Shown in pieces: positions 1 through 64,000 of a stretch of 64,000 bases of DNA; the first letter of the stretch is position 1, and each line of letters opens with the position of its first letter. The stretch is from positions 62,001-126,000 of the forward strand of contig JABSSW010000037.1 of assembly GCA_018902385.1 (NCBI GenBank), written 5' to 3'. The notes under the pieces were generated by a model that was not told the origin of the DNA, did no database searches, and saw nothing but the letters and a program-made list of their open reading frames with translations. The position numbers and the translations under genes are program-made. The stretch comes from Physcia stellaris (lineage: Eukaryota; Ascomycota; Lecanoromycetes; Caliciales; Physciaceae).

Positions 1-735
1 AACAATGCTCTAGGCGGTGTGGAACACAATAGTACAGATGAACCATTTACGGATGAGAGGTTCAATCCATACGAGAGCGCGTTTACTTCTCTCTCCCGTC
101 TCCATTGATAGTACCATTGGCGGTATAGACACAACAACGTGGTACGAAACGACTGTTTACTGATGAGAGGCTCGCTTCATGCGAGATCAATAATATCACA
201 AGCGAATCTCAATTACTGTTGCTGGCTAAAATTAAAGTGGCTTCATTCGGCAGGTAGCCAATAATCGGCCCCGAGCATGAGAGGCGACATGATGCAATGC
301 TTTTGTTACTTCTAATCTTACTTGAGAATTTCCGGTCCTGCAAACATCCTCTCTGCATGATACCTTGGTCAACTTTCCAGAATGGCTCCCTTGGCAACCC
401 ACCGGCTAAATACTCCATAAGCTACTTGGCTCTTGTTGACGCTTACACGTAGTGTTCATGACGGTATCAACTCGAACTTGGTCGCGATTGCTTTAAAAGT
501 CTGTTTGCTCTTTGGACATGGGTCTGTCAACGCCGAGGTCAGGGACTGGTCAGCTTGGACCTTCACAACACAATGGTCCAAAAACAGCAGCACACTGTAT
601 AAGCGATTCGCGCAGAAACCGAGAACGCGCATAGCACCAAGGTCATTTAATCGACTGTCTACTTTATAAAATGCTTTCGCAAACTCGTCCGCGGTTCACA
701 GACCATGTCCCCATATTTGAGATAGGTTTAGCACC
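1..735. other. No gene seen; faint 32-bp repeat
   Basis: No coding region is convincing here. A motif built around TTTAC-GATGAGAGG followed by CATRCGAGA occurs twice (about 45-76 and 153-184, about 25 of 32 positions alike, 108 bp apart), a weak tandem duplication. Short open frames lack recognisable domains. Confidence 0.5.
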
Positions 736-1335
736 ATGTCACCCGTGTTCGTGTTTCTCACGCTCCTGCTCTCGTCCGCCTGGGCCGCCAATCCTATAAT
801 ACGACATTCGAATCTTCAGGTTGCTGGCTCCTCAGCGACATCATCTCCAGCACCGACAGCGACCCCGTCTGAACCTGAACCTCTATGTTTCACTCCACCG
901 GATCTACACTCCGTGTCCCAAGTCACAGACGTTTGTGCTAAGTTAGTGGTGGATTTTGTAACCAGCTTCGGTGAACGGATGAACGATCGACTGCGATGGA
1001 CAGGCAATAACAGTGAAAGTGGTCCGGGCATGGTTCATCTTCCGCAGGTAGCGACACGTCGGAACCACGATGATACAGGAGCTTGCTTAATCGAAGTTGT
1101 GGACCGGGGCAGAGGCGATATGTACTCAGCAGCTAGCATCAGGGCTCCGGCCTTGAAGATCCTCAAGGAATGCTTCTCCAAGGATGATTGTGGTGAAGTT
1201 GCACTACCACCACACGGTACAACAACATTGGCTCTTTGCGGAACCTACCGTCCAGATGGAACAAGTCTATTACGACGACCCGTGTCACCAGTAGCAGATT
1301 CGGATGTTGCCGCCAGATATTTGACCTTGGGCTGA
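736..1335 (+). CDS. Small secreted cysteine-containing protein
   Basis: A 199-residue protein of unknown function. Residues 1-17 form a clear signal peptide (hydrophobic stretch FVFLTLLLSSAWA with a likely Ala-Ala cleavage), followed by a Ser/Thr/Pro-rich spacer. Six cysteines follow, near residues 51, 67, 117, 143, 150 and 167, enough for three disulphides. The core has a C-x-I-E-V-x-D segment and ends in a short LPPHG-C block. This order is typical of the uncharacterised small secreted proteins common in ascomycetes, some of them effector-like. The same cysteine and C-x-I-x-x-D arrangement recurs in the secreted protein at 25186-25779, so the two are probably distant paralogues. The frame is open from the ATG with no intron needed. 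Signal peptide and cysteines are seen; any role outside the cell is inferred. Confidence 0.7.
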   Translation: MSPVFVFLTLLLSSAWAANPIIRHSNLQVAGSSATSSPAPTATPSEPEPLCFTPPDLHSVSQVTDVCAKLVVDFVTSFGERMNDRLRWTGNNSESGPGMVHLPQVATRRNHDDTGACLIEVVDRGRGDMYSAASIRAPALKILKECFSKDDCGEVALPPHGTTTLALCGTYRPDGTSLLRRPVSPVADSDVAARYLTLG

Positions 1336-3952
1336 ATCAAGTTGATGAAGCGGGTTTGAGGATGCTTTACGCTGTTGGAGAGATTCTTCCGGCTTGAGTA
1401 TAGCCATCCGGGTTGCGGGGCGTGTGTTATGAATATGGGAGGTGTTTTGACGGTGGAATTCGCTTCATGGTGGCGTCCATGAGCTGGTTGCCGGATACAT
1501 GGGCGTTTGAGTAGGCTTGACTTATGAGCAACATGAACGATTTCCACCCCGATCGTTTGCTGGAACGAAGTATAGTACATATCTTGACCACACCCTAGAG
1601 ATTAGGCACGATTGCAAAGCAATATCTCAAGTAGGCGCACCAGGCACATAAATCTATACAAATTATACATCAGATTATCACGTGAAAGATCTCCATTAAA
1701 GTACACTCAGCTTATGGATATCCATGGAATACTCGTAGAACCCGCATTCGCCCAGTCTATTGATGATTCTAAACACTATTCCGTCTGGGAACTATATGGC
1801 TATCATTAACGCGGCTATGTAAGTAGTTCAGTGATAGCACTGAGGGCTAAGGTTCTGTAGCCGCATGATGCGCCTTCCGATGGGCCGGCACACGGGAGCC
1901 ACTATCTCTACGCGAGTACAATTGTAGACTACCATGGATCAGGCCGGGACCGTCTGCCTGCTCTTAGGCAACGTTAAAAGCATTTAGAGCTGATTACGAG
2001 ATGTGACTTAAAAACCACTCTGCCGCATGTCCTCAGAGCTGTGACCATTGTTAGCAACCATGTCTCACCGCCGAGCCTCAAAGTGCGCTTTTTCGCTCGT
2101 TCGCGTCGGTACAGTGGTGTTTTACAACGGGTTGCTGGTGATCAACAAGTGGGTCACTCCTTCGTTCAATAGGGGATTTACCTGGCGCTTTACGTCTTCA
2201 ACTTGAAGGTCGATCTCCACGCTAGCAAACTGCCGTGAATAGCTAACAATGTAAATGGGAGGGTATGGAAGGACTTAAAAGCGTTCCAACAACGATATAT
2301 GCGCTGTCCGGTTATGTGGGGTCTGAGTCATCTCTCTTCTGCCTCGATAACCTGATCAATACTGGAGACTTGGCTGTGGGTTTCTCTAACAGCAGCATCA
2401 GGATTCAGGGGTAACCTAGAAGATATTTTAGCTTTATGTCTTCAATGGATCGATCATGTTCTATTATGGCTTGGTGGCACTCCGTAACTGCAGGCCAGTA
2501 TCTATTTCTTGGACCAGCAACCACTGAAGACAAGGAGAGTTGCACTACGTTGTGCATCCTCAACGATTTTGAGTGCGTGGCTGCAGGCTGACGGTTGTCG
2601 AATTTATCATGCAAGGCATCATGCAGCCCTCCGACTCCTAATGCTCAAATGGTCGCCGTTCACTCGCTTAATCCTGGGGCCTTGTCCCAGTAATTCTAAT
2701 CAACGGTTGCTATCAACTTATCTACTAGCCTTACGTTGACCAAATTCTGACCCTCTCACCAGGTTCTGATCTGTTCAAGTCATAAATCGGATGGAACAAT
2801 GGCGATTGTATAGAACGATCAGTTTGTGGGAAACCAGGACAAGAAAACACATAGATAGATGAGACCCATTCTTTCTCCGCAGAATCACCCCATTAGAGCC
2901 TTTCCTCACAGGAAGCCTTTGATGACGCTCCTAGCCTTGGCTCATACCCCTTTTATACCCACAAGTGAGAGCTTTCGACCTCCCAATCAGGCCCCTCTTT
3001 CCCCTGCACTTTTGGCCCTGCGGACCAATCCCCGACGCATCACCATGGGACCCGCGTACGGTGGGAGATGCCTCCGGCCCAATCAAAAGTTCTCGCCCAG
3101 AATCCGATCGTCCATGGTCTTTTTATCCCGGATCAGCCACCCGGGCCACCGCTCCACCCCCTCCTCAGCGGAGGCCCCTCCGCCCCAATCAACTTCGATT
3201 CTCGTGGGGAGATCTCGATTTCGCTGTTGCTACTAAACTTCTTTGAGGTTTTCACTCATTAACGTCGGATCTCCATGGGATTTCCGGAGGTGACTTCCGA
3301 CTCCATCGGGTGCTTGTTGTCGTCGGAATATCGCCACCCCTTTGCCATTTGGTACATACCTAGATATATTGTTGACATATGATCTGCAACAATGATTGCC
3401 GCTACCTCCATAGATACGAGTGCAGTATACGACGAGGAGTCAGCGGATTGCGAAAGTCTGTCCATAGTGGCTTAGTAATGAGTCCCAATCTGCAGGAAAC
3501 AACTTTGAAATTGCGTCAACTGCTAATTCAAGTCCTGTAGATGCACTCTCTGATTGGTTGCTCGCCTAGCATAGCGCGATGATCTAGAGAACTAGTCCTG
3601 CACCTCAATACTATACTTTATCGTCAGTAGAACCTATCATTATTCCTGCACTTTCAATGTCTTATCAAAAATCAATACATTGTTTGCGTAAATAGAAAGC
3701 AAATGGAGCGCATTTAGCCGCACTTGGAGTTGCCAAGACTCGGCAAATGCCGCTTTTCCATGCTCATCATATCACAAATTAGTCGCCCCATCAACATATT
3801 CGGCTCTCTTGGTCTACTTGACCTTGCACCAACTTCATTAAACCATCTCGAAGCTCGGTCACTCGTTCGATCCCCGCTAATGTTGACTTTTAGTTTCCGC
3901 CATCTTCAGCAGTGGATGTGCTGGTAATATCTCAATCAATCTTATTCCGCAG
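1336..3952. other. Intergenic, no gene recognised
   Basis: Only short overlapping frames are present, none with a recognisable domain, signal peptide or convincing splice pattern. The CCAAT-box cluster at 2983-3189 is the only ordered signal. Base composition is ordinary, so this is not part of an AT-rich mutated compartment. Confidence 0.5.
2983..3189 (+). promoter_or_regulatory. Cluster of four CCAAT boxes
   Basis: CCAAT occurs at 2983, 3025, 3079 and 3185, all in the same orientation; three of the four are followed by CA. CCAAT is the binding core of the fungal HAP/CBC complex. No clear gene begins just downstream, so a promoter role is inferred only from the clustering. Confidence 0.25.
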
Positions 3953-4362
3953 ATGTCGCAACCTCCAGAACATCAGCATGTCAAGCAACGCTGGAAGGCG
4001 CCTAGTCCTTCACCACTGACACTTGTGCCAGTTACTATTACTACTACTACTAGGTACTGTCCTCTGACTGAGGCGGTGCAATTGGGTTTGTCCGAGCGGA
4101 CAGATCCAGGTTATAGGCTGGGAGTCGCCGTAAAGTCTCCAACATCGCGCGAAGCGCAACCTGGAAAGTCTAACGTCTTCACTTTCACCACTTGGTCGAT
4201 TGTTCAGAACCAAGGTAAGTCATCATTTCCCCTAAATCCTCCCTCAGAGCTTCGAGATGGTTTCATTTTTTGCATTTCCGTTTTTTTTCACATATAGTGT
4301 TGCTTTCATTTCCAACACTTCAATCATCGAGGTGGATAGGCTTGCTTTGCTGGTCCCCATGA
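3953..4362 (+). CDS. Possible two-exon small hypothetical gene
   Basis: An ATG frame runs from 3953 to 4214 and meets a consensus donor (GTAAGT at 4215). An acceptor (CATATAG, ending at 4297) follows a pyrimidine-rich tract and gives an 83-bp intron. Splicing joins the frame to a short second exon ending TGA at 4360-4362, about 109 residues in all. The first exon is rich in Pro, Ser and Thr and has no recognised domain. A different frame in the second exon reads more like protein, so the exact model is uncertain. This may be a fragment of a larger or decayed gene. The strongest evidence is the good intron signal. Confidence 0.25.
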
Positions 4363-4864
4363 TCTACGAGCTTGTAAGTCCTCACCCCTTTGCACCAGCC
4401 CCCAGGGTTGATACATAGCCGAGACAAATCAAATGAATTGACGTCAATCTTGTAATTTCATGATTCCGCGTCTTCCATTACCTACGCAAACCTCCGCCAG
4501 AGTGACAGGTGTCTAACACGGCACCATCTCATTCAACCGTAGGCATTTATTTCACCCAAGTTCCTATCTACGCCAATAATCCCCGAGCCGATCCCACAAC
4601 AATATGTTACTGTCCCCCCAATAAAACTCATTCCCCTGAGGATCTACGATCTTACCCTGCCGGTAAACGGCCCTCAAAAGCCAATACATGCACCTCCTAG
4701 AAACCCCTCACGAGCTTACCCCCGTACTCCAATCTCGATACCTCTCATACCCACAAAAAGCTGGGACACGCGCCTAGGCCGCGAGCCCGCATACCCACGC
4801 TGGCAATGAGTAGGTTAGGGAGCCCACTTGAAGGCTTAGTCATTGGCGTATTTCTGTCCCTCTA
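4363..4864. other. Intergenic, nothing recognised
   Basis: About 500 bp with no supported gene. A further GTAAGT-like donor near 4373 could belong to an unresolved exon of the preceding model. Confidence 0.4.
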
Positions 4865-5060
4865 TTCCATGGTCTAGTGTGGTGCGAGTCTGCCTCCCCT
4901 GAATCGTGACTAATACATCCATTACCCATGACAACACGCGTATCAACGCATCCGAAATTGGCATGAATAGAACACTATCTTCTGACCTTTGTCAAAAGTA
5001 ATGTATTCGCAGATCTGTCCGTGTATCCTAACTATGCACTACTTACTACTCGGCTATGGG
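4865..5060 (+). mobile_element. MITE, family 1, diverged copy A
   Basis: This stretch aligns with the elements at 45310-45546 and 48111-48336. It opens with TTCCATGGTCTAGTGTGGTG preceded by TA, and shares the inner ACACGCGTATC block. It ends in a degenerate inverted version of its start (CACTACTTACTACT). It is the most diverged of the three copies, and its right end is only approximate. Non-coding; probably a non-autonomous DNA element. Confidence 0.6.
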
Positions 5061-8000
5061 TTGCCGCAGTCTCGTCTCCATTCTCTGCTGGGCTTTTTAC
5101 TGGCGGCGCGCAGAGTGATAGGCAGGGGATTTGTATCGGGAGCTTTGAAGTTGCTCGTAATGGGTGGCATGGAATCGACACGAACCCTTTTCAACTGCGT
5201 ATCTCAATTCCTGTATTACAATATAACGACAAGAACCTCATTACCCGCGTACCTCAGTCTCACCTTCCTAATCATCAGCATACAGGTAGTCTTCCTGCCC
5301 ATCTGCTCACATTTTTCCCACTTACCCCCAGCTCACTGACAGCACACACTCGGGGCGGGCTCACACTATGCTATTCCCCAGGCATGGTACTAAATATTTC
5401 AAGAAGACCCTCAGCTGCTGGACTATGAATCCGCGAACTAATAGCCCAGATCTAATTCCAAGCCCCAATCTCCCCCCCTCCCCCTCCTCAATCCGATGAA
5501 GCAAGAAGCCGAGTCAAGCCCGCAATTATCCCCCAGAGCGGGGGTTCTGGCTCAGATACCCATTTCCAATATCTGGAAGAGGGGTGGGACTGCGTACGTG
5601 GCTTTTAGAACGAAGGACTGGAGCTGGGGTATGCGAAAGCCTCTCTGTCGCTGGATATGTCCCTTGAAAGCGCGATACATACCCAGCGCAATCGGAATGA
5701 AGGCAGTTGGCGCGGTGATAGGATCGCTGGGTGTGTTGGTCTTGGGTGTTAGTTGGTGTCTCCGTAGTGAGCGATTGGGGGTTGGGGATGGGCTTGAGGA
5801 ATGTTATTGCTATTTCAGGTTGGGGGAAGGGGGGGAGTTCTTTACTCATCATACTCGCTGGTATCATAATTCTACTCCCTGGTAGAGAAGATGATGGATG
5901 ATGTTACTCGACGTTGGCAAGTGACAGACTTCGCGATCTTGACGGCTTGGATTTCACGACTCCTTGAGGATTGGGTTGCAGAAGAGCAAAGGAAGTAATA
6001 CATTTGATGACGAGAATTCATTTTCCATCCTCTATCCTCTACTCTTACAATCAAAGTAAAATAACCGGAGTACAGCACGCTACGATCACCCCAACACAAG
6101 TGAGTAGATACACCCATCCCCCTATTTCCACCGCTTCACCGCCGTCACGATCTGACCACTCAACCATTGTATAACCCCAGGAGACGACGATGGGGGCGAG
6201 AAGACGAAAAGCTACTGCATGAACGAGATGATATGATGAGTTACCTTACCGATCTAGCGCGACTATCAGCGCGTTGATCAATATTTACATCAACTGTCTA
6301 AAGGGTGTATAACGGACCAGAAAGGAAGGCGAGAACGTCGATTTCAATTATGTATAGTCGAGAAGGTCGACTCACACGGAGCTGAGTTCACATGAACAAG
6401 GGTCGGGCTCACGACAGGGTGATGCATTAGAGCTTCATAGCGCGGTGATGAGAGTAGTTGCATCGCCCTCTCTTCTTTTCCTCGAAGATAGATATCGAGT
6501 GCGAGGCTTCTAGTAAACAAAATCCAGCCCGCGGTGTCAGCATCATGTTTTTGCTCCCGTCTCGAAACGATCGCCTTGGATCACCGAAAACAAGGACTCC
6601 TAGACCCCTTTCTTCGAGAGAATTCCCAGTATAAATGCCCTGGAATAGCTAAGATGATTATCAGTTGCGATATTCACACCCACGCTTCCGTGAAGGCTCC
6701 TTAGTGATCTACTGGAAGGTTATCTCCACAGTCCGCTGGAGGACTTCCTTGAATGCAGAGCTTCACCGAATCGAGCCTCTTCCAGAGTTTCATCGGCCGG
6801 ATCTTTCGACGAACTTCCCGAACCGCCTCGGAATGGCTTCTGCATTTCGCGAGTGAGGCTCCTTGGGGCTTGAGGGTTCCGGGGATGGGGGTGCTGGGAC
6901 TATCAGGCAGCTCGAAAGAGGTCCAGGGAACAGTTTCGATCTATCTAAGTTGGCTGCAAGCTCGATCCTAGAGGGGATACAAGCCGTACTCAAGAAGCTA
7001 GAAACGTGGGGCCCGATGGACAAGGTCTGAAGTCTGTTCAGGTATTGCAAGTTCCGGCCAAGAAGATAAGATGGCTCTTTTTGGTGAAGATTCCACCACC
7101 AGACTGAAGAGAGTGACCGGTACCAGCCGCTCCCCGGTTCCCCGTTGCTGGGGTGAAGCGGTCAATAATGTGCTCAGTCGTTGGCAGCGTGGATTAGTAC
7201 GATAAGAACTGTAGTCGATTGGAAGATCTGTTGCGTCACCATGTCAGGTTGTTGCTTATTGCAGGACGAGCTCGTGGATTGGAGAATCGCAGAATGGAAG
7301 CGTTCGTGGTTGGAGATGTGGCAGAGCCAGGAGCAAGAATGAAACATGGTCCGCCATCTTGCTCTTGGTCTGAGCAATGAGAGCCTGAGAGGAGGCGCGC
7401 AGGGGAGAATCGGACTCCCCGTTCAGCAAAAGAGCACAAGGGGCGTGGATACTGATCGTGGGGCGTCACAGTCTCTGGGGTCACAGAAACGCAAGTGCAC
7501 AGGAGGTATTATCTATGCGCACCAATAGGGACCGTGGAGGGTGGTACCAATGATCCTACTGGTTAGCTTCTTAGGACCTGCTGAATAAGCACTTAGCATC
7601 TGGTGACAACGACATGATTCACTGATCAATTGGATACCTGTCAAAAACGCGGGTAAGGAGATACAGATGGTGAGATCCTGATAAGGCAAGTTAGCTCAGC
7701 GTGGGCGGGACAGCAGTTGTTCCCTAGCGCATCTGCAGCCTCGTGTCCAATCCAACCAATACCCGAAGGCACCGAACGGGATCATGCCGTTAAAAGGGGC
7801 TCTTTAGTCGCCCTTTGTTCTCTCGCTGAGATGTGGTTGTGATCTTTGGTATTCGATCTTGCATAGAAGCGCCGTAGAAAGGCTCTAGAAGCACCCTAGA
7901 ATCAACTATGCATGACGTGGCAGCCCGGGGAAGACGGGGAGGGGGCAAGCATCCTTGATCCTGGCGTTTCCTCCAACGACACCCACACCTCAGTCAAGAC

Positions 8001-9872
8001 TCAAGTTTCAACCTGGGAGTTGGGAACACAGACTTCCAAGAAGGAAAGCTGAGGGACATTATTCGAGGGCGGCGATCAATAACAATGCAGGGCGTAGGGC
8101 GTCGGAGAATCTGTCAATGGGAACATTTGGCGAGCTCCCTAGCTTCATTGGAATCGCGATCGTGCTGGTAGCACTCCATGCTTCAGCAGTCAAGCAGACA
8201 TGCCACGGCCTTGCCGTGTAGACGATGCGTCTGCAGTCGAAGACTTAGTGTAAACTTTGCGCCGGTACGTGTTCGTTACGCCGTTTACGGACAGTAAAGC
8301 TGGAGCACCTTATAAGCGATAGCAAGCATTGCTTCGCCTTCGTAAATAGTAGACTATGGCTGTGTATGAAGGCTTGGGACTTGTTGCTGTTACTGACTGG
8401 CATCCCAAAGACGGGGGATGTGGCTTTCCCTACTGTACGCTTGCATTAGTCTAACCGAGACGACGAAAAGAAACGTGCATGAAGTGGCCTCGACGCGAAA
8501 ACATGTGGACTGTGAGATGTGGAGGGCGGTGGATGACCCATCAAGAATGCTCCGACTGTCGCGTATGCACCCATGGATGTCATTTGGAAGCAAACCGGGT
8601 TCTTTAGTTCCACACGGAGTATGACTTGCTTCTCTCCCACAGCGCCCTTGCTGGATTATGCTTTGCAAACGCATTGCTTGAAGAGGTGCGTGACGCGATA
8701 AGACCTTGATCATGTGTCGCTTCTCGTTGGTGCTGGTGGACGCCTCTACTGGAAGAGCATTGGGGATTCTATCTAAGGAACACGACCGGACACAAATTCC
8801 TGGGATGTCAATCTTAGTGTGGTTGCCTCTTTCTGCTCGCTTGCCTTTTCCTCGCTAGGCGGAATTCAAGAATGCCTCGGAGCAAGACGATTTGAACATG
8901 AATAGAAGAGAATAGTTTGTATTATCGGCGCATATTCCAGTCCTGCAGAGGCAGCAACAGAAAGCCAACCTGTGTCTGACGCCTCTCTTTAGCTCAGTAG
9001 AATGGGTGGAAACCACTCCGTTTATGAATTTTCCTTGCAGCATACTCCACGTGCACTGGAATATAAGCGCCGATGGTTGCATCAACCGCGCTTTTTAATC
9101 TTTAAATGTGGGCAAGCCAGGGGCAATGTGTCGGACGTGCGAGGTCAGAAGACCTTGCACGTCATCTCACGATCTCTACCACTCCTTTAGACCCAGAGTG
9201 GCCCCCCCTGCAGTCTCTGCGGACATGGGCGAACCCACCCAGGTCTCGCACATTGCCTTCAGGGGTTATCTGACAAGCGTGACTTGGATGGAACAGAAGC
9301 CCTTGAGGTGACACGATACTCCACTTTGCCAACTTCTTGGGAAGTACACCACCAGGGCTCCAGCGCCCTTCTAGCGAAACGGGCTCCAGCATTTCAAGGC
9401 TAGGGAATTGAGTCCGCGATCTTGACTCTTTCTTACATGCGAGCAGGGTAATCTTCAGTAGTCGCGTGCCCCTGGTCCTTGTTTGAGGGCATTGAATCTC
9501 CCTAGCCGTAGCAATCCACCTATATATGACATACTTGAACCTGAGGTTTCGTTCCTCTTGGATTCCCTCAACTGACTAAGTACCTTCTCAAAAAAAGGTC
9601 GGGAATAAAGAAGAATTCCGACCATCCAAATTACTTGAACGGCCTAAGGTAAACGAATTTGAGCTTTCACCAGCGTACGCCCAGCTCCTTCATCACCCTT
9701 TATCAGCTCTTCTGACGGGCTCCTTGAAGAGCTTTGCCGACCTTGATCCTTTTACTTGCCTTTTGAGGACAGCGCAAAGTTCTGAGCAGGTATTGTATCA
9801 TGACGTTCGTTACCCCGTCTCGGATGCTCCTTGGACATACCAAGAAGACCAGACTTTGGTCCCGAGCGTTGA
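5061..9872. other. Gene-poor region, no convincing gene
   Basis: Nearly 5 kb of ordinary base composition without a recognisable gene. The frames between 5.0 and 5.9 kb have no domain. One short frame ending at about 7030 (TGA after GPMDKV) reads like the C-terminus of a real protein with an amphipathic helix (ILEGIQAVLKKLETWG). I could not connect it to an upstream exon, so it may be a gene relic. No tRNA, terminal repeats or transposon domains were seen. Confidence 0.45.
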
Positions 9873-10373
9873 CTGATACGACCATCTAGTCAACGGGCAC
9901 CCAAACGGTCCACTACCACCCCGGACGGCCGCGCCAGCGGTCGGCAGCGTTCAGAAGACATCCGCCATGCGCCATGTTCAGATCGTCAAGGTTTCCATCA
10001 GCCTGGAAGACTCAACTCCCAAGTCAGCAGGAATGGTCAATGCAGTAGTGAAATCAGCGACGACCGCCGTGAGACCTGTCACTCTTCTCATAGTGTCGAT
10101 ACTCGCTCCACTCGATTACACGATTCTCAGAGTGAGAAGGTGAAATCGCAAAACCCACCTCCCGCAATCTTGCGCTACCTAGCAGAAGACAGAGAAAATC
10201 GCCACCTGAACCAGGTAGCGCCTAGGCAGCATCATGAGGGAGGCGAGCGCATGACGTCGTACATCGATGCTTGGGAGAAGAAATGGAAGGAGCTTTCAGA
10301 CGTGAACAAGAAGAGATGTAGGTCAGATTCCCACCCAAGTCACGTGAAATCGAAGCTCAGGCTATTGTCTTAG
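9873..10373 (+). CDS. RYL/W-motif small protein, copy A (partial)
   Basis: The frame is open from 9873 to a stop at 10371-10373 but has no early ATG, so an upstream exon or a decayed start is likely. The N-terminal part is Ser/Arg-rich and low in complexity. The C-terminal part reads PPPAILRYLAEDRE, then about 30 residues later a W-x-x-K-W helix (WEKKWKEL). The same layout occurs at 13556-13987 (SAIDRYLREGSR then WQQKWNGI) and, in shorter form, at 11344-11754. The three therefore look like diverged paralogues in the same orientation. No known domain is recognised. Function unknown. Confidence 0.35.
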   Translation: MIRPSSQRAPKRSTTTPDGRASGRQRSEDIRHAPCSDRQGFHQPGRLNSQVSRNGQCSSEISDDRRETCHSSHSVDTRSTRLHDSQSEKVKSQNPPPAILRYLAEDRENRHLNQVAPRQHHEGGERMTSYIDAWEKKWKELSDVNKKRCRSDSHPSHVKSKLRLLS

Positions 10374-11343
10374 GATCGATTGTTTGAATCCGAGGACTGT
10401 GTAAGAGGTAGTTGCAATCACCTCGCATTTTCTGTTTGAAGAGATCTATGTCGAGATCCTTGCGTCAGGAAAAGCCAATGGCGCTTGGGGATAAACACGG
10501 TCGTGCTTAATTGGAGTTGATGGATGAAGGGGTGGGAAAGTTGTGCCCCTGGTGGACACCACTGTACAGACAGCATGCTCTTCGAGACCATTTTTTCTGA
10601 GCTGCCGGAATGAGACATCGTTTGTTCATCCGGAGATCTCGATTTAGTATGTATTGTGATTTCGTACCGGGGAGCAGAAGCTCACTTAGCGACAGTCGAT
10701 GGCATAAAGCAAGTGTCCTTAATTACTGGGGACTAGCTGCATTGAAATCTCTAATCATGCTGTACTAATCGCGGACAGAAGCCAGCAATGGCTTAGCCTG
10801 GATCATAATCGTAAAAAAAGGGCGCCCAAAACTCGACTATCATAGACGACGGTACCTCAAACGTCAGCTCTAGCACGACCAAGGAAGCAATGTGCGAGTG
10901 AGATGAGCAAGTCGTCCGTTTGCAACACTCGTCGATCAGAAGGACACCATCGCATCAAAGGGCGAACAGTCCAACAACTGAGGTCTTCGTCCATGCTTTC
11001 GCGCCGATATGCACTGACCCTTTCCCAGTATTGTCTTGCCATTTCCGACAGCCAAGGTAGAAATACCAGGTCTGCTTAGCCTTATGAGATGGCAAAGTGG
11101 TTGGCAATGGTGTTTAGGCAAGATGCCGCCCCACGTTGACCTCGAATGGTTCCTATCATAATTTCTTCCGATTCCAAGATGAAAACTAACACATCTTCCA
11201 TCGCGTCTGCTCGAATTAACAATCGTGTATTATCTCATCGCAGCCCATAAGAATCAAGCCTGAGTCTGAGGATCGTATAGTCTTGAATGAATCCTTGACG
11301 CGTAGAGAAAATCTACCCGCTTCGAGCTTCTGCTAATGCAATT
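10374..11343. other. Intergenic, nothing recognised
   Basis: Only short frames without domains or convincing splice signals. Confidence 0.4.
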
Positions 11344-11754
11344 TTGAGTAATCATCAAGGAACTCGGGACATTCATGATAACGCGTGCGTACGCTATGGC
11401 GCCTCGCGACCAAGGCTGAACAGTGGCGCTGCTCTCGGCCATGGACAAAGTCACCAAAGTGATAGACATCCACAGCTCCAGGATGGCACTGGTGTGAAGA
11501 GTCCCCAAAACCCTGTGGGGAGTCCTGATAAAGGGGAGACGCCTACGATGGTTGGTCGACACATGGAGCGTGGATTGGCCAGAGAAGGCCATCAGCAGTG
11601 TTGCTGTTTTGGGGAGAGTCACCCAAAAAGCCGCCGGGAAGCTATAGAGCCCCGGCTTAGTTCCCTCACGGATCGCTACCTACGCCAGAAGAACCAAGCC
11701 GAAGCATTCGATTGCCAGAGTTGGAAGACTAACCTCAAAGAAGTTTGGGGATGA
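11344..11754 (+). CDS. RYL/W-motif small protein, copy B (partial)
   Basis: An open frame of 136 codons without an ATG at its left end. Its last 40 residues contain LSSLTDRYLRQKNQAE followed by a Trp-containing helix (SWKTNLKEVW). This matches the C-terminal arrangement of the frames at 9873-10373 and 13556-13987. The N-terminal two thirds are low in complexity and do not align with the other copies. It is probably a fragment or last exon of a member of the same unnamed family. Only the short motif supports it, so the call is tentative. Confidence 0.3.
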   Translation: MSNHQGTRDIHDNACVRYGASRPRLNSGAALGHGQSHQSDRHPQLQDGTGVKSPQNPVGSPDKGETPTMVGRHMERGLAREGHQQCCCFGESHPKSRREAIEPRLSSLTDRYLRQKNQAEAFDCQSWKTNLKEVWG

Positions 11755-13555
11755 GACAGTACCTAGAAGACTAGAAGAAAACCTGGGATGAGGTTAACAC
11801 CACCGGCGAGCAACGTAAGGAGCAACAACCTGCGAGAGCTTGAGATACATGGCTGACTTGAGAGGCCAGGGCCCATGGTGCATTCGCGCTTGTTCAATGT
11901 TGCCATTCGAACGGTTGCCGAGGCTTGATACTTTTGGAAAGGTCTGTTTGGCAACACTGAACAAATTAATTGCGTGTAAGACGTTAGTGCTAATCAAACG
12001 CTTGATCTGGTCGAGAATCCGGTGGAATGCTGACCACATGGAATATTATTTTGGAGCTTTCCCATGAGATTGTCCTTGTGTGACCATTGTAGTCTAGTCA
12101 GTCGTTACAAGTCGACACGGTGGGATACTAGATCCTCAGCTTACTCTTCCCTCATTGGCTGGGCTGCATGAACAACATGACAATGACGCCAACGGAGAGT
12201 TCGGGTTGGGGTCATTGCTGTCGTGTCTCACTCGTCGTGGGTTGCTGCGTGCTGACATCGCTGGTACGATCGCAAGGTTATCGCACAGAACGTACGTAGC
12301 TTTGGAGCAACTGAGCCCGATCCATGGGTACCATTGACATTAGTAGTAGGACCGAAGCTGAACATGCAACCCGCTACATGGGAACATGTTGACTTTAGGG
12401 GCTCCCTGGCCTAAGTGTTTATGACGCCCTATGAGTGGGACAATGTATTGGCCTTATAGGGATATGCACCTAGAGGTTGCAGGCCGGGCAAGCACCGATG
12501 CAAGTCAGACTAGCCGGCAAAGCATATAATTGATGTTCCTTGTGGGGGGGTTTAGTAGTATGTTCAACAGATGTTAGGCGACTTTCGCGAGCGGAGGGCA
12601 AGGGTGAGTGCGTCGCCACTGGCCAGAATAGGGAATGATCCGTCTTAGCTGAGAGCAGGGAGCAGGAAGGTTTTATGCGCAGGGTCGGCTGAACAGTTAA
12701 GACGACGGATGAGGTAGGGAAGCGACGTGCGTCCATCCAGATATCGAGCAGATTAGGAGTCCTGAACGTTGATAGGCCCTTTTATCCTGTGGAACCGCGC
12801 TTGTGACGTCCGTGAGATGCGGGGACTGCAGCTCTTGAGATATATTCAACAGCTTTGCCTCGAATTGCCTACAATCAAAAACCCGAAAGGCCGATCAATG
12901 GAAAGCGTGTCCCGAGGCCAAAGGAACCAAAATTACATCTTGCATAGCCGGGTCCTAAGCTCTCTTGGATGGGACGGGTCAACTAACATCCTGCGCAACT
13001 TCGGTCCTCATACCAAGAGAAGACTGCGGAAAACTCTAAGCTGTCAATGTCGGCCTCTGCTGTCCGTCTCTCGCAAGCTCCACTCTTCCTGAGGCATCAA
13101 TGGTTGATGTTCATGGATCTGGCAAGCGAAGCTAGATTCCTGTTCAGCTCCAAGAGCACAACAACCTCAACACAATGCGTTCCAAGCTCGGATTTCATGC
13201 AAAGTACTTCGATGTAGTGCTCTAATTTGCGAAGAGCACGTCGATGCCGGAGCTGATAGCCATGTGCATGCGCTCGAACTATGTGTGGGTCAGCACTTGA
13301 AGGTCATCTTGACGCATACGACATATAAATACCCTGTTAACATGGAGGTGAGAGCTTTCTCATTCTTCATCTGGTCTGCAAAGCTCTTGTCGAAACCCAA
13401 AACGTGGTCTATTGCGTGACCATTTCCATTTTAACCCTTTGGATCCGAACCGACTATCGGTCAATATCCGTTTAGCATATCGATTTCTTGTGGGTGTTGG
13501 TGTATCTTGTACTGCGCTAGATCCTCCGAAGCCCCAGCTTACTGATGACAGTGAC
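11755..13555. other. Intergenic, nothing recognised
   Basis: A frame at 12769-13092 (107 codons) is open but has no domain, start context or splice support. No RNA genes or terminal repeats were seen. Confidence 0.4.
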
Positions 13556-13987
13556 ATGGGTTCCCGAACCTCTCGATCGGTTTCAAATGAAGCTGCTATT
13601 GGATCCAACAACCTCTCTGGTCGGGCGGGGGAGCACGTCAATCATGCAAGCTGCGGGGAGCCACGCGAAGCATCTCAGCAAGGCCCTGACACGAAGCCCC
13701 CGGTCCATGGCGGAAACAAGCGGATTTTGCAAACCAACACAGGAGGCTTGAATGACAACAATATACGCAAGCGTCAGAATCCCGAATTATTGGCAGAAGG
13801 ACGGTTAGATGCTGAGTTGGAGGGACCTTCGGCCATTGATCGCTACCTTCGGGAAGGAAGCCGCTCAGACCCTGAGCATCGCAACGAACGCGAGTGTTTC
13901 GGAAAAGGAAGGGATGGAATGCGCCGATACCTTGAGCATTGGCAACAGAAGTGGAATGGGATCACCAAGCGGAACAACGATACCTGA
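13556..13987 (+). CDS. RYL/W-motif small protein, copy C
   Basis: A 143-residue hydrophilic protein read from the first in-frame ATG (13556). The frame itself is open upstream to about 13412, so a longer N-terminus or an extra exon is possible. Residues 1-90 are Asn/Ser/Gly-rich and look disordered. The C-terminus holds GPSAIDRYLREGSR and then a second helix with the W-x-x-K-W pattern (YLEHWQQKWNGI), ending in a basic tail. It is the most complete of three related copies in the window (others at 9.9-10.4 and 11.3-11.8 kb), all on the plus strand. No database family is recognised. A gene is likely but its function is unknown. Confidence 0.45.
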   Translation: MGSRTSRSVSNEAAIGSNNLSGRAGEHVNHASCGEPREASQQGPDTKPPVHGGNKRILQTNTGGLNDNNIRKRQNPELLAEGRLDAELEGPSAIDRYLREGSRSDPEHRNERECFGKGRDGMRRYLEHWQQKWNGITKRNNDT

Positions 13988-14074
13988 TCAGTTTCGCTGG
14001 GTAGTAGCTGACTAGGACGGTGTGGAGGGACGGGCGTCGCAGGGCTTCTGGTTAAGCCTGGATTGACCTTGAAA

Positions 14075-14758
14075 TTAGCATTGTACCTCAATACCGCGCC
14101 TTCTTGTTCGACGAAGTTTTTTTACATGTCGAGTGACTTGACATCCCTCAGACAGCCCATCGCCATCGCAGCAGTCGTAAATGAAACCTGCCGGATATTC
14201 CTCTCTGTTTTCGGGAGTGTCGATAGGACCATTACTTTCTTCGTACCAATCCATCCATTCATCAGAATCTGCATCTGCGATTAACTTGCCTGCCACTGAA
14301 TTAGCTGCCAAGTACTACGTAGTCTACTAGGGGACTAATTGGAATATGTTCACCATTGTGCCATACGCATTGTCGCTTCCTGTTGTGGGCCACCTCGAAC
14401 TCTTCTTCGCAATTAGAACAGGTAGCGTATCGAGCCCGCAAGCGTTTCTTCATTCGTTGCTCAGTACTATTCACATAAGTCGGTATCATCAACGTACCAC
14501 TGGCCGGAGTCCATCCACCAAGGCATCATCGTCAACAACATTGGCCGACTCGGTCTCGCTGTCAGGCTCTTCTTCATATTCGTCTCCCTCATATCTCTCT
14601 TCTTGACCAATAGATGGAGCTTGACGAGTGTCTGAGTCCAGCAGCAGGAGCCCTGCAATCTGAGCTGCTTCAGAGGATAGATTACATATACCTCTAAGTG
14701 TTTCGCGTAAACGGTCAGGCTGGGCATCGTCGATAGCGCTCTTGAGTTCCGGATCCAT
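14075..14758 (-). CDS. CxxC-type (SNCEEEF) small conserved fungal protein
   Basis: This is a spliced minus-strand gene of the fungal family whose members carry a YxxCxNCxEEFDV-like motif followed by a C-x-(Y/W)-H segment, here ATCSNCEEEFEV and CVWHNG. A Cys-rich block at the end reads IYDCCDGDGLSEGCQ. The first exon starts at ATG 14758 and encodes an N-terminal helix (AIDDAQPDRLRETLRGIC) and an acidic linker. A GTACGT donor near 14484 can be joined in frame to an acceptor about 38 bp later, which is very short for an intron. A second intron near 14280-14340 leads to the DEWMDWYEE exon. The paired cysteines and histidine suggest metal binding. No function is known to me for the family. Exact splice sites are uncertain. 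Confidence 0.55.
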
Positions 14759-15326
14759 CTGATATATGACAGTACTTGTAGCTGGAACCGGGGAGCTTGT
14801 GTTGGTAAGATCAATGACGCTTCTTGGCCTCTGGGTCGTCAGTAAGGACAGCTATTGTGGACCTTGTCGAGGTAGCAGTCGCGACAGGCTCTGGAGATTA
14901 CCTAAGGTAGCGCTACACGAGATCAGCCGCTAGCCACGTGAGCCCTAGGCTATCCGTATCTGTATCCGTAACCCTAAATCCTCTAGATTGCGTCTAGATC
15001 GACGGTCCCGCTCGTGACCCCGCAGTTGCCTCCGCGCGGACCGTCGACTGTCTGACAGATGATAGGCTTAAGGTACAGTCCCTTTTTAGCTTTACCTTAT
15101 CACAGGGGGGTAATACATTAGATTAGTGTGTTTAAATTTCAATCCTTGGATCACCATGTTAATCACCCGCTGTAGTAGGGGAGTGTTTAATTTAACACTT
15201 TATATTAATCACCCAATGAATATAGAGTACGGTACATGAGGAGCCAACTCTCTACCAAGCTTCATGTTTATCCTTTTTAACCCAGATCGTCGCAGCTACC
15301 TTATCTTCCCCAAGTTTCCCTCCTGA
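14759..15326. other. Intergenic, probable divergent promoter
   Basis: The region lies between the start of the minus-strand CxxC gene and the plus-strand oxygenase gene, so it should hold both promoters. No specific operator or repeat is recognised. Confidence 0.4.
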
Positions 15327-16759
15327 TTGAATCACACGGAATTACCTTCACCCATCCATTCTAAGCTCAGGATGGAGATTCATAATGCCACCTTCTATAC
15401 CGCTCAGGCTTCTCCTCCGTCCAGCAACGAATCCTGGAAAAGTTTCTACATCGTCCTGCTGATACTTTATCCGCTTGTCTGCGCTCTTCTTCGCAATGAT
15501 CGACTCCGGACCTTATTCGAAACGTTCCCCTACACCACCCGCGCCTCCTTCGCTTCTATGACCGACAACGATGCACAGCAAATCCAACAGGTCTCTGCGG
15601 AACTCGAATTTCCTTTTACATTCGAGAAAGCTCTACAGTTTGCTCTCTTCCGCTCTTACGGGATCCCTACAATCGCGAAACTACTGGTCGCAACATCTCA
15701 ATTCTCTGAGCCAAGTACTGCTTGTAAGCGATATGTTGATACGTCGATCCTCATTAGCGAATTTATGGGCTACAAACCCACGGAAGATCGCACCAGGGAG
15801 GCTATCGGTCGTATGAACTTCATTCACAAAGGCTACCGCCAAAGCGGAAAAATTCTCGATGACGACATGCTGTATACGCTCGCTCTTTTCGTCACGGAAC
15901 CCATCCGCTGGATCAATAAGTACGAATGGCGCAAATTGGCAGATATCGAGATTTGTGCGCTCGGTACGTTTTGGAAGAGTGTGGGTGATGCGATGGAGAT
16001 CAGTTGGGAGAAGTTGAAGAGTGGTACAGGAGGGAAAGAGGGGACATGGAAAGATGGGCAGCAGTGGCTCGAGGAAGTGACGGAATGGAGCGAACAATAT
16101 GAGAAGGAATGCATGGTACCAAATCTCAATTGCAAGAAGACTGCGGATGAGACAACTAGGATCTTGCTGTGGAACCTACCCGGGCCCTTAAAAGGTGTAG
16201 GAAAGAACCTCGTCTGCGCTCTTATGGACGACCGGCTGAGGAATGCGATGATGTATGTACCTCGCGACGGACGTTGCTTACCAATAATCCCTATGTGCTT
16301 AGTAACGACCGCTAACTGTACTCTTGCAGGTACCCAAAACCACCAGCCTACTACTTCACCCTGGTCTCTCTCATCTTCGGCGTCCGCAAATACGCCATTC
16401 GCTACCTCTTCCTCCCACGCCCTTACTTCATGCGCGCCCATTACTTGACTGACCATCCCACCAAGAACGGCAACTACTACAGCAAGAAATACGACGCCGC
16501 GCCCTACTACGTCAAGCCGACCATCTGGGAACGCTGGCAACCTGCTGCTTGGTACTCGTGGTTCATGGGCTTGCCATTGCCTGGTGACGAAGGTGATAAG
16601 TATCATCCTCAAGGCTACAAGATCCCAGAAGTTGGCCCGGAGAAAATGCGTGGAAGAGGTGGTGATTTTGCGAAGGGTGTGGTTGAGCAGCTGAGAAGCA
16701 CGAGGAGTGGAGGTTGTGTTTTCATGGCTAAAAACAAGCGACGATCTGATTGTTTATGA
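15327..16759 (+). CDS. MpaB/rubber-oxygenase-type (DUF2236) oxygenase
   Basis: A 451-residue protein in two exons, 15327-16252 and 16330-16759. The 77-bp intron has a GTATGT donor and a CTTGCAG acceptor, with the frame restored as MMYPKPPAYY. Residues about 40-57 are a membrane anchor (FYIVLLILYPLVCALL). The rest follows the fungal ER-bound oxygenase family related to MpaB and latex-clearing oxygenases: the YGIPTIAKLLVAT helix, an RMNFIHKGYR segment with the conserved His, EPIRWINKYEWRKL, and the C-terminal signature LPGDEGDKYHPQGYKIPEVG. Family members are haem-type oxygenases that cleave lipid or terpenoid side chains; the substrate here is unknown. The length is normal and no damage is seen. 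An alternative ATG at 15372 would shorten the N-terminus by 15 residues. Confidence 0.88.
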
Positions 16760-17155
16760 GCAACGGCTGGCAAAACTTTGCTTTAAACGTGTTTTAAAGA
16801 TGCCTACGATCTGGGTAGCGACGAATCGGAGGTACTCTAGTAGCATCAAGCTTACTAAGAAGCTCGTGAAATATGGCCAGAGCAGATCCTCGGGACAGTT
16901 GAGGATGTAGTACAATAGAGTATTATGATAACGAAGCACGAGTACGACATTTACTTAAACTGTGAGCTCCATCAGAGGAACCCAGCCAGCTCCCAATGAC
17001 AATAGTCTCGCGAACTCCTTCTGTAGCGGTGCAGTCTTTACTCAGCGTATATACATGCCGCTTCTATCGACCGTAAAGCATCCATCTCTCTATCAGACCG
17101 CCAGTCGTCCTATGATCAACATCGTCTCGAAAACCCAGTAGCTCTTTATCGACAT
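16760..17155. other. Convergent 3' intergenic
   Basis: This stretch lies between two convergent genes, presumably holding both 3' untranslated regions. Nothing else is seen. Confidence 0.4.
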
Positions 17156-17812
17156 CTACTTCTTCACGCCCTCTGGTGATGGATCAGGCAATATTCCTTC
17201 CGCTTCCAGCCGCCTTCTCGCTTCTTCAAGCGCCCACGTTTGTATCCTGAAATCAGCCACAAGTCAGCGAGCCTTCCATCGTACGAATGTATCAGATCAG
17301 CCCGGATATACACCATCTCAATAGCAGCCCAATCCACCCTCGAAACTCATCAGATACACCATCCCGCCCCGTGTCCACGCATTCATGCCCCAACCCCTCT
17401 TATTCTCCCATCCCACCTCAACCCGTCACAAACCCACAAACCCACACTACCAATCCAACCCTATCCAAAAGCCAAAAAGAAACATCTCAACAACACTTAC
17501 GACGTATCAGGCTTATAAGCATACCCGACCACCGCAAGCCCCAAACTGCCCCAAAAGCCCCACACCCACAGATTCTCCCACCCCTCCTTCTTATACTTTT
17601 CCCCGGGGGACATTGAACAGCCATCCCGACGGCGGGTCGTAGTGCTCCGAATGCGGCGCCGGATGCTCTGTGTCTGTGGAGGAGGCGGGGTGGGCGGAGG
17701 AGAGAGTTCGCGATGTCGGTGGGAAGGAGTGGGATGGGCAGTAGGAGAGGCGGAGGGATGGGGTCGTTGCTAGTGGCTTGAGGGCGCCTGAGAGGGCGCG
17801 CGGAGGGGGCAT
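17156..17812 (-). CDS. NDUFB11: Complex I ESSS subunit, with apparent frameshift
   Basis: This encodes the ESSS/NDUFB11 accessory subunit of mitochondrial NADH:ubiquinone oxidoreductase, a single-pass inner-membrane protein. Exon 1 starts at ATG 17812 with a Ser/Arg-rich presequence, then HYDPPSGWLFNV. The membrane segment follows (ENLWVWGFWGSLGLAVVGYA) and then the invariant YKPDTS. A 254-bp intron (17247-17500, GTAAGT donor) leads to exon 2, IQTWALEEARRRLEAEGIL, which closely matches the conserved fungal C-terminus. The frame breaks between NV and PGEKY at a run of four C and five G (about 17606-17614, plus strand). One base fewer restores the conserved reading. Because both flanks are highly conserved, a homopolymer sequencing error is more likely than a dead gene. 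Confidence 0.85.
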
Positions 17813-18388
17813 CGAGGTTGGATGGTTGCTAGGGTAGGAGTTATAGGTGTGGTTTTCGGGTTGGTGGGTGAGGTGAAGTTGAGGTTGTTGCTGCTTTGGG
17901 CGGGGATTCGGCGCGGGCTACCGCTTTTGGATCCTTGGCATGGAGAAATCTTTCTGCTTTGCCGATTGTCGTCGAGATGGAATTCGTCTGATATATAAAG
18001 ATGATGAACTACCTCAATATTGTAAACCATTCTATGTTACATGCGCTGAACAGGAGGATGTAATGAATATCCCGGAATCATTATCAAGCTTGACATCGGG
18101 TACGGCAATCTGAACCGGGAAAGACATGCATGAAGAAGGACTGGACGATGCTCAGAAGTGCTCGAGTGGGTGGTAATGGTAGCAAACAAGCATGAGCTCG
18201 AGCAGCAGGGTCCAAATTTGCCAGGAGCCCCCATACATCGACCAACATATGGACTCATATGAGATAGCTGCCAACTCTGAAAAGTGTTTACGGTTTCGGA
18301 TCCGCGAGCCTCTCTAAGTGCTGATTTTAAGCTAATTGATGAGGCCAAGGCCTACAATAATCCGTTTGCAAGCTGATGGAAGGTAGTC
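17813..18388. other. Intergenic; promoter of the ESSS gene, amidase 3' end
   Basis: The region upstream of the complex I gene and downstream of the amidase stop. No further gene is supported. Confidence 0.4.
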
Positions 18389-20720
18389 TTAGTTCGCTGC
18401 CATCGTCTTCAGGCCATTATCAATAATCTTGGCTATTGCCCAGACCTTCTCCTCCTCCCATTTTCGGCAAACGATTTGAAGCCCAACAGGCGCACCATCG
18501 TAGATTTCGGGGTCGTCTAACATTCAAATGAGTATTGACGAACACGGGCTATGGGTAGCATGCGAGGCTCAACCTACAGGCTTCCCAGTTCTTGCGGTCT
18601 TGCTCATTCAATGGCTGATAATCCGTATTGAACTCGTCGATCGTTTTGTCAGCCTTGGTTACAGGAAACACAGCAGCGCTGAAGTCCATCAGATTGATGC
18701 TTTCCGTATAGGCTAGACCGATGTCAATCCCACTGAGAAATTCTTCTAATCACTGCTCTGCATTGTGCTCAAGCTGTTGATGCTTACCAGTGTGGTAGAA
18801 CTTCCCGGGTATGACTGCCGCGTGAGGCGCTACAGGCATAAGGACAGCGTCCACGAGTTGGCCTTGATGCATTGTTAGCGTCCATCACGGAGTCCACTGG
18901 CACGGAAGAATTGACCGTCTTTACTGCTTGTAGAGTTCCAATAATCGGTGTAGGCTTCACAGTAAGTCTTTCCTTGTATAGTCAGGTCTTGATATTCAAG
19001 AAGAGATATCGGATCACGCAGTTGGAAGGCGTTACGAAGCGGAGGCACCAGAGGCTCTCCAGAAAGGTCCAGCTGTCGATGGATATCATGTGCGCCATCT
19101 GCTTTCAAGAAGGCAAGCTAAAGACATTAGATCCTACGAGGTTCTCAGTAGTGAGGCTTGCAACACTCACGTGCACCCTTTTAGCAGTACTTTGTGACGG
19201 AGGCTCCCAATTAACAACCTTGTGGCCCAAGTTCTCGAGGACGTCATGGACAATCTTCATACCCCTGCTAACAGGGGGCTGCGGTGTCACAACGCCATCA
19301 CTCCAGTAAATTCCAATCTTTAGAGGCTTCTCTCCGTTGGCAGAACCATCTGAACTAGCCCTCGCTAGTGTAGACCTTTCAACGTTGCCATCCCAAGGCA
19401 TTCTGACGACATTCGGATCTCGCATCCAGGGCTCAGTGGACAGAAGGGAGGACAGCACAAGCTTTACAGCATCGATCGTGGTACCCATGACGCCAACCGA
19501 GGAGGCATATGTGTCTTGCCCGGGATTCTATGATAAGAAAACGTTCATTAGCATGTTCCCCTCTTAAGCACATGTCCGATTCTTTGAGTACCGTATTAGC
19601 AACGTTGCGATACGATAGCCTGTTATGGGTAGGCTTGATCGAATAAGTCCCACAGAAGCTCGCTGGGATCCGCACCGAACCACCTATTGTGATATTTAGC
19701 ATATTTGCTTGGCAGACATAGGCGTCTACTAAACGCTCACCGATATCGGTGCCTAAGCCTACTGAGCTCCCTCTCAGAGCTTGAAGGGCCCCCTCGCCTA
19801 TGCCCTGGATCAGCAGCAAAAAGTGCATGGCACTACTCCTGTTCCTAGGATGACATACCACCTGAAGAACCTCCACATGAGAGATATTGGTTCACTGGGT
19901 TCAGGGTTGTACCGATAAGGTTGTTGACGGTCTCACCAAACTATATCCTATATTTCAGCTTTGATTTGGATTAAGGCTGCATCACACGAGAGAACTAGCA
20001 ACCTACCAGAAGAGTCTGAGGTAGACTGGTCTAAGAAAGTATCAGTAGATTGCTGGCCACGCACAGGGGAAGAAGCAATGGGAAGATCACCTTGCAGTAA
20101 AGCACTGCACCTAGGGAAAGCAGCTCTTCGACAACCTGGCTGTTGATCTTATTCACTTTGGCTGGATCTGGATCTCCTTCGTAGGTTCCAATCCACCCTA
20201 TGTAGCCCATTGTCGTGTCGTATCCTTTTACGTGGAACTGATCTTTCAAGCTGATGGGAAGGCCATGCAGCGGACCTTTAACGGTGCCATGCTCTGCGTA
20301 GTACCTGTCTAGCTCTTGGGCCGTACTCAACGCAAAATCGAACATTATTTCATGAAGACAATTGTTCTAGAACCAAAGTACGTAACACGAAGGTCAGGAC
20401 ATGGGTCAGCAAGAAGAGAATGGCTCTGCACTGACGATCTGTTGAGCGATGGCGGCAACTCTACAAAACGCCGAAGCTACTTCGACTGCACTGTATCGCT
20501 GACTCCTGATCTTTCCGACGAGGCAAAGGCTATCATTTCGAATGATATCCTTTTCGCTACCATCAAGGAATTGCTCAATGAATGGGCCTGTGAGGTTTCT
20601 TTGGTGTGCAACTTTATCAAGATCCGATTGTTTCAAGACCCATTCCTTGGGTATCTTCGACTCGGTATCTGCTACTTTGATCCTAGCTTTGTCTTGCCAG
20701 GAGAGATGACAAACTCGCAT
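18389..20720 (-). CDS. Amidase (acetamidase family), 11 exons
   Basis: This is an amidase-signature hydrolase of the fungal acetamidase type, hydrolysing an amide to a carboxylate and ammonia. Reading from ATG 20720, eleven exons join in frame through ten short introns to TAA at 18389-18391. Exon 2 carries PLHGLPISLKDQ with the catalytic Lys. A 24-bp micro-exon (20007-20030) encodes TSLPQTLL. Exon 4 ends in SCGGSSG, and exons 5-6 give GLGTDIGGSVRIPASFCG, containing the cis-Ser/Ser pair. The C-terminal exons read QLVDAVLMPVAPHAAVIPG and then YDGAPVGLQIVCRKWEE. All triad residues are present and no frame break was found. The gene is divergent from the FAD monooxygenase at 21688, suggesting a shared promoter region. 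The substrate is unknown. Confidence 0.9.
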
Positions 20721-21687
20721 GATTGTACATTCGAAGCCTCTATTATTTTGAAAAGACTCAGATGTTAATGGTGGGCCTTGAATGGACGATCCACGTGGAG
20801 ACTAGCCTGTTCTTAAGATGTTGACGTGGTACATGATCTTACCTTGGTCATTTGTTATCGAGCTACCCTGCCAAGCCTTAAACTACTGTTTGCTAGGAAA
20901 CAGCAGACAAATTGGAGCCATGGTTTCTACTAAGTTTGGCTTCAAATGATGGCTCGATGATGCCACTGAAGGAAAAGAGAACATTTTTGTACTTTAATGC
21001 CAAGAGATTTACAACCTTGGTGGCCTCCCATTTGGTGCACACGAAATGATGAAGTGAAACTCCCAAAATGTGACGGAATCCGAGAAAGAATCTCGGAAAG
21101 GCTAGCGTCTGTTGCACGTTTCGAGCCTGAGTCGTCGGCGACGATTCGTCGCCGATGAAGGCATTGACCCTGTCCTATCAGTCGCTTATTACAACATTTG
21201 GATCATGGGCTAGGATGTTTCAGCCCATAACTCCGATCTTTCCTCAAGCCTCGTGGATACAGGTCTGTACCTCGTACAGCAACGCCACCAAAGCCTGAAG
21301 ACAGGTAACACTCTATCGTATACCGTCATCTGTAGCTCCAGCTCAGCACCGATGGTCTGCAGAAGCTTTTTCTATTTATCAAGCCGTCAGCTTCTTTCAC
21401 TCTACCATTCTGTGCGTCGTAGCGTGTACGCCGCCCCATCTCGGCCCCTCGGTGTTTTCACGTGATCTCGGTGCTTCGCAGTTTCCGACGTGATACTAGC
21501 AATGATGAGGCTGAGACGTCGTGCCTCAGCTACGATATATAAGTCCAGTAAATCTCCTTCTGTGAAAATCTGCTATTCGTTTATTGGATTCTCTAAATTC
21601 TCCTTGTACACATCAACCCCAAGCAAATCGATTTCTCACTGTCTACAACAAGTCGATTTCTCAAGGTAAAGACTTGGCCCAAACAGT
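20721..21687. promoter_or_regulatory. Divergent intergenic between amidase and monooxygenase
   Basis: A 970-bp region between two outward-facing genes. Near 21133-21156 lies a short GC-rich palindrome (GTCGGCGACGATTCGTCGCCGA). A TATATAA-like stretch at 21535-21542 sits 146 bp before the monooxygenase ATG and is a plausible core promoter. No other gene is supported. Confidence 0.35.
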
Positions 21688-22905
21688 ATGGGCTTTCCGA
21701 AAGTAGCAATCATCGGCGCCGGCCTAGGCGGCCTCACCCTCGCCCGCCTCCTGCAACAGAACGACTTCCCCGCCACAGTCTACGAAGCCGAAACCGACCG
21801 CCATGTCCGCAACCAAGGCGGAACCCTCGACCTCCACCCCAAAGCTGGCCAACGCGCCCTCAAAGAGGCTGGCCTACTCGAAGATTTCAAGAAATATGCC
21901 CGCCCCGAAGGCGAAGCCATGAAGCTGATCAAGTACGATGGGACTGTGCTCTGGGACGAAAACGAAATGGGTAATTCCAGGCCTGAGGAGTTTGCCGATC
22001 GTCCTGAGATCGATCGCGTGAGGTTACGGGAGATATTACTTGATTCCATATTGCCGAGGTCGATCCAGTGGAACCGGAAATTGGAACGGATAGAAGCGGA
22101 TCCCAGAGCGAAAGGGAAATTCAACCTCCATTTCGCCGACAGCGTGGAGACGGGCTTCGATCTCGTCGTCGGCGCCGACGGTGCCTGGTCCAAAGTCCGG
22201 CCGCTGGTCACTGACGTCAAGCCATACTATTCCGGCATCACCGCGATCGAGCTCTGGGCTTTGAACGTGGAGAAGTCGAACCCGTGGCTCTCCAAGTACG
22301 TTGGGAACGGGAGCTGTTTCATGTTCGACGAAGGCCGGGCGCTCCTGTGCCAGCGGAACGGGGACGACAGTATCCGAGCCTATGCCTCCGTGCGGCGGCC
22401 CCAGAATTGGTGTAAAGATTGTGGCATTGATTGGTCAAATCCGGGTTCTGCGAGGGAAGCTCTCGTTCAACAGTACTTTGCCGATTGCGGCGAGGACGTG
22501 AAGCGAGTCGTCCTCGAAAGCCGCGATGAGCTGATCCCACGGGAGATGTGGATGATGCCGGTTGGGCACACCTGGTCAACGGTCCCAGGCGTCACGCTCA
22601 TCGGCGACGCTGCGCACCTCATGACTCCGTTCGCGGGCGTTGGCGTAAACCTCGCGATGGCTGATGCGCTGCAGCTGGCGAAAGCTCTTGTTGGTCGGAA
22701 AGAGAGCTTTGTGGCAAAGGCTTTCAGTGACAGTCATAATATCGCTGCCGCGATCAAGCACTATGAAAATTCAATGTTCGAACGTGGGAAGGAATATGCC
22801 GAGAAGACTCGAGATAATATGGAGAAACACTTCAGTGCTGATGGCGCCGAGGAGAGAGCAGGGAAGCTTCGACAACATTATGAGATGCAAAACGCAAAGA
22901 AGTAG
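21688..22905 (+). CDS. FAD-dependent monooxygenase (TetX-like)
   Basis: A 405-residue, intronless, soluble flavoprotein monooxygenase of the aromatic hydroxylase superfamily. The N-terminal Rossmann motif is VAIIGAGLGGLTLARLLQ (residues about 6-23). The FAD-contacting DG motif is GADGAWSKVR (from residue 162) and the GD motif is IGDAAHLMTPFAGVGVNLA (from about 305). Features such as NQGGTLDLHPKAGQRAL are typical of the TetX/tetracycline-destructase-like group, which hydroxylates polycyclic aromatics using NADPH and oxygen. In fungi, members occur both in secondary-metabolite clusters and alone. Here the only metabolic neighbour is the divergent amidase. GC content and codon use are higher than in the flanking sequence. 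The gene looks complete; the substrate is unknown. Confidence 0.9.
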   Translation: MGFPKVAIIGAGLGGLTLARLLQQNDFPATVYEAETDRHVRNQGGTLDLHPKAGQRALKEAGLLEDFKKYARPEGEAMKLIKYDGTVLWDENEMGNSRPEEFADRPEIDRVRLREILLDSILPRSIQWNRKLERIEADPRAKGKFNLHFADSVETGFDLVVGADGAWSKVRPLVTDVKPYYSGITAIELWALNVEKSNPWLSKYVGNGSCFMFDEGRALLCQRNGDDSIRAYASVRRPQNWCKDCGIDWSNPGSAREALVQQYFADCGEDVKRVVLESRDELIPREMWMMPVGHTWSTVPGVTLIGDAAHLMTPFAGVGVNLAMADALQLAKALVGRKESFVAKAFSDSHNIAAAIKHYENSMFERGKEYAEKTRDNMEKHFSADGAEERAGKLRQHYEMQNAKK

Positions 22906-23484
22906 AGTGTTTCTGGAATGTATCAATATAGACTGATATGAAATCAATTACAGCGAGAGCATGGTGTTGACTGGTTCAGTCCTTTTTTAAAATGGACTTT
23001 GGAAAGAGTCTGGAGAGCTAGTCATCTTCGAAGACTCCATCGATAGTGCTATATACCACTACATCGGGTTTGTTTCACGCAAGAATATAAACAGTAAGAA
23101 CGAACATACCAACAAACTTTTAACATCGAGGCGGAATCTAACCTTCTCCCCCTAGAGCGCCGTCCAGCTTGCAAACGTCTACAACAGCTCCTCTTTGAAT
23201 CCGTGGCTTCACTTACTGCTTTCAAAGGTAATAGGTGTGCAGTAGGTAGCTGAAACCACATCTCCAAGTCACATCCCGAAGCCTCAGGCACGAAAGGATG
23301 GTTACCCAAACCACATTACCGCTTTTTGAGAATGGAAACGTGCCAAATCCTTTGGAGAAAGCGGTCGTCTCCCCTGGAGACGTAGGCTCGAAATCGGTCG
23401 TGTATCATCACTATATTGCTGAGCCTGCTAAGCAGATTCCTTAAGACTGGCAAGGATGACTTCGTTGCGGTCATCTCGTAGGAC
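22906..23484. other. Intergenic, nothing recognised
   Basis: Downstream of the monooxygenase; no supported gene, repeat or RNA. Confidence 0.4.
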
Positions 23485-23850
23485 TTAACTTAGGGCGATT
23501 GCGGGCCGAGAGCAGAGGACTTCGTCTTTGAAGCTGACCGCTTCACTCACTGTCATGGTCTGGAAATGGCCACGGTCCTTCTTTACCGCGGTTAGCTTTG
23601 ATGTCTGCGAGGTTAGAGTCGCGGTCCAGGGCGTCTGGATGAATTTCAATCTACGCTGAACGTACCTGGGAGATGTCTCTTTCACTCGAGGCGGGTTTGT
23701 CAAGACGCTCAATATCACACCCCTCAGCAGAACGAAGATTCACCTTCGGGATAGGTTTCGTCGGCCAGAACACAGGGGTGTAAGGTCTTTCTCTTTGGGT
23801 TGGTGTTTTTTTGGTTCTGCATCTTGGTCGCTGTGAGTGTTTGAATTTCC
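23485..23850 (-). CDS. Possible small spliced hypothetical gene (partial)
   Basis: On the minus strand a frame reading FWPTKPIPKVNL...SSERDISQ meets a GTACGT donor at 23665. It continues in frame after a CCTCGCAG acceptor (exon 23485-23604) as TSKLTAVKKDRGHF...PAIALS, ending in TAA. The intron is 61 bp and phase 0. The start is not resolved; a plausible acceptor lies upstream near 23840. The product is short, charged and of unknown function. The paired splice signals and continued frame are the only support. Confidence 0.35.
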
Positions 23851-24165
23851 CTTGTCTCCCTGCACGTCAAGATTCTTCGCTGACATCTCAGAAGCCTAAA
23901 GTCAACTAGCATTCTGGCGCTGGCGCTCGTGTTGTTAGAAGGCCGACGCCAGATCAAACCCGTACAAGTAGGTACATGTGAAATGGCCGTCTGAAGGGTC
24001 GAAATACCAACAGCCTACATAAGCAAGGTGTAGCCTCGCAAGCAGACGATGCGAAAGTGACAAGGAATCCTCGACGGTGCGAGACTGATATGAATCAGGT
24101 TGAATGCGCGCCCACTTGACAGAGACTTGCGTGTACAAGATCCAGGCCGAGCTAGGCAGCCATTA

Positions 24166-24670
24166 TATTAAGAGGTTACGTCTGTACCTACTCCCTATTT
24201 TCTACATCCCACATCCCATTTTCCTACACACACTCCCATGCCCTAATCCTACTCCGCATATCCGCATACTTTACTCGCACTCCCTCTCAAATAACAACAA
24301 CAACAATACTTTCGAATTTCGATTTCTTATCATCTCCACATAAAGATCGAAATCACTGTATACTCGCATTTGTATGACAGTTATGCTCGTTGTATGCATA
24401 TGTAAGGTAGTAAGGTAATTTGTTCGAGAAGATTGAGAACACTTTACTCGTCAGACGTGCGACACAGCAAATATTTTGAATCGTCTCTCAATCAATTTCG
24501 ACGATACAATTCGCGATCGCATGAGTATCACATGCGAAATATGCGAAAACCTCACCATCATGATACGAAATAGTTGGTATAACTGTAGGGCTAGGGCATG
24601 GGAGTGTGTGTAGGAAAATAGGGGGTGAGATGCAGAAAATAGGGTGTGACTACAGTAAGAACCTAATAAG
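24166..24670. mobile_element. MITE, family 2, about 500 bp
   Basis: Long terminal inverted repeats: the left arm (about 24166-24254, with CCCTATTTTCTACATCCCA and CCTACACACACTCCCATGCC) matches the reverse complement of the right arm (about 24586-24670). The arms differ mainly by transitions. The centre is AT-richer and non-coding. Ends are approximate and no target duplication was resolved. A non-autonomous DNA transposon is the likeliest reading. Confidence 0.6.
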
Positions 24671-25185
24671 AACCCCACTTGAGGCTCTAGATGGCGGGCA
24701 CCATGGGCAAGAAGTCGCTTCCTATTTGGTGTTATTCCACTGCCGACTTGCAGGAGTCCCTACTACTGCAGTAGCGACAAAAGAAGCAGCGCCAGTGGCA
24801 ACAGCATCCACAGTACTGGAGCCTGCATAGTCAATTACCCACCCAAATTGGCCGCCAATAAATAAGACTGAGATCAACAGCTTACATTTAATCGAATCAT
24901 GCCTAGAGTAATCGGTCATGATTTCTCGTAGGTCTCGTGAGGTTTTCAAAAAGTGTTCGGCCTTGCGCGATCTTCGGTGACTCGATCTGCGGAAGAGCTG
25001 GCGAAAGAACGCAAGAGCGGCTGTAAACTTGAACAGCTTCAGCAGTAAGCGAGATCGGCCATGTCGCAATCATGATTCTCTCCAAAGCCCATCTCATGAC
25101 ATTCGGTACAAGTTCAATAAAGTCTTCGTTGATGTTTACCCATTGAAGCGAGGGCGCCGGTGTTGATCGGAGTGCTCGAACAAAG
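24671..25185. other. Intergenic, nothing recognised
   Basis: Between the MITE and the secreted protein gene; no supported gene. Confidence 0.4.
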
Positions 25186-25779
25186 ATGATGCTATACATT
25201 ATCTTGCCGTTCATCTTCTTCAGGATTTCTTTGTCGCAATCATTGCAATGCTTCGATCCGCCTCAAGATCCTCTTCCAGCACCTGCTCACTGCCAACACC
25301 TCTCCAACGTCCTTGCGTACGCCGCCAGGATTCCCAGTAAGAATATTCGAAAAGACTGGGGACGAGGCCTTCCTAGCACCGCTTTCACCGAGAAACTACC
25401 GAAACTCTTTTGGCTCGCAGGTCGTCCGATTCCCAGTACTTGCGGTATAGACATTGACGCCGGACCCGGTCATCCGTTGGCCGTTGAAAAGTTCGATCTG
25501 ATGGATATCGCTGTTGCGGCCGAGAAAATATTGAGAATCTGTCTGTATGGTAGAAGCCAGATTGGATCGGAGCCGTTGGGCCCAACGAAGCATGTGCTCG
25601 CGAGTATGCGCCGGATAAATCCACCTGGACTCCTTGATCAGGTGGAAAGTGGAGTGGAAATCATGAGGTTTAAGAACGGAATGAGATTATATGCTATGTC
25701 AGTCAATGCTACGAAGCCGATGATACAAAGGGTGTTCAACGAGTCTCATTCGAGCAGCGCTTTGGTGGATTACTCGTAG
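25186..25779 (+). CDS. Small secreted cysteine-containing protein
   Basis: A 197-residue protein with an N-terminal signal peptide (MMLYIILPFIFFRISLSQS, cleavage near residue 18-20). Four cysteines follow, near residues 22, 36, 87 and 118. The layout C-F-x-P-P, C-x-x-L, W-G-R, LP, C-G-I-D-I-D, D-I-x-x-A-A-E-K-I-L-x-x-C is a common arrangement in uncharacterised ascomycete secreted proteins. It resembles the protein at 736-1335. No enzyme domain is recognised. The gene is intronless and complete. Secretion is inferred from the signal peptide. The frame overlaps nothing else and sits between a MITE and a foldback element, a repeat-rich setting often seen for fast-evolving secreted proteins. Confidence 0.7.
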   Translation: MMLYIILPFIFFRISLSQSLQCFDPPQDPLPAPAHCQHLSNVLAYAARIPSKNIRKDWGRGLPSTAFTEKLPKLFWLAGRPIPSTCGIDIDAGPGHPLAVEKFDLMDIAVAAEKILRICLYGRSQIGSEPLGPTKHVLASMRRINPPGLLDQVESGVEIMRFKNGMRLYAMSVNATKPMIQRVFNESHSSSALVDYS

Positions 25780-26859
25780 AATAGTGGTGAATACTTAATG
25801 AAGCAGCTCAGTATCGTGTATCTTGCTACTACAAAAAGACACTCGGGAATGGTCGATCGATTGGAGGCGAAAGAGATAAAAGAAACGAGAAGGGTCAGGT
25901 TGGAACCTCTGATATTTAGTGCATACTTCTCAATAGTTTGAGAATACAAGGCAGCAATGGTTCGTTGCCCTAGAAGGGTTTCCCGGCTCGTCAAAGATTC
26001 CAATTACTGAGAGGTTTTCGCAGGGTTGCCGTCTCCACCATCCGACCTTGGATTAGCTGAGTCTACTGCTGAGGCGTAGCGGTATCTATGTCGCTTTTCT
26101 TGTACTCAGCGTATGCTGAACCTCACCCAAAGTAGCGTTTCGCCATGGTCCTTTGTGAGAGGAATTGAAGCGCTTCCAGGATCAGTGGATGCTTGGATTT
26201 CCCTTTTGGCCGTAACGACGTAGGATAAACGGAACCCAGCTAGTTTGCACGTACAACTTGAGAACGCCTTGATTGATACATATTCGAATGGTGTATCCGA
26301 TGTGGCTGCAACGTCTTGACTTTGGATCCTTTTTTTGCTTTAGTAATTCCCACCCTTTGCGTCACCTTGTTGAAACCTTTCAATCCAGAAAGATGCGTTC
26401 AAGAACCATTGGTGAAATCTAGAAGTCCCAACAGCTGCTTTTGGAATTCATCCTTGCGCCGAGGGAACTAGAGTCACATCACGCACTTGGGCGAGATACC
26501 TCCTCACTCACCGTTCTCGCAAGCTAGCATCAATTAGATATAAAAGAGCGGTTGCCCATGATTCCCAATACGTAAGAAACCAGCAGGAGAGACCGCCGTC
26601 ATACATGATAGGGGACAAAGATAATCCTAACTTGAATTTGCTTTACTTGTTGGACGAGAACATAAGGCCAATTTTCATCGGTCATTGTTACAATGAAAGG
26701 AATAGCGCTGTGGAAGTATTTAGGTGAGCCATGCCGTGGTTCTCATCATTATTCAGTGAGTGAGGTACTCATATGTTCAAGGAACGTCGCCCCGTTTTGC
26801 TATTGCGGAGGAAAAAGGCAAGCATAGCCGCGACGGCGGCTAGAGGCGCCAATCTTGGC
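25780..26859. other. Intergenic, nothing recognised
   Basis: About 1.1 kb with only short frames; no supported gene or RNA. Confidence 0.4.
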
Positions 26860-27286
26860 ATTTAGCGTGGAAAAAACGCTTGCGAATGCTTGGCATCCTC
26901 GTCCCGGGACCCCCCCTCCCAAATTTGTATGGTAGTAACCTGAGAGGAATTTTCAATTGATGTTTTAACCACCTTTTCAAGTATACAAATCGTTGAAGTC
27001 ATGAATACTTCTGTATAGCCGTTTCTTGGTGTTGCAGACATGCCTTTTCGCAAAATCTTAGGGTTAACCCTAAGTCTTGTTTGGGAGGCATTGGATGAAA
27101 AATCGATAAAACAACACCAAGAAACGGCTATACAGGAATATTTATGGCCTCAACGATTTGTATACTTGAAAAGTTCGTTAAAACATCAATTGAAAATTCC
27201 TCTCAGGTTACTACCATACAAATTTGGGAGGGGGGGTCCCGGGACGAGGATGCCAAGCATTCGCAAGCGTTTTTTCCACGCTAAAT
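26860..27286. mobile_element. Foldback / long-TIR element
   Basis: Two arms of about 175-180 bp, 26860-27035 and 27105-27286, are inverted copies of each other. The outer ends are ATTTAGCGTGG and CCACGCTAAAT, and each arm carries a run of seven C (or G) next to GTCCCGGGAC. The arms are about 90 per cent alike, with most differences being transitions. The 70-bp loop includes the perfect 18-bp palindrome at 27057-27074 built from TTAGGG and CCCTAA. Non-coding. It lies 170 bp upstream of the mitochondrial L2 start codon, so it occupies that gene's promoter region. Confidence 0.8.
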
Positions 27287-27459
27287 ATCTACAAGTACTT
27301 TGATTGAGATGACAAGACTTAAAGTCAGTACTAGTCGTCTCCAGAAGCCAGCAAGCTGCTCGAGCCAATATCTCGCTTCCAATCCGAATCTTGACTGGAT
27401 CCTGGGATATATGGAAGCTTGAATCCTCCTCAATTGGCCTCCCCCCCCAATACACAACA

Positions 27460-28663
27460 ATGCTCCAACCACGAATACGACCTCAAACCCTCTCCCACCG
27501 TCTCCCTTTCCTCTACCCATCCCTCGCCCTCCGCAACTACGCATCCCAAGGCCACCACCACCCCGACCACTCCGAAGGCGTCCCCCCTCCACCACCCCTA
27601 ACCGTAACCTCCACCACCCCCTCCCAACCCTACGTCCGCGAATCCGACTCGGAACTCAACGGCATCCGAACCTACAAGCCGCGCACCCCGGGTGTCCGCC
27701 ATCTCCGCCGGCCCATAAACGACCACCTGTGGAAAGGCCGCCCCTTCAAAGCCCTCACCTTCCCGCGCAAAGGCCACGGCATCGGCGGACGCAACGTGAC
27801 CGGGCACATCACCATGCGACATCGCGGCGGAGGCCACAAACGCCGGATCCGGATGGTGGACTTCGATCGCTGGGAGCCGGGCAAGCACACCGTCGAGCGA
27901 ATCGAGTATGACCCCGGCCGGAGCGCGCATATCGCGCTGTTGAAACGGAACGAGACGGGGAAACTGAGCTATATCATTGCGCCGCAGGGGATGCGGGCGG
28001 GCGAGGTGGTGGAGAGCTTTCGGCAGGGGGTGCCGCAGGAGTTGCTGGATTCGCTGGGCGGGTCGACGGATGCGGGCATGATTGCCAGCAAGACGGCGTG
28101 GAGGGGCAATTGTTTGCCGTTGCATATGATCCCGTCTGGGACCATCGTCTACTGCGTCGGGTTATACAATGGGAAGGGGGCGCAGCTGTGTCGCTCTGCG
28201 GGCACGTTTGGGATGGTGGTGAATAAGAACGATGAGGATATAAAGAAGAGGCTGTATGTCGATGTGAGGCTGAAAAGCGGGGAAGTGAGGATGATTCACC
28301 GCAATGCGTGCGCGACGGTTGGGATCGCGAGCAACAGCAACCATTTCCGGAGGCAGTTGGGGAAGGCTGGACGGAGCAGGTGGCTCGGGATTAGGCCCAC
28401 GGTTAGAGGTCTGGCGATGAATGCTAACGAGCATCCGCACGGAGGAGGAAGAGGGAAGAGTAAGGGCAATGTGATCAGTCAGAGTATATGGGGGACTTTG
28501 GTATGTATCCCGATCTCGAAAACTTGGGCTTGGCGGCTGACCGTCATACTAGGCAAAAGGAGGCTTCAAGACGAGGAAGAAGTCGAACGTCAATCGCTTT
28601 GTGGTTACACCCAGGCCACAGGGGACCAGACCAAAGGCAGAGAAAAAGAGTCGAAAGAAATAG
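27460..28663 (+). CDS. RML2: Mitochondrial large-subunit ribosomal protein uL2m
   Basis: Mitochondrial ribosomal protein L2, a core protein of the 54S subunit next to the peptidyl-transferase centre. Exon 1 is 27460-28500 and exon 2 is 28553-28663, with a 52-bp phase-0 intron (GTATGT donor, ACTAG acceptor). The protein has 383 residues. An N-terminal targeting peptide is followed by the L2 signature GRNVTGHITMRHRGGGHKRR. The C-terminal domain has the diagnostic RGLAMNANEHPHGGGRGKSK, including the conserved functional His, and the protein ends in a Lys/Arg-rich tail (KAEKKSRKK). The ATG at 27460 was preferred over the in-frame one at 27391 because it begins a basic presequence and follows a C-rich leader. 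The gene is intact. Confidence 0.95.
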
Positions 28664-29058
28664 AATGTCCATCTGCTCGGTCTTATACTTCCAAAGCGGG
28701 AAACATGTTTCGACATCCAAGTCGACGTACTGTATATTTATGCAAGACACATCAGCAATCGTTGTGTATACTAGACATGCAACCGTGAGACAAGCAAGCA
28801 ATTGAGCGTAGGATATAGCGTTTCAAGAGAAGAGTATGTACAGCAGCGCACCATCCTCTAGCAACACTCCGACCCCACCATTTTCAGGAAATGATAAAAG
28901 CAAAGCAAGAGCCTATGAAGCAGCCATGCCTGAAAACCTCAACCTGCAGGTATAGAACTTTTCGTCGTAACTTCGTATCCGTCAATGTTGAATCGACTAT
29001 GTATGAACATCCGTTGAGAAACCTGTCCCCATCTCCCTTCTCCCTATTCGTCGTCCTC
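28664..29058. other. Convergent 3' intergenic
   Basis: Between the 3' ends of the L2 and Opi3 genes; nothing else is seen. Confidence 0.4.
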
Positions 29059-30019
29059 TCATTGCGCCTTCTTCCCTCCCCTCCGCTCCCTCTCCCTCTT
29101 CGCATAAATCTCGCTCGTAAAAGGACTATATCAGCATCAGCCCATCATCCACTCAAAGCCTCCCCTCACGCCCACAATCCCCATCTCCCAATCTCCGCAC
29201 CCAAATCTCAAACCCTGAAAAAAAAAAGAACGAGAAGAACTCACTCCTCAAACCCCAGCGCAACCAAATAAACCGCCAGCACCTCCCCCGTCAACAACAC
29301 CCCCGCCGGCTTCCCATACAGCAGCGCGGTGCCCAGGAAGCTCATCGCGCTGCCATAGTACATGGGTGCGCCCGTAATATTGAACGGGAAGCTGGTGACG
29401 GGCTCGTCCATCAGGATGCCGAAGTAGTCGCCCAGGTAGGTGCCTGTGATGCCGAGGGCCCAGGTGCTGGAGAGGACGAGGGTGTTGCCCGCGGCGAGGA
29501 GGAGGTAGGCCGGGAGGGGGAGGTGGAAGGTTGGGGTGTAGGGTTGGGCGTCTAGGGCGGATTTGTAGCTGTGGGAGGGGAAGGGGGGTTGTTAGCTTTG
29601 GTGATGGAGGGGGGCGGGGTGGTGAGAGGGAGGAGAGGAGGAGGGGGAGGTACAGGTAGTCTCGGAAGAGGCCGAGGGAGAAAATTGTCACGGCGAGGGC
29701 GTAGCAGGCGCGGAGAGAATTGCCATTGAAGAGGCGGGTGAGGATGTGGTTGTGGTACTCTGCCAGCATTAGGTCCAGTGAATGGAATATATGGAGGGGG
29801 AAAGGCTTACCTTGACGGGCTACCGTGCTATGTGATCAAACAGTTCGTTAGAGATTATGGGTGACTTCAGCTGGGGTAGAGACACGCACTTCCAGAAGGT
29901 GGGATTAAATGCAATGGCGAGAGCAGAGACTGGAGTGGATTGAATGAGCGTTTTTTGCAGGGACTTCAAGGAGGCTTACCGTAGAGCGACGTCTGGGAGA
30001 AGTCTATGAGTTGGTCCAT
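29059..30019 (-). CDS. OPI3: Phospholipid methyltransferase, Opi3 type
   Basis: Methylene-fatty-acyl-phospholipid synthase, the ER-membrane enzyme that makes the last two S-adenosylmethionine-dependent methylations from phosphatidylethanolamine to phosphatidylcholine. The coding sequence was assembled from ATG 30019 through five short introns to TGA at 29059-29061, giving about 193 residues (yeast Opi3 has 206). The order is MDQLIDFSQTSLY, a first membrane helix ending AFNPTFWN, then VARQEYHNHILTR and the FSLGLFRDYLYKSALD segment. Next come the core STWALGITGTYLGDYFGIL and NITGAPMYYGSAMSFLG, which bind the methyl donor, and a final helix with tail EIYAKRERERR. All conserved blocks are present. 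The last exon (29059-29112) is tiny and is easily missed; without it the protein would end early at 29241. Confidence 0.92.
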
Positions 30020-30263
30020 TCTGATTCAAGAAGCAGCGAGAGCATTCAAATGGCTCTGGAGGGCGAAAATGAATATCAAATGGGACATGCCTTGCGTTCT
30101 CAATTTTCGCTAAGGATGACGTTCGGTTGCATGACCAGGGTTGCAAAAGCAAGTCATGGCATGTGAACCAAAAGCCATTTACTATTTTAACTCTTTGCAC
30201 AGTCATTTATAACTTAAGTTCTCTAGATATGGCCATCTCATATGGTTGTAGGTCTGACATGGT

Positions 30264-32143
30264 TCATTGAGCTCTCGTTTTCCGGGTCTTCTTCCCCTGA
30301 GTCGCGACATCCTCTTCTTCATCGTCATGTCCTTTCTTCAAATCTTCCTCTAGTCCCCATTCTTCTTTGTCATACCAGTCCTCGCCATCACTCATTTCGC
30401 CAACATGTCCTTCTGCTTTACACCATTTGAATACCGTCTTTCTCATACGGTCCGCTCGCAGTAAGCCGTCGTAGAGCTTAATAGCACCGCGAACCACTTC
30501 CTCTTGTTTCTGCACGTAGGCAATCAATATTCGGCGGGTTTCTTCTGCTTCGTGACTCGGAAGGCCGAGATCTCGATCAGGTAGAGCAGTGTCGGGAATC
30601 TGGTACAACGGATGTATCGTAGGTGGCACCCATGATACTGACGAAGCGGACCGTGTGCGAGATGATGCTGAATTATCTGATACGGCTTGAGCTTGCGCTC
30701 TGGTGGTCATGCGATGCGGAGCGGGCTGCGAGTCAGGCTGATTGCCTCCGGAGCGCTCGTCATCAATCATTTCTATGTCTTCGGGCACTGCACCGTTGGA
30801 TCTGCCGTCGACAACGACATCATCTTCCTTGCCTCCTTCATCCCCTTCTTCGTCAAGCTTCAAGCTTTCAGGACTTGGCAAGACGCCATCCTTATGATCT
30901 GGGTTCTCTGTATCGAGTGGATTAGGTGATGGTAAAGAGACCAAAGGTGGTTGATTTTCCTCTCCATCCAATTTTGAAGGTTCAGTGGGAGCAATCTTTG
31001 CGTCTTCCAATCCATCATCATCTTTCCGCCGTGGGTTCTCAGAGAGCGTCTCGGTGCTAGCTGTCATATCACTTGGTCCCACGAATTCTTCGTTCGCGAC
31101 TGGTCCCTCTTCATGCCTAGATTCAGCTATACCTGGAGTAGGATCTGTTACGGAATGCGCAGCTGATGTAGCCTTGATAATATCTTCCAGGCCCTGCTGG
31201 ACTTGTGTATCCTCCAAAAGGGGTATTTCAACGTTGTTCGCTGCAGCTTCTAGGTCTGAAAGCCCGTGGCCGTCGAACGACCCACGACTTGCCCCGTTTA
31301 GAACACGACCTGGAAGCTTATCCGCGAGCAGACTCCTCCGGTTGCTATCTGCAGAACGGATGTGCAGCTTTGCTGTCATCACAGTCTTGTATACTGGCTC
31401 CGTATCGAAGATGACAGCATCGAGTTCAGAGTGTAAGATCCCGCACGACGTAAAACTTTCGTCGCCTCGAAACTTGGTCAGCAGGTTCTTTACGGCGTGC
31501 AAAGCTTTCCGTTCGCGATGTAACATGCTACAGGCTTCTTCTGTCATATTACTCAAGGTCTTGGAGGTGTACGGTATTGAAAGCGAAGGATGGGTTGGCA
31601 GGTCTGCAGCGGAAGTCAAAGGTGCGAGAAGTTCTAGCAAGATCTGATTAGCAAAGTGCCAGGTCAGTGGAATGCAAAATATCTCTGTACCTTCGATCTT
31701 AATGTGGCTATATGGATTTCGTCGCGCCACGTCGATGTCCGCTTCCTCGTCTACCTCGTCATCGTCAAGCTCGTCACCATCCTCATCGTAACGCTTCGGA
31801 TTGCGCCTAAGTATGGTTCTCTGGTAACCAGCATGGGTGATTCGCTGCGACCTCTATATCAATTCCATGCTCGGGATCCAAGTTGACTGTACCTACCCTT
31901 TTGTATACTTGTGGACCGTTCGGTCTATCCAGTTGCCCTTCATGAACGAATTCTGCCTTGCGTTTAAGTTTGTTCCCCCTGTTGGACGGTCGTTGGATCG
32001 AATCTTCTGATTCAGACGCTACATACGATACAGGTTAGCAGATGTCTGAAAACTATGCTCTGCAACTCACAGTATTGATCTCTGCCAGTAGCTCGTCGGA
32101 GGCCCGCGATCGTCTCAGCTGTGAGCGCAGCTTGGGTAGCCAT
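30264..32143 (-). CDS. RXT2: Rpd3L histone deacetylase complex subunit Rxt2
   Basis: Rxt2 is a component of the large Sin3-Rpd3 histone deacetylase co-repressor complex in the nucleus. From ATG 32143 four exons join in frame: ALTAETIAGLRRATGRDQYS; KLKRKAEFVHEGQLDR ending VYKR; RITHAGYQRTILRRNP through HIKIE; and ELLAPLTSAADLPTHPSL onward. Introns of about 47-57 bp have GTGAGT, GTAGGT and GTACAG donors. In the third, the acceptor at GCTAG (not the nearer AATCAG) keeps the conserved EELLAPLTSAADLP reading. The Rxt2 N-terminal domain covers roughly residues 20-140. The middle is acidic and disordered, and the C-terminal part has a helical segment (EETRRILIAYVQKQEE) and a basic tail. Complete by these criteria. 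The neighbouring genes are housekeeping and functionally unrelated. Confidence 0.88.
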
Positions 32144-32184
32144 AGTTCTCCCGGGCTTCCGAACTATCGCATGAACGAGCTGTT

Positions 32185-32700
32185 CTAGAGACGGTTCAGG
32201 TTGCTGGAGGCAGAACGCAGGGGCCTTTTCGATAGACGCAACAGCCCTTTGTGCGAAAAGAGGACGGGCGCTTTTGGCCCCTTCTCATTGACCGGAGGTA
32301 TTGCTGGAGTCTCTGAATAAGTCGAAAAAGTCTGCCGTTTAGTATCAGAGTTTGAAATTGTATGGAATGACAGAAGGCACTCCCTCAACCTCTCAGCCAG
32401 GCGTGGAGTCTTGTAGGCAGATTAATGCAATGTTTCGATAGCTACATGACCGCGGCTCCATTTCCGTCCTCTCAGGATCACCGTAGGGCTGAGGTGCGTC
32501 ATAGTAGAAACTGTCGCTAGATCGACCAATCATGTATTCGAACTCCGTGCGAATGGTTTGAGCCAAAAACAGTCTACAAGGTAGCTTGATGATCATTCAC
32601 GGAGCACAATATTTCGGCTTGGCAGATGTGAAAGGATAAACGTTGCTACTTACTTGCTCGCCTCTTGGACATTGGGGTCCTCCATTCAGGGATCGCATTT
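32185..32700 (-). CDS. Possible small gene, model unresolved
   Basis: On the minus strand, ATG 32700 opens MEDPNVQEASK. A GTAAGT donor follows, and after an acceptor (CTTGTAG) the frame continues LFLAQTIRTEFEYMIGRSSD and then YDAPQPY. A further donor candidate (GTGATC) comes next, but the downstream protein-like frame (RLAERLRECLLSFHTISNSD, stop near 32185) is not reached with a consensus phase. A real spliced gene is likely, since the reading is strongly protein-like. The third exon junction remains unclear. No family is recognised. It lies head-to-tail just upstream of RXT2. Confidence 0.35.
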
Positions 32701-35026
32701 CGGCCACCAAGTTTCGGCTCGCTCTTCATAGGCATAGGTTATACAGCAGTCCAAAAGCTAATCTGACCTGGGATCTGATTGATAGATACTCCGTACACAC
32801 TAGAGACAAAGTCTAGTGCCGACAAGCCATTGCGTCGAGTATCAGTCGTCTCACTTAACAGCGATGCCACACATGGTCGAATGAAGTCATCACTGTACTT
32901 ACTTGAACATGTGTCAGCGCACATGCTAACGCTAAGAGAATCAATGTGATCATTCATCAAAAGCGCACGGAGCCGGAGTCGTTACTATCTACGGTGTCCA
33001 TGGCGCTGGGACGATGTACTCCACCTCCAGCATGGAGGGTCCGGTTCGCTCCCACAGAACGGGTTCCTTTCGGATGAGTAGTTTAAGAGGATATGAGGAT
33101 AGAAGATCACTGAAAAAGAGGCAGGGAGAGATTGTTGACTTGCCACGCAGATACTATCTTGCTGTTCCCAATGCTGGAGCGAGGAGATGAGGCTCAATTG
33201 TCTGACAGCTCACTAAAGCACGGTTCACTCGCTTGTCGGATCCGGGGCGAGCTAAGATTTGGGCTTGGCGCCGCTTTCGTCAAACCGCATTCCTCCTACG
33301 ATCTAGACACTTTGTCAGCTGGGATCCTATCTTCAATTCGTCTCTTCAGACCTCCGATTGAAGCTGGCTCCACTCAAGAGCGCCATGGCTTTTGCACTTA
33401 CTAAGACCGAGGAAGGCCTGAGGACCGAGCTCAACGGCCTGGTGTAACCATTCAGTCATCTGTCCCCGTTGTCGTCAATCAGGATTGGACAATGTCAACC
33501 AGATCATGCAGAAACAGATACCTAGTCATTGCTGCCATCTAATTAAATTGTCTGCTGAAATGCAAGATGTGCAGCGCTACTGCCAAAACATTATAGCATC
33601 CTGTGAGCTGCGTCTATCCGCCTTAAATCCCGTCTCAGGCGTGTGATTGCATGTGCAGTGCGGCAAGCCGCTAGGTCGTGAACATGTTGCGGTCTGGCGA
33701 GCGTATCGGAAAATTTCTCTGAGTCGATCATGCAGCCTTTCCAGATCTCGCATCTGGATTGAAGAGTTGTGGTTCCCAATTGCCGCTTCGAGAAGCGAGG
33801 AATGTGTGCCAGCAATAGCAATATCCAGAAGATAGCCTTAATCCTGCTCGGCGCCGCACGCAGTAGTCTTATCAGAGACATACCCCAGGATATCCCCTGA
33901 CCTAGCGTGAGTGACATCGATAGGTTATCAAGATGATCCGTGAACAGGTGGGACTTGTACCCGCAACCAAGACTGGTCGGCCATCGATATGGATGTCCCC
34001 AGTCATCACTGCAGGCCTCAGGGTAAGACAAATGTACCAAATAGCGGCACACTAAACAGCAAGGCCCCGTCTGCCCGTGGCTATCCAATCTGCACTAGAA
34101 GGCTTGCTGTGTGTTGACCGCCGCATGCAATGAATTGAAATGTCCATCCTGGATGCAGACGTCAGGTGGGGTCCACGTGAGATACTCAGCTTGCGAGCGA
34201 CTCCACAATAGCCTGATATCTCGTCCCACATGAGAATTCCGCTCCCAAGCCTCCTCTTGCGGGCAGATTAAAATTAATACGGTCGTTGATGGACAGGCCT
34301 TATATCTTTCTGTGTCGCGCTTCGATCCGCCTCAAGAAGTGTAGATGGATAATGAGGCCGTGTGCTTTTCAGCCAATCCTAAGGCTCGATTGATATCTGT
34401 TTGTTCAAGACAAAGAGACATCAGGGCGAAGCCGCCGCTTCTGGAACAGCTTGAATTCGAGTAACCTGGTATTGCTACCAGAGTCCCTCTAGTTCATCAC
34501 CTACATCTCCGGATACTGATAGCTTGGTTCCAAGTGCGGCCTGCACGAAGGCTACCCGCAATAGGTTCGTTCCACTTTCTGCCGATCTACCTGCAACTCT
34601 TATCCAAGCAGGCTGCAAACCTCCTGCATCTTTTTCTTTCTTAGCTGCAAGTCTGAACCATTCAGCTGTAAGGCGACAGGAACGACAAGCAACCTAAAAC
34701 CTTCTGGAAGTCCGGGATATCAGGGACCATGACCTGCAGATAACGTTATTATATCGCAAGGTCTTCTGTTCGGAAAGCCAATTCTCCAGGTTTAACCTAT
34801 CTTTCGCCTGTGGTAGCGCACACACAATTTCCTTTAGCGCCGTCAGCATAACACAGAAGATTCCCAGCCCCTCTGACGCAAAGGCATCCAGCAATCGGTT
34901 CCAAAGGCAGAAGATAGATCAGAACCCAACGTTTCTCTGGACCGCAACGGTTCTGAACAGCGTTTTAGCGTGAAGTCTCCGACGACGACAGAACCGACAT
35001 CCTAGGGTCTTCCAGAAAGAGGAGCA
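32701..35026. other. Long intergenic, no gene recognised
   Basis: 2.3 kb with several short frames on both strands (for example 33591-34088, minus, 165 codons) but none with a recognised domain or consistent splicing. The segment from 34.9 kb onward probably holds the HMG-box gene promoter and leader. Confidence 0.4.
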
Positions 35027-36692
35027 ATGGCTCAGTCGCCTTCGTCTGCAGAAGAGTTGTCTGAATTCAGACAGCAGCTGATGCAAAACAATGGCGGCGG
35101 ACATTATGGGAGCGAGAACTATTTGGTTGATCAGGGCTACATCCATTCCGGGACCAATTCAGGCTATATCACCCCAGACCCAAATCACATGCTCGAACAA
35201 CACGGGTCACACTTCGTAAATCAATACACCGGCCAGTATGAACCAAGCTCAATGTTAGAAAGAGTAGGTTTGCACTGCTTTTGGCGAAGGGGCATTTTAA
35301 TTGACCAATCTCAGGATATCTATGGCCATCCGATGTACTTTCAGCAGCAACGCCAGGAATATTATCCTGTGTCTACTAATCAATACCCTGTAAGTCTTCC
35401 TCGCACCAGAATTTCAAGCACTATAACTCACGATATCATAAAAGTCTCCGGTGCCGTTCCAATACACAAGCTCTCCACCCACTCCGAGTCCGTCGGATAT
35501 GAGCAGTAGCGGCAAAAGGAAGAGACCGAACCGATCGCATGCTGCTAACAACAACACATCTTCAGGGTCTAGCCCACCGAGAGCCAAAAAGGCGAAGCCG
35601 GCGAAAGGCGAAAAAGCGAAGACTCCTAAGCTTGATGCACCATTGTCGGTCTTGACGAAGGATTCCGATGTACCTCTCAAGGATATGCACGCCTGGGTTC
35701 ACAGACCAGCAGAGGAAAGACTTCAAGAAGTGGCGAATAGGCCCAAGAACAAAATAACACGACCCATGAATTCTTTCATGCTTTACCGTTCTGCATATGC
35801 GGACAGAACGAAGAGATGGTGTACCCAGAATAACCATCAAGTGGTATCATCTGTTTCTGGAGAGAGTTGGCCCATGGAGCCAAAGGAAATAAAAGATTTG
35901 TATACGGAGTACGCAAGGATTGAAAGAGACAATCATCAGAAAGCTCACCCTGGCTACAAATTTTCTCCTACGAAGCCTGGCTCAGCAGGGCGCAAGCAGC
36001 GAAAGGATGCTTCAGAAGAGGAGGACGAGGAAAGTGACCTGGAAACCATGGACGGAGAATACTTGCCAAGTAGCCGCAGTCGATCCCGGAGACCTAGACA
36101 CGCAACCCCGGAGCCGAATTGGACAGGAGGGTATCAAAATCAATATGGTCACCATGTCGGCACAATTGCCGGCAACCCCGAAATGCAGCAGTCGTCTTAC
36201 CAGTATAACAACCCTAACAAGCCACTACCAGCACCAATGGTTGACAATGGTCTCTATGGTCAGTACTATCAGACAGTTGTCCAGGCAAGGGATGAGAATA
36301 TAGAAGACGTACTTTTTCAGAAGACACCGGTGCCCGGAGGCATGTCCTATAGCACTGCTCAGGCACTAAGCTCAGTCCCTGGCGGTGGTCACCATGAGCT
36401 GCTGGATAATTCGTTCGGCGATAGTCCTGCAAATCTGCAAAGAACAGACTTCGAATCTTCGCTTGATCCATCACTTACCGACAACTTTGGGGGCATCGAT
36501 GACGCCTTTTTGGACCAGCAACCAGCCGAGCAGGATCCAGGGCTTTCTCATTTGCAAACGTATACCTACCCCAGCTCACCTACTCATAGCCACGGGGTGA
36601 ATGATTGGAAAGGCCTACATGAGGCCGAGAACAATACCTTGACCGACGAAGAAGCTCTCTCGAACTTCCTCAGGGAAGCGAACGGTAGCTGA
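35027..36692 (+). CDS. HMG-box transcription factor (MATA-HMG type)
   Basis: A 519-residue nuclear protein from three exons (35027-35263, 35315-35389, 35445-36692), with introns of 51 and 55 bp, all in phase 0. The N-terminus is Gln/Asn/Tyr-rich. Residues about 120-165 hold basic nuclear-localisation-type stretches (KRKRP, RAKKAKPAKGEKAK). The HMG box runs from about 207 to 275: KITRPMNSFMLYRSAYADR, a central W-P-M-E-P, and KDLYTEYARIERDNHQKAHP. This is the sequence-specific (MATA/SOX-like) class, which binds and bends the DNA minor groove. An acidic patch (EEEDEESD) and a long low-complexity C-terminus follow, suggesting activation. It is not flanked by the usual mating-type neighbours, so it is more likely a general developmental HMG factor. 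Confidence 0.88.
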
Positions 36693-37372
36693 GAGAACAG
36701 CGACATGGGCATAGGGAATAAAGTTGAATAGATCGTGGGCTGCTTCGGCTTTTGGATACCCTTGCGTACTGGCCGCTCTTTGTCTAAAGGTCACACAGCT
36801 CGATGATGGATATTGACGTAGCATCCATTTTTTCCATGTTTTTGCAGCTCTTCTTCATCTTTAAAATATTCTGGCCATGTAGCCATAAAGTTTGGCCTCA
36901 GCTTTGGGCGGGAAGCAATGTCTAGCACTTTATTTGTCGTAGATAGTTTGTGGAAGAAAATGGCTGGCTACGTAACGAGAGTGCCATGATTATGTCAGTG
37001 TCAAACCCTTCATTCACCCGTGGACAAAGGAAACAATGAACTTTGTGTTGACGGATATCTGCATGAGACGCCGTGTATGTGTCGCTTCATGCATTGATCC
37101 GTGAATCTTCGAAGCCTGCCGCGCCTTGAATTTCGCGTTAAGCGATTCGTCCCAACCCTGGAACTAGACCACTTTAGGCACATTCCACTCGCTAAGCCCA
37201 TGGTGGCCCTGCGAGTACGAACGTACCTTCCTATGAGCTTCAAGTTACTTCCCGGCCTCTGCCATACGATGTGTGCTATACCTCCAGTCACTCATCGAGG
37301 AGATCGGCTGCTATAGGAACGTTCCTGGAGCTGCTGATCCAAAGAACGAGAGTGTTATGTGTATTGATCTCG
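36693..37372. other. Intergenic, promoter of PSF1
   Basis: Between the HMG-box stop and the Psf1 start; no additional gene or repeat. Confidence 0.4.
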
Positions 37373-38139
37373 ATGTATGGAGATCTTGGCTACAAGCTTG
37401 TAGGAACCATGTCTGCCCCCAAGAACTAAACTTGACTCCAAATCTAGGCCCAGCATGCCAAAAGAACGCAAGCTCTGACGCACCTACCTCCCTATCAAAC
37501 CGAACTAGTCCGTGAGATCACACGCGAAGTCCGAGACCTGGACAAAGACGTCTCCAACATCCTCGCTCCTTTCCGAGGCTCCTTCAACCCCTCCGACGAG
37601 CCAGCAACCGCCTGTGCCGTCCTTGTCAACCACCTTTGCATGCGTCGTAACAAACGCTGTCTACTTGCCTACCATCGCGTTCGATCTGACAAGCTGGAAG
37701 AGATGTGCTGGAGTGGTGAAGACGTGCTGGACCAAGAAAGCCAGGCCAGGAATGGATCTAGGCCAGGCAACGGCGAACGATCTGGCATGAATATGGAGGC
37801 GGGCAATTCTAGCTCCTTGAGTCCGGAAGAGGAGGAGTATTTTCGGCAGTACAGCGATATGCTGGCAGCGTACAAGGGTCAATGGACCGATATCGATCTG
37901 ACAGGCAGTCTGGAACCTCCAAGGGATCTATTCATTGACGTACGAGTCTTGAAGGACGCAGGCGAGATACAGACAGAATATGGGTAGGATAACTCGATTA
38001 GAACTATCAGCTCGCGTGGTCCGTGCGCTAATTATGAGCTGACAGAGCGATCAACCTGACGAAGAACAGTCAATTCTTCGTTCGGCAGGGCGACGTTGAG
38101 AGACTGATCGCGCAAGGTTATCTACAAAAATTGAGCTGA
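37373..38139 (+). CDS. PSF1: GINS complex subunit Psf1
   Basis: Psf1 is one of four GINS subunits. With Cdc45 and Mcm2-7, GINS forms the replicative helicase at nuclear replication forks. Three exons (37373-37399, 37454-37983, 38046-38139) give 216 residues, near the family length. It begins MYGDLGYKL, then HAKRTQALTHLPPYQTELV. The helical A domain includes MRRNKRCLLAYHRVRSDKLE, the hallmark of Psf1. An insert rich in Gly/Ser/Asn precedes LSPEEEEYFRQYSDML. The small B domain is RDLFIDVRVLKDAGEIQTEYG followed by INLTKNSQFFVRQGDVERLI. The first exon is only 27 bp. Complete, with all splice sites consensus. Confidence 0.93.
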
Positions 38140-38690
38140 GCGTTGACAGAGAGTCAGGTGAGCAGCTGCGTGGCACGAAAACGGCCTGAGCCAGAATGAT
38201 CCCATTTCACTATAGCTTTCACAAAGCACCAACAGAGCCAAGCTACCGTGGAGGCCACATTGCTTCAGAGCCTTAATGCTCTAACAGGGTGTGCGCCAAA
38301 CCCAGATACTTCTATAAGTACGGCCAAATGACACACTGCAGTACTCAAACGACCACCCTCGCACCTTCAGATGTGTCCTAGAGCGGAGAGCACGCCTCGA
38401 TAGCCATGGACAAGCCGATGGCTACGGTGGCACGCTCATGCATACCGAACTGGTAAACACACAACGTGCGGGCGCATCGCTAACCACCGAGCTGGTGATG
38501 CTTTACGCCCAGGCTGAGAGAAAATCGAGCTGATAATCTCCTTCGCCATCAGAACAGGCCCGTGACCCATCTGCAGTAGTGCTTGTGACTTGATCCCCGG
38601 ATCAAACTGATCATGAACATGATCCCAGATCAGAGGTTCGTGAAACAAGCGAATTGAGAATTGCTAATACTAACAGTCAGCAAAGCGTAC
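38140..38690. other. Convergent 3' intergenic
   Basis: Nothing recognised between the ends of PSF1 and the GIY-YIG-like gene. Confidence 0.4.
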
Positions 38691-40457
38691 TCAAGAGACA
38701 GGACTCCTTGATTTGGAGAACTGATCAATAATACTCTGTTCGTGTGGATGCTGTGTCATTTTTCCGTTATCGCGATACGACAATTTTCCAGTGCTTCTGA
38801 ACTTCTTCAAGGCTTTTTGCAAGGTCGACTTGCAGCTTAGACAACGAGACTTCCCGTCAGTCTTGTCAATTGTGCATGCTTTCTCAGGCTTCGCACATTT
38901 GACGCAAAGCGCTGCTGACTTTGGCGCAAATATATTCTTTTCAACTAGCCCGTGCATCCCTCTCTTGATGGCATACATTTGTCGCTGGTAATCAGATTTA
39001 CATACAATATACTGGTTTCCATCCAGCTCCATATAATTCCGACCCTTTTTCTTCCGTTGCTCAGGGTCAAATGTCTTGCTACAAACATCACAATGGTCTT
39101 CGCCCTTTTTGACTCTGTCAGCAATGAAAACACATCGGCGCATTCGAAGTGTCGCCTTCTCTTTATCCATAAGCTTGCCATGATCCTTACGGTACCTATA
39201 GCAGGGCTTACACAACATCCTCATGAATGGTTCCATGGGATTGAAATTAAACCAACGATGGGTCTTTGAACTGCCGCAGTTGCAACACACTCTGTCTTTG
39301 GTTGGTCTGCCTAACGAGAGTTGATTCCAGGTCCAAGTGCTGTTCAATCCTATATTGGTGGTCATATCATCAATATCTTCCGGCTGACACATCTCAGCCC
39401 AAAGATGTGCGTCTTTAGGCGCCCATGTAGAGATGCGCTTGGATTTGAATGTCTGCAAAAGTATCATCATAACAGTCTCCCAAAAGTGGATGTAAACCTT
39501 TGGGGTATCATAAGAAAAGAGAGCCAGCTTGACAAACTGGATATCGACGTCGGGATCCAACACTGCTCTTCCGTGCTCACCATTCTTGCGAATAGTTTCC
39601 TGACGCTCGGGATTGAGTCGATTCCTCACCCAGCCATAGTATTTGCCGATCCTGGAACGAAATCCACGCGCTGCAAAATTAGGGCCTTTGGCCGTGGCGC
39701 TGCCGACATATAGCCTATACCAGTCGGGATCGGTAATTTTTGTCAGTATGTTCAGATATACACCCCAAGAAGCATCCCGCCAATCGCCTACGAGCTGCAG
39801 GAGATCAGTAAAATCAAAGTGCTTTTGACCCAATACATGTTGAACCTGTATCGGCACTACATTACCATCTCGATACATATTGAGAAGAAAATTCACTTCA
39901 ACTTTGCACAAAAAGATATACCAGAAAGCCGTTATTGGCACCCCATTTCTTCTAGAGGGAAAGAAGTCCTTTGATGAAAGTTCATTCATGACGAGTCTCT
40001 TGATCGTCACGATGATGTACATGATCCTCTCCCAGAAGCGTCGGACGTTATCTGGATCTGCTGTAAATCCGCTCGACGCGGTCATCAATGGAGCGGTGTA
40101 CTCAGCTTCTGCTTCATCGTCTTCATCGACATCTTCCCATTCCTCGATGTCTTCCTCGATGTCCTCTTCATCTTCAGCTATCTCGCCACTGAGGACGGCA
40201 GCCTTAAACTCCTCAGGCGTGAGTTCCGCACCTTCTTCATCTGAGAAGCTGTCATCATCATCATCATCATCTCCACTAGCGACGTTAGCTTCGCTGTCAT
40301 CACCATAGTCAGCGTCATCAATGGGGGCAGCTCTTCTCTTTGTAGGAGGGGCCTCCCCAGACTCAATTGGCAGCTTCTTCTTGTTAGAGCCACCAGCTGA
40401 AGTTGATCGTGGACGCTTCGCAGCTCCACGTGTTAAGGCCATTGTACCTGCAGTCAC
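38691..40457 (-). CDS. GIY-YIG-like nuclease domain with GATA-like zinc fingers
   Basis: A 588-residue intronless protein of unknown role. Residues 1-125 are basic and then extremely acidic (runs of Asp and Glu), like a nuclear or chromatin protein. Residues about 229-340 resemble a GIY-YIG endonuclease fold: WGVY (Y234), RLYVGSA (Y250), an Arg pair in GFRSRIGKYYG, and a later Glu in HFWETVMM at the place of the catalytic Glu. Residues 391-428 form a GATA-like finger (C-x2-C, then C416-x2-C419 followed by YRYRKDHGKL, with a longer loop than in true GATA factors). Two more Cys clusters lie at 456-486 and 518-542. The combination suggests DNA binding plus cleavage, but activity is inferred. An alternative start is Met6. 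Confidence 0.7.
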   Translation of the reverse strand: MTAGTMALTRGAAKRPRSTSAGGSNKKKLPIESGEAPPTKRRAAPIDDADYGDDSEANVASGDDDDDDDSFSDEEGAELTPEEFKAAVLSGEIAEDEEDIEEDIEEWEDVDEDDEAEAEYTAPLMTASSGFTADPDNVRRFWERIMYIIVTIKRLVMNELSSKDFFPSRRNGVPITAFWYIFLCKVEVNFLLNMYRDGNVVPIQVQHVLGQKHFDFTDLLQLVGDWRDASWGVYLNILTKITDPDWYRLYVGSATAKGPNFAARGFRSRIGKYYGWVRNRLNPERQETIRKNGEHGRAVLDPDVDIQFVKLALFSYDTPKVYIHFWETVMMILLQTFKSKRISTWAPKDAHLWAEMCQPEDIDDMTTNIGLNSTWTWNQLSLGRPTKDRVCCNCGSSKTHRWFNFNPMEPFMRMLCKPCYRYRKDHGKLMDKEKATLRMRRCVFIADRVKKGEDHCDVCSKTFDPEQRKKKGRNYMELDGNQYIVCKSDYQRQMYAIKRGMHGLVEKNIFAPKSAALCVKCAKPEKACTIDKTDGKSRCLSCKSTLQKALKKFRSTGKLSYRDNGKMTQHPHEQSIIDQFSKSRSPVS

Positions 40458-41636
40458 AATGGCAAAGATTCAAAAGTAGTTCGCACACAGAATCAAGATC
40501 AATTGGTATAGAAATTAATCGCTATATCAATTGAAAAGCCCAAGGCAGAGAGAAAAAAGAGAAGAGAGGACCTGCTCGAAGACATCTCTCAAGACTGGAC
40601 CCTCCCACCGAAGCGATTCCGCCATCCGTGCTCCACCAAAATAATGACGACAGTAACATTACGATTGCAAATTCAAAATCATGATATGTTACATTGTTCT
40701 TCATCTGAGCTTTCCCTTTCAGCAATCTTCTCTACGAATTGATTGATACGTGCAGTTCCCAAATTGGAGGAGCTGCAGAGTCTCGAACCATCTGCCTTGA
40801 CTTCGATACATGGAGATCTTACCATCCGAAAAAAAACGAGGGTATCCAGATGATTTGAAATGAGTCTCCTGTGACCTCGATAGCCTTTTCGCTGTTGATC
40901 GACCATTCCCGAAATGGACAAGGCTCGTGCAAATCCACGGTCAGGATGACGGACATTTTGTTCTGTCAGCTGTCAATGCCATTGTACCTGCACTAGCCCT
41001 CCCGTTTGAGCCGCATGAGGGTAAGAAAGGGAGGATACCTACCTATCAAGTGGCGGTGGGGCAGGCTTGCAGGCTTCGTTCTCGGTGGTTCGGACGGCGA
41101 TACCTTAAGGCGGTGTGGGGAAACTTCACAATTCCAAATGGCACGTGTTCGCGGGGCAGGGGAAGGTTGGGTACCATGGTAGGTAAGATAGAATGACGTG
41201 CATCTGTAGAAATGTTAATAATAGTCGTAAACTGCTGTTCTCCTTCTTCTTTTTGCTTCATTCCCTAAACCGCCACCACGTACGGTAAGTAGTAGATCTC
41301 CTTCGACTTGTTTTGAGGATGCACGATTCTCTTTTGAATTCAAGATAAGTGTTGGGATGCAAAATTGGAGCTGATACGTGTGTAGCAGACCTACAATCGC
41401 CTGCTCTCCCTCGGTAAGTCAACCTCCTTGCATTCTCCTGTGTCATATCGGTCATCAATAGAGACCTTTGGACGAAGGTCTCTATGTGTCTGTGAACATC
41501 TAGCTAACGTTATTTATACAGCAAAATCACCACCACCGCCCGCCCACCATCCCCCAAAGTACGATGCTCCTCTCTTCTACATACACTTACTCCTATGACG
41601 GGAGAACTTTGAGCTGAGATTGGTAGCATAGTCACG
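40458..41636. other. Intergenic, perhaps with leader exons of the next gene
   Basis: No coding gene is supported in 40.46-41.28 kb. From about 41.28 kb several donor/acceptor pairs occur in series (GTAAGT at 41284 and 41415, ACAG at 41520, GTACGA near 41559, ATAG at 41632). This suggests a spliced 5' leader, or extra N-terminal coding exons, for the gene starting at 41637. Confidence 0.4.
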
Positions 41637-42285
41637 ATGACGCCCCCGTCGCCCCCCGCCGCCACCCCCCAAAAGGCCGCCGCCGAAGCCCCCTCCCTCA
41701 AAGTAAGACAACTGTCATTCAATTCGTTATGATTTGTCTTTTCTGAATTCAGTGAGAGTTGATGAGAAACTCCAATGTACAATTTCCTAGCTAGAATCGT
41801 TGGAATTTTGCGAAAATTTGATCGCTCTGGTTTTGGAGACGATGCACATTGCATGATGACTAAGCTAATGTGAGATAGAGAAAAAGGTCAGGGTACACCG
41901 GCGCCGCACGAGCCGCCGCAGCCATGCAAGCCTTCGCCGAGCATGGCATTACGCCAAACGTGTTCATCGGCAATCAAGTAAATTTACCACCGAAGCAACC
42001 CATTCTAAACCAGCAGAAACCTAAGCAATCTGAAGTCAGTAATGGACTATCCGCTTCAGCGCCCATACTAAATTTGGTGTGTAGAAAGCCAAATGGTCCG
42101 AAGCTCAGTTTCACTTCGATCAGCAGCTGCCTCATTCCGGCGACCGCAGTAACGCCGATTCAGACAACTTCCGCAAAGAGCTTTGCCGACGCTTTTCCAG
42201 ACGTGATCCAGAGAAAGACGCAGAACTGGTGCTCCAGCTCCTTGGGGAGCTCTTTCTTACCCGCTATCCAGCCCCTCCATCTTGA
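41637..42285 (+). CDS. Small basic hypothetical protein, three exons
   Basis: Three phase-0 exons (41637-41702, 41879-41977, 42085-42285) give 121 residues. The N-terminus is Pro/Ala-rich, then KRKRSGYTGAARAAAAMQ leads into AFAEHGITPNVFIGNQ. The third exon reads AKWSEAQFHFDQQL and later FRKELCRRFSRRDPEKDAEL, ending LFLTRYPAPPS. The reading is strongly protein-like and all splice sites are good, but I do not recognise the family. The basic KRKR stretch could be a nuclear signal. The stop lies only 32 bp before the ATG of the STAS-CNBD gene, unusually tight for a fungus. Additional upstream exons are possible. Confidence 0.6.
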
Positions 42286-42317
42286 ATCCCTCTTCAGCTT
42301 TGCATCTGCTTTCTACT

Positions 42318-43525
42318 ATGGCCTCATTTGCTCTATTTAACATCTTTGGCATTCTTTTGGCTTGCGTCAGCTTCGTTCTCCAAACATCGAGGGTCTCGGC
42401 TATCCGGGGGAATCTACCAGGAGGGGTCGCAAATTCGACCGTCAGGCGACATCCCATCCAACATCGGTTCTTGCACAGCGCTGGGCAGCAGACGCATGTC
42501 ATGAAGTTGGCCGGGTATTTGTTCTTTGGCACTATTGTTGGTGTCGAGAAACACATTAGAGACATGCTACAGGAGAAATTCCAGCTCCACCCAATACGCT
42601 TCCTTGTTCTGGATTTGTATAACGTTGATGGTGTAGACTTCTCTGCTGCGGAGGCCTTCTCGCGAATCAATCGGATACTTAAAGTCAAAGGAGTCGAACT
42701 TGTCATTTGTGGCATAAAAATGAATGGGGAAGTTGGCACTAGTCTCTGCAACGTAGGCCTTTTCAATGAAGATGACGGCGCGCTTTACTGCGAATCTCTC
42801 AACTCGGCCCTTGAATACTGTGAAAACGAGCTTCTTAAAGCATTTTACCAGCAACAGATGAGCGATCCTGAGAGGGAGTCCGCGCCCAGTTTCCTTGGTA
42901 GATCAAATTCCCCCTTCACAGCCTAAATTACCTTGCTAATACTTTCCCAGAGATACCGAAACGCAAACAATCCTTCTCCCAAGAAAGCATATACAGCTCG
43001 CCCCGCCGCAACCATCTGCATCAAGTAGCAACCAACACCCTCGAAAACTCCACGCCTCCCACGAAATGGCAAAACCACAACCAACCCCTGCAACTCATCC
43101 TCCAAACCTTCTCCTCTCTCTCCACCCAGCCCGAATCCTTCTGGCGCCGCCTCGCGCCCTTCTTCACCCGCCGCGCCTTCCCCGCAAACAGCACCCTCTA
43201 CCACCGCGGCGACCCGGCGACCGGCTTCTACCTCCTCGAAACGGGCATCCTGAAAGCAGACTACGACCTCCAGCAAGGGCAATACACGGAGCTGATCGTG
43301 GAGCGGACGACGTGCGGGGAGCTCCCCTTCTTCAGCGGCACCGAGAGGACCAGCACGACGACTGCGGAACGGGATTGCGTTACTTGGCTGCTGGATGAGG
43401 GCAGTTGGGCTAGCGTGCAGAGGGAGGAGCCTGAGGTGGCGCAGGAGTTGTTGAAGATTAGCTTGAAGCTGACTAGTGAGCGGATGGATGCTATTACTAG
43501 TTATATGTTGCTTACTAGTGGGTGA
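42318..43525 (+). CDS. STAS plus cyclic-nucleotide-binding protein, truncated SulP transporter
   Basis: A 384-residue protein from exons 42318-42897 and 42951-43525 (53-bp intron). Residues about 3-22 are one membrane helix (ALFNIFGILLACVSFVLQTS), then VSAIRG. A STAS domain follows (about 58-190) with HVMKLAGYLFFGTIVGVEKH and FLVLDLYNVDGVDFSAAEAF. After a linker, residues about 265-375 form a cyclic-nucleotide-binding-like domain (ANSTLYHRGDPATGFYLLE, then RTTCGELPFFSGTERTS). This is the C-terminal order of fungal SLC26/SulP anion transporters related to yeast YGR125w, which normally carry some ten further membrane helices in front. Those are missing here; the space is taken by another gene. 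The open frame is intact. It may be a decayed transporter or a stand-alone STAS-CNBD regulator. Confidence 0.85.
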
Positions 43526-45309
43526 ATTGTATGTTTTGAGGGGATTGAGGGTGCGTTGAAAGGAGGAATCTTCTAGGGGTGTATAAAAGGGAAGATATGG
43601 GACGGGGCGATTTGAAATCTTAGCGTGGTGTTTCGGAGTTGGAAATCTCTCACGGTTACTCATGAGCTGCTGTAGATATCTACCGAAAAGGGGGTAGCGG
43701 TCGTTCATATAGGCTTTGTAGATCGATAGAGTTTTCTGGACACTAGAACAGTAGATCCTAGAAATGCATGTTCTCTTCATTGCTAGTCATCTACTGTTTT
43801 TTTCACATTCGAATCTTCTGGAGAAGATGGTTCTCAATATTAGCCCAAGTATGGAGAAGGGAAAGGTAGCATTATCATCTTCCCAGTCTTTCGACAAAGT
43901 ACAGCTGACAAACCTTGAGGCTGTTTCCTCTCATCCATCCAGCATCGAAAACTCCCCATCCATCAACCCATCCCTTCCCCATTTCCCATGGAACATGGCT
44001 ATCCAAAGAAAGGACGTCAACCAGCAATACACTACATCCATACCCCAAAATCCCAGACGTACTGAGGAGGAGACCTGCTAACTACCCACCTCCCCTCATC
44101 AAAGCAGTCAAAGCCCAAGGAAGTGAAGATGCCATGACTGTCTCCTCGGGGTTCGCAAGAATCATCAAGGACGGGAGTCACAGGAGATGCGCGTGGAATG
44201 CAAAGTAGGAAGGAGGTAGGGAGTAGGACGAGCAGAAATCATGGGAATACTTTAATGAATTGGGGGGGCAATTATTTGGTTTTATCCAGTAATGACTAGT
44301 GTGAAGAATCTTAAAAGTGGATGTCATGGAGCGGAGACGCATCAGGTCTATCTAGCGCGATTGGTAGGGTCATTGCTACCTTCCACTCCCGGCTGGCTGG
44401 CTTAACTTACTCAGCAATGAAAGTAGCAAACCCCAGTGAGAAGAGTCTCAACGGAGACGCAGCAGCTTTCCCCAAGTCTGGACAGAGCGATGGGTAGGTC
44501 ATTGCTACCTTACACTCCCGGATGGCTGGCGGTAGGTGGTATTCATTGGATCTCGGAAAGCTAAGGGCGAGTGCGATACCAAACTCCCAGACTGGGAATC
44601 GGGGGGACGGAGCTGGATGGATTGCTGTCGCCTAGAGTGAGGTCAGATATATATGGATCAGATGAGCAATAAGGGATGTCTGTGGAGAGTGGGCTGCGGA
44701 AGGCGGCTGGAACAAGTGGAAGGTAAGCTGACTCTCTTGGCCTACATGCTCTGATGCTGGGCAGTGCTTGGAATGTAAGGTAGCCTTTGCTGGGAGAGGG
44801 ATGCAGAAATCAACGAAGAGAAAATTTATATGCTATCGATTTGGCGAGTGGGAGAACTTGGTGAAGCCGAGAGGTTAGGGTCCTGCGACTCAAAGACTAA
44901 AAGCTATATGCTTGGCTTTACCGCCTGTCAGTCTTCCATCGCCTTTTAGAGTATGTCTCACTATAGCTTTGAGATCATAGTTCTTCCCTAGCTTTCGTTA
45001 CTGCTTTCATCCGATCGCTACCGTCGCTTGTTCCCTTTTGCTAACGCTGTGGCTACAGCCGGATATAGATCTCCTGAACAATCGCTGGAATAGATACATG
45101 CAAATGTGGAAGGCCAACAAACCCCGAGGAGATCAGATGTTGCTAGGGACAAGCATGTCTCCTTTAAACTCGAAGAGTCCAAGTAGGGGTTCATCTACTT
45201 TGCCCGAAACGGCAGAGCTGACTTTCTTCTCTACCAACGAGACAAAGCGTGAGCTTCCTCGCGAGGACAGGCATAGAGCCGAGCCTTTTGTTCCAGAAGA
45301 CCACGCCTA
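43526..45309. other. Intergenic with a short tandem duplication
   Basis: No gene is supported in this 1.8 kb. It contains the duplicated segment described at 44333-44530. A 110-codon frame at 45038-45370 has no domain and runs into the MITE. Confidence 0.4.
44333..44530 (+). repeat. Two-copy tandem repeat
   Basis: Copy 1 (44333-44401) and copy 2 (44453-44530) share GGAGACGCA at the left, GGTCATTGCTACCTT in the middle, and CACTCCCGG followed by TGGCTGGC at the right. The offset is about 120-129 bp. Non-coding; origin unknown. Confidence 0.6.
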
Positions 45310-45546
45310 TCCCATGGTCTGGTGCGGTGCTATCTTCTCCCATGCGTCGCCATCGATACACTCAATATGATAACACGCTTACCCGTGTTTGGCACAAAGC
45401 ATATGAAAATGTCATGAAGACGGTATCAACATGACATGTAACCAACATCATCTTCTGATTTCGCCCCCAAGCCGGGTAATCGTAGATCCGTCGGTGTATC
45501 CTAAAAATTAGCACCACTTATTACCAGACCATACCAGACCATGGGA
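45310..45546 (+). mobile_element. MITE, family 1, copy B (TA-flanked)
   Basis: A 237-bp element flanked by TA on both sides. It has perfect 14-bp terminal inverted repeats (TCCCATGGTCTGGT at the left, ACCAGACCATGGGA at the right) and a second inner inverted block around GGTGCTA / TAGCACCAC. The TA duplication and non-coding body point to a Tc1/mariner-type MITE. It aligns along its length with the reverse complement of 48111-48336, and more loosely with 4865-5060. Confidence 0.85.
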
Positions 45547-46251
45547 TACCAAGGAGTATGGGCAGACAATGCGTAGTCAGATACAGCGACGAGAGTCGTA
45601 ATGCAACTGCTCAGGGGCCTCGCGCTTCTATCGCAGTATTGTACTACACCGGATAGTAGTCGGTAATTTCATTCGGCCTGGGCACCGCTTCACAATTGCC
45701 GCTCTATTGAGTGGAGTGCTGACTCTGTTGAACTTCTTCAGCCAAGAACTCAGTGTGCTGCGGTCGAAAAGAGGTGCTGACGGAAACGCCAAAAAAGAGA
45801 GAGTGGTATCACCTTTTGCGATCTGACATGCAGCGGTGAGCAGCCACCTGTTTTCAACTGGATCGCATTTCGATCGGTCACCGACCGTTTTTGTACAATG
45901 TTTGCATCATCTAATATGTATGCGACAACTGATTTTGCTGTAGCCAAGGCGAACAGCTTACGTGAGAAGCAACAGTACTTCGGCCTTGCATCCGCCATAC
46001 CGGGGTTCTCAAGCATGTCATCTTCTTTGAAGGGTTCTAAATGATTGCAGCTCAAATTGTTACTCACCTCATCCGCAAGAAGGGTTTCAGTATAGCAAGC
46101 CCAATGGAAAAACATTCTGTGCCCTGGGTCGGGGAAAAGTATAAAGAGCCTCTTCTTCAATGTCTGAGCTATCTTGTCTTGCCCACTGCACATAACAATA
46201 TTTCTTTCCCCTTGTCAAACCTAAGCTTGTACTCCTTATTGTGTCGCAAAC
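45547..46251. other. Promoter side of the SGNH hydrolase gene
   Basis: No separate gene is supported; presumably upstream regulatory sequence. Confidence 0.4.
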
Positions 46252-47527
46252 ATGGTTAGTACTAGTATCTTCGTGAAGGGTGCCTGGCTTTTCAGCATTG
46301 GGCTTAGTGACTTGATCGGTAAGGTACGCTTTGCGGGCTGCCGAGAGTTTACTGACGTACATAGCTGCGGCGGTCTTGGCCCCACAGGCTGATGTCTCGC
46401 ACGTGAAACGCCAGGGCGGCGGTCCTTCAGTAGTCCCGATCGATGATCGGTTTACACCACACAAAGCTCCAGTCATCTGGTACGCTGTTGGCGACTCGTA
46501 TACGGCGGGCCCAGGGACTGGGGCTGATTATGACGCTGACCTTGACTGTGCTCGCAACAATGGTTCCTACGCCGTCCAAACAGAGTCAGACTTTCCGTTC
46601 AAGGAGTCTAACGACATGGAATTTATTGCATGTTCTGGCCACAGGGCCCCTGAGACTCTTGCCAGAGTTACCGACTTTGTCGAACAAGATAGGGCTGACT
46701 TCATGGTTATGACGGTCGGAGGCAATGACATTGGTTTCGCAGCCATTGCTGTTGAATGCCTGGTGAAAGCTCGGTTCCTACCCGGAGATTGCGACGAGAC
46801 CATCCGGAAAGCAAGGCAGCTGCTAGCAGCACCGAAATTCGAGAATGATATACACGCTGTATACGACGAAGTCTTTGAGAAGATGAAGGACGATAGGCAT
46901 TATCAGCTCTACCACATATTTTACAGCCGCTTTTTCAATGACCAAACGGACTGGTGTGACCGTATGAGCTTTGGCGCAATAGTACCTAAGCTTACTCGGG
47001 AGCTGCGGAAGAAGCTAAATCTTCTGGCAAACGATCTGAACAGACGGCTTGAAGGCGTCGTCGAGAATTACATACAGAAGCAGACAAAGGCCTCGTGGTC
47101 GCAGGGTCCAAGACTGATTGGCCTCAATCCAGACAACCTGACCAGAAGTAACGGGGAAACATACGGCCTTTTCGATGGACATCGATTCTGTGAACCAGGA
47201 AAAACCACGCTTAGAGACCCCTCAGTCTGGTTTTTCGGCACCTTTGACAAAGACAGCGTTGAAAAGCGGCACGTAGGACTGCAGACCCTCCAGCAATATG
47301 ACGCATCGAAATGCGAGAAAGATCCAAAATATGCGACTAACATAAAGTTCAGCTACGACTGCGATGTTGCACGATATTTTGAGTCTCGTGGCGGTATACA
47401 GCCAGCAGCGTTCAATGCACTTCCTGAAGTTCTTTCCCAGTCCTTTCATCCACGGACGCCAGGCTTTGGAGCCGAAAAGCGTATGCTTCAGCAAAGCCTC
47501 CAGAAGAACAGACCAGCAGAAGACTAG
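46252..47527 (+). CDS. Secreted SGNH/GDSL hydrolase
   Basis: A 409-residue secreted lipase/esterase-type hydrolase. Exon 1 (46252-46318) encodes most of a signal peptide (GAWLFSIGLSDLI). After a 46-bp intron (46319-46364, GTAAGG donor, branch CTGAC, acceptor ATAG), exon 2 (46365-47527) continues AAAVLAPQADVSHVKR, with a likely Kex2 site after KR. Block I is WYAVGDSYTAGPG with the nucleophile Ser. Block III is VMTVGGNDIGFAA with the oxyanion Asn. The Asp/His pair is in LFDGHRFCE. Cysteines in FIACSG, GDCDE and SYDCD may form disulphides. The fold resembles fungal GDSL lipases close to the streptomycete SGNH type. The substrate is unknown. The gene lies between two inverted MITE copies. Confidence 0.88.
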
Positions 47528-48110
47528 CTTGAAATTGAAACGTAAAGATGGGGTCTGTATGATCCCTGTGAGATGGATCAACTCAAAATGCACACTGCTG
47601 CTTGGGATAGATGTAGGCAATATGGCAATGAGAAAGTTGGTATAGGAACATGCGTGGATAAACTCTCAATCCTTCTGTGCATTTCGGATGATACTTTAGA
47701 TAGAGACGGGATTGAATCTCTTCATAGATTTCTGAAGTCTTGTGGGGTTAGCTTGGTCTGGAGTAGAACAAGTAAAGATGTGTAGAGTATGTCATTTTCG
47801 CTTTTGAAATGAGCCTACAATCGGAAAGTGTAACAAACCTCATGCTTGTATCTCAAAATACCCATTACCGTCTCTTCAATAAGCGACACGACGATTTGGG
47901 AAATATCAAGGATACATCTAACAGACTGGATGTAGGGGTCCAGTTCAAATGAGAAGTTATCGTTATGAGCAACTGTGCTTCAAAAAGCGCCCATTCGACG
48001 GAGGGCATCTGAACCATGCACCTGCAGTAGAGTTCTGTAGATTGGGCCACATTACTAACATTTGCAGCCAGGGCCCAGGCCTTAGCTGTCTCGGCTCAAT
48101 GCTCGCTGTA
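47528..48110. other. 3' side of the SGNH hydrolase gene
   Basis: Only short frames; nothing recognised before the MITE. Confidence 0.4.
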
Positions 48111-48336
48111 TGTCATGATCTGGTAGCAAGTGGTGCTAATTTTTGAATATACCGAGAAATCCACGATCACCCGACTTAGGATGAAGGTAGAAGCTGATGC
48201 TTCTTTCATGTCGTCTTCATATCATCTTCATATCGTCTTCATATGCTTTGTGCCAAAGACGGATACGCGTCTTGTCATATCGGATGTATTGGTGGCGATG
48301 CTTGGGGGAGGGATAGCACCACACCAGACCATGGGA
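48111..48336 (-). mobile_element. MITE, family 1, copy C (inverted)
   Basis: A 226-bp element in the opposite orientation to copy B, bordered by TA at 48109-48110 and 48337-48338. The right end CACCAGACCATGGGA equals the terminal repeat of copy B; the left end is a diverged version (TGTCATGATCTGG). The interior shares the CTTTGTGCCAAAG block and a TCTTCATAT microsatellite. It sits 150 bp from the start of the AT-rich compartment. Confidence 0.85.
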
Positions 48337-49884
48337 TAGGTCAGTCGTGATGGCGCTTGGCGGCCCGGGGACGATTCCGCTCAGAACAAGGTATCCTGAG
48401 GCAGGCAAGCCTGTCTCCGTATGCCCAGCGCGTGGTGTTCTAGGGTTAGAGTTACAGCATATTTACGCGACCGGATGAGTGAGTGACCATGATGAAATTG
48501 AACGAAAATGAAAATAATCACGATGATTTCAGACAAAAAAAATGATGAATCAAAATAACAAATATGAAATAACTATAAAAAACAAATTATTGAATGTAAA
48601 AAAAATGAAAATTGAAAATTGATAAAACAATAAAATGAAAAACAAATTGAAATGATATTTTGATTGACAAAAATGAAAAAAAATTTGAACGTCGTATAAT
48701 ATATATATATGCAAATAAAAAATCAATATTTTAATGAAACGAATTTGATTGAATGATTTAACGATTAAAATTGTAAATAAACATTTTTCATTCAAAAAAT
48801 CGCGAATTCGAATCGTATGATAAACAAAATGTTAAACAATCGAATGAATTATTTCATGATTATAAACACAAAACGCAAATTTTGACGCGAATGAAAATTT
48901 TCAAAATAATCGAATTGATAATTTGAAATCATTCTAACATGTGAAATATAACAAACAACAAACATAATTTTTTTTGTTGTTGTTGTGATCATGATGAAAA
49001 ATCGCGCGAAATACGAAACAAAAAACGATTGAAATGTTGACAAGACAACGACAATTGCAAACAGAAATGACAAGACAAAATCGAATCAAAATGATATATG
49101 AATCGAAAAAAAAAATGATAAAAACATCGCTCGAAAAAATAAAAACGATTTAATCGTATTTGACGAAATGAATAATAATGAAAAAAATGAAAAAAAAAAA
49201 AAATCGAACAGATGTTTCGACAAATTTCTTGTGATGAATTGCAAAAAAAACGCAACAAATCGTAAAATTGTTAATGATCAAAAAAAATCAACTGAATGTA
49301 TTGATGTGAAAAATCATTTATTTCGTCGTCATTGAAAACATCGTCGCACGATCACAATTGAACGTGTGTGAAATTTACGACGTGATGAAAATTCAAAAAC
49401 GCGTTGAATCGTGTCAAAATTACGTTTTTGAAATTCAGAATTTCGTATTACAATTCATCGTCACGATGTGAAAAATATACAAACGTGTAATGTCGTCGAT
49501 GCAAAACAAAAATTGAAAAAAAATAAATAAATGCAAAAAAAATTGCGAAAACGACGAATAAAAAATTAAACGAACGTTCGAAATTAAATTTTATCGATTT
49601 CGCAATATCAAATTCACGACATGATGATTATAAATTAACATATAATATGAAAATATCAATTTCATCACAAATATTGTTCAACAATTAACAAATTCAACAT
49701 AGAATTTTTTTATAATAAAATATTTTGTAAGTTCGTTTAACGCGAATGATCGATCGAAAAACATTTTGATCAATTTTGTGTTCGTATTTCTTAAAATCGA
49801 TAAATTCAATCAATACATAATTCGAGTTTTCAATCGAAACATACGTCAAAATCATTTCAAAACGTTTCAACAACGTTCAATTAT

Positions 49885-50278
49885 TGCATATTTTGCATCG
49901 CAATTAACAATCACATATGATTTTCATTTGAATAATTTATATTGTAAAACAAAATGAACGCATTTCAAAATCGTAAAAATGACAAAAATCAATTCATTAT
50001 CGCAATAGTTTTGAAATTGCGAAAATTTTGTCGTTGTCAAATTTGTGTCAAATCGTCAATTGAGATATTTGCGAAAAAATTTCGTTCAATTTTTCGTCGT
50101 TTGTACAGTTGTTTCGCAATTTGCACATCAATCAACAATCACATATAATTTTTATTTATTAAATTAAAACTGTAAATCAGAACGAGCGCATTTCAATGTT
50201 TCAAAAATTATCGAAATCGATTCATTATCGCAATAATTTTGAAAATTCGAAAATTACGTCGTTGTCAAATTTGTGTTT
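49885..50278 (+). repeat. Direct repeat, 228-bp offset, in a less-mutated island
   Basis: Segments of about 165 bp at 49885-50050 and 50113-50278 align in register. For example CAATCACATAT occurs at 49908 and 50136, TTCATTATCGCAATA at 49993 and 50221, and TCGTTGTCAAATTTGTGT at 50031 and 50259, each 228 bp apart. This stretch also keeps several AG dinucleotides (such as CAGAACGAGCGC near 50178), unlike its surroundings. Confidence 0.65.
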
Positions 50279-53200
50279 GTTGAAATGTGTTGCGTTCGAT
50301 TTTCGACAATGTTTGCAACGTTTCAATGCGATTTCGATTATAATTCAATGCGCATTCGATAAATATTCGATATTATTGATTATTTGAATAAAATTCATTT
50401 TGAATTTCAAAATGAATTTTCGTTTGTATATTTTATTTATTGAGTGTAAATGTTATTAAAATGCGAAATCGTTGACATCGCAAAACAATTGCGAAATGTC
50501 GATTTTCGCAATTTTATCAAATTCAAATCTAATTTTGAAATTTTGCATGAAATTTTTTGAAAAATTCACGAGCAAACTTGTCATGTTTTAAATACATATA
50601 AATTGTTTTTTTCGAACGAATTTAAATTGCGAATATCGAAACAATAAAAAAAAATTCACATTATTTTTTTCGAAAAAAATCGAAAATCATCAAAACATTT
50701 CAACAACGATTCAACATCGATAATATTCAATTACAATATACAAAAAATATTTGTTCGACAATATCAAATTTTTAACGTATCACAAAACATATTATTAGTC
50801 AATCACGTTTATTAAAAAACATTTTCGTACGAATGAAATAAAAAAACTTTAAAATAAAAAAAAAAAAAAAATAAACGAAATTGTAAAATGAAAAATAATT
50901 ACAATAAAAACATTTTTTGATGCGAATAACGACAATTTTTTCACAATATCGTGTATAACGATGTTTGCAATGAAATCGTTTTTCATAACAAAATTTTTTT
51001 ATACATGATCATTGAAAAAACGTTCAAACGTCAAATTTCATTTTTTTTCGTTTCACACGTTTATTTACAACATCAAATGAAATCGTTTTTTCGTTTCATA
51101 CGTACGTTGATTTTTTTTTTCGAAAATAAAATCAAAAAAACGATGAAAATTTTTTTACGACACGAAATCGTGATATTGAAATTCGATTTTTATCATTTTT
51201 TGAAAATTGATTTTTTGAAATTTTTGTTTTTTCGATGATAAAAATAACATTCGAAAATTCAAAAACGAATCGTTCGATTTCGATATCAAAATCGAAATCG
51301 TCGTAATTGTCATGTTGTTCAAATTGAAATGATTTCTCGTTTTGAAACAAAAATAATGAAAAATCGACGACGATTTCAACACGATTATCGATTGATTCGT
51401 CGATTTCGTCGTTTTTTTTTGATCGTTCGCGTTCAACAAAAAACGTCAATCGACGTTTTTTGTTGAATGATCGTTGCGAAAAACATTGATTTGTGAACAT
51501 TAAAAACGCTTTCACGTTTTTAATGTAAGTTTTCGTGTCTCTTTGATGCAAAAAAAAAACGATGATATTGACGAAAATCGAAAATATCATTTTTGCGATC
51601 GCGAATTTCACACGCATCGAATTTAAAAAAATCAATTGTCGTTCAAAATCAAAAAAAATATAATTTATTCAACGAACATTGCGATATTTTGTGTTTAAAT
51701 CAATATTCGTCGCAAATTTCAAATTCATTTTTGATTTGACGACAAACGAAAAAAACAAATTTCGATTTGTTTTTTTCAATTTGAACGCAACGAATGCAAC
51801 GTTGCGACGTCGTTCGATCGACGATTTAACGATATGATTAATGACGAATTCGAAACACAAATTTTCGATATGATTTATTTGAATCGCAAACGTTTTGAAT
51901 TTTTGCGAATGCGTAATATTCGCAAAAATGCGATCAACGAAAAACAAAAACATTGCGTGATCGTCGTAAAAATTGACGAAAAAAAAACGATCATCGCGAA
52001 AAAAAACGTTTCGAAACTAAATCGTTTTTTCGTGAATCAAATTTTTGTTGTTTATGCATAATCAAATTCACAACAACGACATTGACGACGAGAACGTATT
52101 TTTCGTTATTCATTACATTCACGTTAAAATTCATAATGACGAATAAATCAAACAAATATATTTACGTGTAATCAAAAATCGAACGTTGCGTGACATCGTG
52201 ATATTTAAAAAAAAAAAAAAAAAAAAATAAAATGTAATAAAATGATTTTGAAAACAACGTTAATGAATGAATTTCGATTTCGTCAACAACACATTGTGAT
52301 TGTATCGTATATCAACATTTGTTTAAAAAAAATCATTGTGAATAAATCAAAAACAAAAATAATATACATTATCATCAAACATGCGTGAAACACATGTGAA
52401 AAAACATTCGTACGAATAAAAATTTTAAAAAAATAATTAAATTCAATCAAACAAAACAAATCAATTCGATTTTTAAAAAAAAAAAAAACATATCATTTCA
52501 CATAAACAATATCAAATGAATGAAATGAAAAAAAAAAAATTAAATTTTTTTTCGAACAAAATTATATGAATGCATTTTCATCATCACACAAAAAACGATT
52601 TGTGTTGTGAAATTAACAAATAATTGATTTGATATTCGTACGAATACACACAAAAAAATTCAATAAAAATAAAAAAAAATTTTAATAAAAAACATCAAAA
52701 TATAAATGAATACGATGAAAAATTCGCGACGAAAAAAATTATCGACAAATTTCGTCAAACGTGACATTTTTGAACGATTATTATAATCGTCAATAAAACA
52801 CAAACAACGAAACAAATGACATAATTTAAAACACAACACGTATTCATTGTCGACGTACGAATTAACATCAAAAAATTCAAAAAAATGAAATAAACGAAAA
52901 AAAAATTAACGACGAACACAAAAATCAAAATACGAAATTTTTTTGAAACAACAAATTTATTACATACAAAAATTCGATAAAAATCGCATTATTCACGATA
53001 CATTGATTGTCAAACAATTGATTCAAATTTTTCACAATCAAATAGCGATTTCATTCAATATCAACGACAATAATTTTCGTTAAATTTTCATTTCATGATG
53101 TTTCATCGTCGCACGAACATATTGTAAACGTAATTCGCGAAAAAAAACACGATTCAAAAAAAATTGTTTTTTTTCGAACAAATCGATGACGTTAACAATG

Positions 53201-53670
53201 ACATACACGTCGCAATTGTGATTATCGTTTTGACGCATATTGATTATCGATCGAATTTGATCATCGAAAATTGCATTTTCAAAATAATTCGATTTTTTTT
53301 GCAAAATTTCAACGTACATTTTTAAAAATCGTTGAAACGACGAATTTTTCATATCGAAAAAAAAATTGCATAAAATGATTAAAAAATTCGTATTTTGACG
53401 AATGACGAAAAAAAAAAATCAATGATTCGAAATGCACACAAAAATGACGACAATAATAATGATAAAAAAAATATCAATGAATTCAACATTTTCAAATCGT
53501 TTGAAAATCATCGTTTGCACGTATGTCGTCAAATTCGAATTTAACAATTGTACGTTGAAAATCGATTTCGTCAAAACATTGATTGCGACGAAAATCGAAA
53601 AATTATGAAATCAATGAATTGTCAAAAACGAAAACAATGCGTTAAAATCAACATAAAATTGAAAATCGTG

Positions 53671-56600
53671 TCAAAAACGTTCGATTGTGTGCAAATTTTG
53701 ATTGTCAACATCATTCACGATTCGATTGAAAAAAAATTGATCAATGATTTCGACGATTTCATTTCGTTGATAAAAATGAACGAAAAACAAATTTCGTTCG
53801 TAAAAATCGCATGAAATGTTCAATCGAAAACGTTTCGAAAACAACATGAATGCAATATCGATTAACGTCAACAAATTCAATAACGACGAAACATCAATAT
53901 TGTCATTCGATATTACAAAAAATCGATTCGAAATTTCATCATTTGTTAAATTGTAAAACGAAAAAAAATCATTGAACGAATCGTCATCGACGTAAAAAAA
54001 AAATTCGTGAATTTCAAAATCAATCACGAAATTCGAATTTGTCGTGAATTGTTTTTTTTCATTCGATTTTTTTTTGAAAAACAAAAAAATAATTTTATCA
54101 AAACGATTTTGACGACGATATTTATCATTCAATCGTTTTATCATTTTGACGAAAATCAATTTCGAAAAAACATCACGAAAAACAGATTTTTCGATGACGA
54201 AATTACAAATTTTTCGAATTTTAAACAAAATCACATAAACGTTTGTCGTGTGAACATTTTTGAATTGTAAATAAATCACGATTTTGAACAACGTGAATTT
54301 TTGATTTTTGTGAATCGTGATGACAAAAACGAATTTCAAAAAAAATTGAATTCGATGACAAAAAACGTGATTAATTTCGAAAATGTTCGTGATTGAAACA
54401 ATGAAAATCATTTTGCGATTTTCAATATCGATGAATTTATTGTTTTCATAATCGTCAAACTCGATCATAATCATGATCGATAAACGAAAATGAAAATTTT
54501 GTACGTCGTTTTTTCAAAAAATATTGTGTATCGTGTTCATGATTTCGTTGACGAAATTTTTTTTAATTCAAAAATTTCGAATCAACATGATTTTCGCATC
54601 AATGACGATAAACAACGTATTGAATAAATCGTCAATATCGTTTTCGTTCATTTGTGCAATTTTTGCGTCATGATTCGTGACGTTCACGCGTAACACGAAT
54701 TTTTGCAATTCAATCAAACGTTTTATATTGTGATTGACGATTTGTTTTCGAAAAAAATACAATTTGATAACATCGCGAAAAAAATCATTTTTTTTGCGAA
54801 AAATTAAATCGATTTTTGTTGACAAAAAAATCAAAATTGATTTTGTCAATAAAATCATTTCGAATTTGATTCAAAATACGACGAAAAACGAACACGTTCG
54901 TTTTGTTTTTTTTGACGCATAATTTTTTTCAAAACGATGATGCGTTGAAAAACAAAATAAATCAAACGATCAATCGAAAAATTATCATCGTTGTACAAAA
55001 CGTGATCGTCGACGAAAATCAATTGATCGAAATCGTCACAAAAAAAAATATTGAAATCGTCGAAATAAACGTCGAATTTGCAAAAAATTTGACGTAATCG
55101 AAAATTCACAAAATGAAAAAATTTGCATTTCAACATCGATTTCTCGTCAACGATCAAAAATCAACAAAAATCAAAATTCGATTGAAATTGAATTAATTTC
55201 GTTTTGTTTAAATTATTCATTTTTCGTCGAACAAAAAATTTGAAAAAAAAATGCAACGTAAAATCGTCGATGTTGTAAACGATTACATTAATAAAAATAT
55301 TTCGCAAAATCGTGAATTTCGAACATTTTTCATTTTTTTGATTGACGTGATAAATCGAAAATTTTAAAAACATATCGATTACGCGAAATTTTTCAATGTT
55401 AACAACGTCGTTCAAATAAATGAAAAATTGATTTGTACAATTCGCAAAATAAACGTTGACGTACAAATTGAACATTTTACGTTATTTGATATTCAATTGA
55501 TCGAAATTTTTTTGTTTCGACGAAATTTTCAAACATCAAATCGAACATATTTTTGTGTCGAAACATAATTTCGAAATTTTTTGCGATTCGAAAAAAATCG
55601 ATATCGTAAAATTTACGAAATCAATCGTGTTAACGATTTATAAAACGTTATTTCAAATTAAAATCAATTTCGACGTTTCGATTATCGCGATCAAATTTGC
55701 GAAAAACGAAAAATTTTTCATGTGTTTCGATTTCGATAAAATTTTTTTCGTTGTTAATCAAAAATTTCATGTTCGAATCGTTTTTTTGAAAAAAACGATA
55801 TTCATTCAACGAATCGTAATCGTGAAATTCAATATGATTGTCACGACAAATTTGATAAACGTCATGTCAAATTTTATATGTCACGTCGTCGACGATTTTG
55901 AAATTTTCGACGTTTCGAAAAAAATAATGCAACATCAATTTTGTTTTGCAATAATTGTTCGAATTTTTTTCGTTTTTGTATTTGAAAAAAACATTGACAA
56001 CAATTTCGCGTCGAAACGTGAAATTTTCGATTCGAATATTTCATTTGTAATTTCGAACGAATTGAAACAAAATCATGTTTTTTTTGTTTTTTTTTCGATC
56101 ACAATATTTTTTCAATTTGATGTCAATGACAATGAATTCATTTTTATTTTCGCAACATTCAAAAAAAACGACGCGTTTTTGTTTATGAAAAAAACGAAAA
56201 TTCAAAAATTTTACAATTTTAAACGAATTTCGAAAATTCAAATCGAAAAAAATATGACAAATTTTTTGTGTCGATCAATCTCGTTCAACGATAATTTTGT
56301 TCAAAATTTTCGTGATGTAATTCGTCAAAAAATTTTCGACGTCGAATTTGATCGTGTTCAACAACGTTCGATTGACATCGACGAATTTTTGAAATTGTTT
56401 TTTCTTTTTGACGACGTATTTGAAAAAATAAACGACAACAAAAATGATGTCATCGCAAAAAAAAACGTCGATATTGACATTTCAACAAACGATAAAAATG
56501 AACATGTATTTGTCGAACAAAAAATCGTTTCGAATCGATTCAAACATGAAATGTTTTGCGTTGAATTTGTTTTCAAACGCAAATTTTGTGAAATGTTTTT

Positions 56601-57180
56601 GAAAAAAATGAAATTTGCAAATCAAATCGTCAACGTCATCGTTTTTTTTTCGTTTCAAACAATATTGCGAAATGCATTTGATGTGACGTTGATATCGATT
56701 CAAAAATTTCGTCAATTGACGCATAATGTTCGAACGATTTTCGAAACGAAAATTGTTAAAATAAATCGTCGTTGAAAAAAAAATAACGTCAAAATTCAAA
56801 ACGACGATTTTCGAATTTCAATAATCGACAAAATTTTATTTCATATCGTTGTTTGAAACATTATCGATTCACAAAAAATCATGTATGTAATCGTTGTCAC
56901 GATTTTGTCATTCATATCGATATCAATGTTTTTTGATTTTGAATTTTTTTTTCAAAACGTCATTGAAAAACATTTTTCAACGAATAATGAAATATTTCGA
57001 TACGATGTGAAAATTTTGTTGCAAAAATTGCATCGCGATGATTGTTTTGACGAATTCGATCGTAATTTTTTTATATCGTTTTTTTATGTCAACAAAAACA
57101 TAATCGTAAAAATCGTTTCATTGCATATCGACGACGTTGAAAATAAAAAAAAAATTGAAAATTTCGATACATAATATCAT
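53671..57180 (-). mobile_element. Helitron Rep/helicase fossil (minus strand)
   Basis: Minus-strand frames follow the order of a fungal Helitron protein, right to left. At 57.06-57.18 kb is a weak match to the Rep-proximal region. At 56.48-56.80 kb is the block CKFHFFQKHFTK then FESIRNDFLFDKY. The PIF1-type helicase follows: TLHFFFKFFVRRKMNDL-like text (55.2 kb), LIVDEKSMLKCKFFHF (motif II, 55.1 kb, written here with its neighbouring frame), then VLKKIMRQ. Next come NHNIKRLIELQKFVLRVN (54.7 kb), and FVITIHKNQKFTL with VYVILFKIRKIC (54.2 kb, motifs V-VI). Pro and Gly of the family motifs are replaced throughout, in line with the CpY mutation pattern. It is split over several frames and clearly dead. 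The LTR element at 57558 interrupts it. Confidence 0.82.
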
Positions 57181-57552
57181 TGTTTCGAATTTCGATTTGA
57201 TTTTTTTTCAATAAAATTTGATATTTTTTATAACGTCATTTCGTTTGATGATGTTGTCAATCAAATGATTATTTTTACGCGACGTTATTTTTTTGAATTG
57301 TTTCAAAATAAATTTTTTGTTCGAAAATTGTTTCGTCATTCACATAACATTTTTGACGATTCGTGATTTCATAAAAATATTGAAAATTCAATAACGAAAT
57401 TGAAAATGACGAACAAAACGATCGTTTTTGTACAAAAACAAATGTTTGATTCATTCATCGAATTCAATTCGTTTTTCACGCGATTCGATGAAGACAATCA
57501 ATTTTCGCGAAAAAAAAAAAAAAATTTTGTACTCGATGTGCAAAAAAAAATC

Positions 57553-57557
57553 GAATT
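57553..57557 (+). repeat. Target site duplication, left (GAATT)
   Basis: GAATT directly precedes the left LTR and is repeated directly after the right LTR (60786-60790), the 5-bp duplication expected of LTR-element integration. Confidence 0.9.
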
Positions 57558-57755
57558 TGTTGAAAATACAGTCTTCGCAAATGTGTTGCAGTCAGAATTC
57601 AATTGATATAATTTGACGAAACAGAAATTAGTGCGTTTTTGTTGAAATTAATATTTTGACATTCGCACACTTCTTGTGCTCTCATCTGCATGTAATTTAT
57701 TAAAATAACGAAATTTAGAACAATAGAATGATAATCATTCATACATCTTTTAACA
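57558..57755 (+). repeat. Left LTR (198 bp)
   Basis: Starts TG and ends CA. It differs from the right LTR by about 15 transitions and two small length differences (1 and 4 bp), with no transversions seen. Of the transitions, 13 are in CpT/ApG context and 2 in CpA/TpG. Confidence 0.9.
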
Positions 57756-58357
57756 GATTATGAGAATCGAGTTAGCAGCTTTCGTTACATCTAGTATCAA
57801 TTACAGCATGTCAGAAAATCAAAAGCAATAATAACTAGTCGTCAAACAGTACAACAATGTATTCGCAGCAATAATCAATTTCATTGAGAATATTCAGTCT
57901 AGTCAAATCAGAACGATCTAATTGCAATCGAGCAATATTCAATATCTTGATACACACGATCAGTACATTCAGTACGATTTCAGTTACATCGATAATATTT
58001 ATTTATTTATTTTTTACGAGTTTTTCACGAATTCGTCTATCTATCGAATTTTTTTACGAATATTTTACGATATCGAATCTTCTCGCGAATTCTATTATTT
58101 AGTCAAAATGACGTTTTTATTTTTGCGATCATTTTCGCATTTGATTTTTTATTTTTTTCGTTTGTTTTTGCGATTACGTGTCTGAAAATCATCTCATGAC
58201 GCAAGATTTGAAAACACTGTATATCATGCATTTGACAAAGAATGTTAAAACTTTAAGATGCAATTGATACGTGCAAGTCAAGAAATCACAAGAAATTTAT
58301 CATGCTCGAAAGCACGAGTTGATCATGAAGAGCAAGATGAAATAAAAAGCGAAAAAG

Positions 58358-58612
58358 TTGTTGAAACAACAAAAAGAAATTCGTCTGATCAAGAAACGAA
58401 CTGAAGAATATACTTGTAAACGTTGCAAAAACGATACGAAATTCGATAACAACATCAAATTTCACGAACATATTCGCAATCGACATGCGAAAAAGTCGAA
58501 ACAATTTGCAAATTTCAACAATTTGTTGAACTCGTTGTTTCATTTTTTATTTCGTTTATTTCATCTGTTTTCGAATCGATCATTTCGTCATTTTTTACGT
58601 CATCGAAATTAG
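58358..58612 (+). pseudogene. C2H2-like zinc-finger relic inside the LTR element
   Basis: A frame containing EYTCKRCKND, then FHEHIRNRHAKKSK. The C-x2-C-x12-H-x5-H pattern is of a type often met in fungal transposon-associated proteins. It is the only coding part recognised within the LTR element and is a fossil. Confidence 0.6.
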
Positions 58613-60592
58613 TAGTCGAATCAAAGCTACTTTTATTTCTTCAGAATTTTTTTCGAAATCGCGTCAGAATCTTTGTCGATTGCAACATCAAAAAAGTCGA
58701 TATTTTGAACAGAAATCGTCTCACGATCAGTTGTGACATCGAAACTTTTTCGTTTTTCGATTGCGACATTCAAATCGATGTGCGATTTCTCGAAGAATGC
58801 AAACATTGTTTGCTCGTTTATTTCGTCGTTCATTTCGTCTCGTATCTCGTCATTGAAACATCAAGACATTCGGATTCAGAAATCTTATTTGATCGTGAAT
58901 GATTTTTATCGCATGTTCGTTGAGAAATCGAATTCATTTGATTTGCAACGACATCAAATGCGTTCGTTTTTTTCGAAGAGTTTTGACAAATGTAATCGCG
59001 ACAACAATTTCAAAACAAATGTGATTTCATACAAAGTCGCATTACGTCATATTTTCATGCGACGATTTCATCTGTTTCGAAATCGATCAAATTCGAAACA
59101 TTTGCATCAATTCACGTCTCGATGAAACATTCGACTCGCACGTCATTTTCGCGAATTTTTCGATTTTTTCTTTTTCGATGCGTTTTCATTTCTCGACATT
59201 CTCGCGTTCATTTTCTGTTTGCAAACATTGCAAAAAGCGTTTTGTCATTTATCGATTTATCGATTGAGTCATGTCAAATGTTTTCAGAGTTGAAAATAAT
59301 GAAATACTCATGAAAACAACGTTATTGAAGTTTCGTTTCTTTTCGTTTTACTTTGAAAAAGTATTGATTTCTTTGAAATCATTACTTTGAAAAAATCAAC
59401 ATGTTGTTTGTTTGTTTTGTTCGCTCGCTTTTTCTAGTAATCGTTGATCGATTTGAAAGAGTTAAAAGTTGTTGTTTTAATGAATTCGATGTTTCGTTTC
59501 TTTCGTTTCATTTCGATTTGAGAAAGTTTTACAAGTTGTTGTATATTTTTGTTTATTTGTTTTATTGTTTAACGAATATGATAGAAATTTATTTTGTTGT
59601 GATTTCGTCTTGATTTAACACGACTAATTATCGTCTCTTTTTCTATTATTTTTGAGACTTAGTCGCTCGATAAATACGAGAAAAAAGAGTGAATACAATC
59701 GTCGTATTTGACGTATTGTACGAACAGTTGTTAGAAAAAAAAAAATAGACTAGATTGTATCGTTTCGAGAAAACGTATTATGCAATCATATTACATTTCG
59801 ATTTTGCAGACTAGAAACTCGATCAAAAAAAAACAAAAATTCGATCAAGAAAAACAAATAATGTTGAAAATATTTGATTTTTTCGCATACTAATCGATTT
59901 GATTTTCTGACAAATTTTAGTCAAATCAGAAAAGTTCGATTTTGCATTCTTTGCATCGAAATGTTCGTCGCATTCGATGATCATTTTTTTTATCGATTTT
60001 TCGATCGTTTTTAGTTTTGCGCATCTCGTCGACATATTTTTTGAACTTCTTACAGTCAAATTGCAAAAATATCGATTCATTGATGTCGCAAGAAATATTT
60101 GAAAATTTTGAAACATAATGATGTTATCAAATCATAATGTGATTTGCATTTTCGTTCGTCATCGCAGAATTCAAACATAAAATACTTAATTCATGATATA
60201 TTTTCTAGTCAATTCTAGATATCAAATCTCATATCGATGTTTCATTTCATGAAAATTCAAAACACGATCGCAATTTTTCAGATGTTCGATTGCACGTTTT
60301 ACAATTCGACTTTACGTCATATCTGAAATCAATAAATTATCGAATTTCGATTCGTTCGTTTTTGCAATCTTCGCATCGATGTATGATTTAATTTTACAAA
60401 ATTTACGTTGAGAGTTTGTTCGAAAGTTTCAAACAATACATCGTTGAAAAGTCAGAATTTACATCGTTGAAAAAACTCTAGAATGCGCATCGCTGAAAAA
60501 ATCATTTCGTTGAAAAAATTTGCACGAAAGTTCTAAATTGAGTTCGTTAAAATACAGAACAAATGACACAAACGATTGTTGTAAAAAAAAAA

Positions 60593-60785
60593 TGTTGAAA
60601 ATACAGTCTTCGCAGATGTGTTGCAATCAAAATTCAATTGATATAATTTGACGAAACAGAAACTAATGCGTCTTTGTTGAAACTAATGTTTTGACATTCG
60701 CACATTTTTGTGTTCTCATCTGCATGTAACTTACTAAAATAACGAGATTCAGAGCAATAGAATGATATTCATACATCTTTTAACA
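60593..60785 (+). repeat. Right LTR (193 bp)
   Basis: Direct copy of the left LTR, preceded by an A-rich polypurine run and followed by the GAATT duplication. Confidence 0.9.
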
Positions 60786-60790
60786 GAATT
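60786..60790 (+). repeat. Target site duplication, right (GAATT)
   Basis: Second copy of the 5-bp duplication flanking the LTR element. Confidence 0.9.
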
Positions 60791-60804
60791 CGAAAAAAAA
60801 AATA

Positions 60805-61167
60805 TTACGCATTGTAAACATCGAAAAGAAAACGACGACATTGAAATTCATTTTTTTTGTTATTCGTTTGACATTTCAACGCGTTTTGTAATGTTCGAAA
60901 TTCGATTTCGATGATTTTCGAATTTGAAACGCAAAATTTTTCGATGAAAACGACGTCGAATTGCGAATCGAAAAATTCGTTTTCGAATTTTTTTTTTATG
61001 CGTTCGTCAATACATGCATTACATTGATTGTTGATCAACGCATCGTGTTCAACATTTTGAAAAAACGAAATTTTTTTTTCACGCGATTTCAACGTCATCG
61101 ATTTGACATCGTTCAAAATAAAATTATTTTTCGACAATTGATTCAATCGATCAACATCAATAATCAT
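60805..61167 (-). mobile_element. Probable N-terminal part of the Helitron fossil
   Basis: A minus-strand frame with a Cys-containing segment (NNQCNACIDERIKKKFE) resembles the Cys-rich N-terminal region of fungal Helitron proteins. It lies in the right strand and position, just beyond the LTR insertion, to continue the Helitron at 53671-57180. The match is weak and the assignment is mainly positional. Confidence 0.45.
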
Positions 61168-62321
61168 GTTTGCGTAATTCGAATGATTGACGATAAAATA
61201 TCGAAATTATTTTTCGACATGATCACGTTTAACGTTGAATTTTCGATCGTATTCGCGTTGCACGACATTGTTTTTCAAATCGACAAAAAAAAATTTCAAA
61301 TGCAAAATTTGCAATTTTCGAAACAACGACGACAATTTGAAAACGATTTTGAAAATATTTTGCATTATCATGAGTCGTGCTTGAATAGACGTATTATTGA
61401 TTAACTAAACGAAAACAATAAATTTACAAAAACAAATAGATACACGATGATGAAATTGCAAACAATGTACGAACGTCAAATTTCAAATCACGTTAATTTC
61501 GTCAAAAAATTAAAACATAATTCGATTTAAACATATTTGTTTAATCATTTATCATATCAATTATTTATTTGTCAAATCTATTTGTCAAACATGTTCGTAA
61601 CATTATTTTTTTTTTTTCGCGAGCGTCGTTTCGACGATTTGTTGTTGTTTTGAAATTGGAAAATCTTGTTGAAGAATTTTGTTGATCAAATTGTATGATT
61701 GCAAAATTCAAAATTTCACGATTATCATTTTTCATTTTTTAATATTTTAATGTCATTTCAACGTTCGATAAAATTTGACGACAATTTTTGAAAATATTTT
61801 TGACACGATTCATTTTTTATGCGATGTAAATTCTGACTGTAAATAACACGAAAAAAATAATAAAAATCGAATTGTTGAATAAAAATCGTGAAATCAAAAA
61901 CAAATGAGTGAAAATTGAATTCGTGATTTCAAATGTTAATCGAAAATAATTTCGATTAATGTTAACATAACGATTTTTTTCGAAAACGACGACGATTCGT
62001 TGAAAAATCTGATTCGTTGACGACGATTTGAAATATTGAAATCAACGTTTTGAACGATTTTGAATTTGTTGTCGAAAAATAAATACGATAAAAATCGTTT
62101 ATCACGTCGCGAACATTATCGAATTTTTCGTTATCGACATAATATCACGTTCGATCATGAAATCAATTCGATCAATTGACACGATATTGAAAACGATTGT
62201 AATGATATCGAAATTTTAAAATATCGTTCATTTTTCATTCGAAATTCTCGTTGACTATGACGAAATCGAAAAATTCATTGATTTGATTTTCGAGAAAATC
62301 ACGAAAATCTTTGCGAAAAAA

Positions 62322-64000
62322 TCAACAATGAAACACATCGTAAATTCGCATGATTTCTGACAATTCGAATCGATAAAAATTGTTTTTACGTTTTAATATT
62401 TTGTACGAATTTAGTTTTTTGTCATCAAACTTGTCAAATGATTTGATCGTTTTGATATTTCGTCGATTCAAAAAAACGAAATTTTTTTCGATGTATTTCA
62501 CGATTTTTCGATGTTTGTTGATTTGAATTGTTATACGTTTTTGAATCATTTTTGCATGATTTCGTACGTAATTGAAAATATTTTGTATCGTGTCGATGAT
62601 ATTTTTTGTTTTGACGATCAAAAATCGCTTTTTCGTTGTAATATACGAAATAAAATTCAACGAAAAATTCATGCGAAAATGAAATTTTTTATTGATAAAA
62701 AATGATGATAATTTTGTTGTTGCAAATATCGCGTTGTTGTTTGCAAATTCGATCATGAACAATCAAACATTTCAATCGTTTTGCATGTAATTGCAATATT
62801 GTCGCAATTGTTTTCGATATTTTGATTGATTTTCTCGATTTGCTCATCGATTTTGAATGAAAAACGATGAAAAATTTACATTTAATGTCGAAAATTTTGC
62901 AAAATGTTTGTCAAACGAATGATATGAATTAAAATTCTCGATTTGACGTTATAAAAAAAAAATAACTCATACGTGCGAAACACGTAATTGATAAATATTT
63001 TGATCGTGATTTTCGCATTTGTATTTTCATCGTCGACGATGCAAAACACGTAATGACGTTTTTTATTAAATTTGTCGATTATCGTGCAAATGACGTTGTA
63101 ATCGTGAACGTCGAACAATTCGATGATAAAATTCATAAATATGTCGATTTAACATTGCAAAAAAATGATCAAAAAGTAAATAAATCATTTTTTCGATTTC
63201 GAAAAATTTTAATACGTTGACATTCATAACAATTGCGTACGTATCGACGAACGAATTTGCGCATGTTGAATCAATAATAATCGCGACGTATAAAATTTTT
63301 CATACGATTGAAATTTGAATGTTTCGAAATCGAAAATTCGTGAATTTTTTTGAAAAAATCAACGAATAAAAAAACGTCGACAAACATTCATAATCGATCA
63401 TTTCGATATAAAACATCGTTTTTTTCATTGCAATTTCGTAAATCGATTTCGTTCATTGAAATAAAATTTTGTTCGATAATTTTACGATACGTCGTGCAAT
63501 CATCGTCAATTTTATTGACGATTAAAACTCGTTCGTAAATAGATTCGTCAAATTTTATCGCGTGAATTTCGAATCGTTTTGAAATGAACAATATTTGTTT
63601 TCGATATTGATGTCGTTTATCAATTTCGTTTTTGAATCGAAAATCAAACATACAAATCAAAACATTTGTTTTAACGTTTTGAATTTCGAATTGAAATTGA
63701 ATGACAATGTTGAATTTCGAAAAATTTTTTTCAACGTGTTTGACGAAAAATGAATTTCTTTGACGTCATGAAAATTTTCAGTTTTTGTGATCGATGAAAA
63801 TTTTGATCGATTTTTCGATGTTTTCGAATTCAAAACGTCAATGCTTTAAACAACGAATAATGATTAATAATTTTTTGTCATAAATTTCGTAATTGCATTC
63901 GATTGAAATCATGTTGCGATTGTAAAAAACAACGAAATGCAACATTTTTTCGTCGTCGTATTGAAATAATATTTTTGCATTGACGTAATCAAAAAAATCG
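62322..64000 (-). mobile_element. Ty3/gypsy pol fossil, runs off the window
   Basis: Minus-strand relics occur in pol order from right to left. The region before the integrase zinc-binding domain is at 63388-63660, the start of the integrase catalytic core at 62882-63136, and the integrase C-terminal region at 62322-62762 (resembling the RNIKTIKSFDKFDDKKL segment and a DVFH end of this superfamily). Protease, reverse transcriptase and RNase H would lie beyond 64,000. Heavily mutated and broken many times; old, with the CpY pattern saturated. No LTR was identified in the window. Confidence 0.78.

Follow-up and report, generated by a model that had tools for sequence, protein, structure and literature searches.

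The AT-rich part of a 64-kb window of the Physcia stellaris genome (the window being the whole stretch of DNA analysed, 64,000 nucleotides) has lost nearly all cytosines that precede a pyrimidine (CpY), with CpA and CpG nearly untouched. Compared with the fungal process known to mutate repeats, this pattern is almost the opposite. Its best reading, and probably the correct one, is that a RIP-like process directed at repeats turns C into T and prefers CpY.

Dinucleotide composition of the window

Expected dinucleotide counts were calculated from mononucleotide frequencies, and edges were placed with a 50-bp profile. The window comprises the following parts (here and below, features with no strand entry are unstranded):

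1..48,485: ordinary unaffected DNA, 49.7% GC, the internal control (dinucleotide counts)
48,384..48,485: initial ~100 bp of aligned repeat homology, unmutated (alignment to the unmutated copy L057 and 50-bp profile)
48,486..64,000: CpY-depleted AT-rich compartment, 27.1% GC (dinucleotide counts)
55,144..56,279: run of 1,136 positions free of CC, CT, AG and GG, which includes 55,561-56,279 (counts)

Across 48,486-64,000 we counted one CC (291 expected), two GG (279), 131 CT (742) and 149 AG (789), that is, 3 CC+GG against 570 expected and 280 CT+AG against 1,531. CA (993, 806 expected), TG (929, 727 expected) and CG (999, 285 expected, a 3.5-fold enrichment) were abundant, and these counts confirm the description in an earlier note on this DNA, according to which the first four dinucleotides are virtually missing from the compartment and the latter three plentiful. 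The corresponding values for 1-48,485 were CC 2,953 (3,051 expected), GG 2,897 (2,934), CT 3,245 (3,028) and AG 3,220 (3,031). The statement that none of CC, CT, AG and GG occurs in 55,561-56,279 is exact (~92 expected), with the free run really beginning at 55,144; the longest such run covers 1,139 positions at 53,045-54,183, compared with 46 in 1-48,000. TA had been called not raised, which is true but an understatement, as it is depleted (792 against 2,058 expected; O/E 0.23-0.49 in each of the 15 kilobases from 49,001), and TC/GA is enriched from 49,001 onward (O/E 1.21-1.56). Depletion sets in abruptly at 48,486, ~100 bp into the aligned homology that begins at 48,384.

Classical RIP thresholds (TpA/ApT ≥ 0.89 and (CpA+TpG)/(ApC+GpT) ≤ 1.03) do not register this compartment, whose values are 0.40 and 1.31, respectively. 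Both thresholds were passed by none of the 31 AT-rich windows here, none of the seven in a hand-placed sample and two of 389 at loci fetched by homology, whereas joint loss of CC and CT was found in 30/31, 6/7 and 375/389 AT-rich 500-bp windows of the same three sets. These counts show that a genome with heavy mutation can pass as free of RIP in surveys that rely on the indices.

Direction of change in the Helitron and the nested LTR element

The compartment contains the following repeats:

48,386..49,700, minus strand: Helitron copy, aligned piece 1 (counterparts: L057 on C2, L056 on C78)
50,581..57,557, minus strand: Helitron copy, main aligned piece (alignment)
60,786..61,365, minus strand: Helitron copy, final aligned piece (alignment)
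49,699..50,581: ~880-bp repeat inserted in the Helitron, CpY-depleted, with many matches genome-wide; neither the C78 nor the C2 copy has it
57,558..60,785: nested LTR element with GAATT at both sides; empty site in the C78 copy
57,558..57,755: left LTR, 198 bp
60,593..60,785: right LTR, 193 bp
61,400..64,000: further multi-copy repeat, CpY-depleted, with at least 37 other near-full-length copies at 87-95% identity

The Helitron copy on C2 (L057), whose reading frames match Helitron_like_N, PIF1 and Peptidase_C48 in Pfam, is of normal composition (GC 51%) and served as the unmutated reference for polarising the changes; the main piece of the window copy is 72.6% identical to it and 93.9% identical to the C78 copy. 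No Helitron relatives were found in viral_contigs. Transitions dominate from C2 to the window copy, with C>T or G>A accounting for 2,174 of 2,323 substitutions; 111 transversions were counted. C>T change had removed 1,003 of 1,017 CpC (98.6%) and 1,010 of 1,053 CpT (95.9%) but 109 of 1,170 CpA (9.3%) and 49 of 1,182 CpG (4.1%), so that CpA, the preferred target in RIP, is not the preferred target here; in the reverse direction the counts were 10/1,071 for CpA (0.9%) and 28/1,161 for CpG. The C78 copy is less advanced, at 1,043/1,066 CpC, 864/1,127 CpT, 82/1,233 CpA and 58/1,224 CpG, and its CpA loss was 6.7% compared with 1.9% in reverse. What the earlier note had called an exclusive CpY specificity therefore holds as a strong preference, to which a small loss of CpA above the reverse rate must be added. 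Changes of CCA to TCA (255) and CCG to TCG (215) far outnumbered CCA to TTA (31) and CCG to TTG (5) between L057 and the window copy, and CTA and CTG were absent from the 14 commonest outcomes. A rule set by the 5' base (APOBEC-like CC>CT) was rejected on the grounds that CCR becomes TCR.

The nested LTR element has no CC and a single GG (148 expected for CC+GG) yet retains 205 CT+AG of 341 expected, a partial depletion from which it follows that CpC goes before CpT. The claim that the process had run to exhaustion is borne out for the Helitron and not for this younger insertion. Its two LTRs differ by 15 bases, 13 of them C/T before T and two before A, with no transversions and five gap positions. 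All 30 loci of the LTR element, on 23 contigs, are CC-depleted, and over 236 alignments among them the differing fraction was 0.79 at CpC, 0.64 at CpT, 0.076 at CpA and 0.064 at CpG. Repeat alignments sorted by 3' neighbour, the check proposed in the earlier note, therefore place the differences mainly at CpC and CpT and not at CpA.

CpY loss across repeat families

Several repeat families on many contigs carry CpY loss, and the unaffected DNA examined does not. CC was below AG/CT in 15 of 15 repeat interiors. CpY depletion was present in two of 20 stretches sampled by hand at round coordinates on 14 contigs, and with the 30 LTR-element loci this extends the loss beyond one contig, on which basis an artefact of a single contig was rejected. 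Affected stretches were multi-copy in all three cases tested (the repeat at 61,400-64,000 and both sample stretches with CpY depletion), with the Helitron, LTR and ~880-bp families as further multi-copy affected DNA; the test took in one of the 18 unaffected sample stretches, L046, which was single-copy. An 886-bp copy, L060, with flanks of 56-58% GC is mutated inside and normal outside: at its left end mutation begins within 50-100 bp of the repeat end, and at its right end it fades across ~150-200 bp. At five loci with one GC-rich flank (L019, L026, L027, L032 and L034), the low-CpY zone extends ~100-300 bp beyond the matched stretch, which may not coincide with the repeat end. The C2 and C25 Helitron copies, 91% identical across 2.77 kb and both of normal composition, speak against a strict duplicate rule, although they may be recent. 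Along 9 kb of the C78 element the mutated CpT fraction drops smoothly from nearly all to 18/42, which could reflect spreading of mutation; same-strand coordination of its mutations was not clear (r 0.17 for the same and 0.15 for the opposite strand at 1-15 bp).

Candidate enzymes, alternatives and related systems

A search for RID/DIM-2-type homologues, as the earlier note had suggested, yielded two RID/Masc1-family methyltransferase genes (L003 and L001) and a DIM-2 orthologue (L002). Motifs I, IV and VI are present in both RID-family genes, and L003 is 98% identical to a named Physcia stellaris protein; the EQT/EET contrast is a RID trait. L002 is an open frame of at least 1,009 aa that runs to the locus end, with PF00145, a match to 9bap_A at E 2e-181 and the catalytic motifs. 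Both RID-family clades are carried by Physcia and by Heterodermia in a tree of 96 of 97 chosen rows from 312 proteins (P0207, without the motif pair, was dropped), which leaves out DIM-2, includes neither Neurospora RID nor Ascobolus Masc1 and carries a long-branch warning.

The proposed process would act on duplicated DNA and convert C to T in either strand, under the 3'-neighbour rule that the alignments show, CpC ≥ CpT >> CpA > CpG, with target choice depending little on the 5' base. It would have acted repeatedly, nearly exhausting the window Helitron and taking the CpC and part of the CpT from the younger nested LTR element. Because C5-cytosine methyltransferases read the 3' neighbour, the agent would be such an enzyme, most likely one or both of L003 and L001, and its timing would fall around the sexual cycle, as in RIP. 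The data support the repeat-directed C-to-T change with CpY specificity put forward in the earlier note; premeiotic, RID-driven action, as in RIP proper, we infer. The culture was grown from ascospores of a species with abundant apothecia, according to the available text of PMC7513301.

The main rival is DIM-2-driven mutation in heterochromatin, whereby CpY would be methylated in repeats and 5-methylcytosine would turn to T in the course of many generations, including mitotic ones, with RID merely initiating or dispensable. We regard this as a real but clearly less likely alternative. L002 supports it, as do the smooth gradient over 9 kb of C78 and the low-CpY zones beyond the matched stretch at five loci, whereas the onset of mutation so near the left end of L060 argues against it (the right end fading more gradually) and nothing found in this analysis explains a CpC preference of DIM-2. 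From the parts of the reports available, N. crassa DIM-2 gives mostly non-CG methylation with CpT preferred (PMC13297926), and functional dim2 raises mitotic C>T change in Zymoseptoria tritici repeats, but at CpA, with CpT hardly methylated (PMC8016269). An undescribed deaminase, or two RID paralogues that divide the targets between them (one for CpC, one for CpT), seems unlikely. Division of labour fits the two clades shared with Heterodermia and the greater depletion of CpC than CpT in all 15 repeat interiors and both Helitron copies, but a single enzyme with graded preference accounts for that order equally well, and APOBEC_N (PF08210) had no match in our search, which counts only weakly against a deaminase since the control also matched nowhere.

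We consider it very improbable that the loss is a sequencing artefact in which a modified C before a pyrimidine is miscalled as T. Nanopore reads (R9.4.1, Guppy 3.0.3) underlie the assembly and methylation is expected in repeats, but two rounds of polishing with ~30x Illumina data followed (PMC7513301, available text), so that by the published method the loss is not tied to one read set. At a CpY site, moreover, only one strand carries C, and reads of the opposite strand would give the correct G; near-complete change on both strands would not be expected from miscalling. The copies also vary in degree, with the nested LTR element at an earlier stage than the Helitron around it. Least credible of all is compositional bias or dipyrimidine (UV-type) damage. 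Every target site is a dipyrimidine, but UV signatures fall on C that follows a pyrimidine, and the enrichment of TC/GA led us to reject UV-type damage. The DNA next to the compartment is also untouched, and the Helitron exists elsewhere in an unmutated form; for the dominant signal the alignments refute both readings.

Returning to the RIP-like reading, we judge it an evenly balanced proposition that the Physcia lineage has a repeat-mutating system whose target rule is close to the complement of that of classical RIP (CpY in place of CpA), that two old RID-family enzymes, or one of them, run this system, that it degrades transposons while leaving CpG and CpA in place, and that it has escaped notice since standard indices were built for CpA. 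A natural system with a nearly complementary rule, two RID-family genes and DIM-2 makes it possible to test how RIP selects cytosines and which of RID and DIM-2 governs the selection. As TAA and TAG arise from CAA and CAG by CpA to TpA change, a CpY spectrum should break reading frames differently.

Physcia shares with N. crassa RIP the C:G to T:A transitions on both strands of repeats, the graded stages, the AT-rich compartments and the encoded RID and DIM-2 homologues. It differs in that CpA and CpG are spared, CpC, the weakest RIP target in N. crassa, goes first, and classical indices give no signal. Our literature search turned up no process in which CpY is hit while CpA is spared, in agreement with the earlier note, although CpT-rich RIP alongside CpA loss is already known in several fungi. 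RIP-like defences are said to share CpA preference (PMC12543289, available text). CpT to TpT is major or dominant in RIP alignments of Magnaporthe oryzae, Botrytis cinerea, Sclerotinia sclerotiorum, Colletotrichum truncatum and Anisogramma anomala, and likewise in N. crassa Tad1 and RIP-capable controls, in the available portions of the same five papers (PMC4352252, PMC6180176, PMC10998396, PMC2621366, PMC7882544). Unlike in Physcia, CpT loss there is accompanied by CpA loss, 11 of the 13 families listed in the C. truncatum table having a (CpA+TpG) index < 1.03, that is, CpA depletion; CpC goes unmentioned in the available portions of PMC4352252, PMC6180176, PMC10998396 and PMC7882544. The dim2-dependent mitotic change in Z. 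tritici resembles that in Physcia as C>T in repeats, methyltransferase-dependent in that fungus, and differs in being CpA-specific. Repeat mutation in Microbotryum and Tuber is also dinucleotide-specific C>T, but CpG is a main target there (PMC4352252, available portion), whereas CpG survives best in Physcia. Among lichen fungi, the main text on Cladonia rangiformis does not contain dinucleotide, CpA, CpG, CpT or TpA; RIP in this species is strong and confined to compartments, and homologues of RID and DIM-2 are present, as in Physcia, with ripped GC peaks at ~16% compared with 27% in the compartment studied here. RIP is also reported in Endocarpon pusillum, where the repeat indices of 1.47 and 0.70 in the available text (PMC3897900) are of the CpA type, unlike those of Physcia.

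Composition and repeat content of the AT-rich compartment

Dinucleotide counts over positions 48,486-64,000 returned one CC and two GG where 570 were expected jointly, and 131 CT and 149 AG where 1,531 were expected jointly; CG reached 999 against 285 expected, and TA lay below expectation. These window-wide counts bear out the near-absence of CC, CT, AG and GG that the earlier note had described in the AT-rich compartment, whose GC content is 27.1% versus 49.7% in the ordinary compartment. The interval 55,561-56,279, said to be free of all four dinucleotides, indeed contains zero of each and lies inside a longer 1,136-position stretch without them; the longest such run within 1-48,000 is 46. 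Depletion in the nested LTR element takes an intermediate position, with CC+GG at 1 versus 148 expected and CT+AG at 205 versus 341 expected. The compartment is made up of the following repeats:

48,386-49,700, 50,581-57,557 and 60,786-61,365, minus strand: Helitron copy, from alignment to its relative on contig C2
49,699-50,581: inserted repeat of ~880 bp, inside the Helitron copy
57,558-60,785: nested LTR element, with GAATT flanking on both sides
61,400-64,000: further repeat family, depleted of CpC and CpT (CpY)

The window element is read as a Helitron because the frames of its C2 relative match Helitron_like_N, PIF1 and Peptidase_C48. The Helitron copy on contig C78 retains an empty site for the LTR element, where its two matches overlap by 5 bp. 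A genome search with the 61,400-64,000 family found at least 37 other near-full-length copies at 87-95% identity.

Substitution spectrum in repeat copies

When the window Helitron was compared with the unmutated C2 copy, the sites lost as C>T comprised 1,003/1,017 CpC, 1,010/1,053 CpT, 109/1,170 CpA and 49/1,182 CpG, with reverse-direction values of 10/1,071 for CpA and 28/1,161 for CpG. C>T and G>A together account for 2,174 of the 2,323 substitutions, and 111 transversions separate the two copies. The C78 copy, which is at an earlier stage than the window copy, has lost 97.8% of CpC, 76.7% of CpT, 6.7% of CpA and 4.7% of CpG relative to C2; assuming simple decay, these losses give a CpC rate ~2.6 times the CpT rate. 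Identity to C2 of these two long mutated copies is only 71-75%. Along the 9-kb C78 element the mutated CpT fraction drops end to end, from nearly all (55/56) to 18/42.

The 5' base has little effect, both in the window copy (CpC 0.94-0.99, CpT 0.93-0.98) and in C78 (CpT 0.74-0.82). The +2 base matters for CpA: in the window copy (50,581-57,557 versus C2) 80/537 CAY were lost versus 27/606 CAR, a difference of about three times, and in C78 54/565 versus 27/641, about twice. CCA/CCG became TCA/TCG in 470 cases and TTA/TTG in 36, so a C that precedes a purine escapes change even when the C next to it has mutated.

The same spectrum was examined in other families. For the LTR element, 30 of 81 matches were cut out as loci (L005 being the window's own copy), and 236 pairwise alignments among them gave C/T difference fractions of 0.79 at CpC, 0.64 at CpT, 0.076 at CpA and 0.064 at CpG. 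The two LTRs of one element are assumed to be identical at insertion; the nested element's pair differs at 15 bases, 13 of them C/T before T and 2 before A, with 0 transversions. The ~880-bp repeat showed CC and CT loss in 5/5 loci fetched. CC was lower than CT/AG in 15/15 repeat interiors, and stood at 0.58 of expectation, with AG at 0.74, in the least advanced of these (L020). As a control, the C2 copy was compared over 2.77 kb with the C25 copy of normal composition, which revealed a mild CpC excess only (CpC 29/300 and 18/289; CpT 22/334 and 8/320; CpA 14/337 and 8/331; CpG 13/339 and 14/340) and 76 transversions.

Extent, duplicated DNA and relation to RIP

The assembly searched, in which the window is C37:62001-126000, comprises 43.97 Mb in 147 contigs, and is smaller than the published Physcia stellaris assembly (46.57 Mb, 184 scaffolds, GC 43.32%; PMC7513301) and therefore lacks some sequence. 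The published GC, set against those of the two window compartments (49.7% and 27.1%), suggests that the affected share of the genome may be about one quarter. Of 20 stretches placed by hand, non-randomly, with round coordinates across 14 contigs of at least 369 kb, two were affected.

Copy number was searched genome-wide for three affected stretches and one unaffected stretch. Dozens of copies at 85-95% identity were found for the 61,400-64,000 stretch and for the affected stretch L044, and the affected stretch L052 has many partial copies, mostly at 67-85%; the sole genome match of the unaffected stretch L046 is itself. At an isolated 886-bp repeat copy (L060) with flanks of 56% and 58% GC, CpY counts in 50-bp bins fall within 50-100 bp at the left end and recover across the last 150-200 bp at the right. 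The window's left edge of depletion lies ~100 bp inside repeat homology (48,384-48,485 unmutated). Here, as at the left end of L060, the terminal 50-100 bp of the repeat are unmutated and the interior is nearly saturated. At five loci the low-CpY zone extends ~100-300 bp beyond the matched stretch, a span that may still belong to the repeat. The Helitron copies on C2 and C25 share 91% identity across 2.77 kb, and both have normal composition beside heavily mutated relatives, which counts against a strict duplicate rule; these copies may be recent, or protected.

The compartment fails the classical thresholds of 0.89 and 1.03, with TpA/ApT at 0.40 and (CpA+TpG)/(ApC+GpT) at 1.31. Among AT-rich windows (500 bp, GC under 0.35), both thresholds were passed by 0/31 in the window, 0/7 in the hand-placed sample and 2/389 in homology-fetched loci (including L005 and L055, which share sequence with the window); CC and CT were jointly lost in 30/31, 6/7 and 375/389, respectively. 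The corresponding GC-richer windows passed the classical test in 2/97, 3/73 and 4/61 cases and had joint loss in 0/97, 0/73 and 3/61. The CpY spectrum is genuine and occurs on numerous contigs; it goes with repeats and is almost complementary to that of classical repeat-induced point mutation (RIP). The process works like RIP but fails its CpA preference and standard indices, and we therefore class it as a RIP-like variant with a new specificity.

Badet and Croll describe CpA preference as common to RIP-like defences (PMC12543289), and the indices given for Endocarpon are CpA-type (PMC3897900); the main text of a Cladonia paper gives no dinucleotide context (PMC12542154). CpT-rich RIP is known alongside CpA (PMC4352252, PMC6180176, PMC10998396, PMC2621366, PMC5555474), CpT to TpT has been called dominant in alignments of RIP-capable fungi (PMC7882544), and it dominates in N. 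crassa Tad1 (PMC2621366); CpT change alone is therefore not new. In the open-licence PubMed Central literature we found no described process that takes CpC first and keeps CpA.

Candidate methyltransferase genes

A genome profile search placed PF00145 matches at four places among the best-scored candidates, which we read as three genes. One locus (L002), whose 1,009-aa frame runs off the end of the locus and matches 9bap_A at E 2e-181, is identified as DIM-2. DIM-2 methylation prefers CpT in N. crassa (PMC13297926), and dim2 drives CpA mutation in mitosis in Z. tritici (PMC8016269). The other two loci, whose later exons were viewed frame by frame and not joined, are RID/Masc1-family enzymes: L003 (P0193; 932 aa, its frame 98% identical to a named Physcia stellaris protein) carries PPCQ and EQT, L001 carries PPCQ and EET, and motifs I, IV and VI are present in both.

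A 96-row tree places L003 in a 43-row clade (support 100/99) that is all EQT except P0217, and L001 in a 33-row clade (100/96) that is all EET; named eurotiomycete enzymes form a third clade of 19 rows (100/97). Judging from their few named rows (Physcia, Heterodermia, Dirinaria, Pseudocyphellaria), the L003 and L001 clades appear to be lichen clades. Heterodermia, like Physcia, has both L003-type and L001-type enzymes. The two RID/Masc1-family clades are well separated, one long with EQT and the other short with EET.
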